A DNA stretch of 33,915 bases. Source: a virus. Location of the stretch: positions 1 through 33,915 of the IMG/VR virus record IMGVR_UViG_3300029977_000006. One strand, written 5' to 3'. The notes under the pieces are model-generated. The model saw only the letters and a list, made by a program, of their open reading frames with translations, made no database searches and had not been told where the DNA came from. Made by a program: the position numbers and the translations under genes. Below are positions 1 through 33,915 of the stretch, piece after piece (the stretch's first letter is position 1; each line of letters opens with the position of its first letter).

Positions 1-27
1 AAAAAAATTTAAGAAAGGAGGGCAATT

Positions 28-240
28 ATGAAACACAAAATAAAAAGTTATAATACCCGTCCAATAGGGGACGGGATGTATGAAATAGAATATGAATGTG
101 TATGTGAAGAATCTTTAAGTGTAATAAAATCGAATGGAACACTATATAATGAGCATCCAGGTGAGTTCATAGGCTACACTCCTAAAAACTTATCGTGTAA
201 GTTATTAAGAAAAATTTTAGAAGAAGAAAAATGGTCTTAA
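28..240 (+). CDS. hypothetical small protein, first gene of the + strand module
   Basis: This 70-residue protein has no family I recognise. It is acidic with two cysteines in the middle (CVCEE near residues 24-28), no membrane segment and no signal peptide. An AAGGAGGG Shine-Dalgarno lies about 6 bases before the ATG, which supports the start. A perfect 7-bp inverted repeat (CCCGTCC/GGACGGG, 56-75) sits within its first codons. It is followed by an 80-base gap that holds the pseudoknot in front of the amidoligase gene. The ribosome binding site and compact placement make it a real gene; its function is unknown. Confidence 0.7.
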   Translation: MKHKIKSYNTRPIGDGMYEIEYECVCEESLSVIKSNGTLYNEHPGEFIGYTPKNLSCKLLRKILEEEKWS

Positions 241-256
241 TTAAATTCTTTTGCTG

Positions 257-305
257 CTGGTCAATGGCTTACCAGGTTGACCGGTAAAAAATATTCTCTG
301 GTAAG
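257..305 (+). promoter_or_regulatory. candidate H-type pseudoknot in the leader of the amidoligase gene
   Basis: Stem 1 is CTGGTCAA (257-264) with TTGACCGG (277-284): 8 bp, one of them G-U. Eight bases of its loop, CTTACCAG (268-275), are perfectly complementary to CTGGTAAG (298-305), giving stem 2 of 8 bp. The linkers are 3 bases (265-267), 1 base (276) and an A-rich 13 bases (285-297). The structure ends directly before the Shine-Dalgarno (about 307-313) of the ATG at 320. A long-range hairpin using stem 2 alone is an exclusive alternative. The geometry suits a riboswitch or protein-binding translational operator. It matches no riboswitch class I know; preQ1-I has a similar topology but shorter stems. 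Confidence 0.6.
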
Positions 306-319
306 AAGGGGGTGAAATT

Positions 320-1075
320 ATGAAAATAGTTGGAGAAATAAATAAAAACAGGTTTCCAGGTATTGTGAAAAGTGTTGGAGTTGAAATTGAATGTGGAATT
401 TTTAAGAAAAAATTATATGATATTATGGATCATTTTTCTTGTGTGAAAGTCGGAGAGGATGGTTCTGTCTGTGTTGATTGTCCTGATGAATCTGATGATG
501 TGTGGAAAGAGAATGTTGAGATACGTTTTTGGAGTGATAATCTTAATGATTTATTGAAATTTATGAAGTATTGTTGGGATGTCGCTGGCGTTATTCAAAA
601 TGAGAGTTGCGGAAATCATGTCCATGTTCGTTTTCACAATTTTGTTCCATTCTGGTTTTCTCCATTTCCTTATTATTTTCTAAAAATGTATAAAAGAAAG
701 TATGCTGAAAACAGAAAGTATATGTTACGGTTAAGAAATGATTACTCCAAATCGTATAATTACCATAACGAGTTGATAGGTAGAATGTTGAGTGGTAATT
801 GTGATAGTCGTGAGCGTTATAAGTTTGTGAATTATATTTCGTATCCTAAGCATGGGACAATTGAGTTTCGTATTATGCCCTATGCTGAAAACTTTGAGGA
901 ACATAAAAGTCAATTGCTTTTTATTTTAGAAGTAATTGAAAAATGGAGCAAAAGAACAAGGAAACTTTATGAAGAACAATATTTTCTTCCTGGACAAGAG
1001 TTTCTCCAGGAAGAAGATGAAATTATAATAATGGAAGAAGGGGGTAGTAAGGATGAAATACAAATTATTCTTTGA
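320..1075 (+). CDS. amidoligase (COOH-NH2 ligase, glutamine-synthetase-like fold)
   Basis: This 251-residue protein carries the signature of the amidoligase family: GVEIE at residues 20-24 (metal and ATP-binding acidic residues), GEDGS at 45-49, VEIRF at 66-70, CGNHVHV at 97-103 and IEFRIMP at 181-187. Family members are predicted to use ATP to join a carboxylate to an amine, making amide or isopeptide bonds on small molecules or proteins. A GGGGGTG Shine-Dalgarno precedes the ATG and the candidate pseudoknot at 257-305 lies just upstream. The 3' end overlaps the next gene by 23 bases, and a class II glutamine amidotransferase follows one gene later; this is a known pairing that can supply ammonia. 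The substrate is unknown. Two long hairpins (910-939 and 984-1015) lie in its coding sequence. Confidence 0.85.
   Translation: MKIVGEINKNRFPGIVKSVGVEIECGIFKKKLYDIMDHFSCVKVGEDGSVCVDCPDESDDVWKENVEIRFWSDNLNDLLKFMKYCWDVAGVIQNESCGNHVHVRFHNFVPFWFSPFPYYFLKMYKRKYAENRKYMLRLRNDYSKSYNYHNELIGRMLSGNCDSRERYKFVNYISYPKHGTIEFRIMPYAENFEEHKSQLLFILEVIEKWSKRTRKLYEEQYFLPGQEFLQEEDEIIIMEEGGSKDEIQIIL
910..939 (+). other. 12-bp RNA hairpin within the amidoligase gene
   Basis: Bases 910-921 pair with 928-939 around a 6-base loop, with two G-U pairs and no mismatch. It is AT-rich and so weaker than its neighbours. It belongs to the hairpin cluster of the first 3.7 kb. Confidence 0.5.
984..1015 (+). other. perfect 11-bp inverted repeat near the amidoligase 3' end
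   Basis: TTCTTCCTGGA (984-994) and TCCAGGAAGAA (1005-1015) are perfect complements with a 10-base loop. The stem ends about 20 bases before the Shine-Dalgarno of the next gene (ATG at 1053). No T-run follows, so it is not a classical terminator. Confidence 0.7.
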
Positions 1076-1541
1076 CAAAAGTAGTTGCAAGAATTATTTC
1101 GTCCTCAAGTATGAGGACGGAGAGTGGGAACAAGTTAAAAGCAAGTTAGAAGAATTAGGATTAGAGAGAAGGAGAACTGAGAACTTATGGGGTAAAGGAT
1201 TAATGGCAGAATTTTACAAGGAATCCAATGAAGAATTGAAAAGAATGTTAGAATCTTGCGAGTATGTGAATGTTGGAAGAAATGTTTATTATTGTGATGA
1301 TATAAATAGTTCGTTTTATAGCAACGGAAGAGTGAACATCGCAATCTTCCGTGTTGTCCCTGCGAATGGTGAAGTAAAAGCTGAGGTGGATAACTTTTTG
1401 ACTGTAAATGATTTTAGAAAAATCATAATTGGATTAAAGTCGGTATTTCAGATGTTGTTTAATATAGTTACGGAAAAGGAAGTGGAGATAAAGATTGTAA
1501 AGAAGGGGGTGGGGGACTATGTGTCAGATAGCAATATGTAA
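1053..1541 (+). CDS. hypothetical protein between amidoligase and glutamine amidotransferase
   Basis: This 162-residue protein is not recognised. It is charged, with a helical-looking first half (residues 25-70), a beta-like middle and no membrane segment. Its frame overlaps the amidoligase by 23 bases and the amidotransferase by 23 bases, so the three genes are translationally linked; a role in the same pathway is an inference from this. A GGGGGTAGTAAGG sequence precedes the ATG. The coding sequence contains hairpins at 1100-1119 (8 bp, AGTA loop), 1324-1352 (8 bp) and 1408-1426 (8 bp). Confidence 0.75.
   Translation: MKYKLFFDKSSCKNYFVLKYEDGEWEQVKSKLEELGLERRRTENLWGKGLMAEFYKESNEELKRMLESCEYVNVGRNVYYCDDINSSFYSNGRVNIAIFRVVPANGEVKAEVDNFLTVNDFRKIIIGLKSVFQMLFNIVTEKEVEIKIVKKGVGDYVSDSNM
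1100..1119 (+). other. 8-bp hairpin with tetraloop early in the 1053-1541 gene
   Basis: CGTCCTCA (1100-1107) pairs perfectly with TGAGGACG (1112-1119) around the loop AGTA. It lies about 47 bases after the start codon. A weaker 11-base inverted repeat with one mismatch (1062-1072 with 1089-1099) abuts it on the 5' side. Confidence 0.55.
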
Positions 1542-2208
1542 TAGGAAAATAACTAATGAAGAGATAAATAGTTTCTGGAATAGTAATAATGACGGAGCCG
1601 GTGTCATTTACAGATACGCCGGCTTCGTCAAATGGAAGAAGGGGGTTATGAGGAAAGATGATTTAAGGTCGTTTGTTGAAAAATTGAACCCGCCTTATGT
1701 CATTCATTTCCGTGCTGCAACGCATGGAAGTGAATGTCCTGAGCTAACTCATCCATTCCTTGTCTCAATGTCCAATCCTTTAGAAGGAATATTAAAACAA
1801 GGTCAATACTTGCTTATGCACAATGGAGTTGATAGTGATGCAATAAAAATGTTAATGATTGCAATGTTTGCTAAAGGACAGAAATGGAATTTCAGAGAGA
1901 TGTCAGATACTCGTGCGATTGCTATTCTGTTGTCAGTGTTAGGTATTGAAGCTGTAAGTCAATTTTCTGGTAAGTTTGTTATTGTAGACCATAAGTTCAA
2001 CATCAGGACTTATGGTCAATTTACAGAAAAAAATGGCATATTACTGAGCAATGGAACTCAGATGTATATATATGAAAGGTATGACTATGCGACAAGAGAT
2101 TGTATATATAAAAATGAACCTGCTAATTGCCCAACGAAGAACTACAGTAAATGCCCGATGGTATGGAAAAATTGCCCATACACTTATTGGAACAGGGGGG
2201 ATGACTAA
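1519..2208 (+). CDS. class II glutamine amidotransferase (Ntn-hydrolase)
   Basis: The protein is 229 residues and begins Met-Cys, so removal of Met exposes Cys2 as the N-terminal nucleophile of class II glutamine amidotransferases. Further family motifs are DGAGV at 25-29, HFRAATHG at 63-70 (glutamine-binding arginine and Thr-His-Gly), HNG at 101-103 and SDTRA at 129-133. The enzyme releases ammonia from glutamine. There is no fused synthase domain, so the acceptor should be a partner protein; the amidoligase two genes upstream is the obvious candidate. An unusual C-terminal cluster of cysteines (195, 204, 212, 219) could bind metal. A GGGGGTGGGGG Shine-Dalgarno precedes the ATG. Hairpins at 1590-1630, 1701-1736 and 1987-2017 lie inside the gene. 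Confidence 0.88.
   Translation: MCQIAICNRKITNEEINSFWNSNNDGAGVIYRYAGFVKWKKGVMRKDDLRSFVEKLNPPYVIHFRAATHGSECPELTHPFLVSMSNPLEGILKQGQYLLMHNGVDSDAIKMLMIAMFAKGQKWNFREMSDTRAIAILLSVLGIEAVSQFSGKFVIVDHKFNIRTYGQFTEKNGILLSNGTQMYIYERYDYATRDCIYKNEPANCPTKNYSKCPMVWKNCPYTYWNRGDD
1590..1630 (+). other. 12-bp GC-rich hairpin early in the amidotransferase gene
   Basis: TGACGGAGCCGG (1590-1601) pairs with CCGGCTTCGTCA (1619-1630) around a 17-base loop: 12 bp with one G-U pair in the + sense. It lies about 70 bases after the start codon, in an otherwise AT-rich sequence. Confidence 0.7.
1701..1736 (+). other. 15-bp RNA hairpin within the amidotransferase gene
   Basis: CATTCATTTCCGTGC (1701-1715) pairs with GCATGGAAGTGAATG (1722-1736) around a 6-base loop. 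All 15 positions pair, two of them as G-U in the + sense. The DNA encodes the region of the HFRAATHG active-site motif, so the stem coexists with strong coding constraint. Confidence 0.75.
1987..2017 (+). other. perfect 10-bp inverted repeat late in the amidotransferase gene
   Basis: GACCATAAGT (1987-1996) and ACTTATGGTC (2008-2017) are perfect complements with an 11-base loop. A shorter perfect stem, GTATGG/CCATAC (2161-2181), lies near the end of the same gene, before the next Shine-Dalgarno. Confidence 0.65.
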
Positions 2209-2417
2209 TGAAAACAAAAATAACAGAATACAATAATGGAAAAACTTATGTTTTTGAAGGAGTGCCTGACAGCATTTTAAAAGATGTTGTCAGACTAAAA
2301 GATGAAAATGTTAAAGACAACAAAAAAATCATAAAACAAATGTTTGATATAAAGGAAAAGATTTATATGTGGGGTGTTGAAGGAGATACTATTATAATAA
2401 TCTGTCATAAAAGATGA
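2208..2417 (+). CDS. hypothetical small protein
   Basis: This 69-residue lysine-rich protein has no recognised domain. The start overlaps the last base of the amidotransferase gene and is preceded by a GGGGGG run; the stop overlaps the next ATG (ATGA). This suggests coupled translation in one operon. A 10-bp stem with one G-U pair (2266-2275 with 2284-2293) lies inside it. The function is unknown. Confidence 0.65.
   Translation: MKTKITEYNNGKTYVFEGVPDSILKDVVRLKDENVKDNKKIIKQMFDIKEKIYMWGVEGDTIIIICHKR
2266..2293 (+). other. 10-bp hairpin in the 2208-2417 gene
   Basis: CTGACAGCAT pairs with ATGTTGTCAG over 10 bp, one of them G-U in the + sense, with an 8-base A/T-rich loop that can close further. 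Confidence 0.6.
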
Positions 2418-2890
2418 AAAAGAAAATATATAATCCGTATATATGTGAAATTTGTAAATCATATCGTAGATTGTTGAAATCGTCTCGTTCAAATTATCTC
2501 TGGATTGTCTGTGAAAATTGTGGAGAAAGTGTTAGGTATAAAGATGTTAGAGAAATAAAATCTGGGAATGATAGGAGAAAATGGAAGATAATTATGAAAA
2601 AACAATATTACGGAATAGAAGAAGCAGCAAGAAAACTGGGAATTGAAGTGAAAACATTATACGATTGGGTGCGTAGAGGATACGTGCCCTATCGTTATCT
2701 TAACGATTTGTTGTTATTTGATGATGAAGATTTAGAAATTATAAAATTTTATATGTCATTAAGGCCTAAAAGAAGATGGCTGGATGGATACAAAAAGCGT
2801 ATCCTCCAGTTTATTAAAAAAAGAAGGGGTAAAAATTTTTATGAAAAGGGGGTGATAAAGAATGAGGAAAAAGGAAACCAACAACAATAA
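2414..2890 (+). CDS. zinc-ribbon plus MerR/excisionase-like HTH protein
   Basis: The protein is 158 residues with two parts. Residues 11-36 form a Cys4 zinc ribbon (CEIC at 11-14, CENC at 33-36). Residues 66-111 resemble a MerR/excisionase-type winged helix that reads IEEAARKLGIEVKTLYDWV and continues into RRGYVPYR. It probably binds DNA as a regulator or recombination helper. The ATG overlaps the preceding stop. An in-frame ATG at 2594, directly before the HTH, could give a second, HTH-only product. The coding sequence contains the strong hairpins at 2661-2695 and 2780-2809. Confidence 0.75.
   Translation: MKKKIYNPYICEICKSYRRLLKSSRSNYLWIVCENCGESVRYKDVREIKSGNDRRKWKIIMKKQYYGIEEAARKLGIEVKTLYDWVRRGYVPYRYLNDLLLFDDEDLEIIKFYMSLRPKRRWLDGYKKRILQFIKKRRGKNFYEKGVIKNEEKGNQQQ
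2661..2695 (+). other. 14-bp hairpin encoding the HTH region
   Basis: Bases 2661-2675 (ACGATTGGGTGCGTA) face 2681-2695 (TACGTGCCCTATCGT) across a 5-base loop, giving 14 of 15 positions paired: one T-T mismatch and two G-U pairs in the + sense. It lies about 67 bases after the internal ATG at 2594. Confidence 0.75.
2780..2809 (+). other. 11-bp hairpin with one bulge upstream of the annealing-protein gene
   Basis: CTGGATGGATAC (2780-2791) pairs with GTATCCTCCAG (2799-2809) with a single bulged T and a 7-base A-rich loop, followed by TTTATT. It could act as a weak terminator or as an mRNA processing or stability element. The next Shine-Dalgarno begins about 35 bases downstream. Confidence 0.65.
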
Positions 2891-3653
2891 TAACAACATT
2901 ATCTCTCCTGTGGTAGTAAAACAAGAAGTTGTTGAAAAACCTGTGGAACTCTTCCCTACAAAAAACCCTAATGAAGTTGTAAAAATTGCGAAAAATATTG
3001 CTGACGCTGTAAGTGATATTGTTGAAAAACAAAAACTGTATGATAAAATAAAAGATAAAAAATATGTGAGATGTGAAGGATGGACTACGATGGGGGCAAT
3101 GTTAGGACTATTCCCTCAAATTGTTGAAGTTCGTGAAGAAAAAATTGATGATAAAAATAAGAAATATGTTGCTGTATGTGAGATAAGGACACTTGATGGT
3201 AGGTTAGTATCTCGTGCTGAAAGTGAATGTTCATCTCTTGAAAGGAATAAAGTAGGACAAGAAGATTATGCTCTCCGTTCAATGGCTGAAACTCGTGCTG
3301 TATCAAAAGCGTTCCGTATATGTTTGAGTTGGGTGATGACTCTTGCTGGTTATGAACCTACACCTGCTGAAGAAGTTTCTGAGGAAATGTTGAATAATAA
3401 AGTTATTGAGCAAAAAATTGTTGAAACTCCTGTTGTTGAACAAGTTAATTTAAATGTTGATAACAAATCCAAAAAAATAACTGAAAAACAAAGAAAATTA
3501 TTGTTTGTTCGTTTGAGAGAAGCTGGCATCCCTGAAGAAGTGTTGAAAAAACATATTGAAGTCGCATTTGGTAAAACATCAACTGCTGATTTAAATAATG
3601 AGGAATTTGATGAAATCTTAAAAGAAATAGAAAATTTAAAACGACAGAAGTAG
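2862..3653 (+). CDS. probable single-strand annealing/recombination protein (RecT/Erf/Sak type)
   Basis: This 263-residue protein has a poly-Asn linker at the N-terminus (residues 7-12) and a conserved-looking core (about 40-170) with CEGWTTMGAMLG at 71-82 and RSMAETRAVSKAFR at 139-152, then a C-terminal tail with a helical domain at about 205-262. The core matches phage proteins I recall next to recombination nucleases, but I cannot assign a named subfamily from motifs alone. A Cas4/RecB-type nuclease follows immediately, the usual layout of a two-component annealase plus exonuclease system. A GGGGGTG Shine-Dalgarno precedes the ATG, which overlaps the upstream gene by 29 bases. Confidence 0.6.
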   Translation: MRKKETNNNNNNIISPVVVKQEVVEKPVELFPTKNPNEVVKIAKNIADAVSDIVEKQKLYDKIKDKKYVRCEGWTTMGAMLGLFPQIVEVREEKIDDKNKKYVAVCEIRTLDGRLVSRAESECSSLERNKVGQEDYALRSMAETRAVSKAFRICLSWVMTLAGYEPTPAEEVSEEMLNNKVIEQKIVETPVVEQVNLNVDNKSKKITEKQRKLLFVRLREAGIPEEVLKKHIEVAFGKTSTADLNNEEFDEILKEIENLKRQK

Positions 3654-3664
3654 AAATAAAAATG

Positions 3665-3706
3665 CCAGCGGCAGGGTCTTGGACCCCCCTTCTTCCTTGC
3701 CGCTGG
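3665..3706 (+). promoter_or_regulatory. GC-rich intercistronic hairpin before the nuclease gene
   Basis: CCAGCGGCAGGG (3665-3676) pairs with CCTTGCCGCTGG (3695-3706) over 12 bp with one G-U pair. An inner GGGTC/GACCC stem (3674-3686) is a competing fold. It is the most GC-rich stretch in this part of the genome and fills the gap between the annealing protein and the nuclease, ending 15 bases before the GGAGGAG Shine-Dalgarno. The sequence after it is not a T-run on the + strand, so a translational or mRNA-stability role is more likely than termination. Confidence 0.65.
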
Positions 3707-3730
3707 TTAACTTATTAATAGGAGGAGATT

Positions 3731-4513
3731 ATGGAAGATATATTAGAACTACAGGATCTACCTTATGGACATGTATCATATTCCCAGGTAAATATGTATA
3801 AAAGATGTCCAATGCAGTGGAAGTTCAGATACCTTGATGGACTTATAATGCCTATCAAAAGTAGTTTAGTTATTGGTCCATCAGTCCACGAAGGGCTTAC
3901 AGAAGGCTTCAACACAAAACTTACCTCTGGTGGAGATGATGTAAAAATAGTTAATCTCATCAAGGAAAAAACTGCTTACGAAGTAGAAAAAATAGTTGCT
4001 GAAAAAGAAATCCAATACGAAGAAGGTGAAACAAAAGAAGTTATAAAAGATGATGCTGTTAAAATGAGTGAAGTATATTACAGAGAAGTTGGTAAAAAAA
4101 TCAAACCAGTAGAAGTTAAAAAACCTTTTGAGATAACATTTAAGAACACTGATTGGAAGCTTGTTGGTGAAATAGATATTGTGACAGATGATTTAATAGA
4201 TTGGAAGACAGGCAGACAAAAACTTAATGAAGAATATATTGTATATGATGAACAGTTAAAGATATACAAAATTGTAGTTCCTAAAAAACCAGTGATACAT
4301 CAGATTGTTAGATATAGAAAACAGGATCCAAAAATATTTATTTACGAAACAGATTATAATGAGAAAGTATTACAAGATACATTGCAAAACATTGCAGCAA
4401 TAGTTCAACTTATGAGAACTGGTATTGTATACAAAAGAAACGATGCCAGGTATTGTTCTTGGTGCGGGTATCGTGATATATGCCAACCACAATTTAATGA
4501 AGGGGGTAAATAA
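3731..4513 (+). CDS. PD-(D/E)XK exonuclease, Cas4/RecB-like with probable Fe-S cluster
   Basis: The 260-residue protein has the order of motifs of Cas4/AddB-type nucleases: Cys26 in YKRCPMQWKFRY, His53 in GPSVHEG, the metal-binding core GEID at 146-149 with D157-W-K159, a Gln175/Tyr179 motif (QLKIYKI), and C-terminal Cys242, Cys245 and Cys251. The four cysteines would hold a 4Fe-4S cluster. It probably resects DNA ends to make single strands for the annealing protein encoded just upstream. A GGAGGAG Shine-Dalgarno precedes the ATG. Confidence 0.85.
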   Translation: MEDILELQDLPYGHVSYSQVNMYKRCPMQWKFRYLDGLIMPIKSSLVIGPSVHEGLTEGFNTKLTSGGDDVKIVNLIKEKTAYEVEKIVAEKEIQYEEGETKEVIKDDAVKMSEVYYREVGKKIKPVEVKKPFEITFKNTDWKLVGEIDIVTDDLIDWKTGRQKLNEEYIVYDEQLKIYKIVVPKKPVIHQIVRYRKQDPKIFIYETDYNEKVLQDTLQNIAAIVQLMRTGIVYKRNDARYCSWCGYRDICQPQFNEGGK

Positions 4514-4515
4514 CT

Positions 4516-4698
4516 ATGGATAAATTCACTATTACTTTAATGATTTTTTATTTAGTCTTCACAGTAATATGTTTCTATCTTTTAGGTATCTATAATTATT
4601 ACATGTCAATAACAATAGAACAAAAAATCTTGTCAGTAATTTTGTTAATATTAGCCTTTGTTTATTCAATTATGATGTTTAAGTTTTTAATAAAATAG
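4516..4698 (+). CDS. small membrane protein
   Basis: The 60-residue protein consists almost entirely of two predicted membrane helices (about residues 4-28 and 36-58) joined by a short polar turn. A GGGGGTAAATAACT leader carries the Shine-Dalgarno at the end of the nuclease gene. The role is unknown; a lysis, anti-phage-exclusion or envelope function is possible but unsupported. Confidence 0.6.
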   Translation: MDKFTITLMIFYLVFTVICFYLLGIYNYYMSITIEQKILSVILLILAFVYSIMMFKFLIK

Positions 4699-4711
4699 AA
4701 AGGAGAAAATT

Positions 4712-4780
4712 ATGGAGTTTCTAATAATTTTTATTTATGCAATAATTTTAAATTACATAATTAAGAGGACAAAACTATGA
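4712..4780 (+). CDS. 22-residue hydrophobic peptide
   Basis: A very short frame (start MEFLIIFIYAIIL, end KRTKL) has a proper AAGGAGA Shine-Dalgarno 8 bases upstream and a stop that overlaps the next ATG (ATGA). It would form one membrane helix with a positive tail. The ribosome binding site and start-stop overlap argue that it is translated. It may also serve only to couple translation to the next gene. Confidence 0.5.
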   Translation: MEFLIIFIYAIILNYIIKRTKL

Positions 4781-5157
4781 AATCAGGATTAAAAGTATGG
4801 TTAGATAAAGTAAAACAATATAAGAAATGTAGTAAATGTGGTAGAGAATGGACACCAAGAAGTTTAAATCGTGAAGGGTTATGTCCTGATTGTAGAAAGA
4901 ACATTATTATTGAATATGCACCGTGGGTTAAAGAAATGGTTGAAAATTATAACAAAACTTTAAATGAACAATTGTTTATAAAAACTATTGCTGAATTAAA
5001 TAAACAAAATTATTTTGATAAAGAAGAATTATATTTGAAATGTCCAAGATGTAAATGTTTTGTAGACGAGTTAATACATTCAGATTACGGAGTATGTTGC
5101 TACCAATGTTATTTAGAATTAAAACTATTAAAAGGGGGTAATAATTATGATAAATAA
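4777..5157 (+). CDS. double zinc-ribbon protein
   Basis: The 126-residue protein has an N-terminal Cys4 ribbon (CSKC at 18-21, CPDC at 36-39) and a second C-terminal set (LKCPRCKCF with a later VCCYQCY). A helical stretch joins them. Such proteins bind nucleic acid or proteins; no enzyme motif is seen. It overlaps the 22-residue peptide at its start and the next gene at its end. Confidence 0.65.
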   Translation: MKSGLKVWLDKVKQYKKCSKCGREWTPRSLNREGLCPDCRKNIIIEYAPWVKEMVENYNKTLNEQLFIKTIAELNKQNYFDKEELYLKCPRCKCFVDELIHSDYGVCCYQCYLELKLLKGGNNYDK

Positions 5158-5383
5158 AATATGGAACTATAATAGATACAAAGAAGTAGAAGAAATATGT
5201 GAAGCGTGTTGGGGTAGTGGTGAACTATACTTCAAAGATGTCCACGAAATGCTCCAAGAGATGTGGGAATTTTGGTTTATGAACTTTAAAGAATTAAGAC
5301 GATTAGCAAAAGAATATAAGAAAAAAGGGTATATTACCTGCCCTAATTGTCACGGGGAAGGAACAATAGTTTATAGAGTTTGA
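5147..5383 (+). CDS. small protein with paired DnaJ-type zinc motifs
   Basis: The 78-residue protein has two CxxCxGxG-type motifs, CEACWGSG at 18-25 and CPNCHGEG at 65-72, separated by about 40 residues rich in Glu, Trp and Phe. The two motifs together resemble one zinc centre of the DnaJ cysteine-rich domain. A GGGGGTAATAATT leader carries the Shine-Dalgarno. The function is unknown. Confidence 0.65.
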   Translation: MINKIWNYNRYKEVEEICEACWGSGELYFKDVHEMLQEMWEFWFMNFKELRRLAKEYKKKGYITCPNCHGEGTIVYRV

Positions 5384-5404
5384 CACAAAAGGAGGTGAAA
5401 CAAA

Positions 5405-5773
5405 ATGAGTGAAAAAGGGAATTATTATAAGTATAAAACAAAACAATGGTTGATAAAACAAGGGTATTGTGCTGATTATTTAGAGAAATTACAAAGAGTA
5501 TATTCTAAAGGACAATTGATTTATGTTAAAAAAGATTTATTCGGTGCTGATATATTGGCGTTCAATAAAGACGAAATGATTTTTGTTCAAGTGAAATCAG
5601 GTGAAAAAACAACAGGAATAAACATCAAAAAATCAATTAACGAGTTTCTAAAATATCCATTCCCTGATTTTGTGAAATTATGGATTGTGATATGGAGACC
5701 TAAAGAGAGAGAGCCTGAAATAATAGATGTTAGAGAACTTACAGAACCTATAGGTGGAACTGATAGTGAATAA
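5405..5773 (+). CDS. PD-(D/E)XK nuclease, Holliday-junction-resolvase-like
   Basis: The 122-residue protein has the compact core of Hjc/Mrr-like nucleases: an N-terminal helix (KYKTKQWLIKQGY), then GADILAF with the metal-binding Asp49, then FVQVKSG with Gln62-Val-Lys64 as the (D/E/Q)xK motif. The size fits a junction resolvase. It would process recombination or replication intermediates, in keeping with the annealase and exonuclease upstream. It has a canonical AAAGGAGGTG Shine-Dalgarno, one of the few in this module. Confidence 0.65.
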   Translation: MSEKGNYYKYKTKQWLIKQGYCADYLEKLQRVYSKGQLIYVKKDLFGADILAFNKDEMIFVQVKSGEKTTGINIKKSINEFLKYPFPDFVKLWIVIWRPKEREPEIIDVRELTEPIGGTDSE

Positions 5774-5792
5774 AAAGGGGGTAAGGGGTAAT

Positions 5793-5951
5793 ATGAAAGA
5801 AAAATTATCTATATACATACAAGTTGGTATTTATATAACAATAACAATTTTTGATGAAACAGGAAGTATAGTGTTTTGTGGGATATATGATAACATAAAT
5901 AGAGCAATTAAAGAAGTGAAGAAGATATTGAAAAGAAGGGGGAAGAAATGA
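5793..5951 (+). CDS. hypothetical small protein
   Basis: A 52-residue protein starting MKEKLSIYIQVG. I prefer the ATG at 5793 because GGTAAGGGGT lies just upstream; an in-frame extension to 5754 would overlap the nuclease gene. It looks like a short beta-rich fold ending in a basic helix. The stop overlaps the next start. Confidence 0.5.
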   Translation: MKEKLSIYIQVGIYITITIFDETGSIVFCGIYDNINRAIKEVKKILKRRGKK

Positions 5952-6265
5952 GTTATTGGTTTGAAAGAGAGAGAAAAAGAGTTGGTAAAGAAAGGGATAG
6001 AAGAAGGAAGTTAACAGAAGAAGATAGAGCAATTATAAGGAGATTATATAACCTAGGTATGTCAATAAGAGGTATAGCAAGATTATTTAGTCATAAAACA
6101 ACAAGGCGTAATATTCAGTTTATTCTTTTTCCTGAAAGGCTTAAAAGACAATATTACTATAGAAGGATGAGGAATTGGGATTATGATAGAGAAAAGCATA
6201 AAATATATGTTAGGAGATATAGAAGGCATTTAAAAGAAATTTATGGATTAAGAAAAGGGGATTAA
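5948..6265 (+). CDS. helix-turn-helix DNA-binding protein
   Basis: The 105-residue protein is highly basic. Residues 21-58 form a homeodomain/resolvase-like HTH that reads LTEEDRAIIRRLYNLGMSIR and continues GIARLF, and the chain goes on through FILFPERLKRQ. The C-terminus (YDREKHKIYVRRYRRHLKE) is an arginine/lysine-rich helix. Proteins of this design are common in phages and are probably transcription regulators or nucleoid-like factors. A GGGGGAAGAA sequence precedes the ATG. Confidence 0.7.
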   Translation: MSYWFERERKRVGKERDRRRKLTEEDRAIIRRLYNLGMSIRGIARLFSHKTTRRNIQFILFPERLKRQYYYRRMRNWDYDREKHKIYVRRYRRHLKEIYGLRKGD

Positions 6266-6267
6266 AT

Positions 6268-6519
6268 ATGAAACTAAAAGTATTAAAGATAGCACAACAT
6301 AGAAGTAAGAGAAATCCTAATTATCTTTTTAGTTATGTATTTTTTAAATCTTTAGAAGATGGTAGAAGTTATAAGACATGCATTTCAGAAGAATTTAGAA
6401 ACTATCGTTGGTGGAAAGATATAGAGATAGGTGATATAATAGAAGTTAATAACGAAATGATAAGAGGTAATCTTATAGATGCGGATGCAATACCTAGATA
6501 TTATCGAAAGGGGGTATAA
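6268..6519 (+). CDS. hypothetical protein
   Basis: The 83-residue protein is not recognised. The segment WWKDIEIGDIIEVNN looks like a small beta barrel. It follows the HTH gene after 2 bases, with an AAAAGGGGATT ribosome binding site. Its place suggests membership of the same operon. Confidence 0.6.
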   Translation: MKLKVLKIAQHRSKRNPNYLFSYVFFKSLEDGRSYKTCISEEFRNYRWWKDIEIGDIIEVNNEMIRGNLIDADAIPRYYRKGV

Positions 6520-6520
6520 T

Positions 6521-6670
6521 ATGATAAAATACGATATAAAAGATATAGAGATATTACACAAAATATTTAAGAAATACAGGATTTTAAAAGCGTTATACCC
6601 TATTTTAAGACAATATTTCAATATTAAGAGATCAACATTATACCACAAGTTGAAAAAGAACAAGAATTAA
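6521..6670 (+). CDS. small basic protein, possible HTH
   Basis: A 49-residue protein starting at 6521, after AAAGGGGGTATAAT. The C-terminal half (ILRQYFNIKRSTLYHKLKKN) has the pattern of a Fis/HTH recognition helix. An upstream in-frame start at 6479 is possible but lacks a ribosome binding site. It is the last gene of the + strand module. Its TAA shares the palindrome TTAA with the stop of the opposing gene at 6667-6828. Confidence 0.55.
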   Translation: MIKYDIKDIEILHKIFKKYRILKALYPILRQYFNIKRSTLYHKLKKNKN

Positions 6671-6828
6671 CTAACTTTTAACAACTTTTTCTTAACATAC
6701 TTAGGACAACTCAACACTTTTATATTACTATTCTTTAAATAATAACTCTTTAAATTACACTCTTCAACACTTTTACCACATTGAAAACAGATACTATTAT
6801 TAGTTCTATTTTTTGACAACCCTTTCAT
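6667..6828 (-). CDS. small Cys4 zinc-binding protein
   Basis: A 53-residue frame with the pattern C14-x2-C17-x6-C24-x16-C41-P-x-Y, starting MKGLSKNRTNNSICFQCGKS. The same Cys pattern and trailing Tyr occur in the 62-residue protein at 26450-26638. The frame ends inside the TTAA that also holds the stop of the + strand gene. The ribosome binding site is weak (AAGGGGT, about 15 bases upstream). The regular cysteine spacing and the conserved pattern are the main support. Confidence 0.6.
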   Translation of the reverse strand: MKGLSKNRTNNSICFQCGKSVEECNLKSYYLKNSNIKVLSCPKYVKKKLLKVS

Positions 6829-7068
6829 AAAATCAATTTAAACCCCTTAAATTAAAAAAATTAGACACGTTTTACCTAACCCTAATATTAACCCCTTAGG
6901 ACTATACAATACCCCCCTAATTTTTTTAATTTGACCCCTTAAAACCGATTTTCAATTTAAACCTATCAAATTCAAAAAAATAGACACTTTTATACCCTGA
7001 CTAATATAATACTACTTGAAAATGAAAAAGACCTAAAATTGTTAAAGTTTGACCCATTAAAAACGATT
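6829..7068. repeat. repeat-rich intergenic region at the convergent junction
   Basis: This region separates the + module from the end of the - block. It holds two copies of an A-run followed by TAGACAC, a T/C run and a TATAAT-like block about 18 bases later (6862-6891 and 6981-7010). The second reads as a plausible + strand promoter (TAGACA, 18 bases, TATAAT). It also holds TTGACCCCTTAAAACCGATT (6931-6950), and a variant at 7049-7070 runs into the ATP-grasp 3' end. Related copies occur at 33643-33790. I see no clear intrinsic terminator for either converging transcript. Confidence 0.5.
6931..6997 (+). repeat. 67-bp direct repeat, left copy
   Basis: It begins TTGACCCCTTAAAACCGATT and ends near TATACCC. 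It aligns in the same orientation with 33724-33790 (same TTGACCCCTTA, CGATTTT and A-run plus CAC-TTTTA blocks in the same order). The two copies flank the 26-kb - strand block. Confidence 0.5.
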
Positions 7069-8343
7069 TTAAAACCACCATCTCAACTCTTTTAACCTAT
7101 CTATCCTTTTCTTAGCGTGTTTTACCCCATCCCCTACCCTAGCACTCATTGTTGGTAAAAGGATGTTGTCTAAGATGTTTATAGCCTTTTCCTCAGCTTT
7201 GAACATGTCTCTATCATAACTACTAACACATAATATTAAACCATCATCAGTATAAACTTCTAACCCTTTATCTCCTAACCTACAACCTATAGGCCATATA
7301 TGATCCCTATCCTCTGACCTATAAAATATAGGCATACCAGTATATTTCTTAAAAACATTATTCTCATCAGAAGGATATTCAGGTAATACTACATTAACAG
7401 CATAACCATAACCATCTTTCAACGGAACTTTATCTAAACTACCTTCAGCTAACTTAATAAAATACTCACCTATAGGTATATCAAGTAATTCTATAAAAGC
7501 ATACATAAAATTCCATCCTAACCTAGGCGTAAACTCTAATCCATATACACCACTATCATTAACTATACAGTTTATATCTAAAGGTCCAGTATATCTCAAC
7601 TTCTCCATAAGTAAATATATCTTCTTGAAAAATTTCTGCACTATATAAGGCTCTAATTTATCTGATTTAAATATAACACTAGTAGAAGACCCTACAGTAG
7701 GTCCTAAATCATTAACATCTCTCTTCTTAGTCTCAAATGTATATACTATAGGATATAAAGGCTTCCCATTACTAAATTCTATCTCTGAACTTACTTCATA
7801 CCCATCTATCTTCTCTTGTAATACCCATCTCTTATTAGCATACTCTGTAGTAGATACCCAATTTATAAATATATCTAACTCTGTTATATCCCTAGGGATG
7901 AAAGTAAGATAATTAGGAGCATCAAACATAGGTTTTAATACATAAAGCTTATCCCTATGATCACTAATAAAAGATTTTATCTCTCTAATATTTTTAAACT
8001 TATATATCTCTCCAGTTTTTATACCAGCCATCTGCATTATCTTATAACCAAAATCTCTATCATACTCTAACCTATCATTCATCACACCAGCACCTATAAC
8101 CTTATAGCCATCCTTCTTCAACTTATCAGCTATATCACCTTTACCTGAACCATCAAATACTATACAACTAGGCCTATACTTCAACCCTTCATTAATAGTT
8201 TTAACATAATTAACTACACCTTCTAAAGGTCTAAAACTATAAGGACACCAAACATATGTATCTATACCTTCCCTTATCTTAATCTTCCACGCTATAGGTA
8301 TAATACCATAATCTAAACTAACAAATAATATACTACGTCTCAT
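7069..8343 (-). CDS. ATP-grasp ligase, PurD (GAR synthetase)-like
   Basis: The 424-residue protein has an ATP-grasp layout like phosphoribosylamine-glycine ligase. It has a Rossmann-like N-terminus with FDGSGKGD at about 64-71, the lysine of VLKP near 135-138, and QEKIDGYEVSSE near 176-187. FETKKRDVNDLGPTVG (about 203-218) corresponds to the PurD HKR-GPNTGG segment, and LDINC with LEFTPRLG (about 255-276) gives the metal-binding Asp/Glu and Arg. It should form an acyl-phosphate and ligate it to an amine. I chose the second ATG of ATGATG because it leaves 4-5 bases after GGGAGGA. Its start abuts and overlaps the stop of the 1411-residue virion gene, so it is expressed late. It is a candidate partner of the amidoligase and amidotransferase. 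Confidence 0.8.
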   Translation of the reverse strand: MRRSILFVSLDYGIIPIAWKIKIREGIDTYVWCPYSFRPLEGVVNYVKTINEGLKYRPSCIVFDGSGKGDIADKLKKDGYKVIGAGVMNDRLEYDRDFGYKIMQMAGIKTGEIYKFKNIREIKSFISDHRDKLYVLKPMFDAPNYLTFIPRDITELDIFINWVSTTEYANKRWVLQEKIDGYEVSSEIEFSNGKPLYPIVYTFETKKRDVNDLGPTVGSSTSVIFKSDKLEPYIVQKFFKKIYLLMEKLRYTGPLDINCIVNDSGVYGLEFTPRLGWNFMYAFIELLDIPIGEYFIKLAEGSLDKVPLKDGYGYAVNVVLPEYPSDENNVFKKYTGMPIFYRSEDRDHIWPIGCRLGDKGLEVYTDDGLILCVSSYDRDMFKAEEKAINILDNILLPTMSARVGDGVKHAKKRIDRLKELRWWF

Positions 8344-11300
8344 CATTCCTCCCTAATATTGTTTATAAAATCCTGTGTAGCATCAATAATACTACTATCC
8401 GTTATCTGATACCTTTTCCTCATAAATTCAAATAAAGTCCTTAATATGTCCTTCTGATACCTAGCACCTACTAACTTCTTAGCCTCATTCTTTATCTTAG
8501 TCCTTAAAGCTTTTAACTCTTCTTTATTAGGTAAATAAGCATATGCTAACCTTAAATTGTCTAAATAATGAGCATGCAATTCTCTAATTTTATCATTATT
8601 GATTATATCTTCAACCTTATAACCTCTATTCATCAACTTCTGTATCTCAAATAACATCTCTTTATAAAACCTTATCGCAGCATCAGTATACCCCTTATAA
8701 TCTTTCTTCAACTCTTTAGTCGCTATATCTAACTCTCTAAACCTACGTTGTTCTACAGGATAAAAACCTATCATATAAGATATTGTCTCTGCTAAACTAG
8801 TAAAATATTTAACATTATCCTTTTCATCATAAATCCTTAAAACTACATCCGGTCTCACAGTATATACATCTTCAGGTCTCTTACCCTCAAGTAATATACT
8901 TTTAATATCTTCTCTAGCTATAGGACGTGCCTCAGGAACAGGTCCATACTCTAACGCCCTTATACCACGATATATACGTCTCATCGGAGTAGAAAAATTT
9001 GCTATAACACCTATAATCTTACTCTTATCATATGCTATCAACGGCTGTTTATCTATAAATTCATATGTAGCTGATAACAAATTCTTCATTATACCTACAG
9101 CAGGTATCTCAAACTGTATTATACCACCACCACTAAATATACTCATACCTGACTTCTTAATAAAATCTAACGCCTTCTTGTTATCTATACCTAAATTAAC
9201 TATACCCTTATACAAATAATCAAATTCTATACCAAGTGTGAAAAAATTAGCTAAATCTATACCAAGCTGATTTGTAGTATCATAAAATTCATTCGCTATC
9301 AAAATATAAGCAAATAATTTCTCAGGATTTTTCTGTGCCCAATCTATAAATAACTCTACTGTCTTCAAAGGAAAACTATAATATGGTAATAAAGGTCTTA
9401 ATAACGTCTCACTCCATAACTTAGGCATTCCCTTACCATAAATATATTGCGTCCTCTTCATAACTTCACTACCATACTTCACCGCAGCTTCTTCTAAACT
9501 ATAACCTAACTTCAAATACTTTGCTACCTCAGGTATCTTACCACCTTTATCTAACGCCATTAAATAACCAGTAAAATAACTATACCACCTGTTAAATAAT
9601 TCTATCTTACTCATTAAATAAAAAGCACTATCAGATATCTTGTTAAATAACCTACCCTCTACCCTCAACGTCTCTTTCATTGACATAATCTGATGTAAAT
9701 ACGGCATCTTCTCATAAGCACGTTTAAATACAGCATCCTTGTTCAAAGTATGATTTAAAGCTTTTATTAAATACTCTTCTGAACCAGGACCTAAATCTAT
9801 TAACCCTGATATTATCTGTGCACTATTACCTAAAGCAGTCCTTATATTCCAACCTATAGTAGTTAAATACTCAAGAAACGTTATCGTAGAAGATACCCTT
9901 TGTAAACTATCTACAGGTTTATAACCAAACGACTGTTTTAAATACCAATGTAAATAACTTTTAGCTAAAGGATCTTTAATCTTATCTCTTAACGAAAAAT
10001 ATGCTTGTAACACCGGCTGTTCATATATAACCTTATGCGCATTAATAACCATATCATCAAACATTTCTGAAGCACTAAACTTCCAACCAAAATCTGCTAA
10101 CGTCCTCTTCTTCAAATGTGGCATACTAACCGATACAGGCAACCAAGGCGCTAAACTTATTACATCTTTATTCTCTTCATAACCACTTATCAACTTCTTT
10201 AACATAGAATACTCCACCTTCTCCTCTTTAGTTAAACCCCTTAACTGACTTAAAGCCTCTAAATTTACTAACCTTAACTTCATCCTATCTAAATTACTTG
10301 GATTAAAATAATTTATACGCATATAAGCAGCTAACCTATGACCAGGTCCTAAATACGCAGAATTTAAAGTATTATGCGCAGTAGCTAAACTATCTGTCAC
10401 ACTCCTTATAAACTTAAATGGTTCTTCTAATATAGCATATTTATCACCAAAATCTTTAACAACTTCATCCCAAGTCTGATATTTATTCAACAATTTATGC
10501 AATTGATAATCTAACTCACTATGTTTCTTAATACCTAACTTGTTAAATAAAACATTTTTAGCCTCTATCAACTTCTGCGTTTCAGTAGCAGCTTTTGAAG
10601 TCATCACTATATCAAGATTGATTATACGATGTGCTATAGGATCACGCTTAAAATTATACGGAGATATTAAATTATATAAAAATTCTTTAGTAGCAGGATA
10701 TTTCTGTGCATCTTTAATAAAAAACTCTTTCACCTTATTAGGTAATAAATTCCAAAAATAAGCTATTTTCTTATTAGTTATACCTAAATCTTCAGCAGTA
10801 ATATTCTTTAACGGCTTAATCTCTTTCAACATCTCTGTCTTAACCTTCTTCATATGCTCTATATTATACGGATTATATACTTTATAAAAATTCCTAATCA
10901 CAGGACTATCAGGCGGTAATTCAAGATACATACCTACTGTCCTCATACTATCTATCGCTATTTGCCTACCTAATAAATCACCAGCAGTCTTCCCTATAGC
11001 CTTCTTTGACACTTCTTGCAACTTAGCCAACTCTTCTGCTGTCTTAAATCCTGATAACTCTATCAAAAACTTCTCTTCTAAAGAGGTCTTAGCAGAAATT
11101 ATAGCCCTCTTAATACTCTCATATGCAGAAACCTTCTTTAAATCATCAGCAGTAATATTAACAACACCCTCAATTTCCATACCACCTTTTAATATCTTCT
11201 TTATCCTATCATCAATAAAATCATTATACTTCTGTAAAATATCAAGCTGTTTATCAATTATCAAAATTTCTGGAACATCTTTTTTAGCTTTAACCTTTAA

Positions 11301-12578
11301 AGCTTTATTTATATTTTCCCTAGCTAAATTATATGTTCTTGTTAATAACCTATCCATCATTATAGTTTCTCTAACCTGTTTCTTATGTGCATCTCTATAT
11401 ATAGCTTCAATACGTTCAGATAAAGTCTTACCAACCTTTAACTCTTTAACAAATTCTTTCTCAAGTTCAGTCATAGTTTTTAACTTAGGCAACTTCTCAT
11501 AAGGTATAGCACGTAAAGTTAACGGAGCAGCTTTTGTCACCTCAGCAATAGAAGTATCAATAGCAGACCTCATCACCTCTTCTTCAACCTGTTTCAACAT
11601 AATAGTCTCTGGTCTTGTAGCACGTAAAGATAAATCTTTTAATACTCCACCTAAATTCTTACCAGTCAAAATTTCACTCAACTTATTCAAACTAGTAGCT
11701 TTACCTAAAACACTATAACCTACTAATTCACCACCTAATTTTAATATACTTTTAATACCAAAAGGTAATCTAGTAGCCTCCATTGCTAAAGATTTTTCTA
11801 TAAACTCTTTGTAATCAGCCCTTCCTTCACTCTGAGCTTTTCTAACAAAATCTTCCCAACCTGATATTTTTTCTAAAACCTCTTTTAACGTTATCTTACC
11901 CTCTAAATAATCCTTAAAATCTTCTTTAGTTAGCCTACCTGACCTTAAATAATTCCTTATATCACGTAAATTAGAATATTCTAATAACGCATCTGTTATA
12001 CCACCAAATGGTAATGCTAAAGTAAGACCTAATAACGGAACTTCTTTTATTGCTCTACCTAACCTATCATAAGTTTTACTAAAAGCATAACCTAATAAAT
12101 TACTATCTGTAGGATTTTCTGCTATAGCACTTACCTCTTTTGCTTTAATATCTACTAATTCCTTTTCTTTTTCAAACTCTTTCCTCTTATGCCATAACTC
12201 TGCAAGATCTCTTAATGTTTTCTTCTCTAACTCTGAAACACTTTTAATACCATAAACTTTTAAATATGGAGCTAACTCTGAAGGTTCTTGAATATTCCTT
12301 GGGATAAGCCTTGAATAATATTTTAGACGAGCCTTTCTTGAAGCCTCTTTTGCTACTTCATCAAGAAATTCATCTACATTATAACCTGTCCCTTTTAACC
12401 TCTCTTTAGTAAAATCTTTTATCTTAAACCTTAAAAAATCATCTATAACTTCTAACCGCTTCTGTTCTTCAACACCTCTTACTTTATCAGCTAATAAATC
12501 ATTATACTCAACCAATAAAGCAGCATAACTATCAACAGCTTGTCTATAAAAAGGTTCTTGTTTAAATTTCTTTTCCAT
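8343..12578 (-). CDS. very large virion protein (putative internal/ejection protein)
   Basis: The 1411-residue protein is the largest in the window. Long amphipathic helices dominate, with no signal peptide. Around residues 180-200 there is a hydrophobic Gly/Leu segment (LLGLTLALPFGGITDALL), and a second hydrophobic, aromatic part spans about 890-1180. I recognise no catalytic motif such as a lysozyme. Its length and its place after the nozzle and before the end of the late operon match the giant internal or DNA-ejection proteins of podoviruses and the polyvalent-protein-like virion proteins of other phages. The ribosome binding site is weak (AAGATGAG). Confidence 0.55.
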   Translation of the reverse strand: MEKKFKQEPFYRQAVDSYAALLVEYNDLLADKVRGVEEQKRLEVIDDFLRFKIKDFTKERLKGTGYNVDEFLDEVAKEASRKARLKYYSRLIPRNIQEPSELAPYLKVYGIKSVSELEKKTLRDLAELWHKRKEFEKEKELVDIKAKEVSAIAENPTDSNLLGYAFSKTYDRLGRAIKEVPLLGLTLALPFGGITDALLEYSNLRDIRNYLRSGRLTKEDFKDYLEGKITLKEVLEKISGWEDFVRKAQSEGRADYKEFIEKSLAMEATRLPFGIKSILKLGGELVGYSVLGKATSLNKLSEILTGKNLGGVLKDLSLRATRPETIMLKQVEEEVMRSAIDTSIAEVTKAAPLTLRAIPYEKLPKLKTMTELEKEFVKELKVGKTLSERIEAIYRDAHKKQVRETIMMDRLLTRTYNLARENINKALKVKAKKDVPEILIIDKQLDILQKYNDFIDDRIKKILKGGMEIEGVVNITADDLKKVSAYESIKRAIISAKTSLEEKFLIELSGFKTAEELAKLQEVSKKAIGKTAGDLLGRQIAIDSMRTVGMYLELPPDSPVIRNFYKVYNPYNIEHMKKVKTEMLKEIKPLKNITAEDLGITNKKIAYFWNLLPNKVKEFFIKDAQKYPATKEFLYNLISPYNFKRDPIAHRIINLDIVMTSKAATETQKLIEAKNVLFNKLGIKKHSELDYQLHKLLNKYQTWDEVVKDFGDKYAILEEPFKFIRSVTDSLATAHNTLNSAYLGPGHRLAAYMRINYFNPSNLDRMKLRLVNLEALSQLRGLTKEEKVEYSMLKKLISGYEENKDVISLAPWLPVSVSMPHLKKRTLADFGWKFSASEMFDDMVINAHKVIYEQPVLQAYFSLRDKIKDPLAKSYLHWYLKQSFGYKPVDSLQRVSSTITFLEYLTTIGWNIRTALGNSAQIISGLIDLGPGSEEYLIKALNHTLNKDAVFKRAYEKMPYLHQIMSMKETLRVEGRLFNKISDSAFYLMSKIELFNRWYSYFTGYLMALDKGGKIPEVAKYLKLGYSLEEAAVKYGSEVMKRTQYIYGKGMPKLWSETLLRPLLPYYSFPLKTVELFIDWAQKNPEKLFAYILIANEFYDTTNQLGIDLANFFTLGIEFDYLYKGIVNLGIDNKKALDFIKKSGMSIFSGGGIIQFEIPAVGIMKNLLSATYEFIDKQPLIAYDKSKIIGVIANFSTPMRRIYRGIRALEYGPVPEARPIAREDIKSILLEGKRPEDVYTVRPDVVLRIYDEKDNVKYFTSLAETISYMIGFYPVEQRRFRELDIATKELKKDYKGYTDAAIRFYKEMLFEIQKLMNRGYKVEDIINNDKIRELHAHYLDNLRLAYAYLPNKEELKALRTKIKNEAKKLVGARYQKDILRTLFEFMRKRYQITDSSIIDATQDFINNIREE

Positions 12579-12590
12579 AGATTTCTCATC

Positions 12591-13649
12591 TTATTTCTTC
12601 CGCTTTTTCTCTTCTTCCATCATATATTCTTCAATTTTCTTCATAAAATCTAAATCTGGAACACCTGTAGAAGGTTGAACTTCATATTGAGATTTCTGTT
12701 CTACCGGAGCAGTTAAAGTCTTCTTTAAATCTATTTGTTGTTGTCCCATCCTTTTTAAAATCTTATTTCTAATATTTTCTGAAGTCCCTTCAGGAAATCT
12801 ACCTAATTGTCTATAAAATTCTTCAAACGCTAAATCCCAACGAGAAACCTCATCTAAATGAGCGTAATATGAATTTTGATCAATTCCATTCTTAATATAA
12901 GTCAAAATTGCACGATCTTTAGCAACAATTCTATCCAATTCTTTTAAATATTCAAGTGGTAATTGTAATATACCTAATAAAGTTTTTTCACTTATTGGAA
13001 CCCCTGTCTTAGTATAAACCCTTAAAGCATTTTTTACTTCATCACTTACAGGTAATGTATTAATCTTTTCTTCAGTTAAAAGTATTGTTTTATAATATGG
13101 TGTATAAGTTTGAGTAATATAGCCATATTCTGAAGGTGTCATACCAGCAGGTTTAGTTAAAACTACTCCACTTGGCGTAATTATCTTCATCTCGCCTAAA
13201 GAAGCAACTTCAAGTGCTGTGGAGGGTTTTACCATCTCTTCTGATAAAATAGGATATTGTAAACCAGCAGGTGTTGTTAAACCAAGAACCGCTTTCAACT
13301 CTAAAGCTAAACTTTCTGGAATTTTACCCTGCTTTTTAGCCTCTTCAAATTTCATCTTAACATATTTCTCTGGTTTATTTAACGCTTTAGCTATATCATC
13401 TATAAATTCTTCACGAAATAATATACTTGGATCTGTAGTTCTCTCTGAAACTAATATATTTCTTAAATCTTTTATAGCCTCAGCTTGCTTCTTCTTATCC
13501 CGTTCTTCCAATCTGTTTAATATATCTAATATATCAGAAGATAAAGCTGCACTAGTCCTTGCTATTTCTAACAATTTTAATGGAGTTGTTCCTGTTTCAA
13601 CTTTAGTTATATGTTCTGTAGTCGGTTGTCCTATTTCTCTTATAGGCAT
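12591..13649 (-). CDS. putative virion-associated protein
   Basis: The 352-residue protein is mostly helical and charged, with the segment LILTEEK-like beta pieces in the middle and a highly charged C-terminus (EEYMMEEEKKRKK). No family is recognised. An AGGAGGTATAAACAT sequence sets the ATG. Its position between the nozzle and the giant virion protein suggests an internal core or ejection component. Confidence 0.6.
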   Translation of the reverse strand: MPIREIGQPTTEHITKVETGTTPLKLLEIARTSAALSSDILDILNRLEERDKKKQAEAIKDLRNILVSERTTDPSILFREEFIDDIAKALNKPEKYVKMKFEEAKKQGKIPESLALELKAVLGLTTPAGLQYPILSEEMVKPSTALEVASLGEMKIITPSGVVLTKPAGMTPSEYGYITQTYTPYYKTILLTEEKINTLPVSDEVKNALRVYTKTGVPISEKTLLGILQLPLEYLKELDRIVAKDRAILTYIKNGIDQNSYYAHLDEVSRWDLAFEEFYRQLGRFPEGTSENIRNKILKRMGQQQIDLKKTLTAPVEQKSQYEVQPSTGVPDLDFMKKIEEYMMEEEKKRKK

Positions 13650-13662
13650 ATGTTTATACCTC

Positions 13663-14199
13663 CTATGCTCCTCCTAATATTTTTGCTAAAAGAAGACTTA
13701 AAGATGTAATCGCTGTTATCCAATCAAGTGGTGTTTCCTCTCGTTTTATTTCTTGAATTACTCTCGTTGTAGTGGGCGAAGGAACATATACTTCAGGACT
13801 TATAGTAAGTTCTGCTAATCGCATTGGCATTTGATATAACCCAGTTAATGCTTTCACTAAATCTAATTGCCTTTCTAAAAATACATCAGCTACATTCCTC
13901 ATCATACTACCATATATATCCCTTAACCCTGTAACATACTGAGGCGTATACCCTAACCCAGCACCTATAAATTTTGAACCTAACTTCTTTGTCTCTTCTT
14001 CTGCAGCTTTTGATAACAATTCATACCCAGGTAAAGCAGTTGGAGAAGTTATACCCCTTCTTAAAATATCAGATAATCTTGGCAACATAGAAAAATAACC
14101 AGCAAATATTGATTGCAACTCTTCTTTTGGATAAAAATATTCAGGTTCTACTACAAAAGGTTTTTCTTTTGGTAAATCTAAAGGTTTTATCTCTGCCAT
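13663..14199 (-). CDS. putative virion-associated protein with hydrophobic C-terminus
   Basis: The 178-residue protein has a Pro-rich N-terminus (residues 5-25), a helical middle and a hydrophobic end (WITAITSLSLLLAKILGG) that could insert into a membrane during DNA ejection. No family is recognised. Its clear AGGAGGTATAAATTT ribosome binding site and its place in the row of late genes suggest a small internal virion protein. Confidence 0.6.
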   Translation of the reverse strand: MAEIKPLDLPKEKPFVVEPEYFYPKEELQSIFAGYFSMLPRLSDILRRGITSPTALPGYELLSKAAEEETKKLGSKFIGAGLGYTPQYVTGLRDIYGSMMRNVADVFLERQLDLVKALTGLYQMPMRLAELTISPEVYVPSPTTTRVIQEIKREETPLDWITAITSLSLLLAKILGGA

Positions 14200-14218
14200 A
14201 AATTTATACCTCCTAATT

Positions 14219-16690
14219 TTATCTTGTCCCTTCTACTACAAAATATGATTTAATATAATTTATAGACCTAACTTTATCACCACTAATTCTATATTTAAAA
14301 AATTTGTCAACTAAATTGCAAGTGATTAAACCATTTTCTGTATTAAAATTTTTACTATTTATATCAATATTCAATTTACCTTGCCAATCACCTACTATTT
14401 CTACCTTCAACAACCTCTTATTATAATTAGGAATATCAAAATCAAATTTTTTTGTTTCAAAATCTATTTTACTATATACTTGGTCTTTTTCAATTTTATA
14501 TCTATTTAAATTCATTAATACACGATTATTAATACTATAATAAGTATAATTCTCTGTATTAGAAGTTGGATGCGGATAATAATATTCTGAAATATGCATT
14601 TTATTCTTAATATAATCTTCTGTTATAAAGTTTTCATTGATATTAAAAAGTTTTAAATACGGATCGTAAGTAATCAAATTTTTATTCGTTATTAAATGAA
14701 CATAACCTTCAAAATCTATAAAAAATTCCGCATTTTCATCTATAACACATTTATTCAAAATTTCATAATTCAATAACTTTAAACTATAACCATTAAATTC
14801 ATATAAATAAAAATAATCACTTTTTAACAAAACATAAATAAAATCTGAACTAACTACAGCATCATAAAATTCTTTTGTTAACTCAACTACAGGCGTTATC
14901 TTCCACAATGTAGGATACCCAGCCCACTCTAAAGCATATATCTTCCATTTCGTAAAAATAAATAAAGTATCTTTATAAACAAGCGTCTTAACAATATAAT
15001 CAGTATTTAAATTACCTAACATTGAATTACCAGCCATGCCACTATCCCATACCAAAGGATTGCTAAAATCAGACCAAAATATATATATCGGAGAAAATAC
15101 AAACATAAAATTTTTATATATGTTTATATCAATTAAACCGGTATCCCGTATCATATTAAATCCAGGATTAGGTTTTAAAAAATAATTAACATAATTTATA
15201 GAACCTTCATAAGGATATTTCCTATTAATATAATATAAACCACCATAAACATCAAAATTAGTTAGTGATTGATATTTAGAAGCCGAAGTAATAAATATTT
15301 TATCATCCCACAAAGCACATCTTGGATTATTATTGTTAATATAAGAACCTGGACCAACCTTTAATTGTTTATAAACCCAATCATTCTTAGTTGGTGATTT
15401 ATAAACTATAGCATAACTATTTGCATAAGTATCTTCATAAAAGCTTTCATTAGTATTAACTAAATAAGAAGATAAATAAGCAATATGAATATCATCAACA
15501 CCAAAAAAATGTATTAAATGTATATATTCATCATTGGATTTAGGACTAAAATTTAATTCAAATTCTATTTTTTCAGCTGTATAAAAAAAAGTATAAACTG
15601 AAGTCCAATTCAAACCACCATCAATAGAATAATAAATACTTATACCTTGACCATAAAATTGAATATTAAAATCTGCACTACCAAAATTTAATTCTGTTTG
15701 TGCAGGAATAGAAAATGTCCTTCTCACTGACCCATCTGCCCATATTACATAATTAACATTAGTCCCATCATAACTTGTTTGTATATAAATTTTCAATGTG
15801 TCATTAAGAAATACTTTAAAAAGAAAACTACCACCTGTTTGTGTCTTTGCTGTTATAAACTTAAAATAATATCTAAAATAATTTGTATAAAATGGTGGTG
15901 TTATTTTAACTATATGATCCGTATAAGCACCACCTATACTCCATACTTTATACCCATTATAAATATTATTTCTAAAAATACCTTGAACAATTTTATAATT
16001 TTCACTTAAAAAATTTCTTTGGAAATCTTCATTTGTGTTGTTTAAATCATAATCAAAATAATAAAGATTAAAAGTGTTCTTAACACTGTTGAAATTACCT
16101 ACACTATCATCTACAGTATACCACATATAAATATAATTCTCACCCTGATTTATAGAAGGAAGTAAAATATAAACTACATATTGAGAACGATTTATATTAC
16201 CATATTTAGGATAAGGATGAGTAAAGATATAGTGTGGTAAAGGTTGTGTTCCATCAGCATCCAATGTAAATCTTAATTCAGAGAAGTCATCACTTAATTT
16301 GTTATTATTATAAAAACTTCTTAAATCTAAATTTAATCTAACTAAAATAGGATAATTAGCAGAATATTGTGAATTTAAAGTAATTCTTCTTCGATACCAA
16401 TTTCTTTCTACCTCTTTACCAAATACTAAATAAAATCTACCATTATATTGAGAAAATGGTGTTATAAGATTTGATATTAAACAACCATCTATTTCATCTT
16501 TACCTAATAAAACAGGTAATGTTTCTCTGTTTGGTTCTATATAATAACCACAATTTATACCAAAAGTGGAAACTTTACCAGCATACATATTAGAAATTGC
16601 TTCATTTGGTATAATTTTGTCATCAGCATTAGTTATTACACCTTTTAAAAAATTTGTTATTATATGCTCCTTTACTTTTTTACTTTTCAT
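14219..16690 (-). CDS. tail nozzle-like protein with inserted DUF2341/lectin-like domains
   Basis: The 823-residue protein begins (about 1-90) and ends (about 435-823) with repeated Trp/Tyr-rich beta strands typical of podoviral tail nozzle (T7 gp12-like) propellers. Between these, residues 95-195 match DUF2341 in outline (WYRRRITL start, PILVRLNLDL, ELRFTLDADGTQPLPHYIF, VVYILLPSI, YMWYTVDDS). Residues 200-430 look like a concanavalin/lectin-type beta sandwich (KVWSIGGAY, YIQTSYDGTN, SIYYSIDGGLNW). The domain calls are from sequence appearance only. The two adaptor genes upstream support a tail role. Confidence 0.65.
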   Translation of the reverse strand: MKSKKVKEHIITNFLKGVITNADDKIIPNEAISNMYAGKVSTFGINCGYYIEPNRETLPVLLGKDEIDGCLISNLITPFSQYNGRFYLVFGKEVERNWYRRRITLNSQYSANYPILVRLNLDLRSFYNNNKLSDDFSELRFTLDADGTQPLPHYIFTHPYPKYGNINRSQYVVYILLPSINQGENYIYMWYTVDDSVGNFNSVKNTFNLYYFDYDLNNTNEDFQRNFLSENYKIVQGIFRNNIYNGYKVWSIGGAYTDHIVKITPPFYTNYFRYYFKFITAKTQTGGSFLFKVFLNDTLKIYIQTSYDGTNVNYVIWADGSVRRTFSIPAQTELNFGSADFNIQFYGQGISIYYSIDGGLNWTSVYTFFYTAEKIEFELNFSPKSNDEYIHLIHFFGVDDIHIAYLSSYLVNTNESFYEDTYANSYAIVYKSPTKNDWVYKQLKVGPGSYINNNNPRCALWDDKIFITSASKYQSLTNFDVYGGLYYINRKYPYEGSINYVNYFLKPNPGFNMIRDTGLIDINIYKNFMFVFSPIYIFWSDFSNPLVWDSGMAGNSMLGNLNTDYIVKTLVYKDTLFIFTKWKIYALEWAGYPTLWKITPVVELTKEFYDAVVSSDFIYVLLKSDYFYLYEFNGYSLKLLNYEILNKCVIDENAEFFIDFEGYVHLITNKNLITYDPYLKLFNINENFITEDYIKNKMHISEYYYPHPTSNTENYTYYSINNRVLMNLNRYKIEKDQVYSKIDFETKKFDFDIPNYNKRLLKVEIVGDWQGKLNIDINSKNFNTENGLITCNLVDKFFKYRISGDKVRSINYIKSYFVVEGTR

Positions 16691-16691
16691 T

Positions 16692-17366
16692 TTACCAATA
16701 ATCTAATAACGCCTTTATCGTATTTTCCTCTAAACCTGATGCATAATAGTCTCTTCTTGGTATAAATACAAATTCTTCAGGAAGTTTCTTCTCATTATCT
16801 ATAACACTTAGTTCTTTAATATATTCCTGAAATTTTGCATTATAATATTGAGCTTCTTCATACCTTCTTAAAAATTCTAACCCTAATTTCATAGCACCAG
16901 CCTCTACTAAATAAGGGAATTCCTCTAATAAAATATTAGTATCATTACCATCTGTTAACGGCATTAAATTAGCATGATAATAAAACTTCATATTATAACT
17001 TTTATTTGGTATCGGAAACAATAATAATCTTTTTGTAGAATTTTCTATATAATATTTAGCAACTTCACCTTTATCAATCCCATAAAACTTTAAGGCATCT
17101 AATAACGAAATATAATCTATAATTCTATACCCATCATCATCTAACTTAATTAAAATAAAATCGTTTTTATAATCAGCAGGAAGCGAATATTCTTGAACAC
17201 CTTCTGTTGTTGTAAAATTATACGTTCTTCTTAAAAACCACCAATCTCTTAAATCATTAACATATTTCAAAGTATTATTTATCCATTCACTAGCATAAAC
17301 ATAAGCATTGGTCTCTTTAATACCTAAATTATTTATTATTTTCCGTTGTAGTTCTAAAAAGTTCAT
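16692..17366 (-). CDS. head-tail adaptor-like protein (tail tubular protein A type)
   Basis: The 224-residue protein resembles podoviral adaptor proteins: a helical N-terminus with WINNTLKYVNDLRDWWFLRR (20-39), then EGVQEYSLPADYKN and FPIPNKSYNMKFYYH strands, then a C-terminal helical part (YLVEAGAMKLGLEFLRRYEEA). Such proteins join the portal to the nozzle. It overlaps the preceding gene by 38 bases, and AGAGGTTAACCCAA sets its ATG. Confidence 0.7.
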   Translation of the reverse strand: MNFLELQRKIINNLGIKETNAYVYASEWINNTLKYVNDLRDWWFLRRTYNFTTTEGVQEYSLPADYKNDFILIKLDDDGYRIIDYISLLDALKFYGIDKGEVAKYYIENSTKRLLLFPIPNKSYNMKFYYHANLMPLTDGNDTNILLEEFPYLVEAGAMKLGLEFLRRYEEAQYYNAKFQEYIKELSVIDNEKKLPEEFVFIPRRDYYASGLEENTIKALLDYW

Positions 17367-18012
17367 TTGGGTTAACCTCTTTATAAATTGATATATTAGT
17401 AAAATATAATCCCTTTAATTCATCTTCAAAAGCCTTTTTATACTCTTCCGCTACATCATAAACTTCATAATCTCTATAAATCTTTGATAAAGCATAATTA
17501 ATAATTAAAGAAGGATAATAATTTGTTAAATAATTCGTGTCATTGTCAAAAGATAAACGATTTAGATAAGTAAAAAAATTTAAGTATAAATTATAAACAT
17601 TAGTCAAAATCTGTGGATAGGATTTAATTTTTCCAGCTTCTATATAATAAAATCCACCAAATAATTTATTTTTTATTTGAGGAACAGCACCACTTGTATT
17701 ATAAACACCTATCAACATTATCGCTTCATCTATAGAAGAAACAGGAAGTAAACTTAAAAATGTTGTCTGTGAACTTGTCAAATTATAATATATTTTTTTA
17801 ATTGACTTTATTTTGTTAACTATTATATCGTATTCTAAAACATAATTCTCACCATTTATATTTATAACATTAACTTTTTCTTCAAAAAACCATAAACTTA
17901 ATCTATCAATAAATTCTATTGCTTCATTAACAATATTTGATAAATAAGAAGCATCTAAATCTCTTCTATTAATTCTTTTTAATATTTCATTCTTTATCTC
18001 TCCAAAATTCAT
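17329..18012 (-). CDS. second head-tail adaptor-like protein
   Basis: The 227-residue protein shares its layout with the next gene: an N-terminal helix pair with MNFGEIKNEILKRINR and IDRLSLWFFEEKVNV, a central beta part, then a C-terminal helix pair with PSLIINYALSKIYRDYEV and an EEYKKAFEDELKGL tail. Tandem adaptor paralogues, probably from duplication, would form stacked rings between portal and nozzle. Its ATG overlaps the stop of the zinc-finger gene (ATGA). Confidence 0.6.
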   Translation of the reverse strand: MNFGEIKNEILKRINRRDLDASYLSNIVNEAIEFIDRLSLWFFEEKVNVININGENYVLEYDIIVNKIKSIKKIYYNLTSSQTTFLSLLPVSSIDEAIMLIGVYNTSGAVPQIKNKLFGGFYYIEAGKIKSYPQILTNVYNLYLNFFTYLNRLSFDNDTNYLTNYYPSLIINYALSKIYRDYEVYDVAEEYKKAFEDELKGLYFTNISIYKEVNPNELFRTTTENNK

Positions 18013-18341
18013 TTATTTTTACTCCACACTGGTAAATGTTTAATACTGACAACTTTATGAAATTTACCAATATGTTGTTTTAAAGTAATTTCTTTCTTAA
18101 ACCCTTTACCACATATAGGACATTCAAATTCACCTTCTAACTTCTTCTTTAATTCTACAACTTCATCAGGTATATCAATTTCTAAATCCGTCTTTTCTTC
18201 AACATAAACATCTTTTCTTAAAAATTTACCATTTATAGAAAAAACATTACCATCCTGAATATATATCATTCTACCTAATTCATCACATTTCAATATATAT
18301 GGTTTTGTTAAATCCAAAGTTGGTTCTTTATTGTTTTCCAT
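18009..18341 (-). CDS. C2H2 zinc-finger protein
   Basis: The 110-residue protein ends with a canonical C2H2 finger: Cys74-x2-Cys77-x12-His90-x4-His95 (FECPICGKGFKKEITLKQHI and then GKFH). The N-terminal 60 residues are short beta strands (ILKCDELGRMIYIQDGNVFS) like a small structural domain. Classical C2H2 fingers are rare in bacteriophage. The gene sits between the capsid genes and the tail adaptors and begins directly after the T-run of a strong terminator, without an obvious Shine-Dalgarno. It may be a minor head or tail component or a regulator of the tail genes. Confidence 0.7.
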   Translation of the reverse strand: MENNKEPTLDLTKPYILKCDELGRMIYIQDGNVFSINGKFLRKDVYVEEKTDLEIDIPDEVVELKKKLEGEFECPICGKGFKKEITLKQHIGKFHKVVSIKHLPVWSKNK

Positions 18342-18344
18342 AAA

Positions 18345-18397
18345 AACAAAAAAGGGGGGCTATAACAAAAATTATATTATCAATAAAGCCCCCCCTT
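18345..18397 (-). terminator. intrinsic terminator after the capsid/decoration genes
   Basis: On the - strand, a G7 CTTTA arm (18384-18397) pairs with a TATAG C6 arm (18352-18363) across about 20 bases, followed at once by TTTTTTGTTTTT (to 18342). It follows the decoration gene by about 20 bases and lies directly upstream of the zinc-finger gene. It should stop or attenuate transcription, so that tail genes are made in smaller amounts than capsid. A T-run at 18405-18410 on the + strand suggests possible two-way action. Confidence 0.8.
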
Positions 18398-18416
18398 ATC
18401 TTAGTTTTTTATCACA

Positions 18417-18779
18417 TTACGGCAATTCTCTATATTCTAATACAAAATAACCTGTCCCAGATTGAGCATTAACATCTTTTGCTACAAATTCTATTTTTGA
18501 ACCAACTTCAACTTGAACATCAATACCTACTGATTTGTTAATTTCAGTTCCAAGAGTAGTAGAAGCAGGAATTGTCAATTCTGCTAATTCTACATCATTT
18601 ACTTCTAATGACATTTTAGAATCGTTTGCTCCCCAAGCTTCTTGAACAACAAAACTAACTGAAACTAAATTTATCCTTTTAGCAGGTTTCCAAGTAAACA
18701 CTACAGCACCATCAGATAACTCTGATTGGTCAACCAATACTGGTATTATTATTCTTATGTTTTCAAGTGAATATGCCAT
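18417..18779 (-). CDS. putative capsid decoration/head protein
   Basis: The 120-residue protein (MAYSLENIRI start) is all-beta in appearance (VSVSFVVQEAW, KMSLEVNDVELAELTIP, KIEFVAKDVN, YFVLEYREL), like an Ig- or jelly-roll-type virion surface protein. I start at the ATG at 18779, which has AGGAGGTG at the right distance; an upstream GTG lies inside this Shine-Dalgarno. It directly follows the major capsid gene and precedes the terminator, fitting a highly expressed decoration protein. Confidence 0.6.
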   Translation of the reverse strand: MAYSLENIRIIIPVLVDQSELSDGAVVFTWKPAKRINLVSVSFVVQEAWGANDSKMSLEVNDVELAELTIPASTTLGTEINKSVGIDVQVEVGSKIEFVAKDVNAQSGTGYFVLEYRELP

Positions 18780-18810
18780 AGTCTTCACCTCCTATCTTTA
18801 AAAATTTATA

Positions 18811-19758
18811 TTATAAGCTTGTTATATGAACTATTTTTGCTTCACCAGGATTACCAGTATCCCAAGTTGGAGCAAAACCACCCATATAATACCAAGCAAC
18901 ACCTTTAGAACGACCATAATCTTCTGGTATCTTAGCCCTTATTTCTTCAGGTATTACAACACCTTCTACTACAGGATCAGCACCAAATACTATACATTCA
19001 CCAATATAAGAAGTAGTCCCTAATACAACTGATAAAGCATTTGTCTCTTCTACAAATCTACATTTATAAATTCTTCCTATCTCACCACGGAACAATCTTT
19101 CAGGATCACCATATTTTGCAGCTTCAATAAAATCTTGACTATCCATAATTTTTCTTGCAACATAAGAAGAAACTATAGCAACATAATTTTCACCATCGTA
19201 AGGTGGAACTTTCAACACTTGCTTCATATAATCAATTACATTTTTTATATCAGCTAATGTAATATCTCTTGTAGCAGTAGCTGCTGGTGTTCCATTAGTT
19301 GATATCTGATATGAAGGTGAAGAAGCGGTTCCAGTTGGAGTATATTTAACTTTTGCTTGAGCAAAAGCTTCATAACAAGCCTTATCTAACACTTTTGCCA
19401 TATCATCTCTTAAAGCAACAGTCCATATATTTTCAACAGAAAATTCTGCTAACGCTTCTAACTTACCAGTATATGGTATTGAATTACCATATTCTCTAAC
19501 AATTACCGCACCTTTAGATATCACAACATTGGTTTCTGGTATCTTTTGAGTTTCTTCTAAAGGTCCACCTGCATTTTGAACATTTGATATTCTGATAAAC
19601 TCTATTCTATCACCAACATTCTTACCAAAACCAGGCTCCGGTCTAACAAATTGTCTGAACTTCATTAAAGGTTGTGCAGCATGTCTTATAGTTCTTGACA
19701 ATCTCGGGTTAGCTAAATAACCACCTGCTGTATTAACTTGCCAATATTGTCCTGCCAT
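18811..19758 (-). CDS. major capsid protein (N4 gp56-like, HK97 fold)
   Basis: The 315-residue protein matches the N4-gp56 type of HK97-fold capsid proteins: an N-terminal arm, GDRIEFIRIS near 48-57, an E-loop region with EYGNSIPYTGKLEALAEFS, a spine helix (TVALRDDMAKVLDKACYEAF), and then ITLADIKNVIDYMK, YVAIVSSYVARKI and IGECIVFGADPVVEGV with a late Trp-Tyr-Tyr motif. It would form the icosahedral shell. A strong AAAGGAGGTAAACTACT ribosome binding site and the scaffold-like gene just upstream support this. Confidence 0.85.
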   Translation of the reverse strand: MAGQYWQVNTAGGYLANPRLSRTIRHAAQPLMKFRQFVRPEPGFGKNVGDRIEFIRISNVQNAGGPLEETQKIPETNVVISKGAVIVREYGNSIPYTGKLEALAEFSVENIWTVALRDDMAKVLDKACYEAFAQAKVKYTPTGTASSPSYQISTNGTPAATATRDITLADIKNVIDYMKQVLKVPPYDGENYVAIVSSYVARKIMDSQDFIEAAKYGDPERLFRGEIGRIYKCRFVEETNALSVVLGTTSYIGECIVFGADPVVEGVVIPEEIRAKIPEDYGRSKGVAWYYMGGFAPTWDTGNPGEAKIVHITSL

Positions 19759-19773
19759 AGTAGTTTACCTCCT

Positions 19774-20472
19774 TTATATTAATTTTTTTAATCTTTCTTT
19801 AGTTCTTTCTTCAAGATATTGTTGTAATTCTTCATCAGGAGAAAGTAATCTTTCTTCTGATGAAGTTTTTTCTGTTGAAGAACTTATTTTAGCAGAGCTT
19901 GGTTCTGCTACATTTAAAGGTTTTTCGCCTTGTTGACTTTTTAATTTCTTATCAGCAATATAAGCTCTTGACGCTTCTGCTATTTTTTCTAATAAATTTT
20001 CTAATTTTTCATTAGGGTATTGCTTTTGATATATATCAGCAAAATACCCTACTATTGGTTCATACCCTTTTAAATCACTATATTTTGTATAAAAGTATTC
20101 ATGCAATTTTCTTGCATACTCTGTCATCTCTTGTTCTGTTTTTATTTTTGAAATTATTCTTCTTTCAAGTTCAGAAGCAAACTTTTCTAAAGTTTCCTTT
20201 GGATTTTCAATGAGCTTACTATAATAATCTTCATTGTTAACTTCTGAAGTTGTATATGTTGGTGCAGAAGTTTGTTGGCTTATTAAAGTTTCCAACAACT
20301 CTTCTGCCCTTTTACTTCTTTCTGCTAACTCTTGTATCTTACGCTCTGCTTCTTTATATGCTTTTTCAAGTTCTTCAACAGATTTAAATTTGTCAGCAAA
20401 TTTTACTTCTTTTTGTTCCGTGTCCTGCTGTTGCTGACTTTCAGCAGGGGGATTTTGTTTTATCTCTGTCAT
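19774..20472 (-). CDS. putative scaffolding protein
   Basis: The 232-residue protein is acidic and strongly helical, with a Gln-rich N-terminus, coiled-coil segments (about 30-70 and 85-125) and a Ser/Glu-rich tail ending LQQYLEERTKERLKKLI. This is the typical make-up and location of a phage scaffold, just upstream of the major capsid gene. It has its own promoter and operator-like site upstream (20490-20530) and a TGGAGGTG ribosome binding site. Confidence 0.7.
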   Translation of the reverse strand: MTEIKQNPPAESQQQQDTEQKEVKFADKFKSVEELEKAYKEAERKIQELAERSKRAEELLETLISQQTSAPTYTTSEVNNEDYYSKLIENPKETLEKFASELERRIISKIKTEQEMTEYARKLHEYFYTKYSDLKGYEPIVGYFADIYQKQYPNEKLENLLEKIAEASRAYIADKKLKSQQGEKPLNVAEPSSAKISSSTEKTSSEERLLSPDEELQQYLEERTKERLKKLI

Positions 20473-20489
20473 ATTTTTACACCTCCATT

Positions 20490-20517
20490 TTTATAAAATT
20501 TTGGTGGAGTTTGTCAA
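20490..20517 (-). promoter_or_regulatory. sigma-70-type promoter for the scaffold/capsid genes
   Basis: On the - strand, TTGACA (20512-20517) and TATAAA (20490-20495) are 16 bases apart, a near-consensus pair in one of the few gaps of the late block. Transcription would start within the short leader of the scaffold gene. It allows capsid expression independent of the genes upstream. Confidence 0.6.
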
Positions 20518-20530
20518 GAGTTTAGACAAA
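20506..20530 (-). promoter_or_regulatory. operator-like inverted repeat over the -35 box
   Basis: AGTTTGTC and GACAAACT form a perfect 8-bp inverted repeat with a 9-base spacer. One arm overlaps the TTGACA -35 element of the scaffold/capsid promoter. The layout is that of a dimeric repressor or activator site; the HTH and winged-helix proteins of the phage are candidates. Confidence 0.5.
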
Positions 20531-20531
20531 C

Positions 20532-20735
20532 TTACCCACCTGTTTTATCTATTAAAATTTGTTGTTCTAAATCTTTTAATATTTTCGCTCTTGCTTGAAT
20601 TTGTAAAAACTTTTCTAAATTAGGTTCACAATTACATAAATCGCGATAAATACGCTGTCTTTCATTTTCAAAAAAATCTTTGAGGTAATCTTCAACTTGT
20701 CTAGCTATTTCTTGAATTATTTCTTTTTGTTGCAT
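20532..20735 (-). CDS. hypothetical coiled-coil protein
   Basis: The 67-residue protein is helical and charged (QVEDYLKDFFENERQRIYRD, then LEKFLQIQARAKILKDLEQQ), with two cysteines at CNC. Small proteins like this are common between portal and scaffold genes in phages. Its ATG lies inside the preceding small gene, with AAGGGGGT about 13 bases upstream. Confidence 0.6.
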   Translation of the reverse strand: MQQKEIIQEIARQVEDYLKDFFENERQRIYRDLCNCEPNLEKFLQIQARAKILKDLEQQILIDKTGG

Positions 20736-20865
20736 TGATCTTTATATACCCCCTTGATAAATCTTCTTTACTGATTTGTTTAGAACCAGTATAACGCTCT
20801 TTTTTTAATTTTGGTGTTTTAAATATATCTGACATAAGTTGTTTTTTCAATTGTTCTTTATTCAT
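20701..20865 (-). CDS. 54-residue protein sharing a C-terminal motif with its neighbour
   Basis: The frame starts MNKEQLKKQLMSDIF after AGGAGGATTTTATT. Its segment ERYTGSKQISKEDLSRGYIK parallels the end of the 70-residue protein encoded just upstream (RKYKGSETFEEEDLYRGYIK), which argues that both are translated and related. It overlaps the next gene by 35 bases. Confidence 0.55.
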   Translation of the reverse strand: MNKEQLKKQLMSDIFKTPKLKKERYTGSKQISKEDLSRGYIKINATKRNNSRNS

Positions 20866-20880
20866 AATAAAATCCTCCTA

Positions 20881-21093
20881 TTAACCAATTTTGATATATC
20901 CTCTATATAAATCTTCTTCTTCAAAAGTCTCTGAACCTTTATATTTTCTCTTTTTTCTCTCAGGTAATGAACTATATGATTTTCCAGCTTTTTTAGTTTC
21001 TCTAGCCCATTTTCTAGCAGTTCCTTTTGGCAATTCTCCTCTTGCTTCCATAGCAAAAAATGCTCTCCATTGACTTTTACTTTTAAAAGGCAT
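20881..21093 (-). CDS. small basic phage protein (MPFKSKSQWRAF family)
   Basis: The 70-residue protein starts MPFKSKSQWRAFFAMEARGE, a sequence typical of small, widespread phage proteins found near the head genes, and continues with a basic helix and LPERKKRKY. Its C-terminal 22 residues resemble those of the 54-residue neighbour. A TAGGAGGTAAATAACT sequence sets the ATG. A DNA-binding or assembly role is possible, but the function is not known to me. Confidence 0.65.
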   Translation of the reverse strand: MPFKSKSQWRAFFAMEARGELPKGTARKWARETKKAGKSYSSLPERKKRKYKGSETFEEEDLYRGYIKIG

Positions 21094-21109
21094 AGTTATT
21101 TACCTCCTA

Positions 21110-21412
21110 TTAATACTTTTTAGCAAACGGATCTTTTTTACCACCTTTAGGTTCTTTTTCTTTTGTTATAGATGTTGCTTTAGGTCTTACTTCATTCCAT
21201 ATCCTTGCTGCACCCATTCTTTCTTTTGGTAGTGTCCCATACATTTCTTTCAAACTGACACTTTTTCTACCCCCAACATCATCAGGAACTTCTTTTTTTA
21301 CATTAAAATCTATTTCTTTTTCAGGGAGATATTTTTTATCAAGCCCATAAGCATAGAAATTTATTTTTATTGCCTCCTCAGGAAATACTAGGTGTTTTTC
21401 TTTTTTTGTCAT
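21110..21412 (-). CDS. hypothetical head-region protein
   Basis: The 100-residue protein is charged, with a Gly/Lys-rich end (PKGGKKDPFAKKY). It overlaps the portal gene by 35 bases and has an excellent AAAGGAGGTAAAGGTT ribosome binding site. No family is recognised. Its place between portal and scaffold suggests a minor head protein. Confidence 0.6.
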   Translation of the reverse strand: MTKKEKHLVFPEEAIKINFYAYGLDKKYLPEKEIDFNVKKEVPDDVGGRKSVSLKEMYGTLPKERMGAARIWNEVRPKATSITKEKEPKGGKKDPFAKKY

Positions 21413-23228
21413 AACCTTTACCTCCTTTTAATTGAGATAATAATATTTCTTGTTGCATTTTTAATAATCTCATTTTTTGGACATATTCTTCAGGCAATAA
21501 TAAATCTTCAGTATCTAAATCTAATAAAGATGCTATTTGTTTTAAAACATTACTAAAGTTTATATAATCTGCTACTGGCGTATTCATAATAAATTCTAAA
21601 AAATTAAGCAATTTTTCAATATTTTGTCTTTTATTTATTAAACCCGATATACCTTTGACTTCAAAATTAAATATATCAATAAGTTTTCTCTTTTCTTCAT
21701 CTGGTAAAGCAGCTAATATTTTCATCTTGTTCTTAATATCTTCTTGTATTTCAACAAATCTTATATCATCAAAACTTCTTTGATATTGCAATATTAAAAT
21801 AGCCATCATTTTGAGCAATGGCGATAAAACGTTATCTTCTATACAAGAAGCAATATCTTCAATAAATGCTGAACTTTGTTGTGATTTTATAGCAACTTCA
21901 GTAGCAGTAGGTCTTCCTCTTGTAGCAGGTTTACCTAATAAAAATTCTGTTGTTCCAGTAGCATTTTGAAATTCTCTATCCATTTCTTGATAAATTCTTA
22001 AAATTTGTGGTGATACTTGTCCTAAACTTATTTCTCTAATAAGCGGTAAATTAGCACCACCACCTCTTTTCTTAAATACTTTACCTGGATAAATACCAGT
22101 CGTTAGTTCTTCAGGTTTATATAAAAGATCCATATCTATTTCAAACGCTTTAGCAGTTGCATAACTATTTGTATCTATCATCATATTTAACAATTCTGTT
22201 AATACAAATGCTAAACCGATACTATCTTCAAAGAAATTTTTATGATAAACACTTAAAGGTCTCTTTATAATAGGTCCCCAAATAAAAGGTGCTTTTTTAT
22301 GCCAAAACGGATTTTCTATAGGTCCTCTGATAAGATATTTTTCATTAGCAATAGTCCAAGTGCAATTTCTAAATATAATATTACCATATTCATCAAACAA
22401 ATCACCCCAAAATTCCCATAATTCAACTTGTTTTCTAAAAGTAGGTTTTTTAGTAATAGCCATTCCTTTCCTTACTGCTTCTTTATATTCAAACTCTTGT
22501 TTTCTATAATCTTCCTCAATTTGTTCAACAACTTTCATATTATAATTTGATTTTTCAGCAATTTCTTTTAAATCTGATAAATCCATTGTTATTCTATGAA
22601 TAACATATTTATACCTACCAGTTGGATCTATAAAGAAATCAAAGGGGTCTACAACAGCAATTTTAAGTTCTTCAGTATACATTGACAAAAATTCTTTTTC
22701 TGCTTCAGCAAAACTACCACCTAAACTTTCTAAAACAATATCTTTTAAAGTTTTTTCTTTCTCTTCTTTTATATCAGCAACAATACTTTTTTGAGGTATA
22801 GTAGTCCCTTCCATAGTTTGTGAAGTCTTCCAATAAACTTTAAAAATCATTAAATTTGATAATAAACCACAAATTAATGCTTCATCAAAAATTTGATTAA
22901 ATTTGTTAATATTTAACCAATACAAAATATATCTTTTTAAAACAGGTTCATAACTTGAAAATTTTTCATTTAAAAATTTAACAGTAAACCAATCACCTTC
23001 TTGAGTTATAGCCTTTTTAACAAAACCTACTATAGCCCTTACAGCATTAGATATTTTAGGTAAATATTGTTTTGATTGCCATTCTGCTTTTTTAGAAAAA
23101 TCATACTGATTATTGTATAAATTATATACTTTTTGCCATATAACTTCAATAGGTTTTCTTGCTTCGTAAGCTTCTTGCCAAAGTTGTAATGAATTATTAA
23201 CTATTTGTTTTTCTTCTATATCTTTCAT
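21378..23228 (-). CDS. portal protein
   Basis: The 616-residue protein has the pattern of podoviral portals: the N-terminal helix pair and NNQYDFSKKAEWQSKQYLPK (about 53-72), the wing region with AVVDPFDFFIDPTGRYKYV, and GPIIKRPLSVYHKNFFEDSI. There follows the stem/crown helix TGTTEFLLGKPATRGRPTATE and a long C-terminal helical region. Twelve copies would form the DNA channel and packaging motor dock. The ATG overlaps the TerL stop by 4 bases and has GAGGTGG upstream. Confidence 0.85.
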   Translation of the reverse strand: MKDIEEKQIVNNSLQLWQEAYEARKPIEVIWQKVYNLYNNQYDFSKKAEWQSKQYLPKISNAVRAIVGFVKKAITQEGDWFTVKFLNEKFSSYEPVLKRYILYWLNINKFNQIFDEALICGLLSNLMIFKVYWKTSQTMEGTTIPQKSIVADIKEEKEKTLKDIVLESLGGSFAEAEKEFLSMYTEELKIAVVDPFDFFIDPTGRYKYVIHRITMDLSDLKEIAEKSNYNMKVVEQIEEDYRKQEFEYKEAVRKGMAITKKPTFRKQVELWEFWGDLFDEYGNIIFRNCTWTIANEKYLIRGPIENPFWHKKAPFIWGPIIKRPLSVYHKNFFEDSIGLAFVLTELLNMMIDTNSYATAKAFEIDMDLLYKPEELTTGIYPGKVFKKRGGGANLPLIREISLGQVSPQILRIYQEMDREFQNATGTTEFLLGKPATRGRPTATEVAIKSQQSSAFIEDIASCIEDNVLSPLLKMMAILILQYQRSFDDIRFVEIQEDIKNKMKILAALPDEEKRKLIDIFNFEVKGISGLINKRQNIEKLLNFLEFIMNTPVADYINFSNVLKQIASLLDLDTEDLLLPEEYVQKMRLLKMQQEILLSQLKGGKGYDKKRKTPSIS

Positions 23229-24526
23229 AGATTAAACCACCTCGGTTCAGGAATTTCTAAATCATAATATTGTGCATCATACAATGCTGTGCTGTAATAA
23301 ACGTTAAAGATATATCTTAAAGCATCAACTAAATGTTCATAAAAACCATCTTTATAAGGAACTTCTTTGTTCTCATCTTTTGTATAAGTATAAGCACCAG
23401 CAAATGCTTCTATTAACCTTGGACATTCACTTTTTTTTATTATAAAAGCAGGTTTACCATTAATCAATGTATTTAATTTTTTTTGTATTAATTGTATCCC
23501 TATTTCAACTTTAACCCATTTATAACGTGGATTTAAACCTTTAGCTCTTAAAATATCACAAGAAGTAATTCTTGATTTATCCGATACATGAGCACCAGCA
23601 GGATCTACGCAATCTATAAATTCAGCACCATAAAATTCTTCATTAGACATTTTTATAATTTTATCAGCAAAAGTATCAAGATATTCATCTTTACCAAGAT
23701 ATTCTTTTAAAATAATAAACCTATCATCTTCATCTATTTGACACCATACAACAGCAGGTCTATGAAATCCAAAATCCCAACCACGTATTACAGGTTTACC
23801 TGGCATATAATTTACATCATCAGATACATGTAAGTTTTCATTAAAATCTTTAAATACTGGTGTTCCTTCTTCTAAAAATCCAAATTCACCCATTAAATAT
23901 CTTCTTCTCCAACTTTCTGGATATTTCTGCAATTCTTCAAGATATTCTTTTGGCAAATATATATTATCTAATGATGATGCTTTAACTAAAAAATAGTTTG
24001 GATCATTATTAAGAACAAACAATTTATAAATCCAATGATCAACAGTTGTAGGGTTAGAAGTTATCAGACCATAATGTTCAGGAACATTACTTAATCTTAG
24101 ACGACCTTGTAAATCTCTAAATAACAATAAATCAATATCAGATGCTTCATCTACATAAAAAGCACCTAAATTAAATGAACCTAACAATGCTCTTTTTTCT
24201 CTTTCTGACTTATATTCAAGTCCTCTAAACAATATTTCAGAACCATTAATAAATATTAGCCTTCTTTCTGATTTTTTATATTCTTTAATCAATTCATTAG
24301 GACATTCTTCAAAGAACATTCTTTGAGTAGTATCTCTCAAGTCAGTAGAATATTTTCGTGCTACTAATATACAATTTCTAGGGAACCTCATTGCTAAATC
24401 AATACATTCCCAAATACCAGCTTTTGTCTTACCTGACCCCCAACCACCTATAAACGCTTTATATTTTGCTTTTGATTTATGAAACTCTAATTGTTTAGGT
24501 AAAGGCTGATAACCATATATTTTCAT
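23225..24526 (-). CDS. terminase large subunit
   Basis: The 433-residue protein carries the packaging ATPase and nuclease domains. Walker A is GGWGSGKT at 27-34, Walker B with the catalytic Glu is FYVDEAS at 123-129, and the coupling motif is SNPT at 157-160. The RNase H-like nuclease shows GWDFGF (Asp251), DCVDPAG (Asp308) and a C-terminal HLVDALRY. It cuts concatemers and pumps DNA through the portal encoded next. No small subunit is adjacent; the HTH protein at 31025-31516 is a candidate. Confidence 0.93.
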   Translation of the reverse strand: MKIYGYQPLPKQLEFHKSKAKYKAFIGGWGSGKTKAGIWECIDLAMRFPRNCILVARKYSTDLRDTTQRMFFEECPNELIKEYKKSERRLIFINGSEILFRGLEYKSEREKRALLGSFNLGAFYVDEASDIDLLLFRDLQGRLRLSNVPEHYGLITSNPTTVDHWIYKLFVLNNDPNYFLVKASSLDNIYLPKEYLEELQKYPESWRRRYLMGEFGFLEEGTPVFKDFNENLHVSDDVNYMPGKPVIRGWDFGFHRPAVVWCQIDEDDRFIILKEYLGKDEYLDTFADKIIKMSNEEFYGAEFIDCVDPAGAHVSDKSRITSCDILRAKGLNPRYKWVKVEIGIQLIQKKLNTLINGKPAFIIKKSECPRLIEAFAGAYTYTKDENKEVPYKDGFYEHLVDALRYIFNVYYSTALYDAQYYDLEIPEPRWFNL

Positions 24527-25185
24527 TCTTCTTTCAACCCCATAGCATATTCTGTTATTTCTTGTTCAGGTGTTTTTTCTCTACCAGTCCCTCTTTTAGG
24601 CACTTCTTCACCATATAATTTCCTATGCGTTTCTCGTCTCTCTTCTTCTGTTTTAGGTCTTGAAGTCATTATTTCTTTTTCTGCCTTTTCCTCATCAGAA
24701 TTAGATGAAGGATCAACAACTTTATCCTCACCAATGATTCCAGCAACTGCTTCTCTGTTTTCTGGCATATCATCAACAAATTTTACTATTTCATATTGTT
24801 TTTGTAATTCAGCGACCTTCTGTGCTTTATTTTCAGCAGTAGATTTAATATCTCTTAAATCTTCATTAACAAAAACTATTTCATCATAAGGAATATCAAA
24901 CTTTTTTAATTGTTGCTTTGTATAATCTTTTGCTTCACCAACCCTTCCAGTCATTATAAAAACACCATTTTCATCAGCATCTTGTTTTAATTGATTTATA
25001 ACATCTTCTTTAGGTTTATCAGTATCAATATATTTTTTAGAATTAAAGATTTTCATAATTTCATCATATTGTTCATCTGTTGCTTCCTCTAAAGATTGAA
25101 CACCAACTTCTTCAAGCGATTTAGACAATCTTTCAGAAACATCTATCAACGTTCCATCTAGGTCATATATAACTATTTTTTCCAT
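24523..25185 (-). CDS. HAD-superfamily phosphatase
   Basis: The 220-residue protein has the HAD motifs DLDGTL (about 8-13), the Thr of FIMTGR and FVDDMPEN, like the phosphatase domain of T4 polynucleotide kinase and related 3'- or 5'-phosphatases. The last 60 residues are a charged tail. I start at the ATG at 25185 because AGGAGGTG lies 7 bases upstream; a GTG at 25194 is inside that site. It overlaps TerL by 4 bases. It could act on nucleotides or DNA/RNA ends; the substrate is not evident. Confidence 0.8.
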   Translation of the reverse strand: MEKIVIYDLDGTLIDVSERLSKSLEEVGVQSLEEATDEQYDEIMKIFNSKKYIDTDKPKEDVINQLKQDADENGVFIMTGRVGEAKDYTKQQLKKFDIPYDEIVFVNEDLRDIKSTAENKAQKVAELQKQYEIVKFVDDMPENREAVAGIIGEDKVVDPSSNSDEEKAEKEIMTSRPKTEEERRETHRKLYGEEVPKRGTGREKTPEQEITEYAMGLKEE

Positions 25186-25209
25186 ATAACTCACCTCCTA
25201 ACATAAATT

Positions 25210-26037
25210 TTATAAAATTTTGTCATTTATTCTCAAGGTTACAAAATTTGTATCGTTTAGTTCACATTTGCCATTTTTCAACACTGAATAAGCATAACCT
25301 AAATATTGTGTTTCTGTCCTATACCCTGAAAATTTGCTATCAACAGTATAATCAAGTGTCTTACACATTGAACCACATTCAATACCTAATTTTCCTTTCC
25401 TAAACATCTTTATCTGTCTATGAGTATGTCCTATAATAACACAATTGAAATCAAGTATTCTACTCTCAAAATACTCTATTGTCCAATCTACTGCTCTACC
25501 ACGAACAATAGAATTCACTTCAGGATGTGCAATAATAACATCACCTATTTGACAAAACCAATTGTTAACTAAAATCAGATTTTTGTATCTAAAGAAATTT
25601 GTTAATGATAATCCTAAATCAACTAAATCAGTTGCAACATCATTCGGTAAAGTTCTATACAAAAACTTCTCTAATCTCAACTCGTGATTTGCTTTTAAAT
25701 ATATTATTGGTATTTTAAAACTACATAAAATTTCTAAATATTTGTTTGCTAAATCAATTTCTTTTTTTGCTGATACAATACCATCTATATGAATAAACCT
25801 GCTAAATTTGTCAAAATTAACAAAATCACCTGCTATAATCAACAATTTTGCATTTTTTAATCCTGTTTCAAGGAACTTTTTGAAAACATTTAAATCAATA
25901 AATGGAATATGTAAGTCAGAGATAACTACAAGTTTACCTGTAAAATTTTTATATTTTTCTTTTATCTGTTTTAATTCAACTTTTTTCTGTTCCCACAAAG
26001 TTAACAATTCTGTTAACCTTTCAAGTTTATTACTCAT
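25210..26037 (-). CDS. calcineurin-like metallophosphoesterase
   Basis: The 275-residue protein has the full set of metal-binding motifs: DLH at 41-43, GDFVN at about 70-74, NHE at 117-119, AHPE and GHTH. Such enzymes hydrolyse phosphomono- or phosphodiesters, including cyclic nucleotides, 2'-3' cyclic ends or nucleic acid. The N-terminal 30 residues form a coiled coil. It lies directly upstream of the HAD phosphatase gene, so the two may act on one substrate, such as nucleic acid ends or signalling nucleotides. Confidence 0.8.
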   Translation of the reverse strand: MSNKLERLTELLTLWEQKKVELKQIKEKYKNFTGKLVVISDLHIPFIDLNVFKKFLETGLKNAKLLIIAGDFVNFDKFSRFIHIDGIVSAKKEIDLANKYLEILCSFKIPIIYLKANHELRLEKFLYRTLPNDVATDLVDLGLSLTNFFRYKNLILVNNWFCQIGDVIIAHPEVNSIVRGRAVDWTIEYFESRILDFNCVIIGHTHRQIKMFRKGKLGIECGSMCKTLDYTVDSKFSGYRTETQYLGYAYSVLKNGKCELNDTNFVTLRINDKIL

Positions 26038-26293
26038 ATAAATATTTTCTCACTTTTTTTATTGTTTCTTCATTACCATACAACACAAAATTTGGTTTGT
26101 TTATAATCAACCTGTTTTTATGAAAATACCGCCTTAAGATTTCTTGCAAATTAAACTGTGTTAACCTTTCTACTTTTTCTGATACTATTTTGTGTAAATC
26201 ACCTAATCTAAACAATCTTTTTTCTTTTTCAAATAACTCGTCTAATAACAAAATTACTTGTTTGCTTTTAGGTAATTTATTGAATATATCCAT
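26030..26293 (-). CDS. hypothetical protein, possibly winged-helix
   Basis: The 87-residue protein is basic. The stretch RLGDLHKIVSEKVERL, followed by LQEILRRYFHKNRLI and a beta pair (NKPNFVLYG), resembles a winged-helix fold, though no family is clear. It overlaps its two neighbours (8 and 40 bases), as expected for a packed operon. Confidence 0.55.
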   Translation of the reverse strand: MDIFNKLPKSKQVILLLDELFEKEKRLFRLGDLHKIVSEKVERLTQFNLQEILRRYFHKNRLIINKPNFVLYGNEETIKKVRKYLYE

Positions 26294-26550
26294 ATTCCTA
26301 TTATCAACCCCTTAGGTATATCAATATATTCTCCATAACCATCATCATCTATGTTTAACGCTATTCTAATAAACTTTTTTGTTTCTTTCACCAAAAATCC
26401 TGCTGTATATTGTTTTATTAATTCAAAATCAGTTTCAAAAACATTTTTATCACTGTGCCAAGTTGGGTCTTGCCATTCTACCATCACTAAGTTTTTTATT
26501 TTTTCTGTAATATATACAGAACCGAACTTTTTCTGTTGATCTTGTTTCAT
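26254..26550 (-). CDS. hypothetical beta-rich phage protein
   Basis: The 98-residue protein shows the order VMVEWQDPTWHSDKN, GFLVKETKKFIRIAL, then EYIDIPKGLIIGI. I recall this pattern from small phage proteins of unknown function. It overlaps the upstream Cys-rich gene by 101 bases in another frame. The weak ribosome binding site leaves the start uncertain (ATG at 26550 or 26484, the later one removing most of the overlap). Confidence 0.55.
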   Translation of the reverse strand: MKQDQQKKFGSVYITEKIKNLVMVEWQDPTWHSDKNVFETDFELIKQYTAGFLVKETKKFIRIALNIDDDGYGEYIDIPKGLIIGIWIYSINYLKANK

Positions 26551-26638
26551 ATTTTCTTACTTCACAATTTTTGTAATGTATACAAGTATCACAAAGATTT
26601 TTATCAAACTTCTTAAATTTGTATTCCCAATTTTTCAT
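26450..26638 (-). CDS. small Cys4 zinc-binding protein
   Basis: The 62-residue protein has C16-x2-C19-x5-C25-x15-C41-x2-Y, the same pattern as the protein at 6667-6828. The N-terminus (MKNWEYKFKKFDKN) is basic. It overlaps the endolysin 3' end by 26 bases. The last 14 residues overlap the next gene in another frame and look unconserved. Confidence 0.6.
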   Translation of the reverse strand: MKNWEYKFKKFDKNLCDTCIHYKNCEVRKYETRSTEKVRFCIYYRKNKKLSDGRMARPNLAQ

Positions 26639-27143
26639 TTGCTATCTTTCTTACAACATTTGCTACTTCTACTAACTTTTTTGGATAATCTTTATCTGTT
26701 GTGTATCCCCATTTTATTACTTTGCCGTTTTCATCAAATTTTGTCAAAATTGCTTCTGCATATTCTTTTACCAGACCCTGTTTAGCATATTCATACGCTT
26801 GTTTATACAAACTTGATTGACTAATCAATAAAGCCCAATCCATAAAACTTGCTTCCCAACTATCATACATACGAAAACCATCTTTTATATAGACTTTTTC
26901 GTTGTTAATATATTCAAAAGTTCTGCCAACCCATACTTTGCCACCTTTCTTAACCCAACTTTCTGTCGCTTTTATCCCAAACAAGTTATTCGCTTGTATC
27001 GCTAAATCTGAATTACCCCAATTGCTCTCGTGTGCTGATTGTGAAATAGAAATAATAGGTTGAATACCAAAATTGTCTAATACCATCTTTGCATAAGGAT
27101 ATACTTTTTTAACAAAATCTTCTCTTGATATGTTTATCTTCAT
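26613..27143 (-). CDS. endolysin, GH73-type N-acetylglucosaminidase
   Basis: The 176-residue protein matches the FlgJ/LytG-like glucosaminidase family: QSAHESNWGNSDLA, with the catalytic Glu in HESNWG, followed by NNLFGIKA and later RMYDSWEASFMDWALLI. It would cleave peptidoglycan to release progeny. I take the ATG at 27143, coupled to the preceding stop (ATGA); an in-frame TTG at 27155 is less likely. There is no signal peptide, so it should rely on the holin-like proteins encoded at 28383-29024. Confidence 0.88.
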   Translation of the reverse strand: MKINISREDFVKKVYPYAKMVLDNFGIQPIISISQSAHESNWGNSDLAIQANNLFGIKATESWVKKGGKVWVGRTFEYINNEKVYIKDGFRMYDSWEASFMDWALLISQSSLYKQAYEYAKQGLVKEYAEAILTKFDENGKVIKWGYTTDKDYPKKLVEVANVVRKIANEKLGIQI

Positions 27144-27505
27144 TTGTTTGTCCAATCTATGATATCTTCTAAAACCATAAATTGGTCTCTAACAACAGTA
27201 TATTTCAACCCTTGACTTAAATTCGTTATTTCTATTTCAAAATTATAAATTGTATTTGGTATTAAATTCTGTGTTTCACTACTTTCTATCCTAACTTGAA
27301 TTTCACCATTTATAGCATTCACAATCTTTATTTGATTTTCAGAACCACCTTGAACATTAGAACTTGCCTTTTTAATCCTTATTTGTTTTTGTGTATCAGA
27401 CAATTCTGCTCTTATCTGCCAATTAGTCAAATTAAAAGGTGTGCCATCATCTTGTAATATTTGATAATTTAATAGAACACTATCACCTCTATAAAATTCT
27501 TTCAT
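27140..27505 (-). CDS. baseplate/appendage domain protein (BppU-N-like)
   Basis: The 121-residue protein reads like the N-terminal domain of BppU-type appendage proteins: FYRGDSVLLNYQILQDDGTP, followed by FNLTNWQIRAELSD, a central loop, NAINGEIQVRIESSET and YNFEIEI strands. It is probably an Ig-like beta sandwich of the tail or host-binding apparatus. It is preceded by AAGAGGTGG. Confidence 0.6.
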   Translation of the reverse strand: MKEFYRGDSVLLNYQILQDDGTPFNLTNWQIRAELSDTQKQIRIKKASSNVQGGSENQIKIVNAINGEIQVRIESSETQNLIPNTIYNFEIEITNLSQGLKYTVVRDQFMVLEDIIDWTNK

Positions 27506-27508
27506 ACT

Positions 27509-27736
27509 TTATCCACCTCTTAATATCGCAATAACTGATTTATATCCATCAGGCTCTATTGCTATAGCAACATAATCAAAACCTCGCGGTAAATTACCTA
27601 AATCATAATAATATATACCTTCAGAACCTATCTCTGTCATATAACCAGATAATTGTATCTCTCCATTTAATTTTAACACATTTATTTGAATTCGTAATCC
27701 ACTTTGAAAATTTTTCGCTGAATATATCACTATCAT
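27509..27736 (-). CDS. small Ig-like appendage protein, paralogue of the next upstream gene
   Basis: The 75-residue protein shares the pattern VIY-A-NFQ-GL, then a G-rich turn and MTE-G-GIY, with residues 11-60 of the 27745-28155 product, so the two are duplicates of one beta domain. No ribosome binding site is evident; translation is probably coupled to the gene upstream. Confidence 0.6.
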   Translation of the reverse strand: MIVIYSAKNFQSGLRIQINVLKLNGEIQLSGYMTEIGSEGIYYYDLGNLPRGFDYVAIAIEPDGYKSVIAILRGG

Positions 27737-27744
27737 AGTTCATA

Positions 27745-28155
27745 TTATGCAAAATAACCACCTCGTGGTGGTATATGTGTTTTGATATAATCTACATCTG
27801 ATTTTATTTGTGAAGTATCAGACAAAATTGATTGTGTATCATTATAAATATTATCTGCTTTTGTAGATAAAGTATCAAGTTCTGAACTAACATCATCAAT
27901 TGAACTTGAAACAACTTCATAACTTCTTATTACTTTATCACCATTTGTCTCTGAAGTAATTTTTTCTTGCCATATACCAAGAGTATCTGGAGTATAAGTA
28001 GCAACATATATACCATCACCTTGTTCTGTCATTATTATCGGGTCAAGATTTGTGCCGTCAGGTTTTCTGACTACTAATGTTAAATCAGTTAACCCTGTTT
28101 GAAAATTTAACGCTACATATATAACCTTTCTTTGTGTGTTTATTTTATGTTGCAT
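27745..28155 (-). CDS. appendage protein: Ig-like domain plus coiled coil
   Basis: The 136-residue protein has a beta domain (VIYVALNFQTGLTDLTLVVR, then GDGIYVATYTP) at 10-85 and a coiled coil at 88-125 (ISSELDTLS-like heptads with repeated Asp/Ser/Thr), ending PPRGGYFA. This is the usual build of small tail or fibre-joining proteins in phages. AAGGAGTTAAAAAATT precedes the ATG. Confidence 0.6.
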   Translation of the reverse strand: MQHKINTQRKVIYVALNFQTGLTDLTLVVRKPDGTNLDPIIMTEQGDGIYVATYTPDTLGIWQEKITSETNGDKVIRSYEVVSSSIDDVSSELDTLSTKADNIYNDTQSILSDTSQIKSDVDYIKTHIPPRGGYFA

Positions 28156-28169
28156 AATTTTTTAACTCC

Positions 28170-28361
28170 TTATGCAAAAAAATTTCCATATATTGACGGA
28201 TTTGAATTAAAACTTTCACCAAAATTGTTTCCTGTAGCAACCCTTATAATAACTGGTGTCTTTGCTTCTTTCTTAAATTTTTGTATCTTTACTTTATTAT
28301 CAAATTTAACAATTTTACCCGTTGAATTGAAAACTATAAGCCGTTTAAATACCGTTTTCAT
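28170..28361 (-). CDS. hypothetical small appendage-region protein
   Basis: The 63-residue protein has a basic N-terminus, beta-like middle and Gly/Asn-rich end (GNNFGESFNSNPSIYGNFFA). The end resembles that of the next protein (GGYFA). No family is recognised. An AATGAGGCAAT sequence precedes the ATG. Confidence 0.5.
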   Translation of the reverse strand: MKTVFKRLIVFNSTGKIVKFDNKVKIQKFKKEAKTPVIIRVATGNNFGESFNSNPSIYGNFFA

Positions 28362-28382
28362 ATTGCCTCATTTTTACCTAAT

Positions 28383-28655
28383 TTACCCAATTTTTTTATC
28401 TGCTACCACTCTACCATATATACCTAACGCACCAAGTATCGTATATACCCAATCAGGTATTTCAGGAAGATAAACACCAAAATATTGTGCTAAAAGTGGT
28501 CTTACGGTGTTATACACAGCAATCAAAATCGCAATAATACCACTCCATATTGTCTTACTTTCATACCATTTCTTTGTTTCCATAAACTTTTTTACCTCCT
28601 TCGTTAATTTTGGTAAAATTATCTTTTCAAAAATAAATTTTTGTAGTTTGTTCAT
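28383..28655 (-). CDS. holin-like membrane protein
   Basis: The 90-residue protein has one or two membrane helices (IWSGIIAILIAVYNTVRPLL and WVYTILGALGIYG) and resembles phage holin-type proteins starting KKWYESKTIWSG. The first ATG overlaps the stop of the previous gene (ATGA). A second, in-frame ATG at 28583 has AGGAGGT upstream and would give a 66-residue form lacking an amphipathic N-terminal helix. It lies in the lysis region, upstream of the endolysin. Confidence 0.65.
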   Translation of the reverse strand: MNKLQKFIFEKIILPKLTKEVKKFMETKKWYESKTIWSGIIAILIAVYNTVRPLLAQYFGVYLPEIPDWVYTILGALGIYGRVVADKKIG

Positions 28656-28825
28656 CTTAATATTTTCCCCAATAACAAATCATAAATTTTAATTAAAAAC
28701 CCTATACAAATAAGTTGTAAAATAATAATTATCAAATGAAAAATAAAATCCCATTTTGCTGAATGTGATAAATCCCAAATTAAATCTAAAATAAAATTAT
28801 ATATTTTCTTAATCAGAGTAGCCAT
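28652..28825 (-). CDS. small membrane protein
   Basis: The 57-residue protein (start MATLIKKIYNFIL) has two hydrophobic helices (about 5-18 and 28-48). The ATG at 28825 has GAAGGT upstream; a longer TTG start would overlap that site. It is flanked by a coiled-coil membrane protein and the holin-like gene, so a lysis role is likely but unproven. Confidence 0.55.
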   Translation of the reverse strand: MATLIKKIYNFILDLIWDLSHSAKWDFIFHLIIIILQLICIGFLIKIYDLLLGKILR

Positions 28826-29024
28826 TAAGTTTACCTTCAATTTTTGAAATCCTACTTTCGTGTTCTAAAATCTTTTTGTTTATATCATCAACAACTTTTT
28901 TAATACTTTGTATCTCATCAGCAATATGTTTTATATCGTTCATTTTTATTGCAACTAAAATAATTAATTGTATTACCATTAAAGTTATTGGGAATAGCTT
29001 TGATATAATATCTATCATATTCAT
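28809..29024 (-). CDS. XhlA-like membrane/coiled-coil lysis protein
   Basis: The 71-residue protein has one membrane helix (about 8-28) followed by a coiled coil (IADEIQSIKKVVDDINKKIL, then EHESRISKIEGKL). In sequence style it matches hemolysin XhlA-type phage proteins with the helix order reversed. It probably acts with the holin-like genes. Confidence 0.55.
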   Translation of the reverse strand: MNMIDIISKLFPITLMVIQLIILVAIKMNDIKHIADEIQSIKKVVDDINKKILEHESRISKIEGKLNGYSD

Positions 29025-29026
29025 AA

Positions 29027-29272
29027 TTATTTAACTTCTACAAAAATTGAAGCATTTATTGTTGACGAACTTCCTGTTAAAGAATATGTTTCATCAATAA
29101 TTTTTGTTCCACCACTAACGCTTGTCGGGTCAACTACAACTACTATCCTATGTGAAGCACCATTAAGTTCAACACGATTATTGTAGTTTATTGTCTTCAC
29201 AAACAATTGCGAAAAAATTACTCCTACTATTATAACACATACTATTATTGCTCCTAATAAAATCTTTTTCAT
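29027..29272 (-). CDS. membrane-anchored beta protein
   Basis: The 81-residue protein has an N-terminal membrane anchor or signal (residues 4-25) and a beta-rich outer part (RVELNGASHRIVVVVDPTSV). No family is recognised. Its position between the fibre and lysis genes would suit a spanin-like or envelope-facing role. AAGGAGGTATAAAA precedes the ATG. Confidence 0.55.
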   Translation of the reverse strand: MKKILLGAIIVCVIIVGVIFSQLFVKTINYNNRVELNGASHRIVVVVDPTSVSGGTKIIDETYSLTGSSSTINASIFVEVK

Positions 29273-29289
29273 TTTTATACCTCCTTAAA

Positions 29290-30372
29290 TTATGGTTTTG
29301 AAGTTGTTATTTGTGCTGTTCCATCATCATTTATCCAAAAATAATATGTTGTTCCATTTGGCGATTTCAACATAATATAAGTTGCTTGTGATGTATCAGA
29401 TTTCCCCATCTCAATATAATCTCTTGGTATATTAGTTCCAACACCAAGTTTTATTGTTCCCGTATCATTGTTTATAGTATAAGCACCTATTGAAACAGAT
29501 TTTGGAGCAGTTGTTTTTGCTCCAGCACCAAGTGATACACTATCAACTTGTTCGCTTCTTGCTACCCAACCTAAACTAACTGACGAACTTGCTGAATATG
29601 TATATCCACCAACAGATGTGCTATAAGGTTTGTTGCTTTGTGAATAATATCCTATCCCTATAGCGTAATTACAATTGTTAAATGCTAACCTTCCGATACC
29701 TATACCGTTATTGCTGTTATTATATGCGAACATTCCGATACCTATACCGTTATTGCTGTTATAATATGCTGACTCCCCGATACCTATACCGTTATTGCTG
29801 TTATTATATGCGTTGAAACCAATTCCTATCCCGCGATAGTAATTATCTTTAGTTCCGATGCCGATACTGATTTGTTGTGGTGCGGAAACCAAAGTCGGAC
29901 CGTAACTACGGTATAACATAATATAATCGTTCGAAGTCTGTAATTCGTTAAAGTTTATCACGTTATAATTATTCATATTTAAATCACTTTCAGCATTACC
30001 AACCCAACTGCCTCCAGCACTTAATGTTTTTGTTGAAGTTAATATTGTGCCGTCAGAAAAGGTTATTGTTGAAGTTAAAACTTGTGGAACTTGTAAATTG
30101 CCTGTCATTATATCACCAAATTTTGAAACTTTATTACTATCTAAAGTTGTAGTATCAATTGCTATCTGATTAAACCTATTTTCTGCGTCTGACTTGTATA
30201 AATAAGTTATCGGAGCAGATGAAGTATATATTGGGTCTTGTTCTAATTGAGATATTATAGCATCGTTTATAACTGCATCTAATTTATTGGTATGAGGGTT
30301 ATAGATATATTTATATTTATTTTGAGCGAAAAGTATTGTAGGAATAAGTAAAATAAAGATAATTTTTTTCAT
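29290..30372 (-). CDS. YadA-like head-repeat fibre with Sec signal peptide
   Basis: The 360-residue protein starts with a cleavable-looking signal peptide (MKKIIFILLIPTILFAQ). Then come DGTILTSTKTLSAGG and LNMNNYNVINF segments typical of trimeric fibre proteins. Next is a run of 14-residue YadA-head repeats (GIGIGFNAYNNSNN, GIGIGESAYYNSNN, GIGIGMFAYNNSNN and degenerate copies, about 175-290). It ends with DYIEMGKSDTSQATYIMLKS. These repeats form left-handed beta-rolls in trimeric adhesins. A Sec signal is unusual for a virion fibre. AAGGAGGATAATTTA precedes the ATG. Confidence 0.65.
   Translation of the reverse strand: MKKIIFILLIPTILFAQNKYKYIYNPHTNKLDAVINDAIISQLEQDPIYTSSAPITYLYKSDAENRFNQIAIDTTTLDSNKVSKFGDIMTGNLQVPQVLTSTITFSDGTILTSTKTLSAGGSWVGNAESDLNMNNYNVINFNELQTSNDYIMLYRSYGPTLVSAPQQISIGIGTKDNYYRGIGIGFNAYNNSNNGIGIGESAYYNSNNGIGIGMFAYNNSNNGIGIGRLAFNNCNYAIGIGYYSQSNKPYSTSVGGYTYSASSSVSLGWVARSEQVDSVSLGAGAKTTAPKSVSIGAYTINNDTGTIKLGVGTNIPRDYIEMGKSDTSQATYIMLKSPNGTTYYFWINDDGTAQITTSKP
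29693..29818 (-). repeat. three 42-bp tandem repeats within the fibre gene
   Basis: Near-identical units start at 29693, 29735 and 29777 (each CCGATACCTATACCGTTATT on the + strand, then a variable half). They encode the 14-residue GIGIG repeats. Partly degenerate copies lie on both sides. Such units can expand or contract by recombination. Confidence 0.85.
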
Positions 30373-30376
30373 TAAA

Positions 30377-30646
30377 TTATCCTCCTTGGGAATATTCTAT
30401 TGATGTTCTATTATCCCATACATTATCAAAATTAAGATCACCATCAGCCCAACCAATATATGTTATGTTATTAACTTTTTTAATACGTTTAATTCTCCAT
30501 TTAGGTTCACTTGTTTTAGTTCCTACTTCAGCCCAACCTATATATACACAATCTGGATCTGTTTCATCTACAATTTGGTCATATAAAGGTTCCATTGTAT
30601 AAACTATTGTATTTTCACCTCTTTCGTGGAAAATTATTTTACTCAT
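30377..30646 (-). CDS. hypothetical structural/appendage protein
   Basis: The 89-residue protein contains YIGWAEVGTKTSEPKWRIKR and YIGWADGDLNFDNVWDNRTS, a small all-beta pattern I recall from many phage genomes near tail fibre genes. It lies 4 bases before the fibre gene with AGGAGGTTTAAATT upstream. It is probably a virion or fibre-assembly protein. Confidence 0.6.
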   Translation of the reverse strand: MSKIIFHERGENTIVYTMEPLYDQIVDETDPDCVYIGWAEVGTKTSEPKWRIKRIKKVNNITYIGWADGDLNFDNVWDNRTSIEYSQGG

Positions 30647-30663
30647 AATTTAAACCTCCTGTT

Positions 30664-31041
30664 TTATTCGTTTAATATAATCCAGTTAGTTCCATTTGAT
30701 ATAATTTTAACTTTTTGCCATTGATTTGTCAATAGTTTGGAAGAAAGATTATTTATGTATTCATTTGTTTTTGCTTGTATATTCACAGAATAAGTATTAG
30801 ATGATATTTTTACAAAGATATATTCTTTACCAGCTAAATTTTTTGCTGATGGTAAATTTATTGTGATGTTAGATGTGTTGTTACATAAAACGCAATAATC
30901 GTTTATATCAACGTTATAATTATCTTGTATAGTTTTAACAGGTAAAAATTTAATATTTTCTTGTAAAATTTCGTAATTTCTGTATAGTTTATTTATATGT
31001 TCTTGAGTTTTTGGTTCTGATATATCAGCTATTCTGGTCAT
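30664..31041 (-). CDS. tail/appendage beta-domain protein
   Basis: The 125-residue protein starts MTRIADISEPKTQ; the ATG at 31041 has AAGGAGGAAAATAATA upstream, so an upstream in-frame start is not needed. The segment DYCVLCNNTSNITINLPSA, then YIFVKI, VNIQAKTNEYIN and WQKVKIISNGTNWIIL is the beta-helix/sandwich pattern of phage fibre-linked domains. It overlaps the previous gene by 17 bases. Confidence 0.65.
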   Translation of the reverse strand: MTRIADISEPKTQEHINKLYRNYEILQENIKFLPVKTIQDNYNVDINDYCVLCNNTSNITINLPSAKNLAGKEYIFVKISSNTYSVNIQAKTNEYINNLSSKLLTNQWQKVKIISNGTNWIILNE

Positions 31042-31516
31042 TATTATTTTCCTCCTTAAAAGACACGTAAACAATTTTTCTTGAATTTAAAGATTTTTCT
31101 GTAGTTTCTTTATCAAGACCCATAGATTTAAGAACTTCAAAAATATATTTATCTTCTTCTCTTAGTTGTTGAAGGACTTCTAGTTTAAGTTTAGATTTAT
31201 CATCCAGCATTTTATACAAATTCCATAATCTATTAACACGAGTATTATGTCGTTCAAATAAATCAAATAAGAATGATACCATTTCATCTCTATATTCTTC
31301 CCATTTTTTGATAGCTGCTTTAGCATATCTTTGTATAATTTTTATATATCTTTTTACTACAATCTCATCAACATTTAGAGCAGCAGCAATATCCTGTGGT
31401 GTCCATCTTTCAACATAATATAGTCGTCTTATAGTAGCCAACAAAGTTTTTTTCTTTGTTGCGATATTTTTTATTGGTGGTATAGGTTCTTTAACAACTA
31501 TTTCATTATTTTGCAT
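31025..31516 (-). CDS. HTH protein, candidate terminase small subunit
   Basis: The 163-residue protein has an HTH at about 28-58 (RWTPQDIAAALNVDEIVVKR) and a long coiled coil at about 65-135. An N-terminal HTH followed by oligomerising helices is the plan of many small terminase subunits. TerL is 6.5 kb away, so the call rests on architecture alone. It could instead be a late regulator. Confidence 0.45.
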   Translation of the reverse strand: MQNNEIVVKEPIPPIKNIATKKKTLLATIRRLYYVERWTPQDIAAALNVDEIVVKRYIKIIQRYAKAAIKKWEEYRDEMVSFLFDLFERHNTRVNRLWNLYKMLDDKSKLKLEVLQQLREEDKYIFEVLKSMGLDKETTEKSLNSRKIVYVSFKEENNNDQNS

Positions 31517-32076
31517 ACTTGTTCAATAAATTCTCTTGGTGTATTAAATTTTTTTAATATTTCGTCTAAATCTTGTTTTAATTTTTTTGGTATTACAAAG
31601 GAATAAATAACAAATTCAATTTCTTCTTCTTGTTGTTGTTTTATATTTTCTATTTTATTATAATCTAATTTTAACAAATCAAGCAAATCGTTTATAGTAT
31701 TTTTTTCGTAGATAGTTTCTTCTTCAAGGTTATAATTTTGTCTAATTTCATCAAGTATAGTAGCCAAAATTAGAGGGTTTTGTTCACCACGTTCAGTGTT
31801 TAATTTGATAGCTTTAAGCAGAGCTTCTTTTTCAGATTTAACTTCTGTTATTATAGCAGGGACTTTTGTGATACCTAATTCTTTAGCGACTTTAACTCTG
31901 TGATGTCCATCAATGATGGTATAAGTTTCATCTTCATTTTTATACAAAATTACAGGGTATATAATACCATTTTCTTCAATATCTTTTTTAAGTTTCTGGT
32001 ATATATTATGAGGCACGAAATTAGAATTTAGTTTAGCATCTTTTATTTTATTTGTTTCAATATAATCAATTTTCAT
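31498..32076 (-). CDS. ParB/Srx-fold protein
   Basis: The 192-residue protein has the N-terminal ParB-like domain: KIKDAKLNSNF, LKKDIEENGIIYPVILYKNE and YTIIDGHHRVKVAKELGITK (GHHR at 57-60), then LNTERGEQNP. Phage versions act as CTPases, nucleases or DNA-binding partners of methylases and terminases. It overlaps the adenine methylase by 11 bases, so the two are probably co-translated. Confidence 0.75.
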   Translation of the reverse strand: MKIDYIETNKIKDAKLNSNFVPHNIYQKLKKDIEENGIIYPVILYKNEDETYTIIDGHHRVKVAKELGITKVPAIITEVKSEKEALLKAIKLNTERGEQNPLILATILDEIRQNYNLEEETIYEKNTINDLLDLLKLDYNKIENIKQQQEEEIEFVIYSFVIPKKLKQDLDEILKKFNTPREFIEQVCKIMK

Positions 32077-33091
32077 AGGCTACGATTAGGTATTCTTTGA
32101 CAGTTTTATGTTTTTTCCCTTTCATAGCGTATAATGAGTATTTATAATCGTAGCTTAAGGCGTCAACTTTTTTAAATACATTTTTGACTAAATTAATCAT
32201 TTGTTCAATAGCTTTACCGGCGTAGCTAATTATTATTAAATTATTTTTTTTCAATTTTGTCAATAGGTTGGTAAAAAAATCTTTCCAAGTATTTTCGTTA
32301 AACACAGATTTTTCTAACTCTTTTTGAAGAAGTATTTTATTCATTAAATTATAAGTTTCTTCGTAAGTATGTTCTCCGTAGTATGGTGGGTCTAAATATA
32401 CGACACAATTTTGAGGGTTAACTTCTTCTATGAAGTCAAACACATCCAAGTTATATGCTTTTAATTTTTTATTTGTTGTGAATATAGATTGATTAATTTT
32501 ATCAGCTATATCAATAGCATAATCTATAGCAGGTGTTAATTGTTTATCTACTATTTTTACTGTCTTATGTTTAACCATATTTGCTAATTTGTTTATATCA
32601 CTTCTAAAGATTGAATAAGGGACTAAAGATATTGTGTATTTTATTATCAAGTAATTTATTAAAGATTTTTTATATTCATTCTTGAAAGCACCGATAATAT
32701 TATTTATATAGCTAGCTCTTAATATAAAGTCTATGTGTTGGTCAAGTATGATATGTTTTTTTAATATATCTTTAATATCCCCGAATGTATTAATAAGAGT
32801 GCTATAATCTATATCGTAGCTATATATCTTGTATATATCGTATTCACTTAAAGTGATACTTTCATTCTCTATGAGTGCTTTAGCTAGTTGATAGCTAGCA
32901 TATGATCTATCATTAGTTAGCACGTTATAGTTATATAGTTTAGCAATTAAAGATACAGAACCGCCTCCAGTGAAACAATCTATAAAAGTATCGCTTGAAC
33001 TATATTGTTTAGCTACTCTAATAATTTCTTTAGCTAGTTTTTGTTTTCCACCATAGTATGGTATTAATCCTGAAAAAAACTTATTTGTCAT
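32066..33091 (-). CDS. D12-class DNA N6-adenine methyltransferase (Dam-like)
   Basis: The 341-residue protein matches D12 adenine methylases: LIPYYGGKQKLAKEI at 9-23, SAM-binding DTFIDCFTGGGSVSL at 34-48 and catalytic LDPPYYGE at 233-240. It methylates adenine in DNA, probably to protect the phage from restriction or to mark it for packaging or regulation. No restriction enzyme is seen. It overlaps the upstream winged-helix gene by 11 bases. The target site cannot be read from the sequence. Confidence 0.88.
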   Translation of the reverse strand: MTNKFFSGLIPYYGGKQKLAKEIIRVAKQYSSSDTFIDCFTGGGSVSLIAKLYNYNVLTNDRSYASYQLAKALIENESITLSEYDIYKIYSYDIDYSTLINTFGDIKDILKKHIILDQHIDFILRASYINNIIGAFKNEYKKSLINYLIIKYTISLVPYSIFRSDINKLANMVKHKTVKIVDKQLTPAIDYAIDIADKINQSIFTTNKKLKAYNLDVFDFIEEVNPQNCVVYLDPPYYGEHTYEETYNLMNKILLQKELEKSVFNENTWKDFFTNLLTKLKKNNLIIISYAGKAIEQMINLVKNVFKKVDALSYDYKYSLYAMKGKKHKTVKEYLIVAYEN

Positions 33092-33434
33092 TTTCAGTAA
33101 GTCCTAATGCTCTCTTAATATTATCTATTTCTTGCAACACTTTATCAGACAAGTTTATAGGGTTAAAAACTTTTAATGCTTGTAATATTTCTTTCCCCTT
33201 ATCTAACAACACTATCTCTGTCTGCCAATTTCTCTTTAACGCTATCATTATATAACCCAACTTATATAACCTGATAATCCTGTATCTAAACTTAACTATT
33301 TCAGAGATAGAGAATAGCCCAAGTTCTCTTGCTAAATTACTTAAACAACCTTTATACCCTTTGTTAACTAACAGATAGTGAAACAATTCTATATCAATCA
33401 GCCTTAAATAATACTTGTCTTTTGCTGAAATCAT
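33081..33434 (-). CDS. winged-helix regulator-like protein, first gene of the late block
   Basis: The 117-residue protein has helical segments (DIELFHYLLVNKGYKGCLSN, LARELGL, SEIVKFRYRIIRLYKLGYI) followed by a beta hairpin, like a winged-helix DNA-binding protein. AGGAGGTG sets the ATG. As first gene of the - block, after the 480-base regulatory region, it may control the late genes or itself. Confidence 0.6.
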   Translation of the reverse strand: MISAKDKYYLRLIDIELFHYLLVNKGYKGCLSNLARELGLFSISEIVKFRYRIIRLYKLGYIMIALKRNWQTEIVLLDKGKEILQALKVFNPINLSDKVLQEIDNIKRALGLTENDK

Positions 33435-33601
33435 AGTTCATCACCTCCTACTTATCATATAGATAAACTTTTTAAAAAAATGTCAACAAGTTAGAAAAAA
33501 AATTTAAATAATCTTCTCGGAAATATACCCTCACATTGGAATTTTTCTATATACCCCCAAGGACAGAAATCTTACCCCTCAATATATTAACCTACCACAC
33601 C

Positions 33602-33834
33602 GGTTCCTACCATATCGACGAAAAATCAATTCTAACCCACCAAACTCAAAAAATTAGCCCTTCTACCCCCCCACCCTAGTATATCACCTTAACCAATAAA
33701 AAAAAATTCAAATACGTTTAAATTTGACCCCTTAGAAACGATTTTATCAAACACTTGACAAATTTAAAAAACACCACTTTTACACATAGGTGATATTACC
33801 CCCCACATCAGCCCCCCCCTGCTGGTTCCTACCA
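33602..33834 (+). repeat. pair of 11-bp direct repeats (GGTTCCTACCA), 222 bp apart
   Basis: Exact copies at 33602-33612 and 33824-33834, both followed closely by CGA. They bracket the right copy of the 67-bp repeat and may be binding sites or a degenerate larger duplication. Confidence 0.5.
33724..33790 (+). repeat. 67-bp direct repeat, right copy
   Basis: It begins TTGACCCCTTAGAAACGATT and aligns with 6931-6997 in the same orientation. The shared blocks are TTGACCCCTTA, CGATTTT, CAAAT, an A-run and CACTTTTA. Confidence 0.5.
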
Positions 33835-33915
33835 CGATCCGTTTCTTTTTGTCAACTCTTGTTTCTCGTTTTTAATACTCTTCTCGTAAAACAAAAACTT
33901 GTTAATATAATATAA

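Follow-up and report, generated by a model that had tools for sequence, protein, structure and literature searches.

The window, by which we mean the whole stretch of DNA analysed here, is the 33,915-base virus contig IMGVR_UViG_3300029977_000006. It belongs to a tailed phage and encodes an N4-gp56-type capsid protein, a terminase and a portal protein. Three of its genes, all on the plus strand, are the subject of this study: A (320-1075, 251 aa), predicted to encode an ATP-dependent carboxylate-amine ligase of the Amidoligase_2 family, X (1053-1541, 162 aa), whose product belongs to no known family and is a candidate partner of the ligase, and G (1519-2208, 229 aa), for a stand-alone class II (Ntn) glutamine amidotransferase (GAT) with Cys2 as nucleophile. 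As the original prediction had it, the three open reading frames overlap end to end, by 23 nt at A/X (1053-1075) and again at X/G (1519-1541). An identical Shine-Dalgarno-like element, AAGGGGGT, is found ahead of the start codons of A, X, and G. The three frames exceed chance length, since the longest stop-free run in 40 dinucleotide-Markov random windows was 141 aa.

Just upstream of the Shine-Dalgarno site of the ligase gene, a putative leader (250-317, plus strand) carries alternative inverted repeats, 250-264/277-291 (arms CTGGTCAA/TTGACCGG) and 268-275/298-305 (arms CTTACCAG/CTGGTAAG), which are mutually exclusive and laid out like an attenuator. A riboswitch was considered and found to be a weak candidate, because the leader folds weakly better than shuffled sequences (z-score -1.8) and has no match in Rfam. 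Elsewhere in the window, a GC-rich 12-nt inverted repeat (CCAGCGGCAGGG/CCTTGCCGCTGG) was observed at 3665-3706, between genes 2862-3653 and 3731-4513.

The amidoligase motifs GVEIE, CGNHVHV, and EFR, already pointed out for A, are indeed present; they correspond to the GxExE, CGxHxH, and ExR motifs, which are invariant over 43 aligned sequences. The A residues lying on invariant columns in these 43 relatives are G20, E22, E24, D47, C97, G98, H100, E182, and R184. The proposed check against Pfam profiles gave a divided answer: A scored 21.0 bits against PF12224 (Amidoligase_2) and 22.5 bits via a six-frame search, on either side of the cut-off of 22, and G stayed under the cut-off of 27 for GATase_6 (PF13522), with 24.7 bits and 25.1 in a second search. 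Since these single-sequence scores are marginal, our family assignments rest on relatives and a structure model and not on Pfam alone. Similarly, scans of IMG/VR by single sequences of A, G or X gave no matches, and alignments were required.

An AlphaFold2 model of A, built on the alignment of 43 relatives, reached a pLDDT of 82.5. When it was compared with the PDB by Foldseek, the top match was 1tt4 (E 6.8e-4, probability 1.00, moderate TM-scores of 0.46/0.36) and 1r8g (YbdK) was matched at E 1.6e-3, while 46 matches at E<=1e-3 were obtained in BFVD, with E-values down to 4e-9, the named ones being nearly all phage amidoligases. A separate profile search of the PDB with A also ranked YbdK and glutamine synthetases at the top, with borderline E-values. 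The YbdK-type glutamate-cysteine ligase family belongs to the glutamine-synthetase superfamily. Judging from the best matches of the model, the fold of A would be of the glutamine-synthetase/GCS2 type and closest to the YbdK-type family, in keeping with the ligase fold that had been anticipated. YbdK (GCS2 family, 1r8g; also 1tt4) is the best match of the model among solved structures, at an identity of about 10-14% and a TM-score of 0.46 or less, and it is not known to work with a GAT. As for G, Cys2 is present as predicted, and C2, R65, T68, H78, N102, G103, and D107 are each shared by at least 94% of 94 relatives; in class II amidotransferases, these positions supply the nucleophile, bind glutamine, and form the oxyanion hole. 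A profile of relatives, of which the G of the window is itself a member, scores G at 145 bits. We regard the enzyme-family identities of A and G as highly probable.

We then looked at the association of the two enzymes across viruses. The IMG/VR scan and its seeds used G only, and the profiles were iterated on the same loci. Among the 80 IMG/VR loci found by G alone, A was located upstream on the same strand in 78, at 100 nt or less in 52, and the two loci without A both lie at a contig start. Of 80 control loci around terminase homologues, one contained G and three contained A, and the sole control locus with G has A directly upstream. These counts (78 of 80 against 1 to 3 of 80) bear out the enzyme identities and the functional pairing proposed earlier, A and G being almost always adjacent. 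In the reverse scan, G was present at 10 of 23 amidoligase loci, some of the other 13 being cut by contig ends. As no GAT was seen near these 13 loci, the ligase may also accept free ammonia or other amines. Other arrangements were also seen: L089 has a short amidoligase gene (5932-6660) with no detected GAT, upstream of an AAA ATPase gene and a VWA-like domain gene (7386-9805), and both L042 (4691-5863, 6986-8572) and L009 (2526-4328, 4385-5986) have two tandem or flanking amidoligase genes with a single GAT.

Over 55 groups, the distances of A and G are correlated (Mantel r 0.55, 0 of 2000 permutations), and the pair therefore tends to be co-inherited. No third gene family was common to the 60 pair groups, defined by a GAT identity below 70%, and gamma-glutamyl cyclotransferase (PF06094) was absent from 50 amidoligase-carrying virus records, 43 of which have the pair, so the pair is able to act without those partners. 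No A-G gene fusions were found. Altogether, these results indicate that A and G form a genuine unit that recurs in phages, and the two probably function together.

A pair of this type has already been published, since the isolate phages LUZ24 (gp18-gp19), Marvin (gp105-gp106), Salgado (gp98-gp99), and MEP402 (gp06-gp07) carry it, and it is likewise annotated or recognisable in ctgrD200 and a Christensenellales phage. What is new here is X and the three-gene form. Mycobacteriophage Marvin has, as in the window, an amidoligase (gp105, 155 bits with the profile built here) and then a class II GAT (gp106, 108 bits), but gp105 has an N-terminal zinc-ribbon region and there is no X. Marvin gp105 (L116 1560-2921) is annotated as a 'glutamine amidotransferase domain protein' and matches the amidoligase and not the GAT profile, pointing to a probable misannotation, which is also likely for a BFVD entry of 453 aa from the related phage Tesla. 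The same order of amidoligase and class II GAT is seen in Arthrobacter phage Salgado (gp97-gp99), where, unlike in the window, a gamma-glutamyl cyclotransferase gene is directly upstream of the pair and X is missing. In Methylophilales phage MEP402, the amidoligase and GAT genes overlap as they do here, but the amidoligase is of 550 aa and X is again missing. Finally, LUZ24-like phages (LUZ24 gp16-gp22) have Amidoligase_2 followed by a class II GAT within a larger cassette that adds a COOH-NH2 ligase, an ATP-grasp protein, and AIG2/GGCT. The LUZ24 GAT is of 510 aa, compared with 229 aa for G, and the middle gene gp17 encodes a 189-aa protein (phrog_4877). The idea that X is LUZ24 gp17 was rejected, as X gave no match in the PHROG searches, phrog_4877 included.

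X itself had no match in Pfam, PHROG, NCBIfam or the PDB. One homologue was detected, at L088 5507-5962 (E=3.8e-20, 35% identity), on IMG/VR contig 3300009503_000033, from a metagenome mentioned in the published correction to a study of hydrothermal sediment. The gene order there is X-A-G, compared with A-X-G in the window, with the X homologue 2 nt upstream of A, and both operons are tightly packed. X was missing from 49 other virus records searched, 48 of which carry the pair; 48 of the 49 other pair-carrying records are thus without X. It was not found in a search of phages, in relatives of the phage of the window, or in GTDB genomes at the sensitivity of that search. An AlphaFold2 model of X from two sequences had a pLDDT of 38.6, too low to be of use. 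The C-terminus of X is not conserved, the homologue being without the last ~14 residues, and neither protein ends in Glu or Gln. Both ligases associated with X are short (251 and 252 aa). Because it is kept in the operon, shuffled in order, and missing from nearly all other pair records, X appears to be a partner of A specific to this lineage. The original prediction had made it the carrier or substrate; its scarcity, its unconserved C-terminus, and its position upstream of the ligase gene in the homologous operon speak against this, the last fitting a ligase partner better. We give an even chance to X being a docking or regulatory partner of the ligase rather than its substrate.

Many paired amidoligases carry N-terminal extensions of 50-400 residues, often resembling CxxC zinc ribbons or helix-turn-helix domains, for which Pfam support is weak. 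A is without the extension seen in most of its phage relatives, and X as a detached version of such an extension was rejected by hhalign. A relative of the phage of the window (L204/L142; terminase identity 39%, ATP-grasp homologue present) has an unrelated-looking 159-aa protein encoded directly upstream of an amidoligase as short as A. This protein is similar in sequence to the C-terminal part of the protein encoded upstream of the L105 amidoligase (E 0.002) and possibly to the N-terminus of the L110 amidoligase itself (E 0.05-0.2), which makes plausible the notion of a small partner that would sometimes be fused to the ligase. The small family beside or perhaps fused to amidoligases (L204 944-1423, L105 3942-5804, L110 5125-6414) shares the motif RTEEGLxxxLRSExL. 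A by-eye idea that X is homologous to the 159-aa protein was not significant (-0.6 bits, hhalign probability <1%).

A further candidate member of the module was an ATP-grasp protein of 425 aa resembling PurD/GARS (7069-8346, minus strand; Pfam GARS_A E 2e-8). Its gene ends the late operon, 5 kb from the pair, with a 4-nt overlap with the gene of a 1411-aa protein. Homologues (27-37% identity) were found in the related phages G059, G069, and G071, the last having both ATP-grasp and amidoligase. No ATP-grasp of this type turned up in a search of 50 other virus records with an amidoligase, 49 of which carry the pair, while G059 and G069 have it with no amidoligase match, and it was therefore excluded from the module.

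The original prediction took the locus for a pathway that would alter something during infection; the pair itself had already been described in phages. G would hydrolyse glutamine by means of Cys2 and pass ammonia, or less likely glutamate, to A, which would activate a carboxylate as an acyl-phosphate using ATP and then form the amide. X would bind A and serve in target docking or regulation, as the zinc-ribbon or helix-turn-helix-like extensions may do in other phage amidoligases, and the target would most plausibly be a peptide of the cell wall or a carboxylate on a protein. We consider that such ammonia-fed amidation by A and G may well be right, at roughly even odds. MurT-GatD of Staphylococcus aureus is comparable in that a glutaminase gives ammonia to an ATP-dependent amide synthase, as described in PMC3267633 and PMC5871853. 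Its families differ from those of A and G on both sides (a Mur ligase and a class I GAT), and the likeness is an analogy only.

Four other explanations were weighed against this one. The pair could be a reduced form of the peptidoglycan-modification cassette of LUZ24, phiEco32, and RIO-1, amidating or peptide-linking stem peptides against superinfection. A cell-wall change with this effect was predicted for related phage cassettes (PMC5498523, PMC10580990, the latter citing Iyer et al. 2009 for the proposal), and in LUZ24 the COOH-NH2 ligase, amidoligase, GAT, ATP-grasp, and cyclotransferase genes stand together in one block. In the window, however, no PF06094 cyclotransferase (AIG2/GGCT) was found although the controls were positive, and the ATP-grasp gene lies outside the block, on the opposite strand as part of the late operon; PF14395 (COOH-NH2 ligase) had no match in the window either, but its control matched nowhere. 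This explanation is a possibility that we put below an even chance. We find it unlikely that the pair is an auxiliary metabolic route for nitrogen or glutamate, moving amide nitrogen between small molecules and helping the host, since class II GATs are already in cells (the family was matched in 14 of 14 control genomes) and CxxC-rich N-terminal extensions, present on many paired amidoligases, would be odd for a metabolite enzyme. It is in favor of such a route that YbdK-type ligases use glutamate and small amines as substrates. Moreover, a role in nitrogen metabolism has been suggested for a planctomycete phage that encodes an amidoligase, a GAT, a glutathione synthase, and a cyclotransferase (PMC10945688). 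In the literature, we found no experiment deciding between the cell-wall and the nitrogen-metabolism proposals, nor a proven target of the pair.

In a Pup-like cycle, X would be a carrier or substrate tagged by the ligase, and the Ntn enzyme would remove the tag. PafA is likewise glutamine-synthetase-like, and X lies between both enzyme genes in the window and is retained in a second operon. Nevertheless, the distribution and the C-termini of X described above count against its being a substrate, as do the residues of the class II GAT glutamine site present in G; we consider this cycle improbable. Just as improbable, in our opinion, is the modification of a nucleic-acid base or of a transcription or translation component instead of a peptide or metabolite: zinc-ribbon and helix-turn-helix-like segments on many paired amidoligases would suit it, but A is without such a segment and no DNA-modification genes cluster with the pair over the 60 groups.

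Contigs of close relatives of the phage (terminase identities of 98% and 94%) were found in metagenome 3300033894 and in metagenome 3300031463, which belongs to a Yellowstone study (PMC10033731), and metagenome 3300020139, the source of L142, is listed as GBS in a geothermal study (PMC9723716). Because of these Yellowstone and geothermal settings, a hot-spring host is likely and the phage is apparently thermophilic. If the host were an archaeon, action on the cell wall would need a different substrate. The locus is best explained as a version, in this apparently thermophilic phage, of the known module of Amidoligase_2 and class II GAT, enlarged by the lineage-specific third gene X; the explanation as a whole, with ammonia-fed amidation and a docking or regulatory X, we hold at about even odds.

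Amidoligase-GAT pairs occur widely in phages, with 60 groups found here, and their near-perfect linkage with no other common gene suggests a working core made up of just these two proteins, so that the biochemistry comes down to an assay of the two. Homologues of the pair tractable in the laboratory are available in M. smegmatis and Arthrobacter phages, and the apparently thermophilic phage studied here offers a minimal ligase of 251 aa and, as a separate protein, its candidate partner, a form that would be handy for structure work. More speculatively, and with the odds against it, X and the 159-aa protein of L204 may belong to a class of dedicated subunits that recruit the amidoligase, interchangeable with the N-terminal extensions of other phage amidoligases, whose swapping would retarget the amidating core. 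If true, module swapping would point one conserved ammonia-fed core at different host macromolecules.

Follow-up and report, generated by a model that had tools for sequence, protein, structure and literature searches.

We regard, with moderate confidence, the PurD-like gene that ends the late operon of an uncultured phage as a member of a family of PurD-derived, non-PurD ATP-grasp ligases that is found in podoviral virion-assembly operons and may act in virion assembly or ejection. This reading draws together the predicted fold, the pattern of conserved residues, a phylogeny separate from that of PurD, the recurrent neighbourhood of the gene (head, portal, ejection and tail functions) and the geometry of its coupling to the gene before it. 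The enzyme is most likely an amide ligase used in virion assembly. The DNA analysed, referred to here as the window, is the 33,915-nucleotide virus record IMGVR_UViG_3300029977_000006 at its full length.

The open reading frame (ORF) of the ligase is genuine and runs without interruption. The minus-strand block ends with it, opposite a plus-strand block whose end is at 6670. The original prediction placed the gene at the close of the late block, with its start overlapping the stop of a 1411-residue ORF, and both coordinates and sequence confirm this: the start region is AGGGAGGAATGATG, which holds the TGA stop of the 1411-residue ORF, so that the ATGATG start of the ligase is overlapped by that stop. 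As read from the sequence, the spacing from the ribosome-binding-like stretch upstream is better for the second ATG than for the first. The features referred to in the text are the following.

320..1075, plus strand: early amidoligase-like protein (Amidoligase_2, 21 bits against a cut-off of 22; 22.5 bits with the neighbouring stretch)
1519..2208, plus strand: early class II glutamine amidotransferase (GATase)-like protein (GATase_6, 24.7 bits against a cut-off of 27)
7069..8346, minus strand: PurD-like ATP-grasp ligase, 425 residues if started at the first ATG, 424 if at the second (8343)
8354-8347, minus strand: ribosome-binding-like stretch AGGGAGGA in the 3' end of the 1411-residue ORF, read from the sequence
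8343..12578, minus strand: 1411-residue late ORF, by position a probable large internal virion or ejection protein; family matches weak and below cut-off
12591..13649, minus strand: 352-residue late ORF, gene 2 of the presumed ejection set by position only; no family match
13663..14199, minus strand: 178-residue late ORF, gene 1 of the presumed ejection set by position only; no family match
18811-19758, minus-strand late block: HK97-type capsid protein
21378-23228, minus-strand late block: SU10-type portal
23225-24526, minus-strand late block: large terminase
Minus-strand late block: two SU10-type adaptors
24523-25194, minus strand: HAD-type phosphatase at the head of the late block, overlapping the start of the terminase gene
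25210-26037, minus strand: metallophosphatase, likewise at the beginning of the late block
32066-33091 and 31498-32076, minus strand: D12-class adenine methyltransferase beside a ParB-like protein

The terminase, SU10-type portal, HK97-type capsid and two SU10-type adaptors of the late block indicate a podovirus of SU10-like build. The 1411-residue ORF is the longest in the window and, judged by position only, would encode a virion protein. Scanning viral contigs with this protein gave one match, a fragment 92% identical that ends inside the gene. Between 6400 and 14500 of the window no terminator-like site was found, and promoter-like sites occurred at chance level. Where the early and late blocks converge, the AT-rich gap contains a 40-nt direct repeat (6833-6872 and 6952-6991; 85% identical, spacing 119); a terminator-like hairpin was likewise not found in this gap.

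The likeness of the ligase to PurD is well beyond chance. The window protein matched TIGR00877 from residue 72 on (E=3.6e-21, 75.5 bits against a curated cut-off of 288) and exceeded the cut-off of GARS_A (E=2.2e-8). All 42 family members scanned matched TIGR00877 (best E 7.4e-37), 41 of the 42 matched GARS_A and 39 GARS_C, and none matched GARS_N at E 0.001. When a profile of 29 relatives was compared with solved structures, 11 PurD sequences came first (E 3.2e-52 to 7.6e-35), and non-PurD ATP-grasp enzymes appeared only at E 5.8e-7 or worse. The predicted structure of the window ligase (pLDDT 91.6, falling to 79-86 in the loop region; pTM 0.90) gave the same answer, the top 13 solved structures all being PurD (Z 30-35 over 380-401 residues, 16-20% identity). 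PurK, PurT and biotin carboxylase, considered as the nearest fold, were rejected since their structures score below PurD; PurK/PurT, the next family, reached a Z of about 24. The PurD-first profile matches and the structural match over the whole length thus make the ligase PurD-like by descent and by fold. Membership of the ATP-grasp superfamily is supported by the GARS_A match, by retention of K138, E184, K207, E271 and R275, and by the predicted fold.

With PurD as both the nearest family and the nearest solved structure, the gene could be taken for a genuine PurD that the phage retains as an auxiliary metabolic gene to supply purines. We find this hardly credible in view of the residues, the tree and the cellular genomes described below. 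The statement of the original prediction that the phage has no other purine synthesis gene held for the 24 window proteins scanned against Pfam, PHROGs and/or NCBIfam, out of 52 ORFs listed, the remainder being mostly short.

Residues were counted over 76 phage rows, 80 ‘cell’ rows (among them L151, a viral contig), the window and 22 PurD rows, near-copies included. One relative with a large insertion (L005), two duplicates (L006 and L009) and ligase ORFs shorter than 400 residues (L018, L064, L070, L072 and L084) were left out of the counts and of the trees. PurD residue roles were mapped onto the window ligase by spacing and motif as part of this analysis. In PurD, D212, R287 and E292 bind glycine and K103, K143, E185, E192 and K214 bind ATP (PMC8880213).

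The substrate side of the active site sets the family apart. RxGDPE and the N-terminal GxG[GA]RE loop are each present in 22/22 PurD sequences and in 0/157 family rows, window included, and the start of PROSITE pattern PS00184, as quoted in an excerpt of PMC3261824 and tested as R[LF]GDPEx[EQIM], was found in 17/22 and 0/157, respectively. The PurD ExN has become ExT in all 157 family rows (the window and 156/156 relatives). Two of the three glycine-binding residues have changed: D212 is replaced by glutamate in 157/157 rows, and the position of E292 carries glutamate in 22/22 PurD and 0/157 family rows. The third, R287, is kept as R275 in the window and in 156/156 relatives. An aspartate absent from PurD, D257, occurs in the window and 150/156 relatives.

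The nucleotide side is largely preserved. The ATP/Mg residues E100, K143, E192 and K214 (PurD numbering) are kept in the family, E192 in 153/156 relatives; in window numbering, E94, K138, K207, E271 and R275 are kept in all rows and E184 in 153/156 relatives. Among the ATP residues, K103 has become arginine in 157/157 rows and E185 glutamine in 156/157, the window included. With the PurD substrate residues replaced and most ATP-binding residues kept, the natural reading is of a working ATP-grasp ligase that would join another acid to another amine. As a sequence key, these residues separate PurD from non-PurD at once. The original prediction had listed VLKP, NDLGPTVG and LEFTPRLG as PurD-type segments; all three are present, but the last is not PurD-type, since PurD has E-[FY]-N-x-R-x-G-D-P-E at this place, and LEFTPRLG therefore marks departure from PurD and not retention.

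Phylogenetic analysis sustained the view of a PurD-like enzyme distinct from PurD itself. The 13 PurD rows formed one side of a branch supported at 100/100 and found in 100% of 200 bootstrap trees, with the window on the other side, and the ligase is accordingly PurD-derived and not PurD. In this second tree the window's side of the PurD branch held 22 phage and 11 ‘cell’ rows. The first tree, with rows thinned by identity to 47, agreed in placing the window outside PurD; it also joined the window and L016 as a pair of long branches, and the second tree was therefore built without L016. L012, L029, L044, L056, L061, L066, L074 and L075 were removed as well and nine ‘cell’ rows added. The window then grouped with phage rows L010 and L017 (95/83) and, together with L011 and L013, in a group of five (100/99).

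The family also has a cellular branch. A search of bacterial and archaeal genomes returned 155 relatives, of which the best 80 were kept. In 26 cellular genomes the paralogue scored about 85-127 bits on TIGR00877, and 21 of the 26 carried a separate true PurD over cut-off (417-566 bits), which again argues against a role in purine supply. Ten undoubted cellular rows formed one clade (100/100) nested among viral rows in the second tree, with modest bootstrap values of 87-91 on the placing branches, a topology that suggests virus-to-cell transfer of the paralogue. L151, filed under an uncultured archaeal assembly, carries the ligase and is a near neighbour of the cellular clade in that tree; it is viral, having an SU10-type portal and, by eye, a GroES-like ORF. 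Upstream of the cellular paralogue, no family occurred in more than two of the 28 neighbours scanned, out of 32 close ones.

Two haloarchaeal PurD-like proteins, Hlac_1553 and rrnAC0307, were judged not to be actual GAR synthetases in an excerpt of a 2011 paper, which describes them as having neither GARS_N nor the Mg2+ sites and as missing the Asp that is conserved in R[LF]GDPE (PMC3261824). The ligase family likewise lacks GARS_N. The resemblance is one of description only and extends to two archaeal proteins, for which that excerpt gives neither a function nor a viral link (PMC3261824).

The window copy is itself unusual within the family. Its loop at 218-222 reads VGSST, shared by 0/156 other rows, most relatives having TGEMG (108/156), CGEAG (22/156) or TGEQG (14/156). 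Residue 206 is T in the window ligase and H in 135/156 relatives, and the window ligase forms the longest branch of the tree (2.2). The altered loop, T206 and the long branch make the predicted activity of this copy less sure than that of the family; its sequence suggests that specificity may have drifted or activity been lost. The deviations at 206, 218 and 220-222 and the branch length are what would be expected of a virion or assembly protein that has kept the fold and lost the chemistry, at least in the window phage. We consider this improbable, given that E94, K138, E184, E205, K207, D257, E271, T273, R275 and G277 are all kept and that the model is confident overall. Another member of the family (L005:9770-12043) carries in this same loop (GPN/TGEMG) an in-frame insertion of ~310 residues that starts with Cys and has a LAGLIDADG match, and is probably an intein. 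A loop position of this type is typical of inteins in working enzymes.

At least 80 viral loci were matched in one profile scan, and the family is frequent in uncultured podoviral contigs. We studied 82 viral loci besides the window, taken from the profile scan and earlier matches with near-copies included; the context counts use the 56 with more than 6 kb upstream of the ligase. A PHROG-backed homologue of the head-closure protein Hc3 (phrog_578) or of an ejection protein resembling P22 gp7 (phrog_598) lay upstream in 36/56 loci, rising to 50/56 when clusters labelled by position (gp7b, a second gp7-type; ej2; ej3) were included. With position labels included, any gp7-type cluster was present in 38/56 loci and an ej3-type cluster in 38/56. 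The remaining six (L011, L012, L016, L040, L053 and L071) had no cassette homologue upstream of the ligase. The labels ej2 and ej3 are positional, one ej2 member partly matching an ‘endolysin’ PHROG and a PHROG search with one ej3 member giving no match. After thinning, and with 6/23 representatives of short upstream sequence set aside, 16/17 clade-A representatives had a cassette or tail-connector-like homologue, and clade-A ligases directly follow large ejection-type ORFs.

The coupling geometry recurs as well. In 41/77 loci, the 5/82 loci without upstream sequence being excluded, an upstream ORF of at least 150 residues overlaps the ligase by 4 nt (NTGA), the same geometry as at the window's first ATG; in 4 of the 41 (L044, L057, L062 and L065) the overlapping start is internal to the ligase ORF as read at its greatest length. 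In L010, L015, L016 and L040 the ligase lies among terminase- and portal-like ORFs, with scaffold-like ones too, and in L015 and L016 it is also near capsid-like ORFs, between portal and scaffold/capsid-like genes (some of these labels were assigned by eye). The portals of L015 and L040 are P22/SU10-type by Pfam. HMMs of the relatives' cassette proteins gave no match below E of about 0.08 to the 178-, 352- and 1411-residue set of the window, so that the context shared by the window is positional only. The virion-linked half of the original prediction, which had taken late expression to suggest virion proteins or the cell envelope as the target, is strengthened by these loci, many of which place the ligase among virion genes far beyond the window phage. 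Adjacency to virion genes nevertheless shows co-expression, not that a virion protein is the target. Inspected by eye, the virion proteins neighbouring the ligase showed no conspicuous C-terminal motif in common. The gene preceding the ligase in L011 looked like a GNAT acetyltransferase by eye; this was discarded as no Pfam family matched.

In many podoviral loci the ejection-type genes are immediately preceded by genes for an Asp/Asn beta-hydroxylase-like protein and a GNAT (L060:4524-5111, L070:4545-5000 and homologues). Of the 56 loci with long upstream sequence, 26 had the hydroxylase, 15 a GNAT and 10 both. A functional link of the ligase with this pair was considered and is not claimed, both genes accompanying it in those 10 loci only and both being present in Pseudomonas phage PfAn1, which has no ligase. 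Models of the two gave no match below E 0.07 to six late proteins of the window.

The isolate PfAn1 carries counterparts of the genes found before the clade-A ligase (Hc3, hydroxylase, GNAT and gp7-type), in the same gene order. Its late genes begin with an acetyltransferase and a pair of internal virion proteins, followed by a transglycosylase and then a tail protein. Between the end of the transglycosylase (17433) and the start of the tail gene (17444) lie 10 nt, where the ligase would stand. The ligase thus seems to be optional, added at a fixed point of the late cassette, although the ej2 and ej3 models did not match the second internal protein or the transglycosylase of PfAn1.

The transglycosylase annotation of the PfAn1 gene at the place adjoining the clade-A ligase is one reason to consider a late enzyme whose target would be the host envelope or a small molecule, such as a cell-wall precursor, amine or nucleotide conjugated to an amino acid, and not a virion protein. 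PurD itself acts on small molecules, and a GNAT gene often lies downstream of the cellular paralogue: among 40/49 close downstream neighbours plus that of L124, PF00583 was matched by 16/41 and PF13480 by 3/41, and a GNAT cluster occupied position +1 in 16 loci. We hold this reading to be doubtful, if with a real chance of being right. The PfAn1 transglycosylase has no detectable kinship to the clade-A ORF at the same place, the GNAT association is mostly confined to Bacteroidota (by record title), and the position of the L015 and L016 ligases between portal and scaffold/capsid-like genes also tells against it.

The original prediction further proposed that the ligase completes a trio of amide-ligation enzymes with the early amidoligase and GATase. 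These two window genes are weak matches and plausible as such, and phage UFV-P2 has an annotated amidoligase/GATase/ATP-grasp set (gp23, gp25 and gp28), so that a third enzyme of an early system could be imagined. The co-occurrence count did not bear this out, and absence from related phages is the outcome that the original prediction had itself named as counting against the idea. At E 0.01, over 50 records (48/82 relatives' records, the window and one terminase relative, L088), Amidoligase_2 (PF12224) and GATase_6 (PF13522) were each found only in the window, and in 0/48 ligase-bearing relatives; many of these records are fragments, and Amidoligase_2 is barely at cut-off even on the window. 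The Amidoligase_2 model also gave no match in any of 14 control genomes, and the count may therefore have passed over divergent partners. When viral contigs were scanned with the window GATase and amidoligase as single proteins, no relative was found. Moreover, the ATP-grasp protein of UFV-P2 is of another kind: gp28 belongs to an early operon, has 291 residues and is RimK-like (annotated as ribosomal protein S6 glutaminyl transferase), whereas the window ligase is late and PurD-like, and BLASTP of the window ligase against UFV-P2 gave gp28 as best match at a non-significant E of 0.40. The window ligase and the two early genes lie on opposite strands about 5 kb apart, and in OM43 phages the amidoligase and GATase are described, in an excerpt of the source, as a pair. 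A third enzyme of the early system is therefore a very unlikely role for the ligase.

If the ligase is an enzyme of the virion operon, as we favour, it would phosphorylate a carboxylate with ATP to give an acyl-phosphate intermediate, and the acyl group would then be passed to an amine as in PurD, although neither the acid nor the amine would be that of PurD. Less surely, expression would be late since the product is needed during virion assembly or ejection. In the simplest form the ligase would modify a virion protein, a step that we put forward less firmly than the chemistry.

Compared with known systems, the ligase has in common with PurD (GAR synthetase; TIGR00877, PF01071/PF02843) the fold of the whole chain, the ATP-grasp and C domains and most ATP-binding residues; it differs in having no GARS_N and no RxGDPE, in ExT, in the change of D212 to E, the loss of E292 and the extra D257, in its separate clade and in its place in a phage late operon. 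None of the PHROG matches for three family members scanned was better than E 0.018, and among the matches listed from the BFVD viral models none was whole-length (best TMq 0.50). Four queries over 50,697 phage records found the family in one, MW202796, where no feature is annotated at that place. The 28 other phage records matched by these queries carry PurD, 41-53% identical to the true PurD of MT839088. Many of the PurD-bearing ‘phage’ records (MT839088, OQ572412, OR845008 and others) are unannotated and may hold bacterial DNA.

A search of the literature, mostly of papers open without subscription, returned no description of a PurD-like ligase family in phages. PurD-descended ATP-grasp ligases are known as a kind of enzyme; new to us are this variant, the residues that mark it and the place of its gene. 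The family is an annotation trap, since purD models match its genes, and in an excerpt on a complete snow phage purD is listed as an auxiliary metabolic gene.

To our knowledge, the modification of phage virion proteins by ATP-dependent ligases has hardly been explored, and the hydroxylase-like and GNAT genes are further possible protein-modifying enzymes of virion operons. Speculatively, the podophage ligase may be a non-ribosomal one of purine-enzyme origin that attaches an amino-acid-like group to a protein of the ejection apparatus, portal or capsid as the virion forms, and the ‘extra PurD’ of bacteria and archaea may have been acquired from viruses.
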